Positions 1 to 64,000 of a stretch of 64,000 nt of DNA are shown here, in pieces. Position 1 is the first letter of the stretch. Every line of letters starts with the position of its first letter. The stretch lies in assembly GCA_028686345.1 (NCBI GenBank), contig JAQUCE010000007.1, positions 1 through 64,000 of the forward strand, written 5' to 3'. The position numbers were made by a program, and so were the translations under genes. The notes below the pieces were generated by a model. That model saw only the letters and a list, made by a program, of their open reading frames with translations. It ran no database searches and was not told the origin of the DNA. This DNA is from Kiritimatiellia bacterium. GTDB lineage: Bacteria > Verrucomicrobiota > Kiritimatiellia > RFP12 > UBA1067.

Positions 1-86
1 CTTGCCCCGCAGTGGGGGCAAACCGTTTCCAACAGGGATGCGAGCGTCTCTTCAATCTCCTCTTCTGTAGCGTAATATTTCTTCAT
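1..86 (-). CDS. N-terminus of an unidentified protein with a CPHCG knuckle (partial)
   Basis: Reading leftwards from an ATG at 86, the frame is open to the window edge. It encodes about 28 residues beginning MKKYYATEEEIEETL and ending in CPHCGA, half of a zinc-ribbon-type CxxC pair. An acidic helix followed by a CPxCG knuckle is common at the N-terminus of some transposases and small zinc-ribbon proteins, so an insertion-sequence gene is possible given the transposase remnant nearby. The family cannot be fixed from this length. Confidence 0.5.
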   Translation of the reverse strand, partial: MKKYYATEEEIEETLASLLETVCPHCGA

Positions 87-409
87 CCAGCAGAGTATAT
101 GATGAAATAAAAATAAAGGCAAAAAACCAGGTTTTTCGCAACGACGGTGCTCTGCCCCGGACCCCGAGGTTTAAGGGGCATGGAAGGCTCAAAAACGCCA
201 TAAACAGCATACGCAAAATCGGGGATCGACAACCGCACCCGCCGAACTCTATAATCCCGAATTATGGCAGTACGTTATACAGATTGAATTTGGACGGTAA
301 CAAGCGGATAATACGGTGCAACTGCGGGATTTAACACCTATCTGTTCCGGTTAAAGAAGACCTCTAATGTTGACAAAAAATTAAAAACCAATGGTGCTGG
401 GGTGGCTTC
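87..409. other. Gap without a recognisable gene
   Basis: A plus-strand frame is open from about 120 to 330, but its translation matches no family I know and it has no ribosome-binding site. The stretch probably contains decayed mobile-element sequence, because it runs directly into the transposase remnant at 410. Confidence 0.4.
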
Positions 410-619
410 ATGACCCAAGATATCAATCGCTGCCGCATTATCGCGCGCATGATCGCGTTGGTGTACAACTGGTGGAATATCTTCGCGCGGCTGGCAAATC
501 CTGATCAGCACATGGAAGCAATTACATCCCGCCCTTTACTGCTGAATGCTGTGGAGAGCCTTGTCTACACTGGTCGTAAAAAGATTATTTATTTAACCTC
601 AACACATGCTAAAGCGTGA
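410..619 (+). pseudogene. Transposase remnant (DDE, IS1380-like C-terminal part)
   Basis: The 69 codons contain DINRCRIIARMIALVYNWW and, further on, PDQHMEAITSRPLL and LTSTHAKA. These are recognisable as the conserved C-terminal third of DDE transposases of the IS1380-like group. The in-frame sequence just upstream of the ATG still reads W-G-G-F, as in intact relatives, and then meets a stop, so the catalytic part is missing. The tail ends early at a TGA after THAKA. The product would be inactive, so this is the scar of an old insertion. The exact IS family is inferred from memory of the motif, not from a search. Confidence 0.7.
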
Positions 620-762
620 ACTACAAACGGCTGCAGCGTAAAGTCTGTTACCCCGTCATTAGGCTGTTCCAAAGCAATTTATCGAGAGGTGACAATCTTA
701 GGCCCTTGCCAAATGGCATGTTGGTCTTTAAAAACATGTCGGTGGCCAATCCTAATCTTTAT

Positions 763-790
763 CGCATTATGTTGCGCGCAACATAATGCG
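763..790. repeat. Perfect 28-bp palindrome
   Basis: The sequence CGCATTATGTTGCG is followed immediately by its exact reverse complement, giving a 28-bp palindrome with no spacer. It lies beside the transposase remnant. It could be a recombinase or protein-binding site or an insertion-sequence end, but no second copy was noticed in the window. Confidence 0.8.
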
Positions 791-824
791 ACAAAGTTCG
801 CCTATTGCCCGAGGTCGGGGTCGC

Positions 825-885
825 TATCGGAATCGGTATCGAAAAGCGCATAAAATCGGCCCTGATACCGATTTCGACTCCGATA
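825..885. repeat. Imperfect inverted repeat rich in ATCGG/CCGAT
   Basis: The left arm TATCGGAATCGGTATC (825-840) pairs with the right arm 864-885, which is its reverse complement carrying a 6-nt insertion. The loop is about 23 nt. The region from 620 to 1551 has no convincing gene and consists of such palindromic pieces. Confidence 0.6.
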
Positions 886-1123
886 CAGCTGATCTTAAGT
901 TACCCCCTCGCTTTTTAGCAGCTCGGTGCACGGTCTGCTTGTCGATAAATGCCGCTCATCAGGCATCGTCCCGCAAGCGGAACTATGCCCGATAAGTAGA
1001 GCGGCTTTGGTTGACGATAGTGGGCGACGATAGCGGATTACGATTAAAAAATTCCGCCCTTGAAAATCGTCGACCATCATCGTCGCCGTTATCGTAAACC
1101 GGAGGCGCAGCCGACTTCAAGGA

Positions 1124-1164
1124 GGGCCGGTTTGCAACCGGCCCTGTCCGATTGGAAATCGGAC
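1124..1164. repeat. Twin REP-like hairpins
   Basis: Two perfect short hairpins sit 1 nt apart. GGGCCGGTT-TGC-AACCGGCCC occupies 1124-1144 and GTCCGATT-GGA-AATCGGAC occupies 1146-1164. Paired compact hairpins between genes are typical of REP/BIME elements mobilised by RAYT transposases, and a RAYT start is present at 63682. Confidence 0.75.
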
Positions 1165-1299
1165 CTACGTTGCTCCCGCACCAGAGGCGCAGCCTCCCGC
1201 CGCGCCTTGCGCGGAGCGCGCACAAGAGAAATCCAACTGCCGTTTTTAGGATAAGTGCAATACCCATCGTCATCATTAAAATAAATATTTGGCGGCACT

Positions 1300-1500
1300 T
1301 GTTCGGCGTAGTTCCGCCATGCCACGGCTTAGCCCTGCGTGCGGCCGAAGCTTGGGTTGCTGGATGAAGCGGGATGAGCCAAACAAAGATAATGAAACCC
1401 CACGGCGCGCCTTTGACGAACAAACACCAAGTGTCCGCTAATTGCTTCATAGAAGCAACCCTACACCCTAGGGCGCGCTTTTCACGAACTTAACCACGCT
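1300..1500. repeat. Dispersed repeat family A, copy 1
   Basis: A module of about 200 bp recurs at about 5090-5320 in the same orientation and at about 17130-17330 inverted. Shared blocks include GATGAGCCAAACAAAGATAA, TGCCTTTGACGAACA, AATTGCTTCA and AACCCTACAC. The ends carry short complementary stretches. No coding frame is conserved between copies, so it behaves as a non-coding interspersed repeat. Confidence 0.75.
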
Positions 1501-1551
1501 CCTTGTCAAGCTTCGTCCGACGATGGGGGACGACGATGTTGAATTACGCTA

Positions 1552-1920
1552 TTACAGCCCGGCAGGGGGCATGGGCGCGGCGGGAGCGACAGGGGCGCTG
1601 CCACCGGCCGGGGCGGAGAAGGGTAGATCCGCACTCTGCGCGGCAGGGGCGGGGGTGGAGACACCCTCCATCACTGAGCTTCCTGAGCCTGATGTGAGGC
1701 GGGAGAGCACAATGGTGTTGAGCAGGAAAATTACCGCCAGCGCGACTGTTGCCTTGGTCAGGACATTACCCATCTGGGCACCGAAAAGCGATTCACCCAT
1801 GCCGCCGCCGAAGCTGACCCCCAGTCCGCCGTCTTTGGGCTTTTGGAGCAGGATAACGCCGCCCAGCAGAAAGCATATAATGATCTCAAAGGCATACAAA
1901 AAATTAATAAAAATGTTCAT
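1552..1920 (-). CDS. secG: Preprotein translocase subunit SecG
   Basis: SecG is the small non-essential partner of the SecYE protein-conducting channel in the inner membrane. The 122-residue product has the expected two membrane segments (about residues 4-22 and 53-73) around the conserved cytoplasmic loop LLQKPKDGGLG...FGGGMGESLFG. It ends in the Pro/Ala-rich hydrophilic tail seen in many SecG proteins. An upstream in-frame start at 1953 exists, but the ATG at 1920 is preceded at proper distance by GGAGAG and begins directly with MNIFINFLY, so it is preferred. The gene stands alone, facing away from the repeat region. Confidence 0.93.
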   Translation of the reverse strand: MNIFINFLYAFEIIICFLLGGVILLQKPKDGGLGVSFGGGMGESLFGAQMGNVLTKATVALAVIFLLNTIVLSRLTSGSGSSVMEGVSTPAPAAQSADLPFSAPAGGSAPVAPAAPMPPAGL

Positions 1921-2095
1921 CTGATCTCTCCGGTTTTCAATCCAAAAATCCAATGTTCTTAAAAGTTGATGTATAAATATACCAAAGTGGGCAAATCTAG
2001 TACAGTCGCAAATTGCTTTGATGTGAAAAATCTGTCACAGCTGAATCGAGAGCCGCTCATTCGCATTCCACGGCATGCGGTAATTATTGAATTGC

Positions 2096-3427
2096 TCAGC
2101 TGGTCAGCTGTTCCTGCATCTCCTCCAGCTTAACGCCCTTGGTCTCTGGCACCATGGTCCTGACCCAGATCAGTTGCAGCACCATCATAAAGCAGAAGAA
2201 GCCGAATATGTAGGAGGGCGCAAGCTTTTCCGCCATTTTCGGGAAGGCCAGTGTCAAGCCTGCGGCAAAGAACCAGTGCGTGAAGCTTCCGAGCGACTGT
2301 CCTGCAGCTCGGTAACGATTCGGGAAGATCTCACTGATAAACACCCATATAACTGCGCCCTGTCCAACCGCGTGCGCGGCGATAAAGGCAAAGATGCAGA
2401 ACGGGACGATCTTGTAGCTCTCAACACTGAACGCCCACGCGCATGCGCCCAGCGAGGCAATGTAGCCAAATGAGCCGATGTAGAGCAGTGTGCGGCGGCC
2501 CAGTTTATCGATCAGCCACAGCCCCACATAGGTGAAGATCAGATTGGTGATGCCAATGCCGACAGACTGCAGCATGGCGGCCTGCTCGCCCAATCCGGTC
2601 CATTCAAATATGCGCTGCGCAAAATACAGGATTGCGTTAATGCCTGAGAGCTGGTTGAAAAAGGCGATCATAAACGCCAGCATGATCGGGGTTTTGAGTC
2701 GTTTGCAGAAGAACCTGCTTCCGCTGCTGATATCGCGGGCGCTGTTTTCAACAGAGCTAACCAGGTCGTCAAGCTCCTGGGCTGACATCTCAGGGTTGAT
2801 CAACTTGAACACCTCTTTGCCAGCTTCCCGACGACCGCCTTGCGCAATCAGCCAGCGTGGGCTCTCTGGGATTGTAAAACACATGATACTGTAAATCGCC
2901 GCTGGAATGGCCTCAACTCCCAGCATCCAGCGCCATGCAATCTCAACGTGCATGTATTTGCGGATAAGATAGTTGGAGACAAAGGCGATCAGGATGCCGA
3001 ACACAATGTTGAATTGAAACATTCCCGCCAGCCTGCCCCGGATGTTGGGAGGGGAGATCTCTGCAATGTAGAGCGGAGCCGCAACCGTGGCCACACCGAC
3101 ACCCAGACCTCCGATAAAGCGCGAGATCATGAAGAACCATTTTTCGGGGGCAAGGCCTGAACCGAGCGCTGAGATAAAATACAACGCGCCAATCCATAGC
3201 AGGGTTTTTCGGCGCCCGAATTTCTCAGTAGGCCATCCGCCCAGCAGGGAGCCAACGACGGTTCCCCACAGTGCCGCACTCATGCTCAGCCCATGCAGGA
3301 AGCTGCTGAGTTCCCAGAGTTTCTGAAATTGCTGTTCAGCGCCATTGATAACCACTGTATCAAAACCAAATAAAAAACCTGCCAGTGCGGCGGTCAGTGA
3401 CCAAAGGATCAGTTTGCCATGTTTCAT
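2096..3427 (-). CDS. MFS sugar porter (XylE/GLUT-type)
   Basis: The protein has 443 residues and about 12 membrane helices, matching the usual length of the sugar porter family of the major facilitator superfamily. Diagnostic motifs are GRRKT after helix 2 (residues 71-75), PESPRWL (187-193) before the central loop, FNQLSGINAILYF in helix 7, a second GRRTL in the C-terminal half and PETKG near the end. Such proteins move mono- or disaccharides across the inner membrane, often as proton symporters. It lies 14 bp downstream of the fructokinase-like gene and in the same direction as the GH32 gene, so fructose or sucrose uptake is the natural inference. The substrate cannot be read from the sequence. 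Confidence 0.92.
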   Translation of the reverse strand: MKHGKLILWSLTAALAGFLFGFDTVVINGAEQQFQKLWELSSFLHGLSMSAALWGTVVGSLLGGWPTEKFGRRKTLLWIGALYFISALGSGLAPEKWFFMISRFIGGLGVGVATVAAPLYIAEISPPNIRGRLAGMFQFNIVFGILIAFVSNYLIRKYMHVEIAWRWMLGVEAIPAAIYSIMCFTIPESPRWLIAQGGRREAGKEVFKLINPEMSAQELDDLVSSVENSARDISSGSRFFCKRLKTPIMLAFMIAFFNQLSGINAILYFAQRIFEWTGLGEQAAMLQSVGIGITNLIFTYVGLWLIDKLGRRTLLYIGSFGYIASLGACAWAFSVESYKIVPFCIFAFIAAHAVGQGAVIWVFISEIFPNRYRAAGQSLGSFTHWFFAAGLTLAFPKMAEKLAPSYIFGFFCFMMVLQLIWVRTMVPETKGVKLEEMQEQLTS

Positions 3428-3441
3428 ATCTTATCTGCCTT

Positions 3442-4317
3442 TCAGATTTTTGGGATTGCTCCGGGTTTGGATGCCACCAAGGCACCGCGTTCATTGCCAC
3501 GCTGTGCAGCCTGTTTTGCACTTTTGCCCTGCAGTAAGGCCGTCAAAAATGCCGCGCTAAAAGCATCTCCGGCACCGACTGTATCGACAATCTCAGCCTC
3601 CACCGCAGGCGATTTAAAGGGAGCCGCGCCTCTTTCAAAGACCTGGCAGCCATCTGCGCCACAAGTCACCAGCACACCACAGACGCTGTAATGCTCAAAT
3701 ATGTTTTGCGCAAAGCTGTTAAGAGTGCTTTTATCTTTAAACAGCTCACGGTTTAAAATCAGCGCTTCCTCGTCATTTGCCTTTAGCCACTCGGTTTGTT
3801 TGAGACAATCCTTGATCAGAGCTGTGCTCCAATAGTTCTGGCGGAGATTGACATCGAAAAATCTCAGCGTGCCTTTCAGCACACCCAAGAGCCGTTGCAA
3901 TGAGGTTTTGGATACCTCGGAACGCTGGGCAAGCGTGCCAAAACAAAATGCTTTCGGCTGCGTTGTTGCAATCTCAGCGACAACCTGATCAGAGAGCGAG
4001 ATGTTGTCCCAGGCTGTGTTTTTATGGATATCATATTGCGGCATTGCGTTGACCAGCCTGACCGTGACCGTGCCGGTCGGATAGACGTTGCTCGTGGCCA
4101 TCCAGCGGGTGCTGATTTTAAGTTCCTTGGCCTGGGTCAGTGCCTTGGCACCTAGATCATCATGGCCTAACGCGGAAACTACCGCGGTGTTGAGCCCGCA
4201 GAGCGATGCATGCGCGGCAAGATTGAAAGGTGCTCCCCCCAGATGCTGAACTCCATCGATAATATCCCATAAAACTTCGCCAAAAGCTATCACATCTATT
4301 CGCTTCTCTGTTGTCAC
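3442..4317 (-). CDS. PfkB-family carbohydrate kinase, probably fructokinase
   Basis: Phosphorylates a sugar with ATP in the cytoplasm; fructose is the likely substrate. The 291 residues show the PfkB fold signatures: GEVLWDII at the N-terminus, GGAPFNLAAHASLCG (the sugar-binding GG motif), and DTVGAGDAFSAAFL starting near residue 245, with the GAGD anion hole and catalytic base at about Asp251. The N-terminal E-V-L-W-D form is typical of bacterial fructokinases. The gene directly precedes the sugar porter, and a GH32 enzyme that would release fructose lies upstream on the same strand, supporting a fructan/sucrose pathway. Ribokinase-like specificity cannot be excluded. Confidence 0.9.
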   Translation of the reverse strand: MTTEKRIDVIAFGEVLWDIIDGVQHLGGAPFNLAAHASLCGLNTAVVSALGHDDLGAKALTQAKELKISTRWMATSNVYPTGTVTVRLVNAMPQYDIHKNTAWDNISLSDQVVAEIATTQPKAFCFGTLAQRSEVSKTSLQRLLGVLKGTLRFFDVNLRQNYWSTALIKDCLKQTEWLKANDEEALILNRELFKDKSTLNSFAQNIFEHYSVCGVLVTCGADGCQVFERGAAPFKSPAVEAEIVDTVGAGDAFSAAFLTALLQGKSAKQAAQRGNERGALVASKPGAIPKI

Positions 4318-4365
4318 CTATGCTCCTGTTGATAAATAATTGTATCATATATAGAAATTATCTTT

Positions 4366-4584
4366 GTGTCACTTAAAATGGTTGCAAAAGAACTGAAACT
4401 CGGCAGTTTTGACGACGAGAGATTTGCCAAGCTGCTTTCGCCCTCTTTAACAACCATCCACCAACCTTGCATTCAGATCGGGAAAGTGGCGGTGCAGACC
4501 ATGCTGCAACGCACACGTGAACCTCAAACCCCGCCGCGTGAAATCCTGTTGGACGCGCCGCTGATTGTGCGGGAATCCTCCTAA
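4366..4584 (+). pseudogene. C-terminal fragment of a LacI-family regulator
   Basis: The 72-codon frame contains GSFDDERFAKLLSPSLTTI, then QP, a Gly-Lys-x-Ala-Val helix and a final PLIVRESS. This is the invariant tail of LacI/GalR repressors (GFDD..A..L.P.LTT..QP...G..A...L......P..I.L...L..R.S). The helix-turn-helix and most of the sugar-binding domain are absent, and the residues before FDD do not follow the family pattern, so an internal deletion also occurred. It sits divergently next to the fructokinase gene, where a local repressor of the sugar locus would be expected. The locus has therefore probably lost its own regulator. Confidence 0.8.
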
Positions 4585-4790
4585 AGCAGCTAGTCGCCGC
4601 AACCAAAAGAGTTTGTGTGATGTGCGGGAGGTCACCGCCCTCACTGAAAATTGGTGGTTAGAAGCCCGCTACGACAGTAACAAACGCTTCGCGTAAGGTT
4701 TGTTGTCCAGCCTTTCCTTGTCCGGCGTAGCTGCGAAGCGCGAAGACGGAAGGCTGCTCCAAAGCAGGTTATTGAAACGTTACTGCAAAA
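4583..4790. repeat. Dispersed repeat family B, copy 1
   Basis: It begins CTAAAGCAGCTAGTCGCCGC and contains AAGGTTTGTTGTCCAGCCTTTC and GACGGAAGGCTGCTCCAAAGC. The same order of blocks recurs at about 44283-44600 and 52080-52310, and inverted at about 38560-38780 and 57058-57240, with a partial copy at 32105-32230. The AAGGCTG/CAGCCTT blocks can pair within the element. Confidence 0.75.
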
Positions 4791-4798
4791 GTGATAGC

Positions 4799-4980
4799 GG
4801 ATATACTTCGCAATCATCCACCGCATAGCGGCGGATATACTTTGCAATCATCCACCGCATAGCGGCGGATATACTTTGCAATCATCCACCGCATAGCGGC
4901 GGATATACTTTGCAATCATCCACCGCATAGCGGCGGATATACTTTGTTGCTTTCAGTATGTCCGCCGCTATGCGGTGGAC
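4799..4980. repeat. Repeat family C: four tandem 34-bp units plus inverted end
   Basis: Four head-to-tail 34-bp units (4799-4832, 4833-4866, 4867-4900, 4901-4934) each carry ATCCACCGCATAGCGGCGGA. A partial unit and then an inverted core GTCCGCCGCTATGCGGTGGA follow, ending near 4980. Units differ by one base. Single or paired units recur at 35224-35289 and 56845-56925. Each core folds into a short hairpin around GCATAGCGG. There are no unique spacers, so it is not a CRISPR array. Confidence 0.9.
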
Positions 4981-5084
4981 GCCCATTTTTCACCTCTAAG
5001 ATTTTTCACCTCAAAAAAAACGTAGTGCATTTGCATCAGCCGTGCGACATGCAAGCTTCATGAAAAGTTGAAATGTGTAGGGTT

Positions 5085-5320
5085 GGCGGCCCTTGTCCGG
5101 CATAGTTCCGCAATGCCACGGCGTAGCCCCGCTTGCGGGCGAAGCCGGGTTGCGGGACGACGACGGATGAGCCAAACAAAGATAATGAAACCCCTTGACG
5201 TGCCTTTGACGAACAGCCGCCTGGCACCCTCAAATTGCTTCACCCGCCTTCTTACATACGGCGTGACATGTAGAAACAACCCTACACTTCAGGGTGCGCC
5301 TTTCACGAACTGAAGCATAA
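5085..5320. repeat. Dispersed repeat family A, copy 2
   Basis: It matches the copy at 1300-1500 block by block (GCCACGGC.TAGCCC, GATGAGCCAAACAAAGATAA, TGCCTTTGACGAAC, AATTGCTTCA, AACCCTACAC, TTTCACGAACT), with extra sequence between the last blocks. The whole space from 4585 to 5692 holds only repeats (families B, C, A and D) and no gene. Confidence 0.75.
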
Positions 5321-5559
5321 TACGTCCGACGATGCTGTGCGACGATGTTGGTGGACGATTGGGGTCATGCGTGGGCTCGTCAACCAACATCGTCTCCGCT
5401 ATCGAAAACCGACGGCGCAAAGAACACGAATATTTTTAACTACGAAACATACTAAAAGTGCGAAAAGGGTGCGCTCAGCCTATTTTTAACTACGAATAAC
5501 ACGAATTTGCGCGAATAGACAAGATCACTTTTAAGAGCATTCGTATCATTCCTTTGGTC

Positions 5560-5650
5560 AGCCGCGTAGCGACTGACCTCCTTTCGCGCTTACTTCATTT
5601 GACAAGGCGCGAAGCAAGGAAGTCGTTCGCTATGCGGGCGACTACTACAC
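5560..5650. repeat. Repeat family D (GTCGCCCGCATAGCGGGCGAC type), copy 1
   Basis: GGTCAGCCGCGTAGCGACTGACC and AGTCGTTCGCTATGCGGGCGACT are short palindromes built round GC(A/T)AT/AGCG. The same pattern recurs at 32370-32460, 35465-35520 and 38290-38390, usually in pairs facing each other. Confidence 0.65.
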
Positions 5651-5692
5651 TAAACCCTTGATTAACGTTCGATCAGCAAATTGTGCTTTGCG

Positions 5693-7636
5693 TTAGCGCA
5701 CCATTAGCAGCGATCCCAGCGGGATCGGCTCGGCAGTATAACTGAAATAGTCGTACTCCACCTCTAGCCCCGAAACAGCCTCCCAGTCTTTGCAGAAAAG
5801 ACCGGCGTGCATCAGCACCTTGCCTGGATAATACTCGGTTTGAACTGTGTGCCATAGCTCGCCATCAAAACTGTAGCGGAATGTGAATCGGTCCAGCCGC
5901 CCCTCAACTCGCAGCCAGATATCCGAGATATCCCCTGATAAAAATTTAGGTCGTGATGAGGTGCCGGGTCCCTCAAGGCAAAGACCGGCATTGCAGTAAG
6001 GGCCGAACATCACCGGGTCAAAGGTGTTGGCATCCGGCTCTTCAAACATTAGGATCAGACCTGTATGATGTGCGATAACGGAGTTGGTGTAAGAGCGTGA
6101 CACCATGCGGGTTTCAAGCACAAAGGCATCATCATCGACAGTATTGAGCAGCACCTTAGGCCCTTTATCATGCGCGCTCCAGATATCATGTGTATTCGAC
6201 AACAGTGCCAATCTGAGGGTGTTATTTGTGGTCACCTCCACAACCGGGTTTGAAAAAGGACGCTGGATATGCAAGCCGCTAGGCAGCCCACCGCTGTCGA
6301 AGGAGGTTGACAGTGACCGCGGCATGGGCTCATCCATGACCCGGATATCATCAACGACAATCTGCCCCCAGGTCCCGCTATAAAAGTCGACAATCCGGAA
6401 GCGCACAACTTCACCTATGAGGTTATGCACATTCCAGCAGTTTTCACGCATTGCATTGCTTTCACAGCCGGAGGCCTTGCGTATGACCTGCCAGCTGTTC
6501 TCATCAATCCGGCGCTCAAGTTGAAGCTGCAGCTCGCTTCCTGCCACGTAGCGGTGCCCGCCCGCCACCCGCGCACGAACCGTATTGTTTGAGAGCACAA
6601 AGGGAGTACCGGTCACGCTGCCAATCAGACCATCACCCTGAGACGTTGTACCACCGTCCTTGCTGTCAACATAGGTGCTGACAAACCAATCACCGTTCTT
6701 ATTGAAGTTGTAGCGCGTAGAGTTGACCGGTTGGGTTGCAAAAGCAGCTCCATCCGTAACCCAGCCCTCGGGAAAGCGGTCATGCTCAAAATCGATCAGC
6801 ATGGCATAGTCCTGATAACCGCACTCCAACCCCCACTTTTCCTGCAGATAATAGAGCACTGAGTTACGATCAATATCGGACAGTACGCAGTCAAAGACAA
6901 TGATCTCAGCGATCCATCCCTTCATAGTCTCAGCACCGTTCACCAGCTTGCACCCCACCCGTGTGCCCGTTGCACCGGTCTGCTGCGTATCCATGTTAAT
7001 TGTTCCGACATAGTAATCCTGATTGCTGTAAAGCACAACATTGCGATCGGCACGTCCGTCAATCTCCATCCCACTCAGCATCCACTCATTGGTTGCATAC
7101 GGAGCAAGCAAATGTGAATCATTACCCTGTCCGTTAAACCCGTACTTTTTGCTGCTGCCGATAGTCAAAAGAGCAGCACGTGTTCCGGTTGCGCCACCTG
7201 AGTCAGCCTGTTCAAAAACTGTACGCGCACCAGAATAATCATTCCGATTCCAGAGTATAAAATAGCTGAAGGTGTCGTCACCCTGCTGCAACACAGCAGG
7301 GCCGCCCAGCCAGCGGGCACCATCGAAATAAAGTGTGTTGCGTCCGTTTTGAGAGGCTTGTGCAGTGATTGGTCGCTTGGCAGCATCACTCTGAGCCATA
7401 TGCGCGCTATTGCCGGATTTGTCGCGCCACTCAGAGACGCGCCCATTCGCTTCAATAAGGCTGGCCGTATCCGCGGCGTCCAGCCACAAAACGCAGCCAC
7501 CCAGCTCTGTGGGACTCTGGATTGCAGCAGTGACACTATGCGTCGCCATTATAAAGAGTGCGGCAACCACCCAGGTCATGCCTTTTGAAATTAGGTTTAC
7601 GCTCATCAAGGCGCAATCAGATTTTATGTTTTTCAT
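5693..7636 (-). CDS. Secreted LamG-like / DUF1349-like protein with PIPxGxxxMxR tail
   Basis: An exported protein of 647 residues with a signal peptide in the first ~38 residues. Residues ~45-270 resemble a concanavalin/LamG fold (ELGGCVLWLDAADTASL, EWRDKSGN, NTLYFDGA). Residues ~285-435 match, in pattern, the N-terminal domain of the GH32 protein encoded at 8708-10810 (F-E..FPEGW, GDGLIGSVTG, VRFRIVDFYSGTWGQIVVDDI). The last ~200 residues look like a DUF1349-type beta-sandwich. No catalytic residues were recognised, so carbohydrate binding is the likeliest role, in keeping with the sugar locus. The C-terminus, EPIPLGSLLMVR, has no membrane anchor and resembles the end of the protein at 22560-23324. 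Confidence 0.85.
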   Translation of the reverse strand: MKNIKSDCALMSVNLISKGMTWVVAALFIMATHSVTAAIQSPTELGGCVLWLDAADTASLIEANGRVSEWRDKSGNSAHMAQSDAAKRPITAQASQNGRNTLYFDGARWLGGPAVLQQGDDTFSYFILWNRNDYSGARTVFEQADSGGATGTRAALLTIGSSKKYGFNGQGNDSHLLAPYATNEWMLSGMEIDGRADRNVVLYSNQDYYVGTINMDTQQTGATGTRVGCKLVNGAETMKGWIAEIIVFDCVLSDIDRNSVLYYLQEKWGLECGYQDYAMLIDFEHDRFPEGWVTDGAAFATQPVNSTRYNFNKNGDWFVSTYVDSKDGGTTSQGDGLIGSVTGTPFVLSNNTVRARVAGGHRYVAGSELQLQLERRIDENSWQVIRKASGCESNAMRENCWNVHNLIGEVVRFRIVDFYSGTWGQIVVDDIRVMDEPMPRSLSTSFDSGGLPSGLHIQRPFSNPVVEVTTNNTLRLALLSNTHDIWSAHDKGPKVLLNTVDDDAFVLETRMVSRSYTNSVIAHHTGLILMFEEPDANTFDPVMFGPYCNAGLCLEGPGTSSRPKFLSGDISDIWLRVEGRLDRFTFRYSFDGELWHTVQTEYYPGKVLMHAGLFCKDWEAVSGLEVEYDYFSYTAEPIPLGSLLMVR

Positions 7637-7689
7637 CGTGTAACTCCTTGTTATAATTCAGTGAACTCATAGCCAGCAGGGTGCTTGCC

Positions 7690-8550
7690 CTACTTTTCTT
7701 CGCCTAATTTTTGAAATTCAGCCAGTACTGGCATATGATCACTTAGCGCATACGCTGAACTTTTGCCAGGCTCAGGGGTAAAGGGCGGCATGTTAAGCAC
7801 CTGGGCTGCGGTTGAAAACTTCGCAAAATCCGGTGTGGCCCAGATGTAATCAATACGTTGACGGGGATTAGTACTGGAACCTGTGGGGGTTTCGCCTATG
7901 CCATGTTTGGCACCGATATCTATCAGCCCTGCACTGGTCCAGACCTTGTACTCAGGGGCATCGGGTTTGTGGTTCAAATCGCCTTGAAGCAGCACAGGCG
8001 CACTTTGGTTTAATTTTCTGATCAATGCCACAACAGCAGCGGCCTCCTCCAGCCGAACGCTGCGTTCATGAGCATGGAAGTGCACACTGATCACATGTAG
8101 AGAGCCGAATGGCGTATCCAGTTCCGCCCGCCCCAGATGACGGGTGAACAGACGCTCCGGATGAGGGGTACCTGCCGAAGGACGTGACTCGGAATCAACA
8201 ATCGGATACGGGGTGACAACAGCTCCAGGAAAGCCTCCGGGATAGTTTTTACTGCCTTTCCAGCCGCCGGGGAACCAGACGTAATTCATGGCCAGGGTAT
8301 CGGCAAACCGTTTGACCAGCGGCTCTGCTGGCGCCTCCTGCAGAGTAATCAGGGATGGTTTGAACTTGGAGAGCTCGCGGGCGGTTATTTCAGGGTGAGC
8401 GGCAGCGTTTTCCGCTAACAGCTGCGCTGTGGATTCATTATTTGGATACCCGCGAAATGCCAGAACATTGTAGGAGATAGTTCGAAAATCATTTGCATCT
8501 GCCAAACCTGATAAAACTACGATACAGCAGACTATAATAAATCTTTTCAT
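7690..8550 (-). CDS. Secreted endonuclease/exonuclease/phosphatase (EEP) family protein
   Basis: The 286-residue protein starts with a signal peptide (cleavage likely after Ala19) and carries the EEP-fold metal and catalytic motifs in order: ISYNV near residue 26, LITLQEAP, ISVHFHAH, LLQGDLNHKP, RIDYIWATPD and LSDHMPVLAEF. This fold cleaves phosphodiesters or removes phosphate from nucleic acids, lipids or sugar phosphates. Export suggests an extracellular or periplasmic substrate. It lies between the LamG-like gene and the GH32 gene in one direction and may supply phosphate or process debris. Its actual substrate is unknown. Confidence 0.88.
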   Translation of the reverse strand: MKRFIIVCCIVVLSGLADANDFRTISYNVLAFRGYPNNESTAQLLAENAAAHPEITARELSKFKPSLITLQEAPAEPLVKRFADTLAMNYVWFPGGWKGSKNYPGGFPGAVVTPYPIVDSESRPSAGTPHPERLFTRHLGRAELDTPFGSLHVISVHFHAHERSVRLEEAAAVVALIRKLNQSAPVLLQGDLNHKPDAPEYKVWTSAGLIDIGAKHGIGETPTGSSTNPRQRIDYIWATPDFAKFSTAAQVLNMPPFTPEPGKSSAYALSDHMPVLAEFQKLGEEK

Positions 8551-8574
8551 CTTTATTCTCTGTTCGGTTATTGA

Positions 8575-8712
8575 GAAATTACCCTCGTTTCTCCTAACGC
8601 GCAGCGTTTGTTACTAAAGCAGCGGGCTTCTAACCATGCAACTTGCAATAAGAGCAAATCGCCTTCGCATATTACGTAAACGTAGTCGGTTGCGGAGGAT
8701 AGCTGCTTTAGT
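8575..8712. repeat. Repeat family B extension, inverted orientation
   Basis: TTTCTCCTAACGCG, ACTAAAGCAGCGGGCTTCTAACCAT and CTTCGCATATT are followed by GGTTG and then AGCTGCTTTAG. The same blocks recur at 38745-38892. The ends TAAAGCAGC and GCTGCTTTA are complementary, so the element can fold back on itself. It overlaps the stop codon of the GH32 gene. Confidence 0.65.
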
Positions 8713-10810
8713 CATAGATGCTCTTCATCTGCCAGGCATCCAAAGCTTTGAGTAAGCCATCACTGCCCTGAGCGCGCAGTGAAACTCCCTGGCTGTCTGC
8801 TCTGCCGGGATAGACCCGCAGTGCGGCGTATTGCCGTCCGTTAACAAAAACTTCCACCACACTGCGATCAATAAATATGCGCAGCTTCAATGGCTCGTCT
8901 TTGGCCAGCATAAATTGCGCGGTTTCCGGCACACGTGAACGGACATCCGGCAAGGTCGACGAGTAGGTGTTATCAATGGTTATCGCACTCAAGCCCCTGT
9001 AACCGCGCTCACGCTGATAAACAATGCGCGTAAACTCCTCATTATCAGGGCTGCGCAGCACTTTCAACTCGAGCATCTGCGCACTCTTGCTGTCTAACTC
9101 AAGGTTGAGCTCCATGGTGTTCCCGTTTATCGTTGATAGTACAACCTCCTTGTTGGCTGGCAGCAGCAGGTTCTTGAGGCTCTGATGCGCATTGCGCAGC
9201 GACTCAATGTCACCGGTCGGCTCGATCTGCAGCACCTCCGCTGTGCCGACCTTACCCAGTGTCAGGCGCATCGGCAAGCTCATGAGCTGGTTCCAGCCTG
9301 GCGTGTTCTTGGCTGGATTGATATTGAAGATTGTGATCACACCGCCCTTGCCATCCGGGCAGGCGGAGGGCGCATGTACGCCGCCGGGCGAGACTGGCCC
9401 GTGATTGAAATCGCCGCCGTCGGTAATCATAAATTTGTTGCGTTCAGTGTCATAATTGCCCAGCAGGTACTTGCCGCCGCTCTTGTGACTGAAGTGCAGC
9501 AGAATATGTTTGTCGCCGATCGGCCAGAAATACGGACACGCGCCATCATCACCGACCAGACCGTAGTGATCGCCTTCCAGGAAGGTGTGGAGGTATTCCC
9601 ACTGAATCAAATCCTTTGAGCGATGCAGAAACTCGGCCCGCACCTGCTGGCTGCTCTCATGAGCAGGTTTTTTGCCGGCTGTCAGAGCATAGTAGTACTC
9701 GCCCTGCTTCCAGATGCATGGATCAAAAATATTATACGGCAGTGGTTCATCTCCTGGACCAGCGTAAGGAATCACCGCTTGGCCGGTCAGCTTTTCCCAG
9801 TTTAAAAGCAGCGGATCATTGGAGACCGCAACCATGCTGCCAACCCTGGTGCCGTGATACATGGCAATCACGCGATCTTTTTCCACCAGAGTTGAACCAG
9901 AGTAACAGGCGTGCTCCGGATTCGGATAGATGGCATATGGTAGATCACGCCAGTGGATCAGATCATCGCTGATTGCATGACCCCAGTGCTGACGTGAATC
10001 TTCCGGCGGATAAGCCTGATAAAAGAGGTGCCAGCGTCCCTGCCAGAAACAGAGTCCGTTAGGGTCATTGAGCCGATTTTCCGGGCTGCAGAAATGATAG
10101 CGTGGATAATGCGGGTCTTCCAGTAGTTTTTGCCGTGACTCCTTGAAGCGCTCCAGCAGAGGGTTTTTGGCGAGTTCGCGCTCCTGCTCGGCTAGTGAAG
10201 TGGCAAAAGTAAACTTGGGCACCAGCGACTTATATGTGCGATTCGGATCGGTCAAGCGGGCGAAGTCGGGATAAGCCGCCTTTTTCGCGGTATCCGATTG
10301 ATGGATATGATCGATATTGATGTGCCCCCAACCACCGGTGTGGGCATCGATAATCTGAATCCGGGCCTGCTTGCCCTTCAGCTCTTTCACATTCCAGCTG
10401 TACCAATCCATAATTTCATTGCCGCTGTTGTCTTTGACGGCCGGACCAACCGCTGTGCGCTCAACCTTGTCGTCAACCAAAAGGTTGATGCAGGTTAGAT
10501 CTTTGTGGTTGCCCGCTCCAATCAGAAAGTTCACGTGATCGCGTTCGATTTTAAAGGGCGATGAGGTTAATTTGCCGACTGCGGCATCTCCTCCCAGATA
10601 GCTGTTGACCAGCCCTTTTCCCAGGTGCCCTGTCACTTTGTTGGGCGGACTGACATTAGCCACAGCAGGACCATCGCCAAATGCTTGGCCCTCCACCTGC
10701 CAGCCAGCGTAATCTTTGCCTTCAAAATCGGCGATCAGCAGATCTTCCGCCGCCGCGGAAATCAAAACACCACACAGTAAGACGGCTGCAATCAGCAAGC
10801 TTTTCTTCAT
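8708..10810 (-). CDS. GH32-family glycoside hydrolase with N-terminal accessory domain
   Basis: A 700-residue exported protein with signal peptide MKKSLLIAAVLLCGVLISAA. Residues ~23-172 are an accessory beta-sandwich, 240-545 the five-bladed propeller and ~560-700 the C-terminal sandwich (RIFIDRSVVEVFVNG). NDPNG (248-252) holds the nucleophile Asp249 and FDP (362-364) the transition-state Asp. GH32 enzymes release fructose from sucrose, levan or inulin, or split related fructans. The usual Glu-Cys acid/base motif reads DDGAC here (421-425), so the catalytic Glu is not in its standard place; this may mark a subfamily. It heads the minus-strand sugar locus with the EEP protein, LamG-like protein, kinase and porter. 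Confidence 0.9.
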   Translation of the reverse strand: MKKSLLIAAVLLCGVLISAAAEDLLIADFEGKDYAGWQVEGQAFGDGPAVANVSPPNKVTGHLGKGLVNSYLGGDAAVGKLTSSPFKIERDHVNFLIGAGNHKDLTCINLLVDDKVERTAVGPAVKDNSGNEIMDWYSWNVKELKGKQARIQIIDAHTGGWGHINIDHIHQSDTAKKAAYPDFARLTDPNRTYKSLVPKFTFATSLAEQERELAKNPLLERFKESRQKLLEDPHYPRYHFCSPENRLNDPNGLCFWQGRWHLFYQAYPPEDSRQHWGHAISDDLIHWRDLPYAIYPNPEHACYSGSTLVEKDRVIAMYHGTRVGSMVAVSNDPLLLNWEKLTGQAVIPYAGPGDEPLPYNIFDPCIWKQGEYYYALTAGKKPAHESSQQVRAEFLHRSKDLIQWEYLHTFLEGDHYGLVGDDGACPYFWPIGDKHILLHFSHKSGGKYLLGNYDTERNKFMITDGGDFNHGPVSPGGVHAPSACPDGKGGVITIFNINPAKNTPGWNQLMSLPMRLTLGKVGTAEVLQIEPTGDIESLRNAHQSLKNLLLPANKEVVLSTINGNTMELNLELDSKSAQMLELKVLRSPDNEEFTRIVYQRERGYRGLSAITIDNTYSSTLPDVRSRVPETAQFMLAKDEPLKLRIFIDRSVVEVFVNGRQYAALRVYPGRADSQGVSLRAQGSDGLLKALDAWQMKSIYD

Positions 10811-11051
10811 TATTTTCTCTCCTCTTCCACAAAACCATAAACCATATTATGCGATCATTAAAACAGTGACATCAAAAGGATCATAGTATGCTTGAATTTA
10901 TTTCTCAACTAATTAATTGCAAACTGTAAAGAAAGCTGTATTTACAACTCTATGGATGATATGAAATACGAATCTGCAAACCAGTATTTAGATGCAAAAC
11001 ACGATGGCTAAAAGTTGAAGATATCAACGATTATCTGCTGTTGAAGGCAGA

Positions 11052-13118
11052 TTAAACAGACTTTTTTTGTCTGTCAGCTGAGGGCAGGGCAATGTCTATC
11101 AGCTGTCCGATATGTGAGAGCACTAGCAGGCGCGGCTGCTCTTTGATCTGTAGCGGCTCAGCCAGGATATGCAACTGCAAGAGGGTGCGGATCTGATGGG
11201 GGGTGAGTTCAAGCTCCGCATACTGTGGCTCCAGCACAAAGCCGCAACCCTTTCTCCAGCCGGAGCAGCCATAGGCGCGTTTTCCCTTGATAATCTCCCT
11301 GCCGCAGAGCGGGCAGTTGCCCCAGCGGGTGGTGTCAATCCGATAGGCAGAGCTCGTTGAAATCAGGTTGCGGGTGTAATCCGCAATCTTCTCCATGAAA
11401 TCAGTGGCCTGGATCTCATTGCGCTCAATTTTTTTGAGTTGCTCCTCCCACTCTCCGGTCATCTCAGGCGACTTCAGCAGGGGGTCCTGCAGCAAGGCAA
11501 TCAGGCAGCGCCCCATATCTGTCGCGAGAATCTGCTTTTTGTTGCGTTCAATATAGCTACGCTGCAGCAGGGTCTCAATGATCGCGGCGCGTGTGGCCGG
11601 GGTGCCGATACCTCGCTCCTTGAGCGCCTCACGCAGTACGTCGTCATCAACCTGCTTGCCAGCTGCCTCCATGGCGCCCAGCAGCGAGTTTTCAGTGAAG
11701 TGCGAGGGTGGCTTGGTCTTGCCTTCGCGCAGTGCTGGCGTATGAGGACCGCTCTCCCCCTTTTCAAAGGCAGGCAGCAGTTGATCCTCGTCTTCATCCT
11801 TTTTCTTGCTGGGTTTAGGAAAGAGCGCGCTCCACCCTGGTTTTAGAATTTGCGTGCCCTTGGCTTCAAATTCAACGGTGTTGCTGACACCGCTGACGGT
11901 TGTGATCTTCTTGACACAAGGGGGGTAGAAGGCCGCGATAAATTGGGTGGTGATCAGGCGGTAAATCTTCAGCTCGTCGGCGCTAGGCGCGCGTGGCGGA
12001 ACACCGGTCGGAATCAGGGCATGATGGTCAGTGACCTTCTTGTCGTCAATAATACGGCTGGTGAAAGGCAGGCGCGCTAGGTTAAGGGGCGCGATTTCAT
12101 CGGCCCAATCAACCCTGAGCTGCTCCATGATTTTAGGGATGCGCGGCTTCATATCCTGGTTCAGGTAGCGCGAGTCAGTGCGGGGATAGGTGATGCTTTT
12201 GGATTCATAGAGGCTCTGAGCAGACTTGAGTGTGTCGGCCGCCGAAAGGCCGTAGGTTTTGTTGGCCTCGCGCTGCAGGGTGGTGAGGTCAAAGAGCTGG
12301 GGCGGTTGTTCGCGTTTTTCTTTGCCGACAATCGAGGTGATTTCAAAGGGCTGCCCCAGTATTTTTTCCAGTAGGGTTTGCGCCAGCTCAGGCTTGTCAA
12401 ACCGGGTGCCAGTGTACTTGAAGGTCACCTCGCGGTAGAGCGTGGTCAGCTCCCAGAAGGGTTGGGGTATGAAATTACGAATCTCATCATCGCGGTGAAC
12501 GATCATGGCCAGCACCGGGGTCTGCACACGTCCCACGCTCCAGAGTACGCGGTCGGAGCCCCCGCCTGTGCGTCCGTGGCGAACAGTGAAATAGCGCGTG
12601 GCATTCAGCCCCACAATCCAATCCGCTTCGCTGCGCGAGCGCGCGGCTGCGTATAGCGCATCATATTCATGGCCGTCCTTGAGGTTTTTGAAGGCCTCGA
12701 GCACGGCATCCGGGGTCATGGAGTTGAGCCAGAGTCGGCGGATCGGTTTCGCTTCGCAGCCGCTGAGCGTCAGGATGTAGCGGAAGATCAGCTCACCTTC
12801 GCGTCCGGCATCGGTGGCGCAGATGATCTCGTCGGCCTGCTGGCAGAGGGTCTGAATGACCTCAAACTGTTCGGGCACGCCGCGGTTCTTGATCAGTTTC
12901 AGCCGGAACTCTTTCGGGATAAAAGGTAGTGATTGCAGGGTCCATCTTTTGAGGTTGGCATCGTACTCGCCTGGCTCCAGCAGGGTCACCAGATGGCCAA
13001 AGGCCCATGTCACAGCGCAACCACGGCCCTCAATAAACCCGATTTTCTTGTTGGTGATCCGCAACACTGATGCGATGTCGCGTGCCACAGAGGGCTTTTC
13101 GGCTATGATCACTTTCAT
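11052..13118 (-). CDS. topB: DNA topoisomerase III
   Basis: A type IA topoisomerase of 688 residues that passes single DNA strands to resolve recombination and replication intermediates. The Toprim domain starts the protein (MKVIIAEKPSVARDIA, then CATDAGREGELIFRYI with the acidic triad). The active-site tyrosine lies in SITYPRTDSRYL near residue 315, and GVPPRAPS and RGIGTPATRA are typical of the clamp domains. The C-terminus has a zinc-finger-like repeat (NCPLCGR...YGCSGWRKGCGF). Length and order fit TopB and not TopA. The 240 bp upstream, towards the GH32 gene, contain no gene; a short open stretch there ending at 11055 is unidentified. Confidence 0.95.
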   Translation of the reverse strand: MKVIIAEKPSVARDIASVLRITNKKIGFIEGRGCAVTWAFGHLVTLLEPGEYDANLKRWTLQSLPFIPKEFRLKLIKNRGVPEQFEVIQTLCQQADEIICATDAGREGELIFRYILTLSGCEAKPIRRLWLNSMTPDAVLEAFKNLKDGHEYDALYAAARSRSEADWIVGLNATRYFTVRHGRTGGGSDRVLWSVGRVQTPVLAMIVHRDDEIRNFIPQPFWELTTLYREVTFKYTGTRFDKPELAQTLLEKILGQPFEITSIVGKEKREQPPQLFDLTTLQREANKTYGLSAADTLKSAQSLYESKSITYPRTDSRYLNQDMKPRIPKIMEQLRVDWADEIAPLNLARLPFTSRIIDDKKVTDHHALIPTGVPPRAPSADELKIYRLITTQFIAAFYPPCVKKITTVSGVSNTVEFEAKGTQILKPGWSALFPKPSKKKDEDEDQLLPAFEKGESGPHTPALREGKTKPPSHFTENSLLGAMEAAGKQVDDDVLREALKERGIGTPATRAAIIETLLQRSYIERNKKQILATDMGRCLIALLQDPLLKSPEMTGEWEEQLKKIERNEIQATDFMEKIADYTRNLISTSSAYRIDTTRWGNCPLCGREIIKGKRAYGCSGWRKGCGFVLEPQYAELELTPHQIRTLLQLHILAEPLQIKEQPRLLVLSHIGQLIDIALPSADRQKKSV

Positions 13119-13142
13119 GAGTTTGTGGCCCTAGTGCTTTGA

Positions 13143-13250
13143 TCAAGGCTTGTCCTTGTCGGCATTGTTTGGTTTAAGTAACCTGAGATAATCTCGCCTC
13201 TCGTACAGAATACGGCTGACAGAAACGGTCTTATTTTCTAATCGAACATG
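13143..13250 (-). pseudogene. C-terminal remnant of a RelE/ParE-type toxin
   Basis: Directly after the antitoxin stop, in another frame, the sequence reads NKTVSVSRILYERRDYLRLL and then a Lys/Asp-rich end. This is the final strand and helix of RelE/ParE toxins (V.V.RILY..RDY...L). There is no room for the ~60 residues that should precede it, and no start codon next to the antitoxin gene. The toxin has been removed by deletion, leaving an orphan antitoxin. Confidence 0.65.
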
Positions 13251-13251
13251 A

Positions 13252-13497
13252 CTAGACACCGAGTTTATCTCTTGCAGCGTCCATTGAGCCCCATCCATAT
13301 TTTCGGGCAGACTCTTCGCCTTCAGATAAGGCAGACATGAGTTCCAGCTTGGCACACAATCGCTCATAGGCACGAATGTCAACAATGGCAAAGCGGCCAC
13401 GTCCGTTTTTAGTCAAAAACACCGGTGTGTCTTCCGTGACCTCGCGCAAGACGGTGTTGTAATTCCTGAGATCGGATATGGGTTTTATGGTTGGCAT
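13252..13497 (-). CDS. Phd/YefM-family antitoxin, orphaned
   Basis: The 81-residue protein begins MPTIKPISDLRNYNTVLREV and contains TPVFLTKNGRGRFAIVDIRAYER, the standard N-terminal DNA-binding fold of Phd/YefM antitoxins. These bind the cognate RelE/ParE-like toxin and repress their own operon. The ATG at 13497 has GAGGAG at the right distance, so it is chosen over a longer frame from 13557. The C-terminal half is short (KLELMSALSEGEESARKYG...), and the toxin gene that should follow is only a remnant. Confidence 0.9.
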   Translation of the reverse strand: MPTIKPISDLRNYNTVLREVTEDTPVFLTKNGRGRFAIVDIRAYERLCAKLELMSALSEGEESARKYGWGSMDAARDKLGV

Positions 13498-13645
13498 GAA
13501 AAGCTCCTCTTGTTTATTTAAAAGTGTAGTTGAATCCTGCGTATAATACAACAGCAAAATATTTATGCAAAAAATATAAAATTTTCTGTGACGCTTCAGC
13601 AGTTATTGTCTATAGTTTGTTGAAAGAGAGTTGAGGGTAAGCGCA

Positions 13646-14227
13646 ATGAGAGTTAATTTTGAAATAGGCAGTGATATTAAATCAGCTCAGGATGGCGACA
13701 TGCCGGCCTTTGGCCGCTTGGTGAGGCAGCACGAAAAAATGTTGCTGGCTTTTGCTGTTTACCGCATGCCGGTGCGTGAGGAGGCGCGAGAAGCGGTGCA
13801 GGATACCTTTATCCGGGCCTATGAGCAGATTGCCGAATTCCGGCCCGATGGTGATTTCGGTGTCTGGCTGCGCTCAATCTGCCGCTATATGATTCTTAAT
13901 CGTGTTCACGAGTATACCCGCCGCAGGCGCAAGCAGGAGGATTACAGGGCTCAGCTCGCTGTGCTGGCGGTTGATGCGGTCAGCGGCGATGAAATTACTG
14001 ATTATGGGAGTGATCCGCTGGCCCAGCTCTCCGAATGTCTCGATAAACTCAACGAACAAAGCCAGGCTCTGATTAAAGAGCGCTACCATAACACACTCTC
14101 CATTCACGAAATTTCGAAAAAAACAGGACGCACATCAACGTGGGTGACCAGTACGCTGCATCGCGTCCGCAGCGTGCTGAAAACCTGCATCGAACAAACC
14201 CGTAAGGAGCAGAACAATGAACAATAA
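13646..14227 (+). CDS. ECF-type RNA polymerase sigma factor
   Basis: A sigma-70 family protein of 193 residues with region 2 (FGRLVRQHEKMLLAFAVYRM...EAREAVQDTFIRAYEQI...FGVWLRSICRYMILN) and region 4 (LDKLNEQSQALIKERYHNTLSIHEISKKTGRTSTWVTSTLHRVRSVL), joined by a short linker as in extracytoplasmic-function factors. It would direct polymerase to a small regulon. GAGGG lies upstream of the ATG at 13646, which is preferred over a TTG at 13631. Its last 11 bases overlap the next gene, whose product has an anti-sigma-like N-terminus, implying translational coupling and control by that protein. Confidence 0.93.
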   Translation: MRVNFEIGSDIKSAQDGDMPAFGRLVRQHEKMLLAFAVYRMPVREEAREAVQDTFIRAYEQIAEFRPDGDFGVWLRSICRYMILNRVHEYTRRRRKQEDYRAQLAVLAVDAVSGDEITDYGSDPLAQLSECLDKLNEQSQALIKERYHNTLSIHEISKKTGRTSTWVTSTLHRVRSVLKTCIEQTRKEQNNEQ

Positions 14228-16706
14228 CAGCGTCGACCCAAACAAACAGTTTGAAGAGCTTGTGGAAAGCTACATTGATGGAACAATAACAGAGGAGCAG
14301 TCGAAAGCGCTGCTGGAGTTGATCCAGGATAATGAAACAAACCGTAAGCAGTTTGCAGCACAGGTGCAGCTCGCTGAACTCTTGGCCATTAAAGAGGGGG
14401 GCGAGGAGCCGTCAGTTCATGATAAGATCCTTGCGCTTCTGACAGCCTCACCAGCGCCAGGCGCACGCAAGCAGCCGGGTAAGTTCAATTGGAGCCGCAC
14501 TCTGGTTCGGATTGCGGCAATCCTGATGGTCGCGGTTGGGGTATCTTATGTTGTTAAACTGAACTTTGAGGATCAGATGGTCACTTCACAGGAGTTTGCC
14601 CTTAAAGAAACTGTTGTTTTTGTTGAACCTCAAGCCTTGGAACTTGAGGCGCCATCCGAAGCAACTGTTAAGCCACGTGCTGATGGTTCTTCCGCTATTG
14701 ATTCCACAGAACTTAAGAAAGATACTGAAGCTTTGATCGGGCAGGTGATCGGCGGCAGTGACGCATCGCACCCAGCTAGCGAGCGAGAGGCAGTGGAGAG
14801 TCCGATCAGTCCAACCCCGCAGGAGTTTAATGCAGTGATGACAGTTAAATCTCCGCTGATCTTGAAGAATATCGATGGTTCGACACGCTCGACTGACAAT
14901 GCGCCAAGTCGTAGAAGATCTGTGGGGACTAGAGGTGAGCAGAGCGCGGTTGATTACAGAAGCGAAGATCTGGAGGTTCTTGACATCCCGGCGGATCAAC
15001 AGAAAACTGAAGAAGCGCAACCGACGGGAGTCGCACCAAAGATGGTTCCGCTGGAAATCGCAAAGCCCAAGCCGCAGTTTAGCGGCACCCCGAAAGACAT
15101 ACGCTCGCCTAATCTGGAGTCATCCTCGGAGCGTCTGGCCAGACAGGAGGGTGTTGCCCCCACTTCTTCACAATTAGCCCCCGCGAGCAGGGGGGCCGCT
15201 AGGTATAAGAAAATGATACCGCCCGGCAGATTGCCGCAGCCAAAAGGGGAGAGCTATGCAAAGATCGAAGAGAATGAGTTTCTGACTCCAGCTGAAAAAC
15301 CGCTCTCAACCTTCTCAATTGATGTTGATACAGCCTCCTACTCCAATATGCGGCGCTTTATCATGCAGAACCAGCTACCGCCAGCGGACGCTGTGCGGGT
15401 TGAGGAGCTGATCAACTACTTTGAGTACAACTACGCGGCTCCAGGCCCTGGGGCTCCTTTCTCAGCTGCGATGGCCTTGCACCCCTGCCCTTGGAATCCG
15501 CAGCATCATTTGCTGCGGGTGGGGTTGCAGGGACGTAAGATGGATGCTGACAACCGCAAGCCATCCAATCTGGTTTTTCTGCTGGATGTCTCCGGTTCAA
15601 TGGACACTCCGGATAAGCTGCCGTTATTAAAAACCGGGCTGGCCATGCTGGTGAATGCCCTGACCGAGAGTGATCGGGTGGCGATCGTGGTCTATGCCGG
15701 CTCCTCGGGTCTGGTGCTGGACTCTACCTCTGCCGCTGAGAAAGAAAAAATCATAGCTGCCATGGGGCGCCTCACCGCCAGCGGGTCAACAGCGGGTGGT
15801 GCCGGAATTCAGCTGGCCTACAGGGTGGCGGCTGACAACTTTATCAAGGGCGGTGTCAACCGTGTGATTCTGGCAACTGATGGCGACTTTAATGTGGGGG
15901 TCTCCTCGCATAATGAACTGCAAGCTCTGATAGAACAGCAACGCGCCAGCGGAATCTTTTTGAGTGTGCTCGGGTTCGGCACCGGCAACCTGCAGGATTC
16001 CAAGATGGAGCTGCTGGCCAATAAAGGCAATGGTAACTACTTTTATATCGACACCGAGCGCGAGGCCCGCAAGGTACTGGTCGAGCAGCTCAACGCCACC
16101 TTGGTCACGATTGCCAAGGATGTGAAGATCCAGATCGAATTCAACCCGGAGTATGTCAAGCAATATCGACTGATTGGTTATGAGAATCGCAAGATGGCGG
16201 CGCGTGATTTTGATGACGATAAAAAAGACGCGGGCGAGATCGGTGCTGGCCATCAGGTGACCGCTCTGTACGAGATCATTCCGGTTGGCGCGCCTGATAT
16301 GCACGACAGCGTCACTCTCAAGTATGGGAAGAAGGATGAGAAGAGTGCTGAGCCGCAGTCGCCTGAGATGTTGACCCTTAAACTACGCTACAAAGAACCT
16401 GAAGGCGAGAACAGTCAACTACTGACCTTCCCGCTGTCCAGGGATGCGCTGCAGCGGGGTGCTGGGGATCAATCCTTCCGCTGGGCTGCCGCGGTGGCCG
16501 CCTTTGGGCAGATACTGCGCGGTTCGCCTCATGTTGGCAATTATTCATTTGGTGATGTCAAGGCTCTGGCTGCTGATGCTAAAGGCGAGGATCCCAATGG
16601 TTATTGCAGTGAGTTTATCAACCTGCTGGAGCGGGCGGCAAAGCTTCAAGGCGCAGCCCCGGCAACCAATGACAAAGGTTACCCTCTCTGGCAGTACCGT
16701 AACTAA
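14217..16706 (+). CDS. Anti-sigma-like / YfbK-type von Willebrand factor A fusion protein
   Basis: An inner-membrane protein of 829 residues. Residues 1-65 (FEELVESYIDGTITEEQSK, then ALLELIQDNETNRKQF) resemble the cytoplasmic N-terminus of FecR/anti-sigma proteins in planctomycete-like bacteria. A single membrane helix follows at about 96-116 and then a long low-complexity linker. PLSTFSIDVDTASYSNMRRF opens the YfbK-type N-terminal region. The VWA domain carries the MIDAS motif DVSGSM near residue 456 and ATDGDFNVG. The C-terminus fits DUF3520. Overlap with the sigma gene makes it the likely sigma regulator, with the VWA part sensing something outside the membrane. The ligand is unknown. Confidence 0.87.
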   Translation: MNNNSVDPNKQFEELVESYIDGTITEEQSKALLELIQDNETNRKQFAAQVQLAELLAIKEGGEEPSVHDKILALLTASPAPGARKQPGKFNWSRTLVRIAAILMVAVGVSYVVKLNFEDQMVTSQEFALKETVVFVEPQALELEAPSEATVKPRADGSSAIDSTELKKDTEALIGQVIGGSDASHPASEREAVESPISPTPQEFNAVMTVKSPLILKNIDGSTRSTDNAPSRRRSVGTRGEQSAVDYRSEDLEVLDIPADQQKTEEAQPTGVAPKMVPLEIAKPKPQFSGTPKDIRSPNLESSSERLARQEGVAPTSSQLAPASRGAARYKKMIPPGRLPQPKGESYAKIEENEFLTPAEKPLSTFSIDVDTASYSNMRRFIMQNQLPPADAVRVEELINYFEYNYAAPGPGAPFSAAMALHPCPWNPQHHLLRVGLQGRKMDADNRKPSNLVFLLDVSGSMDTPDKLPLLKTGLAMLVNALTESDRVAIVVYAGSSGLVLDSTSAAEKEKIIAAMGRLTASGSTAGGAGIQLAYRVAADNFIKGGVNRVILATDGDFNVGVSSHNELQALIEQQRASGIFLSVLGFGTGNLQDSKMELLANKGNGNYFYIDTEREARKVLVEQLNATLVTIAKDVKIQIEFNPEYVKQYRLIGYENRKMAARDFDDDKKDAGEIGAGHQVTALYEIIPVGAPDMHDSVTLKYGKKDEKSAEPQSPEMLTLKLRYKEPEGENSQLLTFPLSRDALQRGAGDQSFRWAAAVAAFGQILRGSPHVGNYSFGDVKALAADAKGEDPNGYCSEFINLLERAAKLQGAAPATNDKGYPLWQYRN

Positions 16707-16755
16707 AGCAGCCCGCCGGCGCCTGCCTTCGTGCTACGCACAGGCAGGCAACCAA

Positions 16756-17017
16756 TTTTTTGCCCACGAATCTCCGCGAATATTGCGCTTTAAATTTTTT
16801 TCTCCACGTTGTGGAGTCGTTAATGGATAAAAATTTAAAGCGCAGAGTCCCGTGTTAAAATTGCAAGTCATGTTTTAAGAGTGATCTTATGATAAGGGTA
16901 TTTCAAGCGATTAGCGACCCTGCGCATCCGTCTTCGTCCCGCAAGCGGAACTACGCCGGGACAAGTGGCGGGGATGAAATACCCTTATCCTTTCGCGGAG
17001 ATTCGCGGGCAAAAAAA
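16756..17017. repeat. Nested inverted-repeat structure
   Basis: The outer arms 16756-16780 and 16992-17016 (TTTTTTGCCCACGAATCTCC... against its complement) pair over 25 bp with one mismatch. Inside lie three further perfect or near-perfect pairs: GCGCTTTAAATTTTT at 16785-16799 with 16829-16843, the small hairpin CTCCAC-GTT-GTGGAG at 16802-16816, and GATAAGGGTATTTCA at 16891-16905 with 16975-16989. The whole could fold as a branched cruciform or RNA. A related piece (ACCCTTATCC.TTTGCG, then ATTCGC.GGCA) occurs at about 32505-32540. No gene is present from 16707 to 17325. Confidence 0.8.
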
Positions 17018-17129
17018 TTATCACGCTACCCCATTTTTCCACCCCTTAAAATTTTGCCACAGAGACACAGAGTTTTTTAGATGTTTGCAAGAGTTGTCGC
17101 ACGTGTAGTAGCCGATCTACCAGCGGCAT

Positions 17130-17330
17130 TTTGCTACAGACCCATGAAAGGCGCGCCCTGGGGTGTAGTGTTGCTTCTATCGTGTCCGCCGTAGCCTTGG
17201 CGAAGGAGGATGAAGCAATTTACGAATACCGGGCGTTTGTTTGTCAAAGGCACGCCAAGGGATTTCATTATCTTTGATTGGCTCTGAGAGCCAACCCTAC
17301 ACGTTTCCACTGCGATGAAGCTTGCATGTC
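17130..17330. repeat. Dispersed repeat family A, copy 3 (inverted)
   Basis: Read on the minus strand this matches the copies at 1300 and 5085 (TGCCTTTGACAAACAAAC, AATTGCTTCATCC, TAGAAGCAACACTACACC, GGGCGCGCCTTTCATG). It abuts the MinD/Mrp-like gene fragment, so insertion or recombination at the repeat may have truncated that gene. Confidence 0.7.
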
Positions 17331-17538
17331 ACGTGACAGGCGCAAGTGCGCTGATTACGTTGTGCTGGTCACGGAACCAACACCCTTTGTTCTGAACGAC
17401 TTGAAACTGGCGGTCGCTATGATGCGCGAACCGGGAGTTCTTTTCGGCGTGGTGATCGACCGTGTCAGAGTCGGCGATGACAAGGTCCAGCACTACTGTG
17501 AAGAGGAGAGCATTGCCCGGCGCTCTACAACCCCATAG
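17326..17538 (+). pseudogene. Fragment of a MinD/Mrp-like P-loop ATPase
   Basis: The readable part is ADYVVLVTEPTPFVLNDLK, then LAVAMMREPGVLFGVVIDR and GDDKVQHYCEEESI. This corresponds to the middle of ferredoxin-type MinD/ParA-family ATPases (VVLVTEPTPFGLHDLKLAV......FGVVINR...GD..V..YC...I). The Walker A region upstream and the C-terminal third are missing, and the last codons ARRSTTP leave the family pattern. The fragment is bounded by family A repeat on the left and by the convergent HZS-alpha-like gene on the right. Confidence 0.75.
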
Positions 17539-17547
17539 CAAGCAGGC

Positions 17548-19197
17548 TTAATGCTTTAACTCGTCAAACGGTATTAAATTGGAGAGCCCCTGCAGCGGTT
17601 TTACGATCTCCCCCCGTGCCTGCTGCCCACTATCAACGTACGCGCCGTAAAAATTGGAGTTGCAGTCAACCCAGAGCGAAATACGGCGCAGCTCTTCTGG
17701 GGTCAGCTTGACACTCTGATGCCCTTTGCGCACTAACTGTTCGTAAAGCCTAGAAACCACAAATCCCTCTTGGCCCGGTATGGACCAGGAACGCCCGTTC
17801 CTGGCAATGGCGCCGTTGCCGCCGTGCCTGCCCCAGGCCAGCTTCACTAAGGTTTCAAATGCCTCCGTGCGCCCGTGTTTCGCGACAATCCGATCGCCGC
17901 GCAGTGAGGGTGCCTGCGGGTTTTTATCATGGCAGTCAACGCACTTGGCATCCAGCACGGGCTGCACCAGACGGGGAAAGTTCAGCGGGTAGCTGCCAGT
18001 TGGCTCGCGCTCGAGCTGCGACGGCGCACGCCGCAAGGCAATCGGCATCCGCGAGCTGTAATTCTGCGGCGGCTTGTGCTTGTCTTCATGACATCCGATG
18101 CAGCTTAGAGTCTCAACCTCATGCAGGTAGGTGACAGAGCGCATGTTCTGAATCATCATCCCGTATTCGTCCAGTGCCTGAAAGTAGATTGGAACGCCTG
18201 TAGGGCATTCAAAGTGAACGCTGCCATCCGCTTCAACCGGCACAGTGCCCAAAACACCGCGGCAGAGCGACTGAGCTGCAAAACCTATGTTTGGTTGATC
18301 CAGAACTATATTGGGTTTGGCGAAAACATTGACCACCCGCAGGCTTTTGATCTTGCGCTCATCAGGCCAGCTTTGGTCAGCCTCATAGATGTTCATGATC
18401 GTAACAATGCCCCGGGCGAGTTTGCCCGGCTCTTTTTCACTCCGATCAGCTTGGGCCTGCTGGGTCTTGACAGGTATCACCGGAGGGCGCTCGCGGGGCC
18501 GGAGCGGCATGGGGTCCAGGCAGCCCAGCTCAGCATCCTGATACAGCAGCTCCTTGTTGCCGTAGCAATCCACCAGATACATCCCGTGTTTTTTCTGATC
18601 AGGGCTGTAGGAGCAGAGATAAAAATTTTCATCCAGCGGCCAGGGCTGACCGTAAACCTGACCTTTGCCGCCTATCCCACGGGGTACATGTGGCACACCG
18701 GGCACTGATTCCGACTCAGGGAAGTGCACCTCCGGGGTGATGCGCTTGAGCTGCGACATTGCACGGTCATCTTTTTTGCGAATATCAATCATGACCAGTG
18801 AACCGTAGTTCTCGCCATGGTGCGGCGTGGCGACTGCGATGTATTTATGGGAGCCGGGAATGGCGCGGTTGGACATCTCCATCCAGGGGCGCATCTCGCG
18901 CACTGCGGGATAGTTGCCGTGGTAACTGCGGGGATCGCGCCCATCAGGATAGCAGTGCCAAATATGATGCGCGACATCTGAGTCGCGGTCAACATAGTCC
19001 CAGCGGGTATAAATAATCATGCCGTGATGATCAACACTCGGCTGCCACTCATTGGTATCGTGGTAGCTGAAAGGGATCACATCGCTGCCATCGGCCATCA
19101 TGCCGTGCAGGGTATAGGTGGAAGAGAACCGTGCGCCACAGCGCACGTTGCCACCAATACGATCAGAGATAAAAACGATTCTGCCGCTGGGCAGCAC
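17548..19197 (-). CDS. HZS-alpha-like dihaem cytochrome c, 3' part of a frameshifted gene
   Basis: The 549-residue frame contains beta-propeller-like sequence (LPSGRIVFISDRIGGN, WQPSVDHHGMIIYTRWDYVDRDSD) followed by two CxxCH haem-binding motifs, CIGCH and CVDCH, in the C-terminal third. It looks like the HZS-alpha-domain proteins of PVC bacteria: periplasmic, c-type haem proteins of largely unknown activity. It lacks its own signal peptide and the displayed start is a GTG with no ribosome-binding site. The same frame stays open upstream to about 19370 (TPERNFSIYRAKADGSELTA), where it would join the gene part at 19341-20129. An 8-bp tandem repeat breaks the frame. Confidence 0.8.
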   Translation of the reverse strand: MLPSGRIVFISDRIGGNVRCGARFSSTYTLHGMMADGSDVIPFSYHDTNEWQPSVDHHGMIIYTRWDYVDRDSDVAHHIWHCYPDGRDPRSYHGNYPAVREMRPWMEMSNRAIPGSHKYIAVATPHHGENYGSLVMIDIRKKDDRAMSQLKRITPEVHFPESESVPGVPHVPRGIGGKGQVYGQPWPLDENFYLCSYSPDQKKHGMYLVDCYGNKELLYQDAELGCLDPMPLRPRERPPVIPVKTQQAQADRSEKEPGKLARGIVTIMNIYEADQSWPDERKIKSLRVVNVFAKPNIVLDQPNIGFAAQSLCRGVLGTVPVEADGSVHFECPTGVPIYFQALDEYGMMIQNMRSVTYLHEVETLSCIGCHEDKHKPPQNYSSRMPIALRRAPSQLEREPTGSYPLNFPRLVQPVLDAKCVDCHDKNPQAPSLRGDRIVAKHGRTEAFETLVKLAWGRHGGNGAIARNGRSWSIPGQEGFVVSRLYEQLVRKGHQSVKLTPEELRRISLWVDCNSNFYGAYVDSGQQARGEIVKPLQGLSNLIPFDELKH

Positions 19198-19340
19198 ACA
19201 GGGATCAAAGTTATTCCAGCAGTCATCTGTAAGCGCGGTCAGCTCTGAGCCATCAGCTTTGGCGCGGTAAATGGAAAAATTTCTTTCCGGAGTAAAGGCT
19301 ATATAGGCGCCTTGATAGTTTTTGGCACCCAGCGCGTTTT

Positions 19341-20129
19341 TCAGCGCGGTCTTGCGGTCTTGCGGTCTTTCTCGGTGCCTCCCTTGGCATATGGTGCATT
19401 CATGCCTTCAGTGAACGCAAAGTAAATATGCTTTGCATCATAGTCCAGCTCCAGTGAGATGAAGGCACCCTTTTCATGTAGCTCCCGCCCCTTCAAACGC
19501 CCGTTCAGCACCTTGGAGCCAGCCAGCAGAGGTTTGAGTTCTGGCTGGCTGGAGAAGGGTTTTTCGAGCACATAAACCCCCCCGCGCTGATCCTGCACAC
19601 AACCGAGGTACTGATCCACCATGTGGCGTTCTCCACGCGCCATCTTATTGTGCTTGAGAAAGATGATCGCGTCAAAGTTCAGCAGCGGATTCTTAAACGC
19701 GATGCGGCGGCGCACTGCTTTGACACGCTCGAAAATTTTGATCAGCTGCCCGTTATCGGTTGCAGCAGAACTGTGTTGTTTCAACCCATCCAGCTCCGCA
19801 CGTTCGCTCTGCAGGGAGGGAGCGTTGTCCATCGCCTCTATGTGCGCCAGCAGGGCGTATGTCCGCCGTAAGAGGACATCCACAGGTGTTTTGTCACTCG
19901 GCAAAATCAGTGCCTGCTGGTTGTAAGCCTCCAGCATCAGGCGTTGCTGGGCGGCGGAGTTAGGGTCATAAACAGCGATCAGCGTCTTCAATGATTCAAA
20001 TGTATCGTTGGAGTAAGTTTCTCCTGCGGTGATCTGTCCGCCGGCCTTGACGCTGACCTCTGTCGCGCTGGAGATTACGGCTCCGATAGCGACTAAAGCA
20101 AAAAGTTCGTAACAAAGTTTCATTGGCAC
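19341..20129 (-). CDS. HZS-alpha-like protein, 5' part of a frameshifted gene with signal peptide
   Basis: The 262-residue frame begins with a signal peptide (MPMKLCYELFALVAIGAVIS, ending near Ala22). It continues through a helical region and into the start of a propeller (NFDAIIFLKHNKM, LEKPFSSQPELKPL, GAFISLELDYDAKHIYFAFT). It ends just after KDRKTA in a tail caused by the repeat at 19346-19369. Removing one 8-bp unit puts it in frame with the part at 17548-19197, giving one secreted protein of about 857 residues. As it stands the product lacks both haem sites. The gene is either recently broken or switched by repeat number. Confidence 0.8.
   Translation of the reverse strand: MPMKLCYELFALVAIGAVISSATEVSVKAGGQITAGETYSNDTFESLKTLIAVYDPNSAAQQRLMLEAYNQQALILPSDKTPVDVLLRRTYALLAHIEAMDNAPSLQSERAELDGLKQHSSAATDNGQLIKIFERVKAVRRRIAFKNPLLNFDAIIFLKHNKMARGERHMVDQYLGCVQDQRGGVYVLEKPFSSQPELKPLLAGSKVLNGRLKGRELHEKGAFISLELDYDAKHIYFAFTEGMNAPYAKGGTEKDRKTARPR
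19346..19369. repeat. Three tandem copies of GCGGTCTT inside a gene
   Basis: Units lie at 19346-19353, 19354-19361 and 19362-19369. Because 8 is not a multiple of 3, each gain or loss changes the reading frame. The upstream frame (codon starts at 2 mod 3) and downstream frame (0 mod 3) are joined exactly when one unit is removed, so two copies is the in-frame state. Confidence 0.9.
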
Positions 20130-20436
20130 CCCCTGAATTTAAGCGTTTCACTAGCCATCGACAAGCATTGTTGGCAACCTGGAAATTTCTTTTAAAATAT
20201 AAGTTGTCAAGTAAATTTAAAAAAATGTCAACTCGTAAAATATTTACACCCGCTGAATTCGAAATTCAGCGGGCTGCGCCGCGAAAAATATGGCAATTTT
20301 TTTTTACTATTGCATTTTGCGCGAGAAACGGATAATTGGTTACAGTTGAATTTAGGTGTTTTCCATACGACTCACAAAAGTTCGACACTATCTGCTATTG
20401 GTGTGAGCGTAGTCATGATTACGGGGGTGATAAAAT
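20130..20436. other. Divergent intergenic region with a hairpin
   Basis: AT-rich space between the divergent HZS-alpha-like and esterase genes. It contains a perfect 11-bp stem with a 3-nt loop at 20249-20273 (CCCGCTGAATT-CGA-AATTCAGCGGG). The hairpin lacks a flanking T-run on either side and is more like a repeat or regulatory palindrome than a terminator. No other signal was recognised. Confidence 0.6.
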
Positions 20437-21270
20437 ATGAGTCGAGTTAATTTGTTTCTGCTGATTGCTGCCTTATGCGCCTCGGTGATCAGCGCCGCTG
20501 TGCCACGTGCTTTTATCGCAGAGGCGTTGTCTGAGCCGGTTTTGGAGGACGCGCAGATGAGTACGCATGACGCGGTTTTCAAGATGTTAAGCGTTGCCGA
20601 CAGCGCGGCAGACACTGCGTTTCTGGAAATAACCAGCGAACTCGAGTTGCAGTGCCATCAGCGGAAGTTGCGTGCTAGCTGGGTGGCGTCATTCGGAGGC
20701 TTCCCTGAACAGACACCGCTGCAGAGCCGCGTGACCGGTGTGGTGCAACGCGAAGGCTATCGCATCGAGAAGGTGATCTTCGAAAGTCAGCCGGGGTTGT
20801 TTGTTACCGCACTCCTTTTTCTGCCAGATGCCAGCGAGAGTTGCAAGCCTCCCTATCCCGGCATCCTGATCAGCTGCGGACACAGCACTGACGGCAAGAG
20901 CTTGGCCGACTATCAACGTGGTGCCGTGCAGGGCGCGCTCGACGGGTTTGCGGTTTTGATCTTTGATCCCATTGATCAAGGGGAGCGTTTACAGCTGCCC
21001 GGCAAACACCCGCCAATCTGCACGGGCGGTCACAACATCACCGGTGTCAGCGCCATGCTGCTGGGTTGGAACACAGCCCGCTTCCGTATTTGGGATGGCA
21101 TGCGGGCACTCGATTACATGCAATCTCGCCGGGAGATCGACCCCGGGCGGCTGGGTGTGATGGGTAACAGCGGCGGCGGCACCCTGTCCTCGTACATCAT
21201 GGCACTGGATGACCGGATCGGATCGGTGCGGGCGCGCCCTCCTGTTACCTCTCCACCTGGAGCGAGGTAA
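20437..21270 (+). CDS. Secreted alpha/beta-hydrolase (acetyl-xylan-esterase-like), 5' part of a frameshifted gene
   Basis: The frame encodes 277 residues with a signal peptide (MSRVNLFLLIAALCASVISA). The hydrolase core includes FVTALLFLPD, PGILISCGHSTDGK and the nucleophile elbow GVMGNSGGG near residue 245. After DDRIGSV the frame runs into an unrelated tail, RARPPVTSPPGAR. The expected continuation (APSCYLSTWSEVINRIG) is present in the next frame from 21234, and an excess of 5 bases (or 2) around 21226-21233 explains the break. Such esterases de-acetylate plant polysaccharides, which suits a polysaccharide-degrading lifestyle. This part alone lacks the catalytic Asp and His. Confidence 0.8.
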   Translation: MSRVNLFLLIAALCASVISAAVPRAFIAEALSEPVLEDAQMSTHDAVFKMLSVADSAADTAFLEITSELELQCHQRKLRASWVASFGGFPEQTPLQSRVTGVVQREGYRIEKVIFESQPGLFVTALLFLPDASESCKPPYPGILISCGHSTDGKSLADYQRGAVQGALDGFAVLIFDPIDQGERLQLPGKHPPICTGGHNITGVSAMLLGWNTARFRIWDGMRALDYMQSRREIDPGRLGVMGNSGGGTLSSYIMALDDRIGSVRARPPVTSPPGAR

Positions 21271-21284
21271 TTAACCGCATTGGG

Positions 21285-22442
21285 ATGCCGGACGCAGAGC
21301 AGAACTTATTCGGTCAGCTCGCCTTTGGGTTGAATCACAGCGGGTTCGTGTTGGCCCGCGCCCCATCCCCGGTCTGTATTGCCTGCACGCATGGCGATTA
21401 TTTCCCATTTGCAGGCACCCAAAAAACCTTCGCCACCACCAGCGCGGTGTACAAGCGTTTCGGCTGGGAGGATCGGCTGGCCATGATTGATGTACCCGGC
21501 CCGCACGGATGGAAAGAGGGCACGCGCGCCGGGTCGGTGCAGTGGATGCGGCGTTGGCTGAAGGATGATGCCGCTGCCCTGCCGCTGGACATCCCTCATC
21601 TGCGCGCCATCAGCGCGAGTTATGATGCGCAGAGGGTTGATTGCGGACTTGTTAAGCAGGAGGTATGGGTAACAGAAACTGGGCAGGTGCGCGATCTGCC
21701 TGGAGCGCGATCTGTGTACGACATCATGCGGGCTGAGCTCAGCCAGATTGAAAAAGAGCGCAAGCAGCTCCCGCCCGCGCAGCTGGGCCAGATGGTGCGA
21801 AAGCATGCTGGGATCCGCGCAATGGCAGAGATCCCATATAGTCATACTGTCCTGCATGAGAAGCGAACTTCGGGAGTCGTGGAGATCAGGCAAAGCTTTG
21901 ATCTGCCCTCCGGCATAAAGCTCCCGGCAGTCACATTACAGCCGGAGCATCCCTCCGCGCCTCCGGTTTTGATTGTCGGGAACGAGGGCAAGTCCAATCA
22001 TGTCAGTACAGTGGAGCAATATCTGGCGGCGGGCCATCCCGTGATGGTTGCGGATCTCACCGGCACAGGCGAGATTGGCGGCTTCAAACACCGTTTTTAT
22101 GGTTCCAAGCACCTGGACGAGGGTGTGGGTCTGATGCTCTACCTGCTAGGCCGCTCGCTGGTGGCGTTGCGGGCGGAGGATATTTTGATCTGCGCCCAAA
22201 CGCTTTCCAAACGCTGCGGCAACGCTCCGGTCACGCTGTGTTCGGGGAGTGGCACCGTTGTCGCTGCCTATCATGCCTACGCTGCGGAGCCGGCAATCTT
22301 CAGTCGTGTCGAGACATTGGCCACCCCGCCGCTCTCCTGGAGCGCAGTTGTGCGCAAGGCTGATCGTTACAGTTTCTCGGATTGTGTGCAGAACGCCTTG
22401 CGTTTTTATGATTGGACGGATCTCTACACTCCGATACCCTAA
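21285..22442 (+). CDS. Alpha/beta-hydrolase (esterase), 3' part of a frameshifted gene
   Basis: The 385-residue frame continues the hydrolase begun at 20437. THGDYFPFAGT supplies the expected acidic residue and DVPGPHGW the catalytic His, followed by a second ~220-residue domain with PVLIVGNEGKSNHV and VADLTGTGEIGG, itself reminiscent of a degenerate hydrolase fold. The ATG at 21285 is internal: the same frame is open back to 21234. Joined, the gene would give about 666 residues. The two parts are separated only by the frameshift, so the lesion is recent. Confidence 0.8.
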   Translation: MPDAEQNLFGQLAFGLNHSGFVLARAPSPVCIACTHGDYFPFAGTQKTFATTSAVYKRFGWEDRLAMIDVPGPHGWKEGTRAGSVQWMRRWLKDDAAALPLDIPHLRAISASYDAQRVDCGLVKQEVWVTETGQVRDLPGARSVYDIMRAELSQIEKERKQLPPAQLGQMVRKHAGIRAMAEIPYSHTVLHEKRTSGVVEIRQSFDLPSGIKLPAVTLQPEHPSAPPVLIVGNEGKSNHVSTVEQYLAAGHPVMVADLTGTGEIGGFKHRFYGSKHLDEGVGLMLYLLGRSLVALRAEDILICAQTLSKRCGNAPVTLCSGSGTVVAAYHAYAAEPAIFSRVETLATPPLSWSAVVRKADRYSFSDCVQNALRFYDWTDLYTPIP

Positions 22443-22559
22443 GTTGTCTGCTTTCTCTATTGCTATGGTATTGTTTTGGTGGTTGCTGGGGGGCAACCGC
22501 TGTTTGAATGGTGTATCAGTAAAAAAAACATCCTAAACGGGAAACGTTAGAGGTTAATT

Positions 22560-23324
22560 ATGAAAAAGATTAGCATCAATCAGTTGGGGCTTACAGCCTC
22601 TGCCCTGGTCTTTGCAGGGTTCCATGCGCAGGCGGTCGTCCTTCTTCAAGATGACTTCAGCAGCGGCAGTGTCGCGACTACTCACCGTGCCTATGAGGCT
22701 CGGATCGACACTGGATGGATTAAAGCGGTTGGTTATAGCGATGTTGCTGAGTCAGCATGGGGTATCGGGAACGGGGTGGTCTCTAACGCAAGCTCTGTGG
22801 CAGCGAGCGGATATAAGCTCAGCACGGCTGCGGAATCGCCGTTAACGCAAGTGTTCAGCGGCAAAGCCAATAGTGATACTCACCTGCGTCTCAAACTTGA
22901 TTACTCGGTCTCAGCCGGCGACACACTGTATGTGCATCTGTGGGGTTATACTGGGGTTGTGGTAACAGCTGGCGGCTTTGTCTCCAATATGGAAGGCGGG
23001 GCTAACGGTAATGTCATAAACGACGAAAGTGCTAGTGAGAGCGGCTTGAAGCCCTTTAACCTGAAGGATGGCGCGGCCTCGGGATTTGGCGGCGCTAGCA
23101 CAGCGATTTCCGGAGCGTTGACAGGCAGCGGAACCTTTGAAAAGGCAATCAACATCAGCGAGCTGGGCATTGCAGGCGTTCAGGATACCGGTGATTTTAC
23201 CTATTTTCTGATAGCTTTTGCCAAGGATGAGGATGGTACGCCCGGCTCAACCTCTGTAGACAACGTGCTCCTCTTCATCACCCCCGACCCCATCCCGCGT
23301 GGGACGGTGATGATGTTACGCTGA
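22560..23324 (+). CDS. Small secreted protein with PIPxGxxxMxR tail
   Basis: An exported protein of 254 residues: signal peptide to about Ala25 (ASALVFAGFHAQA), then a Ser/Gly/Ala-rich beta-type sequence (LLQDDFSSGSV, LRLKLDYSVSAGDTLYVHLWGY, STSVDNVLLFI). The pattern resembles the filler domains of PEP-CTERM-type surface proteins. The end, however, is DPIPRGTVMMLR with no hydrophobic anchor or Arg cluster. The same signature ends the protein at 5693-7636. The function is unknown, and attachment to the envelope or export sorting is possible. Confidence 0.8.
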   Translation: MKKISINQLGLTASALVFAGFHAQAVVLLQDDFSSGSVATTHRAYEARIDTGWIKAVGYSDVAESAWGIGNGVVSNASSVAASGYKLSTAAESPLTQVFSGKANSDTHLRLKLDYSVSAGDTLYVHLWGYTGVVVTAGGFVSNMEGGANGNVINDESASESGLKPFNLKDGAASGFGGASTAISGALTGSGTFEKAINISELGIAGVQDTGDFTYFLIAFAKDEDGTPGSTSVDNVLLFITPDPIPRGTVMMLR

Positions 23325-23407
23325 GGTGGCTCTGTTTAATTGGTCGCTGAAAGACGGCGAGGAACCCTCTGGTTGGCTTAACCGATTATTGTTTTAAGAT
23401 CAATCAG

Positions 23408-23632
23408 GTGCTACTATGCAGTTTAAAAAAAATCACAACTGTCATCATTCTGGCGCTTTTAACTGCACCGCTCGTTGCTGTTGAAGAGGGTATGGGTAAG
23501 ATGTGGGGCGATGCTGTTGCGAAACTGCGTGTTCAGGATACGGGGCGCGGCGAGCTGTTTGCAGAAGGCAACTTGAAAGCCGCCAGCTGCAAAGCGATCC
23601 GGATTGTGCCGGTGATGAACATTGCGCCGTAA
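23408..23632 (+). pseudogene. Possible remnant of an exported protein
   Basis: Residues LKKITTVIILALLTAPLVAVEEG look like a signal peptide (given here in two runs: LKKITTVIILALL, then TAPLVA), followed by ~48 residues of no known family. The only ATG (23416) is in the wrong frame because of a run of eight A at 23424-23431, and the in-frame start is a GTG without a good ribosome-binding site. A decayed signal-peptide gene is more likely than a functional one. No other gene is seen between 23325 and 23724. Confidence 0.3.
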
Positions 23633-23724
23633 CCATCTTTATCTATCTCAGCGGGGTGATAAATCCGCATGTAAACGTTCTAATCTGAACGTTGGTTGTT
23701 TTAAAAAAGGGAGGAAGAAAACTT

Positions 23725-25773
23725 ATGAAAAATCTTTTTATCACAATGGTATTGCTTTTGGTAGCTATTACTTTGCAAGCTGAACCACTGGCATGGATAC
23801 GGTTGGGGTGTGTGGATGGGCAACGCTATATGGATCATCCTTATCACTGGCTGGGAGACTCCGCCCTGTACCTGGAAGTTGATTTTTCACCTGCCGAGGG
23901 GGCTGTACTGGAGTTGCTGTGGGGTGCCAAAGGGGATCAACGCGGCGCAGTTGTTAATGTGAACAAAAAGGAACAGGTTATTATCGCTGGCGGCTATCAA
24001 GGTTTTCAGTGGCAGCGGGTGAAGTTGCCGCCGGGTGCTCTGAAAACACCGTTTCAAATCAGTATTTTGCCTGGTCAACCCAATGCGGCCTTTCTGGCTG
24101 GCCTTCGGATTTGCAAGGCTGATGCCAACGAAGGTACCGCGCTTCCAGCGGCCGGTGCGTTTGGCATCAAAGTGATTGAACCTCCCGCACACGACCTTTT
24201 TGGGTGGATGGAAGAGCTGCAGCGCTCAGACCTGACGATCAATCAGCGGGCTGTGATCCATGGGCAGCAGGCCAATGAGGCTTTGCGCCGCTGCCGTAAA
24301 TATGTGGATGGCTGGCTGGCGCACGCTGACCCAAAGACGGGGTTGATCCCCAGAAATCTGGGCGAGAGTAATTTTTTCTGGAATGGACGGGACTCCGCTG
24401 CTGATAACTACGCGTTCATGGTCTTGACCTGCGCGCTGACCGACAGGAAGATGTTTGACGGACGTATGCGGGAGATGCTTGAAACAGAGACCAAAGTCAC
24501 CTCCCGTATCGGTGCACTGCCCGATGACTACGATTTTAACAAGCAGGCATTCCGGCATGAAAAGCCGGATGTGAACCGCTTGATTTTTGATGGTTCTGAG
24601 TATGTTAAAGATGGACTGATGCCAATCACCGAGTGGCTGGGTGCAACACCATGGTCGGAACGCATGATTAGCATTGTCGACTCTGTGTTGGAGCATGCCG
24701 CCTTTGACACTCCGGGAGGCAGGATTCCCTCAAATAATGTTGAGGTGAATGGTGAGATGATGCAGGTGCTGAGCAGGCTCTATTTCACGATCGGCAAAGC
24801 TGAGTACCTGGATATGGCCTGTCGGATCGCCGACTACTACCTGCTTGGCGAACACCATCCCACACGTAACATACGGAAGCTTGGCTTAAGGGATCACAAC
24901 TGCGAGTTGATCTCAGGCTTGACCGAGGTTTACGCTGCATGTCACTTTGTCCGCAAAGAAAAAGCGGCAGCCTACCGTCAACCAATCCATGAGATGCTGG
25001 ATACCATTCTCAAAGTGGGCGTAAATGAACACGGACTGATGTATCAAGTTGTTGATCCGCAGAGCGGCGAAGTGCTTGATAAGAACATTCACGATAATTG
25101 GGGCTACAACTACAATGGGTTTTATACTGTTTATCAGCTGGATGGGGTAGAGAGATATCGCACATCGGTGCGTAAGGCACTCTCCTCTCTCAAACCGCAT
25201 TATTGGAAGTTCGCCTGGGAGGGGTGGAGTTCGGACGGAATCGCCGACTCGGTTGAGGGAGCGCTAAACCTTTTTAATCGTGAACCGGATGTGGCCGGGG
25301 TGCCGGAGTGGATTGACTCCAATATGGCCCGGATGCTGTTGATTCAGAGACCGGATGGTGTGATTGAGGGGTGGCATGGCGATGGCAACTATGCGCGCAC
25401 TGCAATCATGTGGGCGCTCTGGAAACAGCAGGGAGTGACCCTTCAGCCGTGGCGCGAGGATGTGCGCCTGGGATCGGTGCGGGATGAGGGTGCGCTGCAC
25501 TTAGTCGTTACCGTTGAACAGCCTTGGAAGGGGCGACTTATCTTTGATCAGCCGCGCCACAGAACTAACATGAAAATGCCCGCTGATTACCCCCGTATCA
25601 ATCAGTTTCCTGAGTGGTTTGCCGTCAGCGGCAATGCAACCTATCTGATTCACCAGGGTGATGACTCCGCAAAAGAAACAGTTACAGGGGCGGCTCTAGT
25701 TGAAGGACTTGAGCTGGATTTAAGGGCCGGAGAGCAGAGGCATCTCGTCGTACAAAACAAGGAGTTCAGATAA
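23725..25773 (+). CDS. Secreted (alpha/alpha)6-barrel-type glycosidase-like protein
   Basis: The 682-residue protein starts at an ATG preceded by GGGAGGAAG and opens with signal peptide MKNLFITMVLLLVAITLQA. A short beta domain (to ~170) is followed by a long helical region with repeated W/Y/H-rich turns (GWLAHADPKTGLIPRN, FFWNGRDSAADNYAFM, HDNWGYNYNGFY, EGWSSDGIADSVEGAL, GWHGDGNYART), characteristic of six-hairpin glycosidases. The family and substrate were not identified. A palindrome AACGTT...AACGTT at about 23673-23692 just upstream may be an operator. It converges with the small membrane protein gene, with stops overlapping by 8 bp. Confidence 0.8.
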   Translation: MKNLFITMVLLLVAITLQAEPLAWIRLGCVDGQRYMDHPYHWLGDSALYLEVDFSPAEGAVLELLWGAKGDQRGAVVNVNKKEQVIIAGGYQGFQWQRVKLPPGALKTPFQISILPGQPNAAFLAGLRICKADANEGTALPAAGAFGIKVIEPPAHDLFGWMEELQRSDLTINQRAVIHGQQANEALRRCRKYVDGWLAHADPKTGLIPRNLGESNFFWNGRDSAADNYAFMVLTCALTDRKMFDGRMREMLETETKVTSRIGALPDDYDFNKQAFRHEKPDVNRLIFDGSEYVKDGLMPITEWLGATPWSERMISIVDSVLEHAAFDTPGGRIPSNNVEVNGEMMQVLSRLYFTIGKAEYLDMACRIADYYLLGEHHPTRNIRKLGLRDHNCELISGLTEVYAACHFVRKEKAAAYRQPIHEMLDTILKVGVNEHGLMYQVVDPQSGEVLDKNIHDNWGYNYNGFYTVYQLDGVERYRTSVRKALSSLKPHYWKFAWEGWSSDGIADSVEGALNLFNREPDVAGVPEWIDSNMARMLLIQRPDGVIEGWHGDGNYARTAIMWALWKQQGVTLQPWREDVRLGSVRDEGALHLVVTVEQPWKGRLIFDQPRHRTNMKMPADYPRINQFPEWFAVSGNATYLIHQGDDSAKETVTGAALVEGLELDLRAGEQRHLVVQNKEFR

Positions 25774-26011
25774 CCATCTTCATGAGTTGCGACGGAAAGC
25801 TGCTTTGGAACAGATTGAACCGCCGGCACAGAAACCACTCTGTTAGCAGCAGCATCACAACGCCAATAAAGAAAAAGGGTGTTTCAAAGATCAGGAAGCG
25901 CTCGCGCCGCACAATATTCTTACGCACCGCTTCGAGCAGGCTCTCTTCCAGGTTTTCGACCTCATCAACACAGCGCAACTCCGGCAGGTCTGCGGCGATC
26001 TCGGACATCAT
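25766..26011 (-). CDS. Small single-span membrane protein
   Basis: The 81-residue product begins MMSEIAADLPELRCVDEVEN, has a charged helix (LEESLLEAVRKNIVRRER) and then one membrane span FETPFFFIGVVMLLLTEWFL ending in a basic CRR. The span-plus-LTEWFLxRR pattern resembles the C-terminal anchor of larger VWA or glutamine-amidotransferase-like membrane proteins in PVC bacteria. It may be a trimmed relative, or an independent helper. Its start overlaps the stop of dinG as ATGA, implying coupled translation. No function is assigned. Confidence 0.6.
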   Translation of the reverse strand: MMSEIAADLPELRCVDEVENLEESLLEAVRKNIVRRERFLIFETPFFFIGVVMLLLTEWFLCRRFNLFQSSFPSQLMKMVI

Positions 26012-28773
26012 TTCATGCCTGACCCTAGAAACTCGCCCACGCGACGCAGTAGATCCTCCGGGCTCTGCAATTTGATGATGGGGCATGGCAGGCTTCGAAC
26101 AAATGAGGAGCCGTAGCGTTTGGTGATAATCCGTGGATCCGCAACCACCACTACCCCGCGATCCTCACCGGTGCGGATCAAGCGGCCGAAGCCCTGACGA
26201 AACCTGATCACTGCCTGCGGCAGGGAGAACTCACGGAAGGAGTTGCCGCCCGCCAGCTGAATCTGTTCACAGCGCGCTTCAACCACTGGATCGCCTACTA
26301 CAGCAAAGGGCAGCCGAGCCAAAACCACACAACTCAAAGCCTCGCCTGTCACATCAACGCCCTCCCAGAACGAGTGCGTGCCCAGCAGCGCGCACTTGCC
26401 GCCCTCTCGGAAAACCCGCGTCAGCTGGTCGCGGGTGCCGCTCTTGCCATGCACCAGCAGCTTAATTCCCGCTTCCACTAACGGCTCCTCCAGCAGCTCC
26501 GCAACATGATTCATCATCTCATAGCTGGTGAACAATCCCAGGGCGCGTCCGTTGGTCTTGACAAATAGATCAAACATCATGGCGCTCAGCTGGTCCACAT
26601 AACTCAAGCGCCCCTCGCCAGCTGGCTCGGGCATGAATCCCGCCGCGTAAACCGCACACTGGGTTAGATAGTTGAAAGGGCTCTCAGCCACTGCTTCGAC
26701 AAACCTTGCTGGCTCGATCTGGTCAAACCCCAGCCGCCGATTGATGTATTGAAATGATCCGCTCACACGCAGCGTGGCCGAGCAGAAGATACAGGAATCT
26801 TTGTTTTGATAGAAGAGATCGTGCAGGTTTTTGGCGATACTCAAAGGGGCCGCCACAAAACTCACCCGGCGATCCCGTCCCCGCCCTGGTTCCAGCCAGA
26901 AAACATACTCCGGTTCAGTCGCGGCGGTCACAAAATCCAGATCACATGCAAACTCCCGCAGCCGCTGCGCCGCGGATTCAAGACCCATTGCCTGGTCGCT
27001 AAACAGCGAAAGCTCTTCCGCCGTTGCCTGACGCAGCTTATCGGCCACCTCCTGCAGATGACTGGCAACCTCAGCCACACTCTGCTTCAAGGCGTCCTTG
27101 CTGTACTGCACCAGCTCCTCATCATGCGCGGCAGGACAGCTCACAAAGGCGCCATTGTTAAAAACCTGGCGCTTTAAACGGTGTAACGGGGTGTTTGCAC
27201 CGAACCTCGCATCCGGGGCAATCCTCTGTTCCAAATCAGGAATGCAGCGAAAACGCACTGAATCGCCCTGAGTCGGTTGCATCCCGCCGCAGACATCAAA
27301 AAATTTGGCTGAGCAGCGACGCACACTGTCCATCAGATTTCTGACGGTTGCAATCTTATCCAGTAGCAACCTGACCAGCTCCTGATCCTTGCTGACCGTC
27401 CCTTTTTCCAGATGGCGTTTGAGCATCTCAATCACCCCGCCGCGCCGCCCCTCGCGGCCGCGGCTGATCCGCGTTAAGATAACCATCAGCCGCAGGGTTG
27501 AGATCTCTACCGACAAATGGCGGGTGGCCGCCTCTTCAAGATTGTGAGCCTCATCAAAAATAATCTGCGCATGGGGGGGGAAGATCGTGCCGCCGGATTG
27601 TGAATCCGCAAACACCAGCGAGTGATTGGCGACAATCACATCCGCTTCCAAAGCCTTGAGCCGGGCCTGCTGCATAAAACAGCGTTTGTAATAACGGCAC
27701 CCCCGGCCAGAGCACTCCTCACCGCTGGACGCGAGCTTGCTCAGAAAACCTGGGTTGGCATGGCCGCGTCCGGCGAAGTTGTCCAGATCGCCATCCACGG
27801 TCTGCAGCGCCCACACCACCGCTCTGGCGAAATGACGCAGCTCAGGGCGCTCAAACTCAAAGAGATTGTAGTCGATCAGCACCCCCAGTTGGCGCAGGCA
27901 GAGGTAGTTGGTGCGCCCTTTCAATAGGGCCACCTTGAGCAGTGATTTTCCCTCGGCCCGCCCCGCGTCAAGCACGCGCTGTACCAGCGGCAGATCCTTA
28001 TCCAGCAGCTGCGACTGCAGGTTGCGCGTGTTGGTGCTGACCACCACCGGGACACTGTTGAGCTGCGCCCACACCGCAGCTGGCAGCAGATACGCCAGAC
28101 TCTTGCCCACACCTGTACCTGCCTCCACCACCAGATGTTGGCGTCCGTTGAAGGCCGTGGCCACCTCGCGCAGCATTTTCACCTGTCCGGGGCGCGTCTC
28201 ATAGCCAGGCAGGATTGCCGAAAACGTGCCGCCCGGCATCAGATGCGCGGCAATGGCATCCACATCCGCTGCCTCACAATCCGCATGCAGCGGCAGCGAG
28301 CGTTTCTCCGGATATTTGTTGCGATAGCTGAAGCTTTCGCTCCAGCTGCCGCAGTTTCGCCCGGAAGCCCGCACGCGATCGGCGATCAGAGCGATCAGGC
28401 GCGACAACGCGTGCTCTTCCAGGCTGTGGTAGATGGCCGCGATTAACTCCAGTGCCCACAGCGGCATTGCTTGCAGCGCAGCCTCGACCCGCTGCCACAG
28501 CTTCCAGAGCGACTCCGCCGCACTCTCCTCGGTTGTCAGCAGCTCCTGAATCGGAGCATCGCCACGGCGCAATCCAACCAAAGAGCAGAGCGTTAAGATA
28601 TCCGCCACCGGCTCAGTGCTCTCTGAAAAAAAACCTTCAAACGCAGCGGGCTCATTGGTCAGGTAGATCACCTCGGCAGCTGCTTTTTCACCTGCCTCAG
28701 GCTGGGGGTGAACAGAAAAAGAGGGCGGTGCGCCCTCTTTTTTCTCAACCCAAACCGTTCTTATTGCAGTTTT
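26008..28773 (-). CDS. DinG-family ATP-dependent DNA helicase
   Basis: An XPD/DinG-type superfamily 2 helicase of about 921 residues, unwinding DNA 5'-3' and able to act on R-loops and D-loops. Walker A is EAGTGVGKS near residue 213 and the DEAH box is IFDEAHNLEE near 405. Between them is a cysteine cluster (ECSGRGCRYYKRC) that should bind the 4Fe-4S cluster. Motif VI appears as RQGFGRLIRTGEDRGVV. The ATG at 28773 is preferred to one at 28815; neither has a strong ribosome-binding site. A perfect terminator-like hairpin lies inside the first 20 codons. The next gene overlaps by ATGA. Confidence 0.92.
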   Translation of the reverse strand, partial: KTAIRTVWVEKKEGAPPSFSVHPQPEAGEKAAAEVIYLTNEPAAFEGFFSESTEPVADILTLCSLVGLRRGDAPIQELLTTEESAAESLWKLWQRVEAALQAMPLWALELIAAIYHSLEEHALSRLIALIADRVRASGRNCGSWSESFSYRNKYPEKRSLPLHADCEAADVDAIAAHLMPGGTFSAILPGYETRPGQVKMLREVATAFNGRQHLVVEAGTGVGKSLAYLLPAAVWAQLNSVPVVVSTNTRNLQSQLLDKDLPLVQRVLDAGRAEGKSLLKVALLKGRTNYLCLRQLGVLIDYNLFEFERPELRHFARAVVWALQTVDGDLDNFAGRGHANPGFLSKLASSGEECSGRGCRYYKRCFMQQARLKALEADVIVANHSLVFADSQSGGTIFPPHAQIIFDEAHNLEEAATRHLSVEISTLRLMVILTRISRGREGRRGGVIEMLKRHLEKGTVSKDQELVRLLLDKIATVRNLMDSVRRCSAKFFDVCGGMQPTQGDSVRFRCIPDLEQRIAPDARFGANTPLHRLKRQVFNNGAFVSCPAAHDEELVQYSKDALKQSVAEVASHLQEVADKLRQATAEELSLFSDQAMGLESAAQRLREFACDLDFVTAATEPEYVFWLEPGRGRDRRVSFVAAPLSIAKNLHDLFYQNKDSCIFCSATLRVSGSFQYINRRLGFDQIEPARFVEAVAESPFNYLTQCAVYAAGFMPEPAGEGRLSYVDQLSAMMFDLFVKTNGRALGLFTSYEMMNHVAELLEEPLVEAGIKLLVHGKSGTRDQLTRVFREGGKCALLGTHSFWEGVDVTGEALSCVVLARLPFAVVGDPVVEARCEQIQLAGGNSFREFSLPQAVIRFRQGFGRLIRTGEDRGVVVVADPRIITKRYGSSFVRSLPCPIIKLQSPEDLLRRVGEFLGSGMK
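28716..28742 (-). terminator. Terminator-like hairpin in the start of dinG
   Basis: AAAAAGAGGGCG (28716-28727) and CGCCCTCTTTTT (28731-28742) form a perfect 12-bp stem with a 3-nt loop, flanked by A-run and T-run as in a bidirectional intrinsic terminator. It lies only 31 nt after the dinG ATG and encodes EKKEGAPPS. It may act as an attenuator of the gene or stop plus-strand transcripts, or it may be fortuitous. Confidence 0.5.
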
Positions 28774-28870
28774 CATTGTAGATTCGTTGTTATTGCAACC
28801 ACACAGTGGTTGCAATCAAGAGGTTAAAAGGTGCGTAGCGACGGAAATTAAAACCACTTGCCGCATACTA

Positions 28871-28948
28871 CTGGCCACTACCACTGGTCACCAGCCACTA
28901 CCACTGGTCACCAGCCACTAGCCACTGGTCACCAGCCACTGGCCACTG
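28871..28948. repeat. Tandem repeat, 20-bp unit CCACTACCACTGGTCACCAG
   Basis: Full units lie at 28875-28894 and 28895-28914, then a variant with one extra base at 28915-28935 and partial units at both ends. CTGGTCACCAG is itself a palindrome. The repeat fills the gap between dinG and the pseudouridine synthase gene and encodes nothing. Confidence 0.9.
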
Positions 28949-28971
28949 ATGAGGCTTTGCCTCATCCCGCC

Positions 28972-29829
28972 TCAGCGCCCCATGTCAAAGAGCTTGAGAC
29001 AGCGCCGGAAATCCGCTGGCAAAGGACTGTGCGCTTTCATGGTCTGGGTGCTGTCGAGCGGGTTGGTCAACTCAATTTCGGATGAGTGCAGCATTGTGCG
29101 CGCCACTGTCACCAGCCGCGGATCGCGGGCGAACTTAACGCCATGCTGTTTATCACCGAGCACGGGATGGCGCACTGCTGCCAGGTGGCGCCGGATCTGA
29201 TGGGTGCGTCCGGTTTCAATCCGGATCTTCAGGAAGCTGGCATCCTTTGAGCAGGCCATGCGCCGGACCTGGCTAACAGCGCGCGCGCCATCCAGCTCCT
29301 GGTTCAACAGGGCTGTGTTACGTTCAAACTTGCCGTAAACAATCGCCTGATAGATCTTAATCACCCGCCGTGTTTTAAACACTGCCACTGCCGCGTCAAA
29401 TGCTTGAGCACTCTTGGCGCACAGCAGACACCCGGTCGTCTCTTTATCCAGACGGTGCACCACCCGCAAGCTTGTGTTGCCCAGCTGCTCCTGCAGTTTA
29501 GACTCAACACTCTCCTTGCCGGTCACCACCATGCCGGAGGGTTTGTCGATGATCAAAAAATCAGCGTAGTCGGCCAGCACCCGCAGTTTAACACTCTCCT
29601 GCTTCTTGGCAGTGTGCAGGGCCGGCACCTCAATGGTGTCACCCTTGTGCAGCTCGTGGTGTGTCATCCAGATGCAGCGGCGGTTAACCCAGACCGACTT
29701 GTCATCCAGCAACTGCTTGGCAGCTCTTCTGGAGAGGCCCAGTTTTTTTGCAAGAAAGTCCTGGAGCTTGGCGCCCTCCTCGGTTTTGGAGACGATCAAG
29801 GCAACGGTGTTTAGTATCTTTGATTTCAT
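28972..29829 (-). CDS. RluA-family pseudouridine synthase
   Basis: The 285-residue enzyme isomerises uridine to pseudouridine in rRNA or tRNA. An S4 RNA-binding domain occupies residues ~20-75 (LQDFLAKKLGLSRRAAKQLL). The catalytic motif VVHRLDKETTGCLL (Asp in HRLD) lies near residue 130, with LIIDKPSGMVV before it and ETGRTHQIRRHL after it, all diagnostic of the RluA/RluC/RluD group. The target site cannot be told. Its start codon overlaps the stop of the beta-propeller gene at 29826-29829 (ATGA), so the two are translated together. Confidence 0.93.
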   Translation of the reverse strand: MKSKILNTVALIVSKTEEGAKLQDFLAKKLGLSRRAAKQLLDDKSVWVNRRCIWMTHHELHKGDTIEVPALHTAKKQESVKLRVLADYADFLIIDKPSGMVVTGKESVESKLQEQLGNTSLRVVHRLDKETTGCLLCAKSAQAFDAAVAVFKTRRVIKIYQAIVYGKFERNTALLNQELDGARAVSQVRRMACSKDASFLKIRIETGRTHQIRRHLAAVRHPVLGDKQHGVKFARDPRLVTVARTMLHSSEIELTNPLDSTQTMKAHSPLPADFRRCLKLFDMGR

Positions 29830-30755
29830 AATGCTTGCAGAATCCCGCTGGTGTCCTGATTGAGTTTGGCAGGATCGAGATCATCCAGCACCAGCATCTG
29901 ATTCACAGTGCCGCCGAACTCCTCGTTCCAGCTCCAGACCACACGGAAGTCCTTGTCGAACTCCACCAGTTTCAGCCCTGGTTTAAAGTCCCCCTTGTTG
30001 TGACCGCTCCAGTTACACATGACAATATGGCCGTTGCGCAGCATCTGAAATCCGCCGTAGAAATAGTTGTGCAAACCCTCGGGCTGGTCAACGACAATAT
30101 CCTTCAAGAGTTTGCCCTCCGTGTCAAAGGTATAAAATCCTTTTGAGTAGCCGCCGGAGACATAGACCGAAGCTCCGTCAGGCGCATAGAGCGCCATATA
30201 GGCGTTACGCGGTCGTGGCAGCAGGAATTTTTTGACCATACGCTCTTCAGGCTCCAGCCCTTGTTTCAACGTCACTTCAAAGGCGCCGTCATTGCAACTC
30301 AGCAGAAGGTTTCCCTGGGGCGTAAAGCGCATCATGCGCACATAGGTCACAACTTTCGGCATCTTATACTCAGCCACAAAGTTCTCCTCAGCATCAAACT
30401 CATAAACAGGGCCTCTCTCGCTTGCGAAAAAAGTGCGCCCGTCTTGCAGCCGCCGCATGGAGCGGATGGCGCTCATTTTATCTGATCGAAAGTTTTTGGT
30501 CCGCTCGCGTGTGTTCAGATCGTAAAGGTGATACCCTTTATCGTGATTGACCATTAACTGATTGTTGCCAACTAGCTGCATGTCCATCACAATCTGCTCC
30601 AACTTCAGCTCCCAATTCTTGGACGCATCCATCTGATCAACATAATGCAGCGATTTGCCCATAAAATTACTGATCAGAAAGCGATGTTTAATCTCATTAC
30701 CGAATGTGGTCAAACCCAAGGCGGCGACCATCAACATTAATATCATTTTTTTCAT
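29826..30755 (-). CDS. Exported beta-propeller-like protein
   Basis: The 309-residue protein has a signal peptide (MKKMILMLMVAALGLTTFG) and a repetitive pattern of strands ending in W/F-rich turns (FLISNFMGKSLHYVDQ, MRFTPQGNLLLSCNDG, FQMLRNGHIVMCNWSGHN, LVEFDKDFRVVWSWNE), typical of six- or seven-bladed propellers such as PQQ/WD40-like or arylsulfotransferase-like domains. No active-site residues were recognised. It overlaps the pseudouridine synthase gene by 4 bp, but a periplasmic propeller has no obvious link to RNA modification. Confidence 0.8.
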   Translation of the reverse strand: MKKMILMLMVAALGLTTFGNEIKHRFLISNFMGKSLHYVDQMDASKNWELKLEQIVMDMQLVGNNQLMVNHDKGYHLYDLNTRERTKNFRSDKMSAIRSMRRLQDGRTFFASERGPVYEFDAEENFVAEYKMPKVVTYVRMMRFTPQGNLLLSCNDGAFEVTLKQGLEPEERMVKKFLLPRPRNAYMALYAPDGASVYVSGGYSKGFYTFDTEGKLLKDIVVDQPEGLHNYFYGGFQMLRNGHIVMCNWSGHNKGDFKPGLKLVEFDKDFRVVWSWNEEFGGTVNQMLVLDDLDPAKLNQDTSGILQAL

Positions 30756-30811
30756 TTGTGCTCTATTTTAAAAGATTGCGAGAGATGAATAACACTACGA
30801 TTATATAATAA

Positions 30812-31999
30812 TCAGAGTGCTCTGCATAGCAGGCCTTTCAGATACAGCCCTTCGGGAAAGCAGAGTCCCTCCGGATGGTCGCATGCCTGCTGAAGCCGCC
30901 GAAGAACCTGAACATCGCGCTTTGCATCAACAGCGGCATCTGCCACCACTTTGTGAAAGAGATCCGGCGTCATCAGCGCGGAGCAGGAGAAGGTCGCCAA
31001 AACCCCGCCCCGCCGCAGCAGCTTGATGGCCAGCAGGTTGATATCCTTGTAGCCGCGCGCGGCCTTTATCAAGCGTGCTTTGCTATCCGCGAATTTGGGC
31101 GGGTCAAGCACAATCAGGTCAAAAGAGCGCCCCTGATCCCGGAATGTGCGTAACACCTCAAAGACATCCCCTTTAATAAAGGACGAACTTTCAACCTCAC
31201 AGGTATTCAGCGCTGTATTACTGCGGGCCAATTCCAGCGCCTGCTCCGAGAGCTCCACATGCGTCACCGAGGTAGCGCCAGCCGACACGGCTGCGATGCC
31301 GAATCCGCCGGTGTACGAAAAGGCGTTGAGCACATCGGAGTTGTTGGCATATGGCATGATCAAGGCGCGGTTTTCACGCTGGTCCAGGTAGAAGCCGGTT
31401 TTGTGTCCCTCACGCACATTCACATGGTAGCGACACTCACCCTCGTGGATCTCAATCAGCGCGGGCGGCTCATCGCCGGCCAGCACTCCGGTAGTGGGTG
31501 GCAGCCCCTCCCAGGTGCGGGCATCAACATCCGAGCGTTCATAGATACCGGCGCAGCCGCTCAGCCGCTGCAATGCCTCCACCACCACGCCCTTCCAGCG
31601 CTCAGCGCCGACGGTGGTGAACTGGCAGACAATCCAACCGCCATACTGGTCAGCAATCACTCCTGGCAGGCCATCAGCCTCGGAGTTGATCAAGCGGAAG
31701 GCGTTGGTCGCGCCCTGGGCCAGATAACCGGCGCGTGCCCCGATCGCGCCCGCCACGCGGGCGGTAATGAAGCTGGCATCCACCTCGGTTGCGGGATCAA
31801 AACTCCACATTCGCACCCGGATCTGTGACTCCGGCGAATAAGCGCCCACGCCCAGCCCCTGGCCATTGTGGTCAACAATTTTAGCGCTCGCGCCCGGTTC
31901 AGGGGTGCCATCGAGCTGAGCGATTGCCCCTGAAAAGATCCAGGGATGTCTGCGTGATACGGAAAACTCACGCCCTTTTTTCAATGTAACTGTAGTCAT
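30812..31999 (-). CDS. RlmI-type class I rRNA methyltransferase
   Basis: A 395-residue S-adenosylmethionine enzyme with an N-terminal PUA domain (VTLKKGREFSVSRRHPWIFSGAI, in two runs: VTLKKGREFSVSRR, HPWIFSGAI), a hinge (GHKTGFYLDQRENR) and a Rossmann core: VLNAFSYTGGFGIAAVSAGA for SAM binding, HVELSEQALELA, and catalytic FDLIVLDPPKFA. ATFSCSALM supplies the C-terminal cysteine. This set is typical of 23S rRNA m5C methyltransferases of the RlmI/YccW family. The gene is single, with repeats upstream from 32000. Confidence 0.92.
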   Translation of the reverse strand: MTTVTLKKGREFSVSRRHPWIFSGAIAQLDGTPEPGASAKIVDHNGQGLGVGAYSPESQIRVRMWSFDPATEVDASFITARVAGAIGARAGYLAQGATNAFRLINSEADGLPGVIADQYGGWIVCQFTTVGAERWKGVVVEALQRLSGCAGIYERSDVDARTWEGLPPTTGVLAGDEPPALIEIHEGECRYHVNVREGHKTGFYLDQRENRALIMPYANNSDVLNAFSYTGGFGIAAVSAGATSVTHVELSEQALELARSNTALNTCEVESSSFIKGDVFEVLRTFRDQGRSFDLIVLDPPKFADSKARLIKAARGYKDINLLAIKLLRRGGVLATFSCSALMTPDLFHKVVADAAVDAKRDVQVLRRLQQACDHPEGLCFPEGLYLKGLLCRAL

Positions 32000-32079
32000 A
32001 AGAAATTCTAGTCGCGTCCCACAGGACGCTTTGGCTATTAGTTGCTATCCTCTCAATTCCTGTCGTGAAAAACAAGAAG

Positions 32080-32460
32080 TTTAGATAGTCATCTCCATAA
32101 GTTGTTGAAAGAAGTACCTCAAGCTTCCAGCTTGAATGAACCTGTTTTCTGCAAGCAGGATGCTTGCACTACTCCATTATCGCTTTTACGGTAGCATCTC
32201 AATAATCCGCTTTGGAGCAGCCTGGATTCCAAGTCAACATTTAAAGGGACGTAGCGCATGGACACATTTATACAGAATTTTACGAATGTTATCAATGGCT
32301 ATATTTTCAGCTTGTATTATTTGATTAGGATTGTGATTAGGATCCAAAACGCTTGCTGTTTACAGCGAAGCAAGGAGGTCAGTCGCTATGCGGCTGACTA
32401 GAGTGCGTAACCTGATCATTCGCTTGCCATCCGTAGTCGCCCGCATAGCGGACGACTTCC
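32080..32460. repeat. Repeat families B (partial) and D between genes
   Basis: At 32110-32220 are AAGCTTCCAGCTTGAATGAA, GCAAGCAGGATGCTTGCACTA and CGCTTTGGAGCAGCCTGGAT, the family B end seen at 44520-44590 and 38575-38640. At 32370-32460 come GGTCAGTCGCTATGCGGCTGACTA and GTCGCCCGCATAGCGGACGACTT, family D in facing pairs (each core ~20 bp). A piece related to the 16756 structure follows at about 32505-32560. The stretch 32000-32600 holds no gene. Confidence 0.65.
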
Positions 32461-32600
32461 TTAGCTTCACCAAAGTTGAAGCTGTAGGGTTAGCGGGGAT
32501 AAAACACCCTTATCCATTTGCGAAAATTCGCTGGCATACGTAGTTAAAAACGTTCACGCAAAACAAGAAAACGAATAATGCAATACGGGTTATCGATACG

Positions 32601-35102
32601 TTATTGATGCGTTATCGGCTCACCCTTTGTATCAACAATCTCTGCTTTCAAAAAAACAAATACTGTCTTATCTCCGTTTTTATTGTTCATCCCGCCCCCA
32701 AGCAGGACAGTTTCACCACTCTTAACCGAGACTTGCGTTGAAATGCTGTGGGTGTGGAAGAATGGCTGCGGCATGCTCAGATTCGTGCCGCTTTCGTATT
32801 GCTTCCATGCAGGGGATGAGATCAGTTGGGGGTTCAGCATCAAGTTTATGTAGCTACCTTCAGCACTGCCCTCAGGTACAACCTGCAGGGTGCTGCCTAC
32901 CTCTCGCATCTCAAAATTCTGGGGTTCAACGATATCTATTATTCCATCAGGCGTTTTCGCTGATTCTATTTTAAACTCTGTTGGATATATATACTCGGTA
33001 ACGCTCTTTGCTATCGCTTCCTGTCCGCTCCTTGTTAACACGCATGGGCTGCACAAAAGCCGCCCCTTTCCCGCTTTCCATAACTTCCGCAAGGTAACAA
33101 CTGAGATGTTGCCATTTTTAGCGAGGTCGTTGATATCTGCAACAGAGTACTCAATATACTCCGCCTGTATCCTGATCATGGAGGGGATGACACTGAGTTT
33201 ATTCAGAATTCCCTCAAATAACTTTAGGTTCTTATAGCTGTTCATGACATGAAGTTGACCTGTTTCCGAAAAGTATTCTACATGCGAACCTTCCGGCCAC
33301 ATTACTCCCTGCGCGCTAAAGAACTGTTTCCATTCATTTGATTGCTGCTCTATTGCCTCTGGCGTAATCGCGCTGCTGCCGTCATCTGAACACGCAGAGA
33401 TTACGTTGTAAACGCGCTTTATTAATTTTGTGTCATCATCAGGGGGCTGAGCAACATTGGTTTCTTTTGCATCAGAGTCAGGAAACTGAATATACTCTCC
33501 ATGTACATCAACCAGCCGGGTGCTTAAAAATGCATAAACAAAGTTGTCGCCTTTTGGGGTAGCAGTTCCTCCGCCGAGGAGAATTGTCGCTCCATTTGAA
33601 ATCGTGGCCTGTGTTGCTACACTGTGTACATCAAAAAATGGTTGCTCCATTGGCAGCTCTTTTGACCTGCATGTAGTTCCATAGTTTTTCCACGAATGGT
33701 GAGATGTCTGTTGAGGGCTCAACAGAACAGATATGTTTTGTGCCTGTATGTTCGCCTCGGGCACGACCTGAAAAATATTGCCAACCTCGCGCATCTCAAA
33801 GTTTTGCGGTTCCACGGCAGGTGCCATGACCATAGCGTCGGGGCTGTTCGTTGATATGGTTGTTTTAACGTCGAACTCAGTTGGATATATATACTCGGTA
33901 ATGCCTTTTGTTACTGCTTCTTGACCGCTTAGGGTAAGGACACATGAACTGCTGATTAACTGCGCGTTATTTTGCTTCCATAACTTCTTCAGTGATGTAA
34001 CCGAGAGGTTGTTGTCGAGCAGCAGCTGGTTTATATCCTCTTTGTTGTATCCTACAAAGTCCAGACGCGCCTCGATTTGAGGGAGTGTCGCCCCTTCAAG
34101 AAAGGGCACCTCGGTGACTCTTTGAATATTCGCGGGGTTGTTTACGACTTTAATCTGGTTGCCATGTCTATCCACAAGCTTGGCTGTGAGAAACGCATAA
34201 ACACATTTTTTGCCAGCTTCATCATTCATTCCACCGCCTAGCAGGACAGTGGCCCCATTGGCAATGGTAACCTGAGTTGATATCGAACAGATATGAAAAA
34301 AAGGCTGCTGCATCGCGGGTTGTCCCGCATTTTTAATATTACCACCATCCGGCAGGCTGTAATTCTTCCATGTGGGGGAAGATACATGCTGCGGGTAAAT
34401 CATTATTTTAATCCGATTTCCGCAAACATCTAGCTCTGGGACAACTTGCAGTTTATTGCCAACCTCACGCATCTCGAAATTACAGGGTTCGACGGTTGCT
34501 GGTTGCGCATTGCGATCGGGTTTGCCAAGGACCTTGCTCAGCTTGACATCAAACTCCGTTGGGTATATGTACTCAGTTGCTCCGCTGAGAAAGGCTTCCT
34601 GACCACCTCTCGTTAAAGCGCGGCTGCTACTCAGTAATCTTGCTCGCCCTTTTTTCCAAAGGGCCTGCACAGATTCACAGGAGATATTATCATCGCTGGC
34701 AAGCTGATTAATATCGTTTAAATCATATTCAACAAAATCGACCTGAATCTCAATCAGCGCTGGAGTTAAGTGCGCCAAGACCATTATATCGCTGAACAAT
34801 TGGATGTTAGCAGGAGTGTTTGTAATTCTAATCTCACCCAATGTCTCGGAGATCTTAAAATGAGAGCCTTCAGGCCATGTCACCCCCAGCTCGGTAAAGA
34901 AAGATATGTGATCTGCATCCGAGGGCGAACCAATGGGTTTATCCGGTTCACCCCCACCCTGCTCCAAAGATTTCATCGGAACAGCAACCTCACGGAAATT
35001 GTGGGTTGTTTCAAAGACCTTACTCTCCATCTTCACACCCGCCGCATGTCCAATGAGACAGATGTTCAAACTCAAACTGAATACTATAAATCTAATTTTC
35101 AT
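32601..35102 (-). CDS. Exported protein with three secretin-like modules
   Basis: The 833-residue protein has a signal peptide (to ~Ala20) and three copies of one module. Each has a TEYIYPTEF segment, NFEMREVG...QVVPE, a PFF...SISTQ.T...GATVLLGGG strand pair and a (V/K)YAFL..(K/R)LVD end. Full modules span about residues 65-320 and 585-833, and the middle one (about 325-545) lacks the FF...GV.WPEGSH opening. The final GGG-V-FL pattern matches the C-terminal beta-barrel part of type II/III secretins, but the secretin pore region is not complete. An envelope role together with the STN-like lipoprotein at 35841-37301 is plausible. Confidence 0.75.
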   Translation of the reverse strand: MKIRFIVFSLSLNICLIGHAAGVKMESKVFETTHNFREVAVPMKSLEQGGGEPDKPIGSPSDADHISFFTELGVTWPEGSHFKISETLGEIRITNTPANIQLFSDIMVLAHLTPALIEIQVDFVEYDLNDINQLASDDNISCESVQALWKKGRARLLSSSRALTRGGQEAFLSGATEYIYPTEFDVKLSKVLGKPDRNAQPATVEPCNFEMREVGNKLQVVPELDVCGNRIKIMIYPQHVSSPTWKNYSLPDGGNIKNAGQPAMQQPFFHICSISTQVTIANGATVLLGGGMNDEAGKKCVYAFLTAKLVDRHGNQIKVVNNPANIQRVTEVPFLEGATLPQIEARLDFVGYNKEDINQLLLDNNLSVTSLKKLWKQNNAQLISSSCVLTLSGQEAVTKGITEYIYPTEFDVKTTISTNSPDAMVMAPAVEPQNFEMREVGNIFQVVPEANIQAQNISVLLSPQQTSHHSWKNYGTTCRSKELPMEQPFFDVHSVATQATISNGATILLGGGTATPKGDNFVYAFLSTRLVDVHGEYIQFPDSDAKETNVAQPPDDDTKLIKRVYNVISACSDDGSSAITPEAIEQQSNEWKQFFSAQGVMWPEGSHVEYFSETGQLHVMNSYKNLKLFEGILNKLSVIPSMIRIQAEYIEYSVADINDLAKNGNISVVTLRKLWKAGKGRLLCSPCVLTRSGQEAIAKSVTEYIYPTEFKIESAKTPDGIIDIVEPQNFEMREVGSTLQVVPEGSAEGSYINLMLNPQLISSPAWKQYESGTNLSMPQPFFHTHSISTQVSVKSGETVLLGGGMNNKNGDKTVFVFLKAEIVDTKGEPITHQ

Positions 35103-35223
35103 TTTTCACTCCTGCATATTTTTTCATGGTTTGTCAGTCAGTGCTTCCTGAGGGTTATCCGCAAACCGGATTTGTCGTCACTCTCTTTGATAGTAGCGGG
35201 AGCATCTTGCTCCCGTTTCTCAA

Positions 35224-35289
35224 TCATCCACCGCATAGCGGCGGATATACTGTGCTGTTTTCAGTATGTCCGCCGCTATGCGGTGGACG
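35224..35289. repeat. Repeat family C, inverted pair
   Basis: ATCCACCGCATAGCGGCGGA (35223-35243) faces GTCCGCCGCTATGCGGTGGA (about 35268-35288), with a short loop TATACTGTGCTGTTTTCAGT between them. The same pair closes the tandem array at 4799-4980. Confidence 0.85.
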
Positions 35290-35385
35290 GAAATTACATC
35301 CCACTTTCCACAATTAAAGGCGCAGCCGCTTGCCACGGCGTAGTTCCACTTGTGGGACCGAGACGGGACCTCCGCGCTCCACGCT

Positions 35386-35520
35386 GACCTAGTCGCTTAG
35401 GCGACTGAAAAAACAATTAATTGTTCTTTACAAAAAGTTGTTTGTCGAACGTTTATCGGGGTTTAGTGTAGTAGTCGCTCTATGAGCGACACATGCCGCT
35501 CATAGAGCGGCTACTACACC
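35386..35520. repeat. Repeat families E and D
   Basis: CTAGTCGCTTAGGCGACTG followed by ACAATTAATTGTTCTTT (35389-35427) is the inverse of the arrangement at 56960-57006 and contains the palindrome found at 53107-53128. At 35465-35520, GTAGTCGCTCTATGAGCGAC and GCCGCTCATAGAGCGGCTAC are two adjacent palindromes. The gap 35103-35840 carries repeats only. A further stretch at 35521-35640 resembles repeat sequence at 5330-5410 (GACGATGTTGGTGGACGATT). Confidence 0.75.
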
Positions 35521-35840
35521 CGATGCTGGCCGACGATGCTGTGCAACGATGTTGGTGGACGATTAGGATCATGCGGAAATCGTCCACCAGCATCGTCGCC
35601 GTTATCGTAAACCGAAGGCGAAGCCGACCTCCGTGCCCTTCGCGGGTCTAGAATCTTATCCAGTGAAATTTCGTTTTTCCCATAACTGCATGTATCGCCT
35701 GAATGAACATTATACTTGAATATCTTTACGTTTGTCGAGCCACGAGCACTGTAATGCCATAACTATTCTATTAAAAATAATGCCTGGCACTAACTCCGCT
35801 CTGACAAACATAAACTGTTGAGTGTAGCACAAAGCAGCCT

Positions 35841-37301
35841 TCAAGGCTCCAGCTCATTGACCGGAGCATCATAGGGTCCATGGGGTATGATCATGGCCGA
35901 ATCACCACAAATACGCAGTTTGTAGCCGGTCACATCACACACCAGCTTGAGCGCATCGTAGAGAGTAATATAACGAGCACTTAAAGCGGGAATAACAGGG
36001 TCATCGTTATTTTCAAACGGCTCATCCGGGGACGGGTCATCTTTTGCGCTATCCTGAACACCCGAATTATCGCCGCGTAATTTTAGGCATAAGCTCACAC
36101 CATGCTGCTCTCCCTGCCCTTTGCTTTTATAATATTCGCGGCTAGCCTGCTTGAAGAAATCTATCGCATCGGTCAATGTGTCAGGCGGGCGAAATACTAT
36201 TTCCTGAATTACAATCTCTTGCAGAATCTCTTTTGTCCTCAATTCTCGCAACTCATTCCACACCTCTTTACAGGGGCTGTCATTCTCCAGCCGCCGGCCA
36301 ATCTTCTCCAATGCCAGCCGATACTCCTCCAATGCCGATTCTGCAACCAAATGCTCTTTAATCCGGTGGTGTAGCTCCCCATTGAGTTCCCTAAGGCTCA
36401 CATAATCTTGGTTGTCAGCAGCTTGTTTAGCATGATTAAGTGCATCATAGATGCTCTGTTCTAGCGGCTTGCCGTACATTCTTTCCAAAGTTTTCAAGTG
36501 GGTATAAAGTGAATCCAGGTCTTCACCGATCACCCGATATGCTTCGTCAACATCCCGCCCCAATGGTGCAAGTACATCCTCAGCAGGGGTTATCATTATC
36601 AATCCACGACTAAGACGGAACTGATAACCAGCCGCATCACATACCAAGGTAAGAGCGTCATAGAGCGAGATAAACCGGGCACTGATTCGCGGCAGCACGG
36701 GTATCTCCGGAGTATGACCAGCATCGCTTGGCTCAGCAAACGGATCATCCGGTAGCTCCCCCTCCCCCTTTTCGTGGGCATTCATCTTTAGAATAAGACT
36801 TACGCCCCGCCGCTCCACTGGTATCGTGGGGTCATCGTAATCACGGCTCGCCTGCTTGAAAAAATCAACCGCATCAATTATCGTCGCGGGCGGGCCAATT
36901 GTAAATTCGGGGATGATAACTCTTTTCAATCTTTCTTCGGCGACCAAAGCGACCAATTGATCCCACGCCTCTTTACATGAACCGCCATATTCATATCGCT
37001 TTTTAAAACTATTCAGTGCTGATCGAAACTCCCCAAGTTCTTTGAGATGCTCAATCTCATCACCGATCACCCGATAAGCCTCCGCCCCATCCGACGCAGA
37101 TATGCCGCCGCTTTTGCAACCACCTGCCAATAGAACAAACATCAGCAGCACTGCAGATACAACAAACTTAGCTTTTGAAATATTATCTTTCATCATTGAT
37201 GCCCTTTTAGCTTTGGACCAGTCAACATAATCGGCGGAGTCATGTTCAATCCAGAACCTTTGCTTCTCAACTTTGGTTTTAAATTTCGGTATTTTTTTCA
37301 T
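35841..37301 (-). CDS. Lipoprotein with two STN-like modules, frame fused to a BrnA antitoxin N-terminus
   Basis: Residues 1-35 (KIPKFKTKVEKQRFWIEHDS, ADYVDWSKAKR) are the start of a CopG/BrnA-type antitoxin. From Met36 a lipoprotein begins: hydrophobic segment ending LLAGGC (lipobox). Two modules follow, each a helical region, then PP.T..DAVDFFKQASR.Y and ISARFISLYDALTLVCDAAGYQFRL (two runs: ISARFISLYDAL, LVCD..GY), like the short N-terminal domain of secretins and TonB receptors. The antitoxin ATG has a strong AAAGGAG; the lipoprotein ATG at 37196 has its own AAAAGGG. Translation from 37301 would bury the export signal, so the true lipoprotein is probably 35841-37196. It may partner the secretin-like protein downstream. 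Confidence 0.8.
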   Translation of the reverse strand: MKKIPKFKTKVEKQRFWIEHDSADYVDWSKAKRASMMKDNISKAKFVVSAVLLMFVLLAGGCKSGGISASDGAEAYRVIGDEIEHLKELGEFRSALNSFKKRYEYGGSCKEAWDQLVALVAEERLKRVIIPEFTIGPPATIIDAVDFFKQASRDYDDPTIPVERRGVSLILKMNAHEKGEGELPDDPFAEPSDAGHTPEIPVLPRISARFISLYDALTLVCDAAGYQFRLSRGLIMITPAEDVLAPLGRDVDEAYRVIGEDLDSLYTHLKTLERMYGKPLEQSIYDALNHAKQAADNQDYVSLRELNGELHHRIKEHLVAESALEEYRLALEKIGRRLENDSPCKEVWNELRELRTKEILQEIVIQEIVFRPPDTLTDAIDFFKQASREYYKSKGQGEQHGVSLCLKLRGDNSGVQDSAKDDPSPDEPFENNDDPVIPALSARYITLYDALKLVCDVTGYKLRICGDSAMIIPHGPYDAPVNELEP

Positions 37302-37393
37302 GATAAATATATTCTCCTTTCTTTACGGCTCATATCTCTTGCGGAAATTATTCGGATATTTTTTTCGCGCATGGTGATAGTATACTTGTCAAT
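37298..37393 (-). pseudogene. BrnT toxin C-terminal remnant
   Basis: Upstream of the antitoxin ATG and overlapping it (TCATGA), the minus strand reads MREKNIRIISARDMSRKERR and ends IYLS. R-I-I-S-A-R-x-x-S-x-x-E-R-x-I-Y is the signature end of BrnT RNase-type toxins, whose gene normally precedes brnA exactly in this way. The N-terminal two thirds are missing, so no toxin can be made. Confidence 0.75.
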
Positions 37394-37497
37394 CAGGTTA
37401 TAAAAATGATTTCGAGATCAAAAATATTATCTCCGAAAGTGCTGGCTTTAGTCGAGCCCTAAGTACTGTAAAGAACCGATTGCGAAAGGGGCAGTAA

Positions 37498-37692
37498 ATG
37501 GTAAAATTTGACTATGATAAAAAAGTTATATGTAAGAAGACGTCAAGTTCTCATGGTGGGGAAGAAGATCTTGCTTACTGGCTGACACGCACACCGTAGG
37601 AGCGGGTCAGTACGGTTGAGTTCCTTCGACGTCAACACCATGGAAGTACAGCCAGACTTCAAAGAGTTGCTCGAGTTGTTGAACAAGTATAA
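37498..37692 (+). pseudogene. Small partner protein of a nucleotidyltransferase module, with in-frame TAG
   Basis: From the ATG at 37498 the frame reads SSHGGEEDLAYWLTRTP, a TAG at 37597, then ERVSTVEFLRRQHHGSTARL and stops at 37690. The D-L-A-Y-W-L-S-R-T-P-E-E-R-V...E-x-L-R-R-Q pattern is a recurrent small protein encoded just before DUF6036-type nucleotidyltransferases in related bacteria. A single stop interrupts it, and its end overlaps the nucleotidyltransferase start. It may be a recent nonsense mutation. Confidence 0.6.
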
Positions 37693-37934
37693 CGTTAAAT
37701 ATCTTATTGTTGGTGGGTATGCGCTTGCGTTTCATGGGGCACCTCGTTTTACAGGAGATATTGATGTGTTTGTATGCCCTGATGAGGAAAATGAGAAGCG
37801 TATACTAAAGGCGCTTTCAAAGTTCGGCTTTCAGTTTTCAAATCTATATTGGCAGGCGTGAGTTCGTTGCTAACAAGCGGGCTACAGCCAGAAAAAAAGA
37901 TATTGCCGACCTCGATGCTCTTGGTGAGGAGTAA
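37640..37934 (+). pseudogene. Nucleotidyltransferase (AbiEii/DUF6036-like) with internal deletion
   Basis: The N-terminal part (EVQPDFKELLELLNKYNVKY, then LIVGGYALAFHGAPRFTGDIDVFV) has the GG..L..HG..R.T.DID core of minimal nucleotidyltransferases. After FGFQF the frame is lost. In another frame, 37855-37934, the typical tail REFVANKRATARKKDIADLD-ALGEE follows directly. About 70 residues between are gone. The module is of the toxin-antitoxin/abortive-infection type and is now inactive. The frame up to the break ends at 37861. Confidence 0.75.
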
Positions 37935-37969
37935 TCCTTGTTGTGGGGGTGAGACAGGTTCACTTGTGG

Positions 37970-38008
37970 CAGTTTATAGCCGGTCACATCACACACTAAT
38001 TTGTGCGC
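37970..38008 (-). pseudogene. Short duplicate of the STN-like module
   Basis: The minus strand reads AHKLVCDVTGYKL, identical in its core to the second module of the lipoprotein at 35841-37301 (DALKLVCDVTGYKL). The surrounding codons do not continue the match, so this is a scar of duplication or rearrangement spanning the nucleotidyltransferase module. Confidence 0.6.
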
Positions 38009-38124
38009 TATGCTAAACAGAATTTCACCCATTGATGCACATTTATTTTAAGCAGATACAATTTTGAAACACAAAGGAAGTAGCTCACAAAGGGGGAAGG
38101 GAAAGTTCTAAAGTTGGGCAAATC

Positions 38125-38191
38125 CTGGGAGCGCCGACGTCCCCGTCGGCATCGCTGAGAACAAGGCCGACGAGGACGTCGGCGCTCCCAG
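38125..38191. repeat. Long hairpin, 26-bp stem
   Basis: CTGGGAGCGCCGACGTCCCC (38125-38144, arm continuing to 38150) pairs with 38166-38191 with a single mismatch and a 15-nt loop. GC-rich hairpins of this GCGCCGACGTC form occur widely between genes of PVC genomes. The whole gap 38009-38944 holds this hairpin, family D at 38290-38390 and family B at 38560-38892, and no gene. Confidence 0.8.
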
Positions 38192-38559
38192 AACAACCAA
38201 GATCGCTTGCCCGCCGAACGACTGGAAGGCGGGCCGCATAGCACCGTCGGTCGTAGCTTGACTTGGATTATGATTCAGCTCGTGAAAAGCGAGTGCAACA
38301 AGGAAGTCGTCCGCTATGCGGGCGACTGCGAGTGGTACGCGAATGATCAGGTAATCCACTCTGGCCAACCGCATAGCGACTGACCTCCTCCATTAGTTGC
38401 TATTCTCTCAACTCCTGTCGCAAAAAACAAGAAGTGCAGATACCCATCTTCATAAGTTGTTGAATGAAAGCACTTAAAGTGGTGTTTAAAACAACCACCA
38501 ACTGTCAACCTTTTGGAGTCAAAGTACACGATTTTACGCTTTATTCACTTTAGTATAGT

Positions 38560-38892
38560 TGAAACTTCATCTGCAAGCAAGATGCTTGCACTACTTCATT
38601 ATCACTTTTAAGGTCACTTCTCAATAACCCGCTTTGAAGCAGCCTAAAGGCTGGACAACAAACCTTATGTAGCAGCCGTTTGTTGTTCACGCTTCAGCGT
38701 GCTCTTTGTTCTCTGGGCGGTTCTTGAGAAGTTACCTTCGTTTCTCCAAACGCGAAGCGTTTATTACTAAAGCAGCGGGCTTCTAACCATAAACTTCGCA
38801 ATGAGTACGCATAGCCTTCGCATATTGAATAGCCTCATTTGGTTGCCTGCCTGTGCGTCGCACGCACGCAGGCGGCGGATCGCTGCTTTAGC
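38560..38892. repeat. Dispersed repeat family B, inverted long copy
   Basis: In order: TGCAAGCAAGATGCTTGCACTA, CTCAATAACCCGCTTTG, AAGGCTGGACAACAAACCTTA, GCCGTTTGTTGTTCACGCTT, TTTCTCCAAACGCGAAGCGTTT, ACTAAAGCAGCGGGCTTCTAAC and GCTGCTTTAG (each a partial quotation). It combines the unit seen at 44283-44600 with the extension at 8575-8712, so the full element is about 330 bp. Confidence 0.75.
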
Positions 38893-38944
38893 ATTTTGTT
38901 AAAGACAAATGACGATATCCAAAATCCACGGAGCGCCGCGACTC

Positions 38945-41638
38945 TCATCCGCCAAACGATGCCAGCAACCCCTCCAGGCGCTCCAGGGTTGACATCAACT
39001 CCTCTTTGCGTTGGCGCTGCTGCAACAAAACCGCCTCGGGCGCGTTGGCCACAAAACGTTCGTTGCCCAGCTTGGCCTCTACGGTGCGCAGAAAACCGCG
39101 GTTTTTCTCGATCTCACTCGTGACGCGCGCCTTTTCGGCCTGCACATCCACCAGACCTTCGAGCGGTAGATAGATTGTGCCCAGCTTGCCAAGGGTTCCA
39201 GGCATGGCCTGCTCGGCACCAACGGAAATTATCTCAACAGACTCAGAGCGCAGCTGTTTCTTCAGGCTCTCCAGGTCAGCTGAGAGCTCAGCCGCCACCT
39301 CCGGATTAATTGCCGCGATGATAAAGTTGGTGAATTTCGAAGGGGCAATGTTGTACTCGGCCCGCAGGGCGCGGCCAGCGGTGATCATCTCACGCTTGGC
39401 AACCACAAAGCTAACAGCGCCCTCATTCAAGCCCCATGCCGCACATTGCGACTGCGGCAGCGGCAACGGCCAGCTGGCTTTCATGATGGTCTCATTTTCG
39501 CGTCCATAGCCCATCTGATGCCACAGCTCCTCGGTCAGGAAGGGCATGTACGGATGCAGCAGCTTGAGTGCTTTGGCAAACACATGCGTCATGACACCCA
39601 GAACCTGCCTCCGCCGGGCGTCATCCTCTCCATACAGATCCAGCTTGGCATACTCCAGATACCAGTCACAAAATTGGTTCCAGATAAAGTCATAGAGCGC
39701 CAGGGCGCCATCCTGCAGGCGGTAGCGCTCCAGATGCTCCGTAATCTCAGCGACCACCTTGTCGCAGGTTGCCAGCATGTGGCGGTCATCAGCGCGCAGC
39801 AGATCAACATTCAGCTCAAGCTCACCGGCTGCCAGCGCATGCGGGTCGATCCCCGGCGCCTTCTCCATCTGCATCTGCATGAAACGCGCCGCGTTCCAGA
39901 TCTTGGTGGCAAAATTGCGGCCAATCTCAAACTTCTCCATATTGACATACACATCCATGCCGGTGGAGGTGATCTGCATCATGGTGAAGCGCAGGGAGTC
40001 GGCACTGTACTGCTCAATAATATCCAGCGGATCAATCGAGTTGCCTAGACTCTTGCTCATCTTGCGGCCTTTGTCATCGCGCACGGTGCCATGCAGATAG
40101 ATATGCTCAAATGGTATATCATCCATAAACTTGCAACCTGCCATGATCATGCGGGCCACCCAGAAAAAGATGATCTCAGGTGCGGTGGCCAGATCATTGG
40201 TTGGGTAATAGAATTTCAGATCCTCGCTCTGCTCCGGCCAGCCCAGTGTGCTGAACGGCCACAGCCAGGAGGAGAACCAGGTGTCGAGTACATCCTCATC
40301 CTGAGTGATCGCAGTTGATTCACACTTTACGCAGACCTCAGGGGTTTCGCGGGCCGCCCACTCCAGAGCGCAATCAGAGCAGGTATAGACCGGTATGCGG
40401 TGTCCCCACCAGATCTGGCGCGAGATGCACCAGTCGCGGATATTCTCCAGCCACTCATAATAGGTCTTCTCCCAGCGCTGCGGGGTAAAGCGGATTCGCC
40501 CTGAGCGCACGGCTTCCAGCGCTGGTTCAGCCAGCGGCTTCATCTTCACAAACCACTGTTTCGAGAGTCGCGGTTCAACCACCGCATCACAGCGGTAGCA
40601 GTGGCCGACTGCATGCTGATGCTCCTCGATCTTCACCAGTAATCCCAGCTCTGCAAGATCGGCAACCACCTGCTTACGACACTCAAAGCGATCCAGACCG
40701 GCATATTTACCGGCATTTTCGTTCATGGTGCCATTGCCGTGCATCACATTCAAAAACTGCAAGTTGTGCCGCTTGGCCACCTGGAAGTCATTGGGATCAT
40801 GGGCCGGGGTCATCTTCACCACGCCGGTGCCGAAAGCACGATCAACATAGTCATCCGCGATCACATCGATCTCGCGGTTCATCAGCGGCAGCAGCACCTT
40901 CTTGCCAACCAGCGCTTGATAGCGTTCATCAGCGGGGTTGACCGCCACGGCGGTATCACCGAGCATGGTTTCCGGACGGGTGGTTGCCACCACCACCTCG
41001 CCGCCGCCTTTAACCGGATAGCGGATATGCCAGAGGCTGCCGCACTCATCCTGGTGTTCGCTCTCCTCATCCGAGAGCGCGGTGTGGCAGCGCGGACACC
41101 AGTTCACAATATAGTTGCCGCGATAGATCAGCTCTTCGTCGTAAAGCTGGCAGAAGACCTCGACAACCGCCTTGCTCAACCCTTCATCCATGGTAAAACG
41201 TTCGCGCTGCCAGTCGCAGCTGGCCCCGAGCTTACGCAGCTGGCGCACGATGGTGTTGCCATACTCAGCGCGCCACTCCCAGACGCGCTCGAGAAACTTC
41301 TCGCGTCCCAGCTCATCGCGGGTGATCCCCTCTTTGGCCAGCGCCTTTTCAACCACATTCTGCGTGGCAATGCCTGCGTGGTCGGTGCCCGGCACCCAGA
41401 GCACATTAAAGCCCTGCATGCGTTTCCAGCGCACAACCACATCCTGGATGGTGTTGTTGAGAGCGTGGCCCATATGCAGAATACCGGTTATATTAGGGGG
41501 GGGGATAACCACGCTGAAGCTCTTGCCGCCCTCGGATGGCTCAGAGTGAAAATGTCCGCTCTGCTCCCACCACTGGTACCACTTACTCTCAACTTTGTTG
41601 GGGTCGTAATTTTTATCCATAATCAAATCGCTGTTCAT
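38945..41638 (-). CDS. valS: Valyl-tRNA synthetase
   Basis: Charges tRNA-Val with valine. A class I synthetase with HIGH motif HMGH in ITGILHMGHALNNT near residue 48, the CP1 editing domain (VATTRPETMLGDTAVAVNP), KMSKS in GRKMSKSLGNSIDPLDI near 525, an anticodon-binding helix bundle and a C-terminal coiled coil (LVDVQAEKARVTSEIEKN). Length, about 897 residues, is normal. The start is uncertain: ATG at 41638 (MNSDLIMDKN) or 41620 (MDKNYDPNKVESKW); neither has a clear ribosome-binding site, and a TTG at 41659 is less likely. Confidence 0.96.
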   Translation of the reverse strand: MNSDLIMDKNYDPNKVESKWYQWWEQSGHFHSEPSEGGKSFSVVIPPPNITGILHMGHALNNTIQDVVVRWKRMQGFNVLWVPGTDHAGIATQNVVEKALAKEGITRDELGREKFLERVWEWRAEYGNTIVRQLRKLGASCDWQRERFTMDEGLSKAVVEVFCQLYDEELIYRGNYIVNWCPRCHTALSDEESEHQDECGSLWHIRYPVKGGGEVVVATTRPETMLGDTAVAVNPADERYQALVGKKVLLPLMNREIDVIADDYVDRAFGTGVVKMTPAHDPNDFQVAKRHNLQFLNVMHGNGTMNENAGKYAGLDRFECRKQVVADLAELGLLVKIEEHQHAVGHCYRCDAVVEPRLSKQWFVKMKPLAEPALEAVRSGRIRFTPQRWEKTYYEWLENIRDWCISRQIWWGHRIPVYTCSDCALEWAARETPEVCVKCESTAITQDEDVLDTWFSSWLWPFSTLGWPEQSEDLKFYYPTNDLATAPEIIFFWVARMIMAGCKFMDDIPFEHIYLHGTVRDDKGRKMSKSLGNSIDPLDIIEQYSADSLRFTMMQITSTGMDVYVNMEKFEIGRNFATKIWNAARFMQMQMEKAPGIDPHALAAGELELNVDLLRADDRHMLATCDKVVAEITEHLERYRLQDGALALYDFIWNQFCDWYLEYAKLDLYGEDDARRRQVLGVMTHVFAKALKLLHPYMPFLTEELWHQMGYGRENETIMKASWPLPLPQSQCAAWGLNEGAVSFVVAKREMITAGRALRAEYNIAPSKFTNFIIAAINPEVAAELSADLESLKKQLRSESVEIISVGAEQAMPGTLGKLGTIYLPLEGLVDVQAEKARVTSEIEKNRGFLRTVEAKLGNERFVANAPEAVLLQQRQRKEELMSTLERLEGLLASFGG

Positions 41639-41711
41639 CGGGGTTACTGAAAAAAACAAAGGTAATATTAAACCAGAATATCGTACTTTTTACAAACTCC
41701 ATCCGCGAAAC

Positions 41712-43598
41712 TTATCGCTCAAAGACAATGAAGAAGAGTTCGTTGGGGCGGAGCAAGGTTGGAACCACACTGTGGTATGCGCCGCTGCGGCTCCAGTGGC
41801 TGATTTCATAGATTTTGCCATCGATCGGCTGCCAGCGCGAAACTCGTTTAAAATCCGCCGTCTTGAATGTCAGTGTCACCATGCCGGCAATTTCGCTCTC
41901 ATTCTGGATCAAATAAAACTCGCGCTGTGAATCAAAGCTGTGCGCAAAACGGAGGCGAAGCGCAGCCTGATCCGCGCTCCATGTCAGATCAGGCAGGAGT
42001 TCGAGTTGGTTTTTAATTTCGCCCAACCCCGGCACTTTCAACGCCGAAGTTGAGCTGTTCTCTGATCTCGCCTGGCTGTTGCTGGTGGTGTCCAGCGTTA
42101 AGACGCGATGTCCCTTTGCGAGCAGAGCTTCAGCCACCTTCCGGCCTGCCGCTGAGCTGAGCTGCGGCTCGCTAAAGACCACGGTGGTGTAGCTCCTCCC
42201 GGAGGCGAAGAGTATTTCGCTGTCGTTGATCTCCGCCCTCTGCAGTAAAGCCAGATTTACGCAGTCAAAAGAGTAGTGGTCCAAGCTGGCGGGGATTGTC
42301 TCTGTGCAGAGCAGAAAATCGCTCTTCAATTTGCTGTTCTGAAAAACGAATTGGATGCGCCGAATGTAAGCCGCGAGATCATTGGTCGAATCAAAATCCC
42401 CGTCGCCTGTGAAAGCCAGCGTTTGGTAATCAAACAGAATCCGATCAACACCGTCAACAAACAGAGCATCCACGGCTCTTTTGAGTTGCGGAACGCGGGT
42501 GGAATCAATGCGTCCCACAATGTTCTTACAATCAAAGACGCGCGCTCCTCCGGCTGCGCGCCGGTTACGCGAACGCGCAAGGGTGTTTGTGGTATAGTCG
42601 ATCACCGTGACACCAAAGAAACTGCCGGTCTCCTCCGGGTCAAGGGGAATTTCATCAATCAAGGCACCCGCATCCAGGCCGGCTTCCTGGATCAAAGATC
42701 TGACATTCATCGCAAACTTCTCCCGCCACAATCTTTTGCTGCCTTGCTGGTAGCGTTGTCGAATTGTCTGCGAATAAGCTGCTCCTTTCAGCTCCACGCC
42801 GGCCAGCACAGGTAAATGACGAATCAGGTCCAGCGAAAAGTTCGCGGAAAACCAGCGTGGCGCCTCATCCGTCCAGGCCAGTTCGTAGTTTGAAAGGGCT
42901 GGAAACCAGACCCAGTTGAAAACCGTTCCATAGTTACGCGCCAACTTTCGCTGCGCCTCCAGCAAAAAATTGTTCACAGAAGGAGAAAAGACAGCGGGGT
43001 TTAGATAGTCAATAGTCAGCGGTTGAACCGGTACGGCAAAAAACTGATATTCATACCACACTCCTGCCTGAGGCAAAGAGTGGCGTCCCACAACCACACT
43101 CCAGGCTGGATTGAGCTCATCACTCGGCACCGCGGGTGTCAGAACTCGCGCAAAGGGCGGGTTTTGCGTGCGTTGCAGGAGAGTAGGGGCGCACGCGTTG
43201 GTGGTGTAATCGCGCATCTCGATCTCCTGGCGCGACCATCCGATTTGGCGCAGGAGCTTGTCTTGGTCTTTCACAACGTCCGGCGAAAAGAAGGTGCAGC
43301 CAAAACGCAGCGTACGCAATCGACACTGCGCCGCGATCTGAGCGATCTGCTGCCAAGAGTTGCTATGAGCTGGAATGGCTTGCAACAGCAGGGTGTTGAA
43401 CCCAGCTGCCACAAACTCATTCAGCCGTTGACCTAGCTGATTTTCTTCAGATGGCAGCGAGGAGAAATCAACTTCAACACCTGGCGAAAAGCGTACAGCT
43501 GAGGCGTTTTCAAACTGCCGCGCGAAATCATCGGCCAAAGCCAATGTTCCGGTCACGAGCAGCAGGGCGATTTGATGTTTCAAGTAACTCACTGTCAA
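41712..43598 (-). CDS. Exported glycosidase-like protein of unknown family
   Basis: A 628-residue protein with a signal peptide (ALLLVTGTLALA, cleaved near residue 22). Sequence such as EFVAAGFNTLLLQAIPAHSN, DAGALIDEIPLD and AVDALFVDGVDRILFDYQTL suggests a TIM-barrel with acidic residues at strand ends. The C-terminal ~90 residues (YEISHWSRSGAYHSVVPTLL, ending ELFFIVFE) resemble the terminal sandwich of large alpha-L-rhamnosidase-like (GH106-type) enzymes. The assignment is tentative. A near-identical copy of its first ~37 codons lies at 45709-45823. Confidence 0.7.
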   Translation of the reverse strand: MTVSYLKHQIALLLVTGTLALADDFARQFENASAVRFSPGVEVDFSSLPSEENQLGQRLNEFVAAGFNTLLLQAIPAHSNSWQQIAQIAAQCRLRTLRFGCTFFSPDVVKDQDKLLRQIGWSRQEIEMRDYTTNACAPTLLQRTQNPPFARVLTPAVPSDELNPAWSVVVGRHSLPQAGVWYEYQFFAVPVQPLTIDYLNPAVFSPSVNNFLLEAQRKLARNYGTVFNWVWFPALSNYELAWTDEAPRWFSANFSLDLIRHLPVLAGVELKGAAYSQTIRQRYQQGSKRLWREKFAMNVRSLIQEAGLDAGALIDEIPLDPEETGSFFGVTVIDYTTNTLARSRNRRAAGGARVFDCKNIVGRIDSTRVPQLKRAVDALFVDGVDRILFDYQTLAFTGDGDFDSTNDLAAYIRRIQFVFQNSKLKSDFLLCTETIPASLDHYSFDCVNLALLQRAEINDSEILFASGRSYTTVVFSEPQLSSAAGRKVAEALLAKGHRVLTLDTTSNSQARSENSSTSALKVPGLGEIKNQLELLPDLTWSADQAALRLRFAHSFDSQREFYLIQNESEIAGMVTLTFKTADFKRVSRWQPIDGKIYEISHWSRSGAYHSVVPTLLRPNELFFIVFER

Positions 43599-43776
43599 AA
43601 TTTTCTTATCCTCTGCGCCTCAGCATGGCAAGCCGTAGCCTTGGCGTATGAGGGTGTCTCTGTGGCAAAAAACTGTTTGCGCTATGCAGGGCTGGGTTCT
43701 CTTTACCGCTGTGAGAGATAAAAACCAATAAAACGAATGAGAGTAGCGCAGCTGAACGCCTTTAACCGTAACCTTT

Positions 43777-44238
43777 TTAATGACGCACATGCTCATTGAG
43801 CTTGTCATAAAGCTCAAGGTCAGTTGCATAGAGCTCTTTAAACAGCGACAGGTTTCTTCCGGAGAGCGTTGTCTGGAACTTGGACGGAGAGGGATTGAGA
43901 TGGGGGAAATCCACTTTGATCCCTGTTTTCTGCTCAAAATCCACGCAAAAGTGCTTGGTGTCGTCGAGTGTACCGAAGCAAAAACAGTTCTCTGGGAGGC
44001 GGTCAAATGGTGCCGGATGGTCTGGAGATCCGGTAATGTAGCGCGTAGTCGGGTTTTTGTACAATTCGGCATCAGCTATGCTGGGGTTGATCTTAAACAC
44101 ATGTGTTGGATTCAAAGCCCGAATAAGTCCATCAGCCAAAGATGTACTGCCTGACTTAGGTATTCTTGCAACAGCGTAAACAATCGGAACGTCAAGCTCC
44201 GCCTGAGCTTCTATTTTATTTTGCAAGCAAGATTTCAT
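43777..44238 (-). CDS. Sulfotransferase-family protein, probably internally shortened
   Basis: PIVYAVARIPKSGSTSLADG contains the 5'-phosphosulfate-binding loop (PKSGSTSL) of PAPS-dependent sulfotransferases. The C-terminal part (FPHLNPSPSKFQTTLSGRNL, SLFKELYATDLELYDKLNE) matches the end of the family-2-like group. The product is only 153 residues from the ATG at 44238, against 200-250 usual, and the 3'-phosphate-binding Arg/Ser region between the two parts was not recognised. An in-frame internal deletion is likely. Neighbouring epimerase and glycosyltransferase genes suggest a surface-glycan context. Confidence 0.7.
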   Translation of the reverse strand: MKSCLQNKIEAQAELDVPIVYAVARIPKSGSTSLADGLIRALNPTHVFKINPSIADAELYKNPTTRYITGSPDHPAPFDRLPENCFCFGTLDDTKHFCVDFEQKTGIKVDFPHLNPSPSKFQTTLSGRNLSLFKELYATDLELYDKLNEHVRH

Positions 44239-44282
44239 GCGGAGACTATACACTATTGTGACTGATGAAGTCAAACGGATGG

Positions 44283-44600
44283 TTGATAAAAAACTAAAGC
44301 AGCTGGTCGCTGTAACCCAAAGAGCGCGCTTCCGGCTTCAGGCTTCGCAATAGCTACGCCCGGACAAGTCGAGCTGCGCTTTTACGCCGTAACATGGAAG
44401 CGTGAACAACAAACAGCTGCCCCGTAAGGTTTGTTGTCCAGCCTTTCTTGTTGCGCCGTAGCCTTGGCGAAGACGGAAGGCTGCTCCAAAGCGGGTTATT
44501 GAAAAGTTATCGTAAAAGTGATAATGGAGTAGTGCAAGCATCTTGCTTGCAGAAAACATTTTCATTCAAGCTGGAAGCTTGCAGATGAAACTTAGTCTAT
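44283..44600. repeat. Dispersed repeat family B, copy (direct)
   Basis: It starts CTAAAGCAGCTGGTCGCTGT and runs through GTGAACAACAAACAGCTGCC, AAGGTTTGTTGTCCAGCC, GACGGAAGGCTGCTCCAAAGC and GCAAGCATCTTGCTTGCAGA, ending in AAGCTGGAAGCTT. GCAAGCATCTTGCTTGC and AAGCTGGAAGCTT are small hairpins. It fills the gap 44239-44699. Confidence 0.8.
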
Positions 44601-44699
44601 ACTGGAGTGAATAAAGTGTAGAAACGTGAACTTTGACTCCAAAAGGTTGATAGTTGGTGGACGATTGGTAGCATGCTGAAAATCAGCAACCAACCGTGT

Positions 44700-45659
44700 T
44701 CAGTATGTGTTCAAATACCACTCAATAAATTTTTGAAGCCCTGTTTTAAGGTCAGTTTTCGGATTGTAATTAAGTTTTTCCTGTGCAAGAGAGATATCGG
44801 CATATGTTTTGTGTACATCACCTGGCTGCATGGGCATGAATTCAATTTGAGGTTCAATTTCCAGCCCCTGGCTCAGGTATTTGATCATGTCCATCAGCTG
44901 TTCAGGGTGATTGTTGCCTAAATTGATAATTTCATAGCGTTCCAGGTTGTTGGCAAACAGGGCTGCGACCACCCCTGCAACAATATCATCAATATAGGTG
45001 AAATCCCGGCTCATATCGCCATTATTAAATACTTTGATCTTTTTTCCGTTAAGCATGGCTTCCGTAAACAGCCAGTACGCCATATCAGGGCGGCCAGCAG
45101 GTCCGTAAACAGTAAAAAATCGCAGCCCAATGGATTGGAATTTGTATAGATGAGTGTAGCTGTGGCTCATCAGCTCATTGGCTTTTTTTGTGGCCGCATA
45201 CAAGCTGACAGGGTTGTCAACCTGGTCTGACTCAGAGAAGGGGGTTTTAGTATTTCCGCCGTACACACTTGAGCTTGACGCGTAAACCAAGCGCTCAGCA
45301 CTAAAATGACGACAGCACTCTAATATGTTTAAGTGACCGGTTAAGTTTGATTGCTGGTAGGCAAAAGGGTTGTCAATTGAATATCTAACCCCTGCCTGCG
45401 CTGCCAAATGGCAGACTTTCTGTGGTGCATACCGCTTAAATATAGCGCAAAGCTGCGCAGCGTCGCTTATGTCACCGCGTATCCCTGTATAACCTTTGCG
45501 CACCTCCAATTGCGCGTGGCGCAGCTCTTTTAAGGCAGGCTGGTAATAATCGTTGAAGTTGTCAAATCCAATTACTTGACAACCCCTGTCCAGCAATGCG
45601 TGCGCAACATATGATCCGATAAACCCGGCTGTGCCTGTAACTAAAACATTCATATTCAA
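44700..45659 (-). CDS. NAD-dependent nucleotide-sugar epimerase (UDP-glucuronate 4-epimerase-like)
   Basis: An extended short-chain dehydrogenase of 319 residues. The NAD motif is VTGTAGFIGSYVA near the N-terminus, followed by IGFDNFNDYYQPALKELR, a form typical of UDP-glucuronate 4-epimerases. CHLAAQAGVRYSIDNP and the catalytic SLYAATKKANELM (Tyr-x3-Lys) follow, then GPAGRPDMA for substrate binding. It would interconvert UDP-glucuronate and UDP-galacturonate in the cytoplasm for surface polysaccharide. It is oriented with the glycosyltransferase genes upstream. Confidence 0.9.
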   Translation of the reverse strand: MNMNVLVTGTAGFIGSYVAHALLDRGCQVIGFDNFNDYYQPALKELRHAQLEVRKGYTGIRGDISDAAQLCAIFKRYAPQKVCHLAAQAGVRYSIDNPFAYQQSNLTGHLNILECCRHFSAERLVYASSSSVYGGNTKTPFSESDQVDNPVSLYAATKKANELMSHSYTHLYKFQSIGLRFFTVYGPAGRPDMAYWLFTEAMLNGKKIKVFNNGDMSRDFTYIDDIVAGVVAALFANNLERYEIINLGNNHPEQLMDMIKYLSQGLEIEPQIEFMPMQPGDVHKTYADISLAQEKLNYNPKTDLKTGLQKFIEWYLNTY

Positions 45660-45708
45660 ATATTCTGCAAATTGTCATTCGCATAACTTTTAGGATGCTT
45701 ATTCGGTA

Positions 45709-45823
45709 ACGCCTGCCGAAAAGCGTACAGCTGAGGCGTTTTCAAACTGCGGCGTGAAATCATCGGCCAAAGCTAATGTTCCGGTCACGAGCAGCAGGGC
45801 GATTTGATTTTTCAAGTTTTTCA
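45709..45823 (-). pseudogene. Duplicate of the N-terminal part of the 41712-43598 gene
   Basis: About 113 bp match 43479-43592 with only a handful of differences. The minus strand reads NQIALLLVTGTLALADDF and then QFENASAVRFS before a stop. It starts in the overlap with the stop of the glycosyltransferase gene (GTGA) and ends abruptly, so it encodes only a signal peptide and about 15 residues. Confidence 0.8.
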
Positions 45824-46570
45824 CGGCCAGTACTGATCAATCCAGGCAGTGGGTTTAACGTAATGATGAATTTTTGTCCCTTTGTAGCCATCCTTGACTT
45901 GGCATGGATCCGGGCGGCCATGAAAAACCAAGATCTTTGATTCAGCTGGCACCGAGGCCGGCAGCAGATAGTTAAGCGGAAAGGGGCGCATACAATGGCG
46001 CTTGAAGCTGCGCACCCACTTCTCCGGCCACCAGTAGCGTTCGCGCATGGCATAGGTCAGGAAGGCCTGCTCCGTGGGGTATAACGAGCGGTCCAGCGCC
46101 TGCTCCTTTTCAGCCAGAAAGGTGTCGCAGATATACTGTGAGCTGCCTGCTTCAAAACGAAAAACAGAGGAGTTGCCGATCTTCGGTGCCTTGCGGAAGA
46201 TTGTTTTACGGAATTCCAGCCAGTTATGTATAATCACATTCTTGCCAGGCATAAAATCAAAAAAGCAGTCGATATCATCTTTAATTACAATATCCACATC
46301 GAAAAACAGAGTCGGCCCCTTCAAATCAGCGAAACCATCGGCAGTGATCAGCAGCTTTAGAAACACATTCGGCCAATTGGGTATTCCGGGATTCTCCGGG
46401 ATAGGCACACACTCCACCCCCTCATCAAACCCGGTTGCTTTATCGCTGACGCAAACAAAACGAAAGGGGCGGTGCAGAAATTTCTTCACACTGCGGTAAA
46501 GGTTGTTGACATATCGGTCGGGATAACGATTTCCCCAATTAAGGCAGATTATATTCACAGATGAACTCAT
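45821..46570 (-). CDS. GT-A-type glycosyltransferase-like protein
   Basis: The 249-residue cytoplasmic protein starts SSSVNIICLNWGNRYPDRYV and carries a DxD metal-site motif in GPTLFFDVDIVIKDDIDCFF, as in GT-A transferases of the GT8-like and related groups, plus a C-terminal ILVFHGRPDPCQVKDG that resembles the Mn-binding His of such enzymes. It probably adds a sugar to a surface glycan. Donor and acceptor are unknown. It lies 160 bp from the epimerase and in the same direction. Confidence 0.8.
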   Translation of the reverse strand: MSSSVNIICLNWGNRYPDRYVNNLYRSVKKFLHRPFRFVCVSDKATGFDEGVECVPIPENPGIPNWPNVFLKLLITADGFADLKGPTLFFDVDIVIKDDIDCFFDFMPGKNVIIHNWLEFRKTIFRKAPKIGNSSVFRFEAGSSQYICDTFLAEKEQALDRSLYPTEQAFLTYAMRERYWWPEKWVRSFKRHCMRPFPLNYLLPASVPAESKILVFHGRPDPCQVKDGYKGTKIHHYVKPTAWIDQYWP

Positions 46571-46970
46571 TAAAACTCCTTTAACAGCATACGATGTTTG
46601 TCTGCCAGTGTCTAGGCTGGCACGTGCCGGAATAAGTAACCAAGTGCCCTATATTGATCCGCTGGATTACGACGGACATCTCAGTTGGTGTAAAATATAT
46701 CATATTCCAATCAGTAGAGAAAGGAGGAAGGATGAAAGGGACAAGCCACTGCAATTATCACCGGCGATCTCCTTGCCAGTAAAGAACAGATCCCGGACAA
46801 AGCTGGTTTTCTGCGAATTATCTTCAACCCCCATGCTGATCTCACTTGGGTTGGGCATGTAGGCCACCACGCTTTGCCGGTGCAGAATTGCCGGAGCGCC
46901 TCGCAAACCAGTTTACGGCCTGGGCCGGTTTTAAGGTTGCCATACTAGTGTATCTGCATGTTATCGACCA
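46571..46970. other. Gap holding a truncated gene start
   Basis: At 46722-46734 a strong AAGGAGG precedes ATGAAAGGG at 46732. After one frameshift the plus strand reads AIITGDLLASKEQIPDKAGF, reminiscent of SatD-like proteins, before meaning is lost near 46800. A minus-strand frame across 46700-46906 matches nothing known. This is best read as the start of a gene destroyed by deletion; the family name is a weak guess. Confidence 0.35.
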
Positions 46971-47738
46971 TTAAGATCCGCATGATCTCCCTTCACGCCG
47001 CACATCAAAACTGCCTTTGCCCTTGAAAACCCGCTTGATTGCCAGCAGCAACACATCCAGCAGCATACGGCTGCCATGGGTGAAAACACGCACTGTGGAG
47101 TGGCCGCTGTAATCCCAGCGAACCGGCACCTCCATCACCTTGAACCCTGATGCCTGGGCCCGGGCAATCATCTCCACATCAAACGCAAAGCCCTGGATGC
47201 ACATGCGTTCAAAGATCATTTTGGCTGGCTTGGCTTTAAAAAGCTTAAACCCGCACTGCGTGTCCTGAATGCCGTGCACCCCCGCGGCGCGCACCAAAAC
47301 ATTGAACAACCGACTCAAGAACCGGCGCAGCAGCGGTGGATTCTCCCCGATATCGGCCCCGGCGATTGCGCGCGAGCCACAGACAATATCCGCCCCTTGC
47401 TCAACGCCTGCCAGCAACAGGCGGTAGTCTTCCAGCGGGGAGGAGAGATCAGTGTCAGACATTAAAATCAAATCCCCGCGCGCGGCCAGCACCCCTTTTT
47501 TCACCGCAGCGCCTTTGCCTTGGTTGTGCGGTAGAGAGATCAGCTGCATTGGCAGCTGCGGATGTTCGGCCATATATTGACTGATCATCTCCGCGCTTTG
47601 GTCAGGCGAGCCGTCATTGACAAAAATCGCCTCCGCACCCCCTTCAACACTGGTCACAAATGCAGCCACCGTGGCTAAAGAATCCTTTAAACGGCGTGCC
47701 TCACGGTAAACCGGCAATATGATTGATAAGTGTAACAT
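46971..47738 (-). CDS. Family 2 glycosyltransferase (dolichyl/undecaprenyl-phosphate sugar type)
   Basis: The 255-residue protein opens with MLHLSIILPVYREARRL and has VNDGSPDQS, LMSDTDLSSPLEDY (the DxD-type metal site), TQCGFKLF and VEMIARAQASGFKVMEVPVRW, the order found in dolichyl-phosphate beta-glucosyltransferases and bacterial relatives that load a sugar onto a polyprenyl phosphate. There is no C-terminal membrane domain. The ATG at 47738 is chosen; a longer frame begins with a TTG at 47756. The gap to trkA (47739-48040) has no other signal. Confidence 0.88.
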   Translation of the reverse strand: MLHLSIILPVYREARRLKDSLATVAAFVTSVEGGAEAIFVNDGSPDQSAEMISQYMAEHPQLPMQLISLPHNQGKGAAVKKGVLAARGDLILMSDTDLSSPLEDYRLLLAGVEQGADIVCGSRAIAGADIGENPPLLRRFLSRLFNVLVRAAGVHGIQDTQCGFKLFKAKPAKMIFERMCIQGFAFDVEMIARAQASGFKVMEVPVRWDYSGHSTVRVFTHGSRMLLDVLLLAIKRVFKGKGSFDVRREGRSCGS

Positions 47739-48040
47739 AATATACTTGCATCCCAAAAATCTTCACCCTATCTCCTGCAAGTTGCTACGCAACCCAGGTT
47801 ACAAGCTGTTTTTAACCAATGACCCGGTGACCCGGTGGCATTGCTGACTGACTAGGACTCTGATTCAATTGACCTTCGAGTTAATCCAACATTTTTTCGC
47901 AGTGCAATCATAGCGGGCTGCGAACAGAGTTCTTAAAACAAGCATAATAGCAGAATTAACAGTTGATTTGCACTCTAAAATAAAACGGGCAGCTTTTATC
48001 CTGTTTCAACCGGGCTTTTTTTGCTATAAATGCCCCCTCT

Positions 48041-49387
48041 ATGCGAATTCTAATTATAGGCGCTGGCAATGCTGGACGTCAGTTGACTTTACGGCTTTGC
48101 GAGGAAAAACACAGCGTGGTGATGATTGATATCGATCCTGATGTTTTGGCTGAGGCTGAGGCCACGCTGGACATCCTGACGGTCTGCGGTTCAGGATCGA
48201 GCCCACAAGTGCTTGAAGAGGCGCAGGTGGGTAAATGCCATCTCTGTATTGCGGTTACCGACAGCGACGAGGTCAATATCTTGGCCTGTCTGTTTGCTCA
48301 CGCCGCTGGTGTGCCGCGCAATATCGCGCGGGTTGCCAGTCCTGAGTACATCCATGCCAATAATGCCTATGACCTAACCGCCATGGGCATTGATCTGGTG
48401 ATCAACCAAAAACAGGAGTGCGCGAATGAGATGTTCCAAAATTTGAGGATGCCAGGCGCGGTGGAGGCGTTTACCTTACTTGCGGGCAGGGTGCTGGTCG
48501 CAGGTTTCCGCATCGGCGATGACACACCTTTAAACGGGTCAACGCCCGCCACTTGTCCAAGACCGGATCTGATCCAGGATATCCGCATGATTGCGGTGCA
48601 TCGCGACGGAGAGCTGATTATTCCCTATGGAAGCACCCTGTTCAAGGCCGGAGATCTGGTATACATCCTGGGCGAGCGGGGCCGTGTTAAAAAGTTCTCT
48701 GAATGGGTGTGCCCGCACCTTAAACCAATGGAAAAGGTCATTATTGCCGGCGGAGGCGACCTGGGGTTGATGTTAGCCAAGCTGATTGAGGATGCGGTTG
48801 AATGCGTGCTGCTCGAGAAAGATGAGGAGCGGGCACTCCTCTGCTCATCTGAACTGAGCAAAACACTGGTGCTGCGGGCCGATGCCTTGGCAGAAAGCAC
48901 ACTCACAGAGACAGGTATTACCAACCGGACAGCCTTTGTCGCGCTCACCGGCGATGATGAGGATAACATCATAAATTGCATGATGGCGCGTAAACACGGG
49001 GTTGTGTTCACCGTAGCGCAGATCGCGCGCACCGACTACATCCCGGTGATAGAAAGCCTGAATTTGATTGACCGCATTGTCAGCCCCTACATTTCGACCA
49101 CCCACGCCATTTTGCACTATCTGCGTTCGCAGAAGATCAAGGCGGCGGCACTGCTGCACAACCTGCCGGGCGAGTTGCTGGATGTCATCATACAAAAAGA
49201 CAGTAAGCTGTGCGGCAAAAAGATCAGAGAGATCAAGATGCCGCGCCAGGCGATTGTGGCCACAGTGCTGCGCGAGCATGAGGTCGTTGCCGCCACAGGC
49301 GATTTAAGGCTTGCTGCTGATGACCGCCTGGTGATTTTCACTCACCAGGACGTGGTGAAAAAGATACAGTCGGTATTCCTGAAATGA
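48041..49387 (+). CDS. trkA: Trk system potassium uptake regulator TrkA
   Basis: The cytoplasmic gating subunit of a Trk-type K+ transporter, 448 residues with two tandem RCK units. The first NAD-binding site is MRILIIGAGNAGRQLTLRL at residue 1, followed by VIDIDPD-like VMIDIDPDVL. The second is KVIIAGGGDLGLMLAKLI near residue 230. Each is followed by a TrkA-C domain. Length and duplication are typical for true TrkA, unlike the single-unit KtrA at 54664. Its stop overlaps the trkH start (ATGA), so the two subunits are made together. Confidence 0.93.
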   Translation: MRILIIGAGNAGRQLTLRLCEEKHSVVMIDIDPDVLAEAEATLDILTVCGSGSSPQVLEEAQVGKCHLCIAVTDSDEVNILACLFAHAAGVPRNIARVASPEYIHANNAYDLTAMGIDLVINQKQECANEMFQNLRMPGAVEAFTLLAGRVLVAGFRIGDDTPLNGSTPATCPRPDLIQDIRMIAVHRDGELIIPYGSTLFKAGDLVYILGERGRVKKFSEWVCPHLKPMEKVIIAGGGDLGLMLAKLIEDAVECVLLEKDEERALLCSSELSKTLVLRADALAESTLTETGITNRTAFVALTGDDEDNIINCMMARKHGVVFTVAQIARTDYIPVIESLNLIDRIVSPYISTTHAILHYLRSQKIKAAALLHNLPGELLDVIIQKDSKLCGKKIREIKMPRQAIVATVLREHEVVAATGDLRLAADDRLVIFTHQDVVKKIQSVFLK

Positions 49388-50847
49388 ACAAACGCGTTGT
49401 TCTTCACATAGTCTCCATCATGACCCTGTTCATTGGCATTGCCATGGGCGCGTGCGCACTCCTGTCACGCTTCTGGGGCGATCCAATCGCAACGCAGTTT
49501 GATCTGCTGCACTCATCGGCGATCACGATGGTATTTGCTGCAACGCTGTTTTTTTTAACGCGCGGTGATGTCAACCTCTCGCGCCGCGACGGCTTCGGGG
49601 TCGTGACGTTCGGCTGGATTTTCGCCTCAGCCTTTGGCGCCCTGCCTTATCTGCTCTCAGGTGTGATCCCTCACCCGGCTGCGGCCTTTTTTGAAACCAT
49701 CTCCGGGTTCACCACCACCGGCGCCTCGGTGCTGCCGGCGGGCGAGTTTCCAACGCTTGAGTGCATCCCGCGCGGCATTCTGTTCTGGCGCGCGCTCACC
49801 CACTGGTTCGGGGGTATGGGTGTGCTGGTGCTCTGCGTTGCGATTCTGCCTTTTTTAGGGGTAGGCGGAATGCAGATCTACCGCGCTGAGATGCCGGGCC
49901 CCTCCAAAGACCGCCTCACGCCCCGCATCGCCACCACCGCCAAACTGCTGTGGGTGGTCTACGCGCTGCTGACCACAGTCGAAACTCTACTGCTGCGGTT
50001 TGTCGGTAAAATGAGTTGGTTTGACAGCCTCTGCCACACCTTCGCAACCATGGCGACAGGGGGCTTTTCCACCCGCACCGCCAGCATTGCGGCCTATAAC
50101 AGCCTCACAATTGAGATCATCCTGATCACCTTCATGTTTCTGGCGGCAGTCAATTTCTCTCTGCACTACTATGCGCTCACAGGCAATCTCACCCGTTATT
50201 TCAAAGACCCGGAGTTCCGGTTTTACCTCTTATTCTGGGTGATATGCGCGCTGTTCATCTCCGTCAATATCTGGCCGATCTATCAGAGCGTGGGCGAGTC
50301 ACTGCGCGCTTCTTTTTTCCAGAGCATCTCGATCTTAACCACCACTGGGTTTGTCTCCGCGGATTTTGATCTTTGGCCGCAACCCTCACGCATGCTGCTG
50401 GTGATCATGATGTTTGTCGGCGGTTGCGCTGGCTCCACCAGCGGCGGCATCAAGGTTGTGCGGATCATGATCATGGGTAAAAAGATCACCAAAGAGATAC
50501 GCCAGTTCATGCGTCCGCAGGCGGTACTACAGGTCAAACTCGGCAGCAAACCAGTCGAGGCGGAGGTGGTCGCCAACATTGCCGCCTTCTTCACGATCTT
50601 CATCCTGGTCTTTGTGATCGCTTCCTTTCTGATGACCTTTTACACCCCGGATCTCGTAAGTGCGGCTACCTCGGTGGCTGCCACGCTCGGCAATATCGGC
50701 CCTGGCCTGAATGCGGTTGGCCCCACCCAGAACTTCGCGGCCATCCCCGTGCCCGGTCAAATCATTCTCTCAATCTGCATGCTGCTGGGACGGCTGGAAC
50801 TTTACACTGTATTGATTCTCTTTCTGCCCAGCTTCTGGAAACGATAG
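49384..50847 (+). CDS. trkH: Trk system potassium uptake membrane protein TrkH
   Basis: The K+-translocating channel subunit, 487 residues with four repeated membrane-pore-membrane units. The selectivity-filter strands appear as SGFTTTGASVL, TMATGGFSTRTAS, SILTTTGFVSAD and ATLGNIGPGLNAVGP, and GGCAGSTSGGIKVVRI marks the intramembrane loop. It overlaps trkA by 4 bp. With TrkA it would import K+ driven by the membrane potential or proton gradient. A second, Ktr-type pair is encoded 3 kb downstream. Confidence 0.94.
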   Translation: MNKRVVLHIVSIMTLFIGIAMGACALLSRFWGDPIATQFDLLHSSAITMVFAATLFFLTRGDVNLSRRDGFGVVTFGWIFASAFGALPYLLSGVIPHPAAAFFETISGFTTTGASVLPAGEFPTLECIPRGILFWRALTHWFGGMGVLVLCVAILPFLGVGGMQIYRAEMPGPSKDRLTPRIATTAKLLWVVYALLTTVETLLLRFVGKMSWFDSLCHTFATMATGGFSTRTASIAAYNSLTIEIILITFMFLAAVNFSLHYYALTGNLTRYFKDPEFRFYLLFWVICALFISVNIWPIYQSVGESLRASFFQSISILTTTGFVSADFDLWPQPSRMLLVIMMFVGGCAGSTSGGIKVVRIMIMGKKITKEIRQFMRPQAVLQVKLGSKPVEAEVVANIAAFFTIFILVFVIASFLMTFYTPDLVSAATSVAATLGNIGPGLNAVGPTQNFAAIPVPGQIILSICMLLGRLELYTVLILFLPSFWKR

Positions 50848-50874
50848 CGCTGTTTGCGCACTTCCTTTGGTAAA

Positions 50875-52029
50875 ATGAAACTCGTAAAAGAAATAACCCG
50901 ACAAACAAATATGGATATCCCGAAAAACTATCTTGTTGATGCGCGCAAAGCCTTACCGCGTTTTCCGGAGATAAAACGCTATTGCGAAGCGTTGCTGCCT
51001 GCTATCGCAGCGCAACTCACCACCAATGAGTCGCTGCATATCATTACCGCAGCAGAGCACAGCTCAAATCCCGCCTTGATCCAACACCCTAATCTGTCGC
51101 TTCACAGCACGGCTGCCAGCCCGGGCACCCTTAAAAGCGCTTGGGCCGTGCAACAGCTGCTCAAAGAGTTGAAACCAGATGTCTATCACTGCGCGGAGAT
51201 GTATACGGTTTGCTCAGGGAAGATAAAAACAGTCACCACAATTCACGAGGCCTGCCCGCTCACCCTGCCGCTCAACTTGGCCACACTCAAACGCAAGCTG
51301 CTCTTTCGAGTGATCACACAATACAAGCTCCGACGCGTCTCTGAAATCATTGCGATCTCAGCAAATATACTCCAGTCGTATCCCACCCGCGTCAATCGCA
51401 ACCGCAGCACTGTCATTCATTACGGCACCGCCGCTGAGTTCAAACCGCAGGAGCCCGAGACCGTGGAAACCGTCAAGGCCAAATATACTCTGCCCCGTAA
51501 ATTTATGCTGATCATCGAAGCTGACAATGACATTCACAACCTGATCACCATTCTGGATGCGATTCAGGCCACAGATTACACTGAAACCGCCCCCCTTGTC
51601 ATTGCCGGCTATGGCAGCCAAAACGCAAATATTACCCGGCTGATCAAACAGCGCAAACTGAGCACCCGTGTTCATCAAATCGGCGAGATAGAAAAAAAGG
51701 ACATGCCCGCGCTTTACTGCGCCGCCTACGCCTTACTCTTCCCCAACCGCGTCACAGGCAACGGACTTCCGATTCTTGAAGCCATGGCCTGCGGAACTCC
51801 GGTCATCTGCGCGTCACTGCCCTCGCTGACGGAGATCACAGGTGAGGCTGCCACGCTGGTTCATCCAACCGACAAGCAGGAGTGGCGGCGGGCCATCAAC
51901 ACCGCCATGCTCTCCCTGGAGTGGCACGATGAAAGCCGCGCCAACAGCTTGAAGCATGCTCAGCGTTTTACCTGGGATAAAGCCGCCGCCGCCACGCTTG
52001 CAGTTTATCGCGGGTTAGGAAGCCGCTAG
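50875..52029 (+). CDS. Family 4 (GT-B) glycosyltransferase
   Basis: A GT-B protein of about 384 residues. The C-terminal Rossmann half shows the family-4 features: PRKFMLIIEADNDIHNL, PLVIAGYGSQNANI, LFPNRVTGNGLPILEAMACG (the E-x7-E nucleotide-sugar motif) and TPVICASLPSLTEITGEA. The N-terminal part includes KPDVYHCAEMYTV and TTIHEACPLT. It probably transfers a hexose to a lipid-linked or surface glycan. Possible starts are TTG 50854, ATG 50875 and ATG 50911; none has a good ribosome-binding site. It lies only a few bases after trkH and may be co-transcribed. Confidence 0.88.
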   Translation: MKLVKEITRQTNMDIPKNYLVDARKALPRFPEIKRYCEALLPAIAAQLTTNESLHIITAAEHSSNPALIQHPNLSLHSTAASPGTLKSAWAVQQLLKELKPDVYHCAEMYTVCSGKIKTVTTIHEACPLTLPLNLATLKRKLLFRVITQYKLRRVSEIIAISANILQSYPTRVNRNRSTVIHYGTAAEFKPQEPETVETVKAKYTLPRKFMLIIEADNDIHNLITILDAIQATDYTETAPLVIAGYGSQNANITRLIKQRKLSTRVHQIGEIEKKDMPALYCAAYALLFPNRVTGNGLPILEAMACGTPVICASLPSLTEITGEAATLVHPTDKQEWRRAINTAMLSLEWHDESRANSLKHAQRFTWDKAAAATLAVYRGLGSR

Positions 52030-52079
52030 ATCCGCGCCGGGCGCGAATTTTAGATTTTGGATTTTCCGCATGTTCCCAA

Positions 52080-52310
52080 TCGTCCACCAACCCGTCTTCG
52101 CTCGCAAGCGGGGCAACGCCGCGACAAGGAAGCGTGAACAACAAACAGCCGCCCCGTAAGGTTTGTTGTTCAGCCTTTCCGTGTCCGGCGTAGCTGCGAA
52201 GCGCGAAGACGGAAGGCTGCTCCAAAGCGGATTCTTGCGACGTTACCGTAAAAGTGATAATGGAGTAGTGCAAGCATCTTGCTTGCAGAAAACATTTTCA
52301 CGCAACAACT
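52080..52310. repeat. Dispersed repeat family B, copy (direct)
   Basis: Blocks GTGAACAACAAACAGCCGCC, AAGGTTTGTTGTTCAGCC, GACGGAAGGCTGCTCCAAAGC and GCAAGCATCTTGCTTGCAGA occur in the same order and spacing as at 44390-44560. The stretch 52030-52421 has no gene. Confidence 0.8.
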
Positions 52311-52421
52311 TATGGAGATAGCTATCTGAATTTCTTGTTTTTTACGACAGGAGTTGAGCGAATAGCAACTAAAGAAGGTACCCTTAATCGCGCCAATGAA
52401 ATCAAAAGATCATGCTCCAAG

Positions 52422-52925
52422 TTACCAAGGTACCAATGTGAAGCCCTTGCGTTTCTTAACCTCGTCTCTATCAATGCGTGCGGAAACCGCTTGTGCAATC
52501 TCCTTGGCCCAGTCATTTGCAATATCACGATCCTTTTCTACAAGCACCCGATAAGAGCCCTCCTTATACTGTTTTACCTCTGTGATGATTCTTTTCGACA
52601 GGTAATCGGCGATTCTTTTGACAGCCTTGGCAAAATCTTTCCTTTTGTCTTCAAGCGCAAGATAGTTTGTTCCTACGGGTTTGACATAAAGTATGTAGCG
52701 TTCCTTTTTTCTAAATTTTTTGCCTCTTTCCGATAACCCATAATTTGGATCTTGCCAATAATACATAAAGGGCATACGCGTACTGACAATTCCAGGATCG
52801 TCATCGTCTCTCCGAATAATAAACCCGCTAGGGTCTGGGTGCACTGCTGCTTTTCGCAAAGCACAGCCAGTTAAATTGATCATCAGAGAAAACAGCAGTA
52901 AATAGAGTGTTGAAACATGTTTCAT
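52422..52925 (-). CDS. Putative lipoprotein of unknown function
   Basis: The 167-residue product has a lipoprotein signal: MKHVSTLYLLLFSLMINLTG followed by Cys21 (lipobox LTGC). The mature part has an acidic patch (RRDDDDPG), an aromatic stretch (PFMYYWQDPNYG) and a lysine-rich amphipathic C-terminal half. No family was recognised. It is transcribed alone, convergent with the glycosyltransferase and divergent from ktrB. Confidence 0.75.
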   Translation of the reverse strand: MKHVSTLYLLLFSLMINLTGCALRKAAVHPDPSGFIIRRDDDDPGIVSTRMPFMYYWQDPNYGLSERGKKFRKKERYILYVKPVGTNYLALEDKRKDFAKAVKRIADYLSKRIITEVKQYKEGSYRVLVEKDRDIANDWAKEIAQAVSARIDRDEVKKRKGFTLVPW

Positions 52926-53106
52926 AATATATTCATAAGCTTACAGTGTATTAATAAATAGAGGCGGTTTCAGGGTCAAATCAATTATTGCACAACTCAC
53001 AAAGAGTACACAAGAATCTTTGCGCAATACAAGGCGGCTCCAGGGACAAACCTAAAAATGGAAAATATTTATTAATATGGGGGGCGCAATTCTGGTATAT
53101 TATTGG

Positions 53107-53128
53107 AAAGAACAATTAATTGTTCTTT
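53107..53128. repeat. Perfect 22-bp palindrome (family E core) upstream of ktrB
   Basis: AAAGAACAATT followed by its exact complement AATTGTTCTTT. It is enclosed by GGGGCGCAA (53084-53092) and TTGCGCCCC (53128-53136), which form an outer stem. The core recurs at 35411-35428 and, with one change, at 56958-56979. A repeat is the simplest reading; a role as operator of ktrB is possible. Confidence 0.8.
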
Positions 53129-53197
53129 TGCGCCCCGTAAGAGCCTAAACACCTAATAACCGAAGCGTCTTAAGGACGCTGTGATAGAAATTCAACT

Positions 53198-54583
53198 ATG
53201 AAAAAAGAGATCCGCATTACCCCGGCCCGCTGGATTATTACAGGTGTTTTCCTCGCGGCCATCATCATCGGCGCATTGCTGCTGATGCTGCCGTGCGCCA
53301 CAGTTGCCGAGGGCGGGTTAGCCCCGCTCACCGCCTTTTTTACCGCAACAAGCGCAACCTGTGTCACAGGACTCAGTTTGATCGATATTGGGTGTGAGCT
53401 GACCTTGTTCGGTCAGATAGTTGTTTTGTTGCTGATTCAGCTGGGCGGCCTCGGTATCATGACAATCGGCACATTCCTGCTGGTCATGGTCGGGCAGCGC
53501 CTCTCGCTGCAAAACGAATCGGTCCTGATGAGCACTTATGGAACCAGTGCGGCCGACCGCCTCAGCTCCCTGCTGCGGCTGACAGTTGGGTTTACGCTCT
53601 TTATTGAAGCCATTGGCACAATTCTGCTTTGGCGGTGTTATCTGACACCGCCGCCAGAGGTTGCCGCGCAGATGGGGCCCCATGCCGGCAACCCGCTTTA
53701 TTATGCGCTTTTCCACTCAGTCAGCGCTTTCTGCAACGCCGGCTTCTCCCTGCACTCTAACAGTCTGATCGATTTCCAGCACAACCCTCTCTATTTAACA
53801 ACCATCGCCCTGCTGATAATTGCCGGCGGGTTGGGTTTTCTGGTTCTCTACAACATTGCCACCATTCGATTCTGGGACAAAAACCTCAAGACCCGTAGAC
53901 GCCTGACGCTGCACAGCCGGGTGGTGCTGATCACCACTGCCGTACTGCTGATTGTTGGCACAGCTCTGATATTGACGCAGGAGTGGAACAATACTCTCAG
54001 TGCGATTCCCCGGCTGACCGATAAACTGAGCTGCGCCTTTTTCCACTCTGTGACTCCCCGTACAGCCGGGTTCAACTGTCTGCCGATGACCGAAATTCTC
54101 GGCTCCACGCGCTTTACAACTTTAATCCTGATGTTTATTGGCGGCTCTCCCGGCTCCACGGCAGGCGGCATTAAAACATCCACGCTTTTTGTCATGCTAA
54201 TGACAATCAGCGCAATCTGCAAGGGGCGCAACCGCACCGTGATATTCCAGCGCGCCATCCCGGAACGCGTTGTCCGGGAGGCACTGGCAATCTTTCTGCT
54301 CTCCATAATCGGCATCCTGTTGGCATATGGCCTGCTCCTTTATTCCGAGCACCCCCGCACACCAGGCGAGGCCTCTAATCTCTACTTTGAAACAATTTCC
54401 GCTTTTGCAACAGTCGGACTTTCAATCAACTGCACCACAACCTTGTCAAACACAGGACAATTTATTATTATGGTGTGCATGTTTGTCGGGCGTCTCGGAC
54501 CTATGACGCTTGCGCTTTTGATTGGCAGCCGGAATGTGGTCGAACGGATCCGGTATCCGGAAGAAACGATTGTGGTCGGCTAG
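53198..54583 (+). CDS. Ktr-type potassium uptake membrane protein KtrB
   Basis: A TrkH/KtrB superfamily channel subunit of 461 residues. Filter motifs are FFTATSATCVTGLS, AFCNAGFSLHS, SVTPRTAGFNC and ISAFATVGLSIN, with GGSPGSTAGGIKTSTL as the gating loop. These are closer to Na+-dependent KtrB than to TrkH. ktrA follows 80 bp downstream, completing a second K+ uptake system in the same 7-kb stretch as trkAH. The upstream region carries a 22-bp palindrome. Confidence 0.92.
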   Translation: MKKEIRITPARWIITGVFLAAIIIGALLLMLPCATVAEGGLAPLTAFFTATSATCVTGLSLIDIGCELTLFGQIVVLLLIQLGGLGIMTIGTFLLVMVGQRLSLQNESVLMSTYGTSAADRLSSLLRLTVGFTLFIEAIGTILLWRCYLTPPPEVAAQMGPHAGNPLYYALFHSVSAFCNAGFSLHSNSLIDFQHNPLYLTTIALLIIAGGLGFLVLYNIATIRFWDKNLKTRRRLTLHSRVVLITTAVLLIVGTALILTQEWNNTLSAIPRLTDKLSCAFFHSVTPRTAGFNCLPMTEILGSTRFTTLILMFIGGSPGSTAGGIKTSTLFVMLMTISAICKGRNRTVIFQRAIPERVVREALAIFLLSIIGILLAYGLLLYSEHPRTPGEASNLYFETISAFATVGLSINCTTTLSNTGQFIIMVCMFVGRLGPMTLALLIGSRNVVERIRYPEETIVVG

Positions 54584-54663
54584 CAACTTGTTGACAGAGA
54601 CAATCCAGGTTGTTGCCGCCGGGTTTGCGTGAATAGGATTGAACAACCAGGGAGTGAGAACTT

Positions 54664-55329
54664 ATGAAAAGAATTGGAATCATTGGAGCAGGACGTTTTG
54701 GATCAGAGCTGGCTGAAAGTCTGGCTGAGCGCGGTGCTGAAATTATGATGATTGATAACAACCACGCCCTGATCCAGGAGTTTTCGCAATTTGTCACCAA
54801 GGCGGTTGAAGGGGATGCCACCAACATCCGGACGCTCGAGGACGCGGGCTTTCAGGAGTGTGATGTCATTGTGGTGGCAATCGGCAGCAATCTCGAGGGC
54901 AGCATTATGGCCACCGTCAACTGCAAAGAGCTGAAAGTCAAGAACGTGATCGCCAAGGCCAACTCTGATATGCACGGCAAAATTCTCTACCGGGTGGGCG
55001 CCGATGTCGTGGTTTATCCCAACCGGGACCGCGCCCAGCGGCTGGCGCACACCCTGCTTTCACGCGGCTCAATTGATTTGTTTGAGGTAGCGGATGGCTT
55101 TAACATTGCGGAAATAGACGTGCCCGAATCACTGCATAATAAATCTTTGGCAGCGGCGCAGGTGCGCAATAAATTCGGCATTACAGTGCTGTGTGTACGG
55201 CGCATGACCAAAGACCCTACCGCTCCGCGCACAGTCATCATCCCCGAAGCTGATCAGATCATCCAGCCGGATGACAAACTGCTGGTATTTGGAACCGACA
55301 AACAGCTGGATGCCTTAACAAAAGATTGA
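54664..55329 (+). CDS. Ktr-type potassium uptake regulator KtrA
   Basis: A single RCK unit of 221 residues: NAD/ATP-binding MKRIGIIGAGRFGSELAESL at the start, MMIDNNHALIQ, then VEGDATNIRTLEDAGFQECD. A TrkA-C domain at about 140-221 includes ADQIIQPDDKLLVFGTD. KtrA rings gate the KtrB channel in response to nucleotides. The start has GGGAGTGAGAACTT upstream. The single-unit build distinguishes it from the double-unit TrkA at 48041. Confidence 0.93.
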   Translation: MKRIGIIGAGRFGSELAESLAERGAEIMMIDNNHALIQEFSQFVTKAVEGDATNIRTLEDAGFQECDVIVVAIGSNLEGSIMATVNCKELKVKNVIAKANSDMHGKILYRVGADVVVYPNRDRAQRLAHTLLSRGSIDLFEVADGFNIAEIDVPESLHNKSLAAAQVRNKFGITVLCVRRMTKDPTAPRTVIIPEADQIIQPDDKLLVFGTDKQLDALTKD

Positions 55330-55675
55330 AGCACTGTGGCTGCCCGGAGCTCAGAGGGCTCGTCGACTGCGCCGCTGCTTAATGCTTGCGGCTCATGACT
55401 CGGTTGCCCGTCCGTTTCTCCGTGCAACAGACGCTGCTGCCCTGGTGACCGCGGCAATCAAACTTTATAGTTCCAAGCGTAAATTTGTCATTTTGCGCTG
55501 TCATTTTGCGCTTGGCAAAACCGTTGAATTATGATTTAATTTATCGTCTTTAATTTAACCGGATAATCGCGCCGTACTTGCGGTGGATGACAGGGCCGGT
55601 TTTTAGGCGGCCCGCTACGCGTGAATGCGCAAACAAGGCTGGTTGAAATTTGTTTAACCCTCAGGAGTTCAGATC
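55330..55675. other. Leader region of ilvC with 13-bp direct repeat
   Basis: GTCATTTTGCGCT is repeated exactly at 55487-55499 and 55500-55512. Further on, GGGCCGGTTTTTAGGCGGCCC (about 55592-55613, read as two arms GGGCCG/CGGCCC) can form a hairpin, about 60 nt before the ilvC start. CAGGAG serves as ribosome-binding site. The T-stretch is in the loop, so the hairpin is not a standard terminator. No leader peptide rich in branched amino acids was found. Confidence 0.45.
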
Positions 55676-56779
55676 ATGGCGAAGATTGATTTTGGCGGCG
55701 TTCAAGAGACCGTCGTCACACGTAAAGAGTTTTCATTGGCTAAAGCACAGAAAGTGCTTAAGGACGAGGTGATCGCTGTTATTGGTTATGGCGTGCAAGG
55801 GCCGGCTCAATCGTTAAATATGCGTGATAATGGTCTTAATGTCATTATCGGGCAGGATAAAACCTTTGAAGCTGACTGGAAACGCGCTCAAAAGGATGGC
55901 TGGAAAGCAGGTAAAACCCTTTTCGACATTGAAGAGGCCTGCGAAAAAGCAACCATCATCATGATTTTGGTCAACGATGCTGCCATCAAATATGTGTTCC
56001 CCCGGATTAAGCCGCATCTGACCGCTGGCAAGGCGCTCTATTTCTCACATGGCTTTGGCTATGTTTACAACACACTGACCAAGGTCAAAGTGGACACCGA
56101 CATTGATGTGATTCTGGTTGCGCCAAAGGGCTCAGGCACCTCGGTGCGCCGCAACTTCCTCAACGGCGTTGGCATCAACTCCAGCTTCGCGGTGGCTCAG
56201 GATGCGACCGGGCGCGCGCAGGAGCGTACCCTGGCAATTGGTATTGGCGTGGGTTCAGGCTATCTCTTCCCAACCACATTTGAGAATGAAGTGACCTCCG
56301 ATCTGGTTGGTGAGCGCGGCGTTCTGATGGGCTGTCTGGCCGGTGTGATGGAAGCTCAGTATGAGGTTCTGCGCGCCAATGGACACTCACCCTCCGAAGC
56401 GTTCAATGAAACCGTTGAGGAGCTGACCCAGAGCCTGATCCGTTTGGTGGATGAGAACGGCATGGACTGGATGTACTCCAACTGCTCCGCCACCGCGCAG
56501 CGCGGCGCGCTTGACTGGCGCCCTAAGTTCAAAAAAGCGACCCTGCCGGTATTTAAAGAGCTGTATGAGGCAGTGGCAAGTCAGAAAGAGGCGCGCCGGG
56601 TGGTCAAGGTTTGCGGCCAGCCCGATTACAAGGTCAAGCTTGACGCCGAGCTGACGCAGATGCGCGAATCCGAGATGTGGAGAGCCGGCGCTGCTGTGCG
56701 CAGCCTGCGCCCTGCCGAGGGTGTCAAGGCCGGCGCAGATAAAGCCGCTGGTGTCAAGGGACGCGGCAAGAATGATTAA
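55676..56779 (+). CDS. ilvC: Ketol-acid reductoisomerase
   Basis: Catalyses the second common step of valine, leucine and isoleucine synthesis: Mg-dependent alkyl shift and NAD(P)H reduction of acetolactate. The 367 residues show the nucleotide-binding loop VIGYGVQGPAQSLNMRD near 35-50, PKGSGTSVRRNF, and the C-terminal knotted domain with the acidic metal ligands in SDLVGERGVLMG and EELTQSL. The length is near the class I type with a slightly extended, Lys/Ala-rich tail (VKAGADKAAGVKGRGKND). The gene is single and ends with an intrinsic terminator, so its other pathway genes lie elsewhere. Confidence 0.95.
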   Translation: MAKIDFGGVQETVVTRKEFSLAKAQKVLKDEVIAVIGYGVQGPAQSLNMRDNGLNVIIGQDKTFEADWKRAQKDGWKAGKTLFDIEEACEKATIIMILVNDAAIKYVFPRIKPHLTAGKALYFSHGFGYVYNTLTKVKVDTDIDVILVAPKGSGTSVRRNFLNGVGINSSFAVAQDATGRAQERTLAIGIGVGSGYLFPTTFENEVTSDLVGERGVLMGCLAGVMEAQYEVLRANGHSPSEAFNETVEELTQSLIRLVDENGMDWMYSNCSATAQRGALDWRPKFKKATLPVFKELYEAVASQKEARRVVKVCGQPDYKVKLDAELTQMRESEMWRAGAAVRSLRPAEGVKAGADKAAGVKGRGKND

Positions 56780-56809
56780 TTGTCTGTGACTCTCTGTCAT
56801 TACAAAGGG

Positions 56810-56841
56810 GCCCGCCGTTGCCAACGGCGGGCTTTTTATTT
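56810..56841 (+). terminator. Rho-independent terminator after ilvC
   Basis: GCCCGCCGTTG (56810-56820) pairs perfectly with CAACGGCGGGC (56822-56832), an 11-bp GC-rich stem with a 1-nt formal loop (realistically 3 nt), followed by TTTTTATTTT. It lies 30 bp after the ilvC stop. Confidence 0.93.
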
Positions 56842-56844
56842 TAG

Positions 56845-57240
56845 CAAACAGTATATCCGCCGCTATGCGGTGGATGATTGTAACACAGTATATCCGCCGC
56901 TATGCGGTGGATGATTGCGAAACAATCTACACTAAGACCCGATAAACAACTGCTGGAAAGAATAATTAATTGTTCTTTTCAGTCGCCTAAGCGCCTAAGC
57001 GACTAGCGTTCGGCATCCCCCGGCATCCCCCATTTTTTACCAAAAAAGAGATAACTTCTCAATAGCCCGCTTTGGAGCAGCCTTCCGTCTTCGCGCTTCG
57101 CAGCTACGCCGCACACGGAAAGGCTGGACAACAAACCTTACCTGGCAGCCGTTTGTTGTTCACGCTTCTCTGTCACGGCGTAAAAGCGAAGCTCAAAGCC
57201 GAAAGCGTGCTCTCTATTCTCTGACCGGTTATTGAGAAGT
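56845..57240. repeat. Repeat families C, E and B in series
   Basis: Two family C units (AGTATATCCGCCGCTATGCG, at 56850 and 56888) come first. Family E follows at 56958-57006 (AATAATTAATTGTTCTTTTC then GTCGCCTAAGCG twice). An inverted family B copy lies at 57058-57240 (CTTTGGAGCAGCCTTCCGTC, AAGGCTGGACAACAAACC, GCCGTTTGTTGTTCACGC). The gap 56842-57386 has no gene. Only the last ~120 bp look like unique sequence and should hold the promoter of the envelope operon. Confidence 0.8.
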
Positions 57241-57386
57241 TACGAAAAGATTTTTCTACCCCCCTGTTTTCTAGCTCAAATACAACGCATCGCAACCAGC
57301 CTCGGTTTTCATTTGCTAATCCAGCCTTTAAATAATATCATACCTTTATTGTTTTTGAAGTAATTTGACCCCGCAAAACTCGCCAC

Positions 57387-59885
57387 ATGAACGCTTTTCA
57401 TAAGATATATACAGCTCTTTTGCTCCTTTGCTGGAGCGGAGCACTCCTGGCTTCGCCGCTTGAGGTTGCCGAGGAGGCGCTGAGCGACAGCCTGTATCGG
57501 GTAGCTCAGACCAATGCGGTTCTGGCCTTGCGCGATGAAACGAGCATGGACGGCCAGCAGAGGGCGCTCTTGATTTTACTCGAGGCGCTGGCCCACCAGA
57601 AGCGCTATGATGAGATGCTGCAGACTCTGGAGCAGAATCAAGCACTGGTGGGTGCTGCTAAGAGTGTTGATGCGTTGCTCTATTGGCGAGTGCTGGCCCT
57701 GTTCAATCAGCAGCGGTTTGATGATGTCGCCAGGATCGTGAACTCCGCACAGGTCAACAGCAACTCGGTTTATGGTGTCACCATGATGCGCATCGGCGCA
57801 CGCTCCCGAGGTCAGGCTGGCGACTTGAGCGGCGCGCTGGCCCTGTTTGCCCGGGTTGACCAGAGCACCACCAGCCTGAATCTCAGGGCCTCCAACGCGC
57901 TGGAGTGGGCGGTGATGCTGGACCGGGAGGGGAGCTACGATGAGGCGCTGCGGGTTTTGAAGATGCTCGCTCAGTATGGCATCACCGGCGAAGCGGTCAA
58001 TGAGGGAGCTTTGCTGCGCGGCCGAATTTTGATGAAGCAGGGCAAGATGGAGGAGGCAACGCTGGTAATGGATGCCTTGGCAATGAACGACCGCGTGGCG
58101 GAGATCCCGCGGGTGCAGGCCCAGGTGGAGATGAGCGTTTATAAGTTTGAACGCGGCTTGACCAATGAGGCGATTGCCTATGCGCGCTCCGCCTATGAGC
58201 GTGCGCAGCTACCAGCCACCCGCAAGCTGGCTGGATACCGGCTAGGCGATCTGCTGACCCTTGATCCAGCCACGCTGGAGGAGGGGAGCCGGCTGATCAA
58301 AGCGCTGGTGCGCGAGTTTCCTGAGGATGCGGAGTCCATGCAGGCGCATTTGAAGCTGGCCGACTCTTTGCTGCAGATGAAGGAGACGGCGGCAGCCGCG
58401 GCTGAGTACCGTATCCTGCTTGAAACCTATCCCGCCTCCTCGCTGGACGGACGGGTGATGCAGGGCCGCGGCTGGGCTCTTTTTCAGCTGGGGCGTTACA
58501 CCGAGGCGGGGGTGGCCTTTGCCAAAGCCGCTGAGCTGGCCGACGACAACGCAGTTAAAGCGGAGTGCCTTTTTAAACGCTGCGACGCGCTGCTGGCTGA
58601 CAAGCGCTATGGGGAGGCCGCGGCTGCATACAAAGAGTTGACTGACCGCTTTCCTGATTCAAAGTATGCGGGCCAAGCTCTGTTTCAAAGCGCGGATGCG
58701 CTGGAGCGGGCCGGCAACCTGACCGAGGCCGGGGTGCGTTACAGCGAGGTGGCCGCCCGCTACCCGCATCGGGATGTGGCGCCAGACGCGCTGCTGCGGG
58801 TGGCTGCCCTGCAGAGTGCGGCCCGGGAACTTGCCGCTGCAATCGAAACCTATTCGTTGGTCATCGAAAGTTTTACCAATGCCAACCTCATGGCGCAGGC
58901 CTACATGGGGCGCGGCAAGGTCTATTACAGCAAGTATGAGTTTAAAAACGCCATGCAGGATTTTGCGGCTGTCGCGGAGGTCGCCCCGGCAAGGCTGGAT
59001 GAGGCGCGTTATTATCTGACCCTCACTCTTTATGGTTTGGGACGTGATAGCGACGCGCTGGATTCCGCCAACGAATTTGTGATCAATTTTCCTAACTCGC
59101 AGTACTTTCCAGAGATGCTCCTGTGGCTGGGCAAGTTTAATTTCAACCGACTGGATTATGCGGCTGCCAGGAAATACTTTGATGAGTTCGCAGTTGGTTT
59201 TCCTGAAAGAAAATGGGCGGGTACTGCATTGCTGTGGGAGGCCCGCGCCATGTTTAACAGTGGCGACTTCACCGCCGCGGTTGAGACGATCGCGCGCTTG
59301 GTCAAGTTGTATCCGGAGAGCCCGCAGATTGCGGAAGCTCGTTTTGTGCAGGCCGACGCGCTGATTGAACTGGCCCGCTTTGATGCGGCCATTCTGCTGC
59401 TTGACGGAATTCTTGCAAAAGCGCCGGAGAGTAAGTGGGGGCGTTTGGCGCTCCTAAGAAAAGGCAACTGCCTGTTTGCGCTCGGTGCCGGCAATCGCCT
59501 TCGCTACGAAGAGGCGCTGGCGGCTTATCGAAAAATGGCGCAGGAGACGGGGCTGCCCTCAGCACTGCTGATTGAGTTGTACTATAAAATTGGCCGGTGC
59601 CTGGAGAAGCTTGAGCGTTTTGACGAGGCTGTTGAGTGTTATTACACCGAGGTGCTGTTGCGATATTTGCAAGAGAGTGCCGCTGGAGCGTGGTATGACG
59701 AAACCACATTGAGTTTGGTGGTGCGGGCGGCGTTCAGCGCAGCCGAGATCTTTGAGAAGCAGGGCGAGTATAAAAAGGCGGTCAGCATGCTGCAGAGAAT
59801 TGTCACCTCCGGCGGCCTGGCCTCTGACGAGGCGCTGAGAAGGATCGAGGTTTTAAAGAAATTAAGAGGGTTCAAGGAGCTTTGA
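57387..59885 (+). CDS. Exported tetratricopeptide-repeat protein (YbgF/BamD-like repeats)
   Basis: An 832-residue periplasmic protein with signal peptide (LLLLCWSGALLA) and about 15 or more TPR units through its length, e.g. YRILLETYPASSLDGRVMQG, FQLGRYTEAGVAFAKAAELA, YKELTDRFPDSKYAGQALFQ and RLVKLYPESPQIAEARFVQA. The A..F......P.S..A..A......A....G pattern matches the TPR type of CpoB/YbgF and BamD. It is the first gene of a six-gene operon with ExbB/TolQ and ExbD/TolR homologues, consistent with a Tol-Pal-like envelope machine. The ExbB start follows 16 bp after its stop. Confidence 0.88.
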   Translation: MNAFHKIYTALLLLCWSGALLASPLEVAEEALSDSLYRVAQTNAVLALRDETSMDGQQRALLILLEALAHQKRYDEMLQTLEQNQALVGAAKSVDALLYWRVLALFNQQRFDDVARIVNSAQVNSNSVYGVTMMRIGARSRGQAGDLSGALALFARVDQSTTSLNLRASNALEWAVMLDREGSYDEALRVLKMLAQYGITGEAVNEGALLRGRILMKQGKMEEATLVMDALAMNDRVAEIPRVQAQVEMSVYKFERGLTNEAIAYARSAYERAQLPATRKLAGYRLGDLLTLDPATLEEGSRLIKALVREFPEDAESMQAHLKLADSLLQMKETAAAAAEYRILLETYPASSLDGRVMQGRGWALFQLGRYTEAGVAFAKAAELADDNAVKAECLFKRCDALLADKRYGEAAAAYKELTDRFPDSKYAGQALFQSADALERAGNLTEAGVRYSEVAARYPHRDVAPDALLRVAALQSAARELAAAIETYSLVIESFTNANLMAQAYMGRGKVYYSKYEFKNAMQDFAAVAEVAPARLDEARYYLTLTLYGLGRDSDALDSANEFVINFPNSQYFPEMLLWLGKFNFNRLDYAAARKYFDEFAVGFPERKWAGTALLWEARAMFNSGDFTAAVETIARLVKLYPESPQIAEARFVQADALIELARFDAAILLLDGILAKAPESKWGRLALLRKGNCLFALGAGNRLRYEEALAAYRKMAQETGLPSALLIELYYKIGRCLEKLERFDEAVECYYTEVLLRYLQESAAGAWYDETTLSLVVRAAFSAAEIFEKQGEYKKAVSMLQRIVTSGGLASDEALRRIEVLKKLRGFKEL

Positions 59886-59901
59886 ACCTGGAGAGTTGAT
59901 T

Positions 59902-60513
59902 ATGTTGTATAGCTACGGCGGAGTTGTTTTTTTAATTATCCTGCTATTGGAATTGGTCACAGTGGTGATCTTCTTTGAACGGTTGCTGCATTTGCGCCGC
60001 GCACAGGTTGACCATATGGATTTTATCAATGGGGTCTGTAACCTCCTGGACCGGGACAATGCGCTTGAGGCGAAAATGATCTGTGAGGAGACCCCCGGAC
60101 CAGTCGCGGCGGTGGTGCTGACCGCTGTCCGCCATCAAAACGGAACCCCTGAAGCATTGCGCGACGCAGTCGACAACACCGGGCGCGCGGAGATCTCCCG
60201 TCTGGAGCGGCGGGTGGTTTCGCTGGCGGTTATCTCGCAGATCGCACCGCTGCTGGGCTTGCTGGGAACCCTGATTGGCGTTATTAAGATTGTTTACCTG
60301 ATTAACGAACAGGCACCCCTGATTAAAAATACAGATTTAACCGTGGGGCTGATGGGCGCACTGGTAACAACCGTTGCCGGCTTGATTGTCGCCATTACCG
60401 CACACTCCATGTATGCGTTGATTATGGTCAGGATTGAGCGCATTGTGCAGGATATGGAGGCCGCCGCATCGAATATGGTCGCGTATTTAACCACTAAAAC
60501 GCCAGCCTCTTAA
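59902..60513 (+). CDS. MotA/TolQ/ExbB proton channel family protein
   Basis: The 203-residue inner-membrane protein has three membrane spans: residues ~5-25, ~108-130 and ~145-170. The conserved channel segments are ISQIAPLLGLLGTLIGVIKI and GLMGALVTTVAGLIVAITAH. With the ExbD/TolR partner encoded next it would form a proton-driven motor that energises an outer-membrane or periplasmic process. The ATG at 59902, preceded by CTGGAGAG, is preferred to an upstream TTG. Confidence 0.92.
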   Translation: MLYSYGGVVFLIILLLELVTVVIFFERLLHLRRAQVDHMDFINGVCNLLDRDNALEAKMICEETPGPVAAVVLTAVRHQNGTPEALRDAVDNTGRAEISRLERRVVSLAVISQIAPLLGLLGTLIGVIKIVYLINEQAPLIKNTDLTVGLMGALVTTVAGLIVAITAHSMYALIMVRIERIVQDMEAAASNMVAYLTTKTPAS

Positions 60514-60526
60514 AATAAGTTCTACT

Positions 60527-61021
60527 ATGAATTATGAGAATCACAGTTGGAGTTGGATCGTAAAGAAACACCGCTCGGTTCACACCCGCTTCGGCAACCG
60601 CTGGTTTCAGGGGTTCAGCGGCGGTATCCCCTGGATTGATGCCATCATCATTATTGTCCTGCTGCTGTCGGTCAACAAACAATTGACCATTGTTCCCGGT
60701 ATGGTCTTTGATCTTCCCTCTGCCCCATTGCGCGGTGGCACCCACAGCGCTTTAACCGCAGTCATGGTTCCTGTTGTGCAGGACTTGAGCAGTGGCAGCG
60801 AAACCCTGGTTTTCTTTGATGATGAGCGGTTCTCCATGAATGACGCGGAGCTGTTGCTGCGCTTGGCAGCCAAGGTGCGCAACCGGATCCAGGCCAGCTC
60901 CAACCACGATCTGCTGCTGCTGGCTGATAAAAAAATTCCGCATGGCGATGTGATCCGCTTTGTGAATATTGTCCGGGAGGCTGGTGTCCGCAGGGTGAAT
61001 GTCGCCGAGAAGCCGGAATAA
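60527..61021 (+). CDS. ExbD/TolR-family biopolymer transport protein
   Basis: The 164-residue protein has one N-terminal span, GIPWIDAIIIIVLLLSV, with the essential membrane Asp, then a periplasmic domain ending LLLLADKKIPHGDVIRFVNI followed by VREAGVRRVNVAEK, the usual ExbD/TolR C-terminus. The cytoplasmic N-terminus is longer than normal (~35 residues, basic and aromatic: WIVKKHRSVHTRFGNRW). It follows the ExbB gene by 13 bp. A stator-rotor pair is therefore encoded without a recognisable TonB or TolA. Confidence 0.9.
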   Translation: MNYENHSWSWIVKKHRSVHTRFGNRWFQGFSGGIPWIDAIIIIVLLLSVNKQLTIVPGMVFDLPSAPLRGGTHSALTAVMVPVVQDLSSGSETLVFFDDERFSMNDAELLLRLAAKVRNRIQASSNHDLLLLADKKIPHGDVIRFVNIVREAGVRRVNVAEKPE

Positions 61022-61052
61022 AGCCCCTGATAAGTGTAAGCGTGGATTAAAA

Positions 61053-61763
61053 ATGACTGAAACTGGAACATATAAAGCCAAGCCGGCCAGAGGCGCGCTG
61101 CGATTCTGGTTGCAGCCGTTTATACTGCTTTTCCTTGTTCTGCTGCTGTGCCGACTGCTGCCAGTCTCGGCTGTGCTCTATGAATCACGGGAGCTGCGCC
61201 CACTGCCTGCGGCCCGCGTTTTTTATGTGAACATCGACCCTGATTATGCAATGGAGATCTTGCGGGCTTCAATGCAAACCTGGCGCAGATCGAAACCAGA
61301 GGGCGAGGGGGGTGACAACATGTCCATGGAGGCGGTTGAACTCTCCGCGCCATTGGGGCCGCCTGTTTTTTTGCAGCAGGGCGCCCTCTACCCCGGCGTT
61401 TGGAAGCCGCGTGCGATCACGCCGCTGGCTCAGTCGCTCCCTGGACTTCTGCATGCCAGTGATATTGTCAGCCGGTATAGCAACCCGGCAACACCCAAAC
61501 CCCCGCGGAGCGGCATGCACGCGACGCTTGATGCGGCATTTCAGGGGGTGCGGTTTACCTTGGACGCTGCGGCATTGCCGACCCTGCCCGGGGTTGGCAG
61601 CTGCCGTTTTTATGTTGAAACAGCCGCGGACGGTTCTGTGGCGCATGTGCTTCGCCTCGACGCATCGATCAAGGATGTCACGGCCTTTGAACGCGCACTC
61701 TATTTGGCGCGGGCGCAAGGTCAGGCGCAGGGGGAAATTGAAATCAGGTGGAGGAATCCATGA
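61053..61763 (+). CDS. Membrane-anchored protein of unknown family in the ExbBD operon
   Basis: The 236-residue product has a basic N-terminus, one span (FWLQPFILLFLVLLLCRLLP, about residues 18-37) and a periplasmic part rich in Pro and Ala. Topology (N-in, single span, periplasmic Pro-rich region, compact C-terminal domain of ~80 residues) and its place directly after exbB-exbD match TonB/TolA, but no TonB C-terminal motif could be recognised. It could be the missing force-transmitting partner; this is inference. The stop overlaps the next start (ATGA). Confidence 0.75.
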   Translation: MTETGTYKAKPARGALRFWLQPFILLFLVLLLCRLLPVSAVLYESRELRPLPAARVFYVNIDPDYAMEILRASMQTWRRSKPEGEGGDNMSMEAVELSAPLGPPVFLQQGALYPGVWKPRAITPLAQSLPGLLHASDIVSRYSNPATPKPPRSGMHATLDAAFQGVRFTLDAAALPTLPGVGSCRFYVETAADGSVAHVLRLDASIKDVTAFERALYLARAQGQAQGEIEIRWRNP

Positions 61764-62872
61764 TCTTACGAAAATGCGTAGCGGCTCTCTCTGCTGTCGG
61801 CTGTGTTGCAGCGTTGCTGCTTGTTGCCAGTTGCGGCCCCAATGCGGTTAACCAGGAAAAGGACGCAGTGCCGCGCGTGCTTTACCTCTCTGTTCAGCAA
61901 TTGCTGCCGCTTGAAAAAAATGACGCTTTGCCTGTGGCGTATAGCAATAGCCTGATCCTAACCACCGGCTCAGGGAGCGTGCGCGCCTTGGACCTCCAGC
62001 TGCAAGAGCGCTGGAAGGTCAAACTAGAGGAGTTTGATTTCAGCGGCGGTGCAACGGTGTTTAACCAGAACCTGCTGCTGGCATCGCGCGAGGGCCGTGT
62101 TTTTTGTCTGAACGCGGAAACAGGGGGGGTACTCTGGCAAAAGAGCCTTGATGGAACCTTCAGCCATCCGCCCCTGTGCGGGATGATTGACGATAATCCA
62201 GTTGTCTGGCTGCTCTCGCAGAGTGATGGTGTGCTCTATGCTTTGAAGATGGCGGATGGCACCCTCTTGTGGAGTGGCAAAGAGACTAATCGCTCAGATG
62301 GGGCGGCACTCCTGTGGCGACACAAGCTGGCCTATGGCAACTGTGATGGTGCGGTGCACCTTTTCAGTGCCGGGGATGGCAAACAAACCAGTTCGATTTT
62401 GATTGGCGGTTCCGACCAGATGGCTGGCACGCCGCTGGCGACTGCGGAGGGGCAACTTTGGATTGGCACCCGCGCTGGCCAGCTTGCGCTGGTTGATTTG
62501 AATGCGGAGCAGCTGCTCGGAACCTTGAAGATCTCAGAGAGCGAGGCCTTTGTCACGCCTGTTCAGGCTTTTGATGACACGATTGCGGTTGGTGTGAGTG
62601 AAGGGCGTGTGCTGCTATGCCGCGCAGAAGGGGGCCAACCGCTGATTGTTAAAGAGAGCTTGCTGGCCGGCGGCGTGGACGCGCTGCTCTTTGATGGAAC
62701 GCTGCTTTATGCTCTGGCCGAGGGGACGCTCTATGCGCTGAACTCGGAGTTGGGCATCGAGGCCTCACTGAATGTCGGCGATAGGGCCGACGGAGTGGTT
62801 GAGCTGAGTTATGGAGTGTTGGCAGTGCGGGCTGATCGCTCGCTGCTGTTAATCAAAGGGGAGTGGAAATGA
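61760..62872 (+). CDS. PQQ-like beta-propeller lipoprotein
   Basis: The 370-residue protein starts MILRKCVAALSAVGCVAALL and has lipobox VASC near residue 29. The rest is propeller repeat: AETGGVLWQKSLDG, KMADGTLLWSGKETN, TAEGQLWIGTRAGQLALVDL, TLYALAEGTLYALNSELG. The pattern resembles PQQ-type or BamB-like propellers, which act as outer-membrane scaffolds. It is coupled by ATGA overlaps to both neighbours. A BamB-like role in envelope assembly is plausible but unproven. Confidence 0.85.
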   Translation: MILRKCVAALSAVGCVAALLLVASCGPNAVNQEKDAVPRVLYLSVQQLLPLEKNDALPVAYSNSLILTTGSGSVRALDLQLQERWKVKLEEFDFSGGATVFNQNLLLASREGRVFCLNAETGGVLWQKSLDGTFSHPPLCGMIDDNPVVWLLSQSDGVLYALKMADGTLLWSGKETNRSDGAALLWRHKLAYGNCDGAVHLFSAGDGKQTSSILIGGSDQMAGTPLATAEGQLWIGTRAGQLALVDLNAEQLLGTLKISESEAFVTPVQAFDDTIAVGVSEGRVLLCRAEGGQPLIVKESLLAGGVDALLFDGTLLYALAEGTLYALNSELGIEASLNVGDRADGVVELSYGVLAVRADRSLLLIKGEWK

Positions 62873-63549
62873 GCGGTGCTGATATCAATGTGGTTAATTG
62901 TTGCAAGAGCTTTCCTGTCGCGCAGAGCGACCCCGTGGCGGTGCTCAAAGGAGTCTCGTTTGATCTGTTGGCAGGGCATTCGCTGGCCATCACCGGTGCT
63001 TCGGGTTCCGGCAAATCCACCCTGCTGCAGATTCTGGGAGCCATGGAGTATCCCGGCAGCGGCGAGGTGTTTGTCAATGGGCGCGATATTACCCGGCTGG
63101 ATCAGGGCGCACGCGCTGAGTTCCGCAACCGGGAGGTTGGCTTTATCTTTCAATCTCACTATCTGCTGCCGCAGCTCTCGGCCTTGGACAATGTGCTGGT
63201 GCCGACTTGGAACAGCCGCCGGGAGAGCGATCAGCACCTTGCCCGCGCCCATGAGCTTTTAAAACGGGTGGGCTTAGAGAGCCTGGCCCGGCGGCTGCCA
63301 GGCCAGCTCTCCGGCGGTGAGCGTCAGCGCGTGGCGGTCGCGCGCGCGCTGATCATGGAGCCTGCCTTGATCCTGGCTGATGAGCCGACCGGGGCCTTGG
63401 ACCGCACCAACTCCGAGAGCTTGATGGATCTTCTGCTGGAGATCAACAGTATTGAAAGAGCCACGCTTGTGCTTGTCACCCACTCGCCCTTCTGCGCCGA
63501 GCGCATGGAGCGCGAGATCTCGCTGCTCGATGGCGTGATAGTGAAGTAG
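62869..63549 (+). CDS. LolD-like ABC transporter ATP-binding protein
   Basis: A 226-residue ATPase of the MacB/LolD/FtsE type. Walker A is ITGASGSGKSTLLQIL, the Q-loop FIFQSHYLLPQLSALDNVL, the signature LSGGERQRVAVARAL and Walker B PALILADEPTGALD, followed by H-loop VTHSP. In the Lol system it would power release of lipoproteins from the inner membrane with a LolC/E permease, which is not encoded next to it here. ATGA overlap with the lipoprotein gene ties it to that operon. No gene of the same operon follows. Confidence 0.92.
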   Translation: MSGADINVVNCCKSFPVAQSDPVAVLKGVSFDLLAGHSLAITGASGSGKSTLLQILGAMEYPGSGEVFVNGRDITRLDQGARAEFRNREVGFIFQSHYLLPQLSALDNVLVPTWNSRRESDQHLARAHELLKRVGLESLARRLPGQLSGGERQRVAVARALIMEPALILADEPTGALDRTNSESLMDLLLEINSIERATLVLVTHSPFCAERMEREISLLDGVIVK

Positions 63550-63583
63550 CTCTAAAACAGCTAGCCGCAGTAACCGAACGAGC

Positions 63584-63629
63584 TTGGCGGCAAAGGGGTC
63601 AGCCCTTTGGCGGCAAAGGGGTCAGCCCT
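63584..63629. repeat. Two tandem 23-bp units (TTGGCGGCAAAGGGGTCAGC...)
   Basis: Exact copies at 63584-63606 and 63607-63629. The nearby CTAAAACAGCTAGCCGCAGT (63552-63571) is the start of family B again. AAAGGGGTCAGCCCTTGAAT shortly before a RAYT start is an arrangement often seen upstream of such transposase genes. Confidence 0.85.
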
Positions 63630-63681
63630 TGAATTAGTTGTTTAGCCTGCGTTACCAGCGATCTTCTGCTTTAATAGCTCC

Positions 63682-63753
63682 ATGGCTAGACATGTCAGAG
63701 TTGAATATCCGGGTGCCATATATCATGTGACCTGCAGGATGCTGGGTGATGCA
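63682..63753 (+). pseudogene. N-terminus of a REP-associated tyrosine transposase (RAYT)
   Basis: From the ATG the sequence reads MARHVRVEYPGAIYHVTCRM and LGDA, the highly conserved opening of Y1/TnpA-REP transposases (MAR..R.EYPGA.YHVT.R). The catalytic HUH and Tyr parts are absent: after Ala24 the frame changes to unrelated residues and stops at about 63829. The break coincides with the join to an RND transporter tail. Confidence 0.82.
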
Positions 63754-63895
63754 CACAGCCTTCGGTTTGTTTGCCTCCACGCTCCTGGTTTTGCTGCTCC
63801 TGCCCTGTCTATATATGATCCTCGGTGATCTCGGCTGGATCGAACCTTTCGACAAGTTAGCGGATGCAACCTCCTCACCCCAACCCGGCAAATAA
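63749..63895 (+). pseudogene. C-terminal tail of an RND-family efflux pump
   Basis: In a frame shifted against the RAYT start, 48 codons read HTAFGLFASTLLVLLLLPCL and YMILGDLGWIEPFDKL before a stop. This is the last membrane helix and end of AcrB/HAE1 or related RND transporters (FG...AT.LTL...P.LY.I.EDL). Nothing upstream belongs to the pump. A deletion has therefore fused the first 24 codons of a RAYT to the pump's end. Confidence 0.7.
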
Positions 63896-63995
63896 CCGCA
63901 AAGGTTTTTTACTACAGAAGTTGAGCGATCAGCGGGCTTGACTCATTCACTGCACCAGTGTATGATAAAGTTACTTTTAGAAAAAGGAGTTTTAT

Positions 63996-64000
63996 ATGAA
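63996..64000 (+). CDS. Start of a gene running off the window
   Basis: ATGAA at the very end is preceded by AAAAAGGAG with 5-6 nt spacing, a strong ribosome-binding site, so a plus-strand gene probably begins here. Nothing can be said of its product. Confidence 0.5.

Follow-up and report, generated by a model that had tools for sequence, protein, structure and literature searches.

In the 5:2 motors TolQR, ExbBD and MotAB, an aspartate and a ring of threonines are called essential for proton transfer (PMC10666116, PMC8928145, PMC12204202), and an Asp-to-Asn mutant of MotB serves as a mimic of the protonated state (PMC9389320). The Asp of ExbD, TolR and MotB is accordingly treated as an irreplaceable proton site. 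Within the PVC group, operons of the order TPR-TolQ-TolR-TolR-vWA have been described, with transducers that end in a vWA domain, an SHLS motif and two TolR-like proteins (PMC12204202). Here we describe an operon of the class Kiritimatiellae that, in most of the relatives sampled, departs from the rule of the irreplaceable Asp. The open-access literature yielded no report of an ExbD family without this residue and no paper naming ExbD together with Kiritimatiellae.

Layout of the locus and its relatives

The window, a stretch of 64,000 nucleotides at the start of contig JAQUCE010000007.1 (assembly GCA_028686345.1), comes from a genome of 5.3 Mb in 218 contigs that is 90% complete. As the first-pass annotation had described, positions 57387-63549 hold six closely spaced, co-directional genes on the + strand, whose existence we confirmed by an ORF check of the window (Table 1). 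There are two ATGA overlaps, one between the gene for the 236-residue protein (here UNK) and the propeller gene at 61760 and the other between the propeller and LolD-like genes at 62869; the remaining gaps in the run measure 16, 13 and 31 bases. The ExbB gene starts at the ATG at 59902, with an in-frame TTG also present at 59896. Upstream, an ilvC-type gene ends at a terminator-like hairpin (56815), and the TPR gene is preceded by a promoter-like site at 57313; these two consensus matches are compatible with an independent transcription unit. Beyond the run, the interval 63560-63760 contains the direct repeat GGCGGCAAAGGGGTCAGCCCTT adjoining a fragment that resembles the start of a REP-associated transposase (MARHVRVEYPGAIYHVTCRM).

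Table 1. Genes of the six-gene run, with positions in the window and the evidence for each label
Gene product	Position	Strand	Evidence
TPR protein (832 aa, periplasmic, signal peptide)	57387..59885	+	YbgF/CpoB-like repeats; gene next to ExbB in most of the class's lineages
ExbB/TolQ-type pore subunit	59902..60513	+	MotA_ExbB (PF01618), 83.8 bits (gathering 22.9); TolQ/ExbB matched in PDB search; alignments
ExbD/TolR-type subunit	60527..61021	+	ExbD (PF02472), 31.6 bits (gathering 25.4); TolR in PDB profile search; alignments
UNK, 236 aa, putative TonB/TolA-like transducer	61053..61763	+	TonB_C profile-profile match; predicted secondary structure
Beta-propeller (PQQ/BamB-like) lipoprotein, lipobox VASC	61760..62872	+	PF13360, 74.5 bits; distribution
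LolD/MacB/FtsE-type ABC ATPase	62869..63549	+	ABC_tran, 119 bits; Walker A, signature and Walker B intact

As judged from profile searches and alignments, the family labels of the recognised ORFs hold at the superfamily level. The TPR protein passes the model of the YbgF repeat domain (TIGR02795; 151 bits against a cut-off of 90) and falls far below that of full-length CpoB (PRK10803; 63.9 against 383). The nearest NCBIfam models are TolQ for ExbB and TolR for ExbD. ExbB has threonine at both positions corresponding to T148 and T181 of Escherichia coli ExbB, and ExbD, which passes its Pfam model narrowly, keeps the proton-site Asp in its transmembrane helix within a PWID motif.

To find relatives, we searched with UNK at three levels (close relatives, class and phylum) and read the gene neighbourhoods of the matches; genes were called as the longest ORF with priority given to homology, and many of the sampled genomes are fragmented drafts. 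The order TPR-ExbB-ExbD-UNK, hereafter the core, occurs in 31 family codes, 29 within the class and two outside it, and is contiguous in at least 57 loci. In the two outside families and in f3 we saw ExbB-ExbD-UNK alone, with no adjoining TPR gene. The operon reflects more than chance, given that lineages throughout the class repeat the order of the core, and by its co-conservation the TPR protein is the best candidate for a partner of the complex. At the phylum level the UNK search gave no match in some families (f4, for example), which could mean either absence or divergence. Outside the window's family, the core commonly lies between an upstream gene of the size of uvrA and a downstream gene of the size of hisD, and at one locus Pfam identified these flanks as uvrA and hisD. 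In other families, the LolD-like matches that precede the TPR gene turned out to be UvrA and were discarded.

The full six-gene order is present at ten loci, and the propeller and LolD-like genes follow the core in part of a single family, f1; at other loci the next gene is hisD, a phosphoribosyltransferase or an M60 peptidase. The first-pass annotation had proposed following the gene order across related lineages, and it is the core, in its 29 families of the class, that proves conserved and not the last two genes. The natural unit is thus four genes, TPR-ExbB-ExbD-UNK, not six, and the propeller and LolD-like genes are local, clade-specific additions in one family. Two features of the downstream region may be recorded here: the f3 loci (L055, L146 and others) carry an M60-type peptidase of ~750 aa directly after ExbB-ExbD-UNK, and at L048 and L050 a 1162-aa protein with no Pfam match occupies the position of the propeller-LolD pair.

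The names given earlier to these two additions stand in part. The propeller, called a BamB-like lipoprotein, does belong to the PQQ/BamB-like superfamily, and it has a clear lipobox in the window's genus, to which that feature is limited (several relatives have no lipoprotein-type cysteine); against the BamB equivalog TIGR03300 it scores 71.8 bits where 285.2 is the cut-off. The supposed Lol-type ATPase is of the LolD/MacB/FtsE type and shares 41.7% identity with the LolD that this genome encodes beside LolC/E. It misses the LolD equivalog cut-off (231 against 308 bits), and no permease gene adjoins it at this locus.

TolB, Pal and LolC/E are not encoded at the locus, as had been pointed out, and such genes are found elsewhere in the same genome. 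A TolB-like gene with two Pal-like lipoprotein genes lies at C72, an ExbB-ExbD-TonB_2 locus at C202 and a bona fide TonB at C190, and six further ExbDs bring the genome's total to seven, compared with 4-15 in relatives. At C29 (L098, C29:38000-57000, 3261-16747) the order is TPR1012-ExbB-ExbB-ExbD-ExbD-527aa-LolC/E-LolD, followed by ExbD-527aa. The setting of a LolCD pair between ExbD genes is an odd arrangement, and the 527-aa proteins have just weak squalene-hopene-cyclase and pectate-lyase matches. Against an anti-phage library, we obtained generic superfamily matches alone.

These distributions bear on two explanations of the locus. The first-pass annotation had suggested that the six genes could form a machine powering the assembly of lipoproteins or proteins of the outer membrane through LolD and the BamB-like lipoprotein, with the presence of standard loci elsewhere as a point that would count against it. 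The overlap of the UNK, propeller and LolD-like genes in all ten six-gene loci fits such a machine. However, its last two components are confined to part of f1, neither passes the BamB or LolD cut-off and the ATPase has no adjoining permease. Moreover, Tol, Ton and at least one LolC/E-LolD pair are provided for elsewhere, so the assembly reading is left unsupported, and we regard it as highly improbable. A divergent Tol-Pal system, with TolQ, TolR and a TolA-like arm, the propeller in place of TolB and the TPR protein as CpoB, would account for a gene set like tolQ-tolR-tolA-tolB-cpoB and for the nearest models of ExbB and ExbD. It is nevertheless quite unlikely, given that most core-bearing lineages have no propeller, that the operon has no Pal, and that TolB with two Pal-like lipoproteins and a further ExbB-ExbD-TonB_2 set are present at other loci.

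The 236-residue protein

UNK of the window matches no Pfam or NCBIfam model, TonB_C below its cut-off included, and a profile search of the PDB with UNK found no match; across the family, two of 22 members match Pfam TonB_C weakly (best E 0.08). The protein has an N-terminal transmembrane helix at about residues 14-41, a linker and a C-terminal domain at about residues 155-236. When a profile of 51 UNK C-terminal domains was compared by hhalign with TonB_C domains from genomes of the same order, the two aligned in the register of the TonB family with probability 86, an E of 5e-6 and a score of 34.2. None of 200 column shuffles reached this score (mean 9.8, maximum 20.1), and the reversed profile scored 12.1. 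The 22-member UNK profile alone gives a weak TonB_C match (E 0.002-0.003). AlphaFold models of three UNK sequences, of low confidence (pLDDT 39 and 49), have a C-terminal beta-beta-alpha-beta arrangement and the transmembrane helix at 14-41; with these models Foldseek returned nothing significant, the TonB homologue FusB ranking 3-4 for the C-terminal model at an E above 1. The earlier description of the protein as TonB/TolA-shaped is borne out, and on these profile comparisons UNK is a remote transducer of the TonB/TolA type that the Pfam and NCBIfam models miss. It adds a new TonB-like transducer in a class whose envelope biology has been little studied.

The window's UNK has no histidine in its transmembrane helix, and the S-x-x-x-H (SHLS) motif is not conserved among its relatives. 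We considered this loss as a second sign of uncoupling and dropped it: the histidine is also missing from several bona fide TonB_C proteins in the same genomes, and it has been argued to be structural (PMC8928145). Such histidine-free TonB_C proteins, of ~220-229 aa, are encoded in these bacteria at L188, L189, L191, L192 and L196.

In the clade of genera g2, g6 and g14, UNK is shortened to ~150-166 aa and ends before the TonB-like domain (L163, L164, L171, L173, L179, L181, L182 and L277). Apparent ExbD-UNK fusions in g14 were artefacts of out-of-frame upstream extension. UNK might be one more TonB that serves TonB-dependent transporters with its own ExbBD, as its length and TonB_C-like domain would allow. 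That role is very unlikely for a protein whose terminal domain is missing from a whole clade and whose transmembrane helix has no S/H motif, encoded in an operon with no receptor gene and in a genome with a bona fide TonB at C190.

The proton site in relatives of the core

In HMMER alignments, the transmembrane Asp of TolR falls opposite a consensus Asn of the core ExbD family. Among 92 core loci readable at this column, the residue is Asn in 42, Asp in 29, Thr in 13, Ser in six and Gly in two, so that Asp is replaced, mostly by Asn, in about two thirds (63/92). By contrast, all 62 control ExbDs from the same genomes have Asp (42/42, and 20/20 from the low-scoring end of the match list). The 29 Asp-bearing loci come from 14 families: 12 family codes have Asp only and two (f1 and f3) are mixed, while 17 have other residues only. 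In genus g13 the difference separates two species, one with Asp (GAC) and the other with Asn (AAC). In the transmembrane segment of the Asp-less proteins, no acidic residue is conserved as a substitute for the Asp.

On phylogenies inferred after removal of the trait columns, and with changes in either direction counted alike, the site has switched between Asp and other residues at least 14 times (82 rows; a quick tree with many weak branches, on which shuffled labels average 24) or at least eight times (55 rows; better supported). Between Asp-less species, dN/dS is 0.02-0.10 for ExbB, 0.02-0.19 for ExbD and 0.13-0.39 for UNK, with zero or tiny values for one near-identical pair. These low ratios indicate that the genes are not decaying and are under strong purifying selection.

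The threonine ring of ExbB is more widely kept, with T148 in 77 and T181 in 64 of 82 relatives. Both threonines are present in 28/29 Asp-bearing and 36/53 Asp-less loci, a difference that reaches p 0.002 by Fisher's test yet is not significant by phylogenetically independent pairs; an association between loss of Asp and loss of Thr is therefore suggestive only. In the g2/g6/g14 clade, whose UNK has no TonB-like domain, the Asp of ExbD has become Thr and T181 of ExbB, where readable, Ala. We also considered loss of ExbB Glu176 and set it aside because control ExbBs mostly carry Gln at that position.

The weightiest alternative, which we judge somewhat unlikely, is that in all lineages the core works as an ordinary Ton/Tol motor driven by protons, either because the Asp-less ExbD forms heterodimers with an ExbD that is encoded in another operon and has the Asp, or because some other residue carries the protons. 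Potential partners are plentiful in these ExbD-rich genomes, heterologous ExbD pairs are encoded in other PVC operons (C29 here; PMC12204202) and most Asp-less loci retain the threonine ring. However, every core operon has one dedicated and very divergent ExbD, whose Pfam score in the window is 31 bits, the genome's six others reaching 62-106; a substitute acidic residue is not conserved, and one clade has lost the threonine ring and the TonB-like domain as well.

We consider the chances about evenly balanced that the core is instead a Ton/Tol-derived trans-envelope complex with a conserved role that does not need canonical proton-driven motion. In the inner membrane, a pentamer of ExbB would surround a dimer of ExbD, with UNK bound at the side as a TonB-like arm; the periplasmic partner would be the large TPR protein. 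The proton motive force could energise the complex in the window's genus, where the Asp of ExbD and the threonine ring of ExbB are intact. The conserved job would most likely be a structural or conformational link, perhaps as a scaffold, that joins the two membranes and the cell wall, with energising by protons optional or ancestral: a site that changes at least 14 times under purifying selection suggests a job that is probably independent of proton-driven movement.

Tentatively, and with somewhat less than even confidence, we propose further that the proton motive force was given up repeatedly, the complex persisting under selection as a scaffold or signalling strut that spans the envelope and works without protons. 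The loci would then form a natural series from an intact motor (Asp, threonine ring and TonB-like tip) to an unplugged one (no Asp, an altered ring and no tip). We infer this loss of proton coupling, like the assembly of the complex and its role as a scaffold, whereas gene order, homologies, residue differences and selection are read from the sequences themselves. As a counterweight, neither the Asp nor either threonine is missing from the window, and the Asp is retained at 29 loci; somewhere, then, coupling to protons is still of importance or has survived. An Asp-less operon under selection offers a natural experiment on the non-proton roles of such complexes.

Comparison with known systems

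The core resembles the Ton system in combining ExbB and ExbD homologues with a third protein that has an N-terminal transmembrane helix, a linker and a TonB_C-like end. It differs in that UNK lies below the TonB_C cut-off and has no transmembrane histidine motif, in its co-conserved large TPR partner and in an ExbD whose Asp is not conserved. With Tol-Pal (TolQ-TolR-TolA-TolB-Pal-CpoB) it shares its nearest models, TolQ, TolR and the YbgF/CpoB repeats, and a comparable gene set; unlike that system, the core operon has no TolB or Pal, which are encoded elsewhere in the genome, and the propeller found beside it is of the PQQ type and is not conserved with the core.

The TPR-TolQ-TolR-TolR-vWA operons of the PVC group have, like the core, a TPR gene with an ExbBD-type motor, occur in the same phylum and have no assigned function (PMC12204202). 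They are set apart by their vWA end, SHLS motif and two TolR proteins. A locus that resembles this vWA force-transducer class, ExbB-ExbD-TPR-vWA, lies apart from the core at C38 of the window's genome (L096, 7248-12785), downstream of SurA/KsgA-like genes. With MotAB and other 5:2 stators, finally, the window's own proteins have in common the proton-site Asp and the threonine ring, whereas most relatives of the core are without the Asp that published stator work calls essential.
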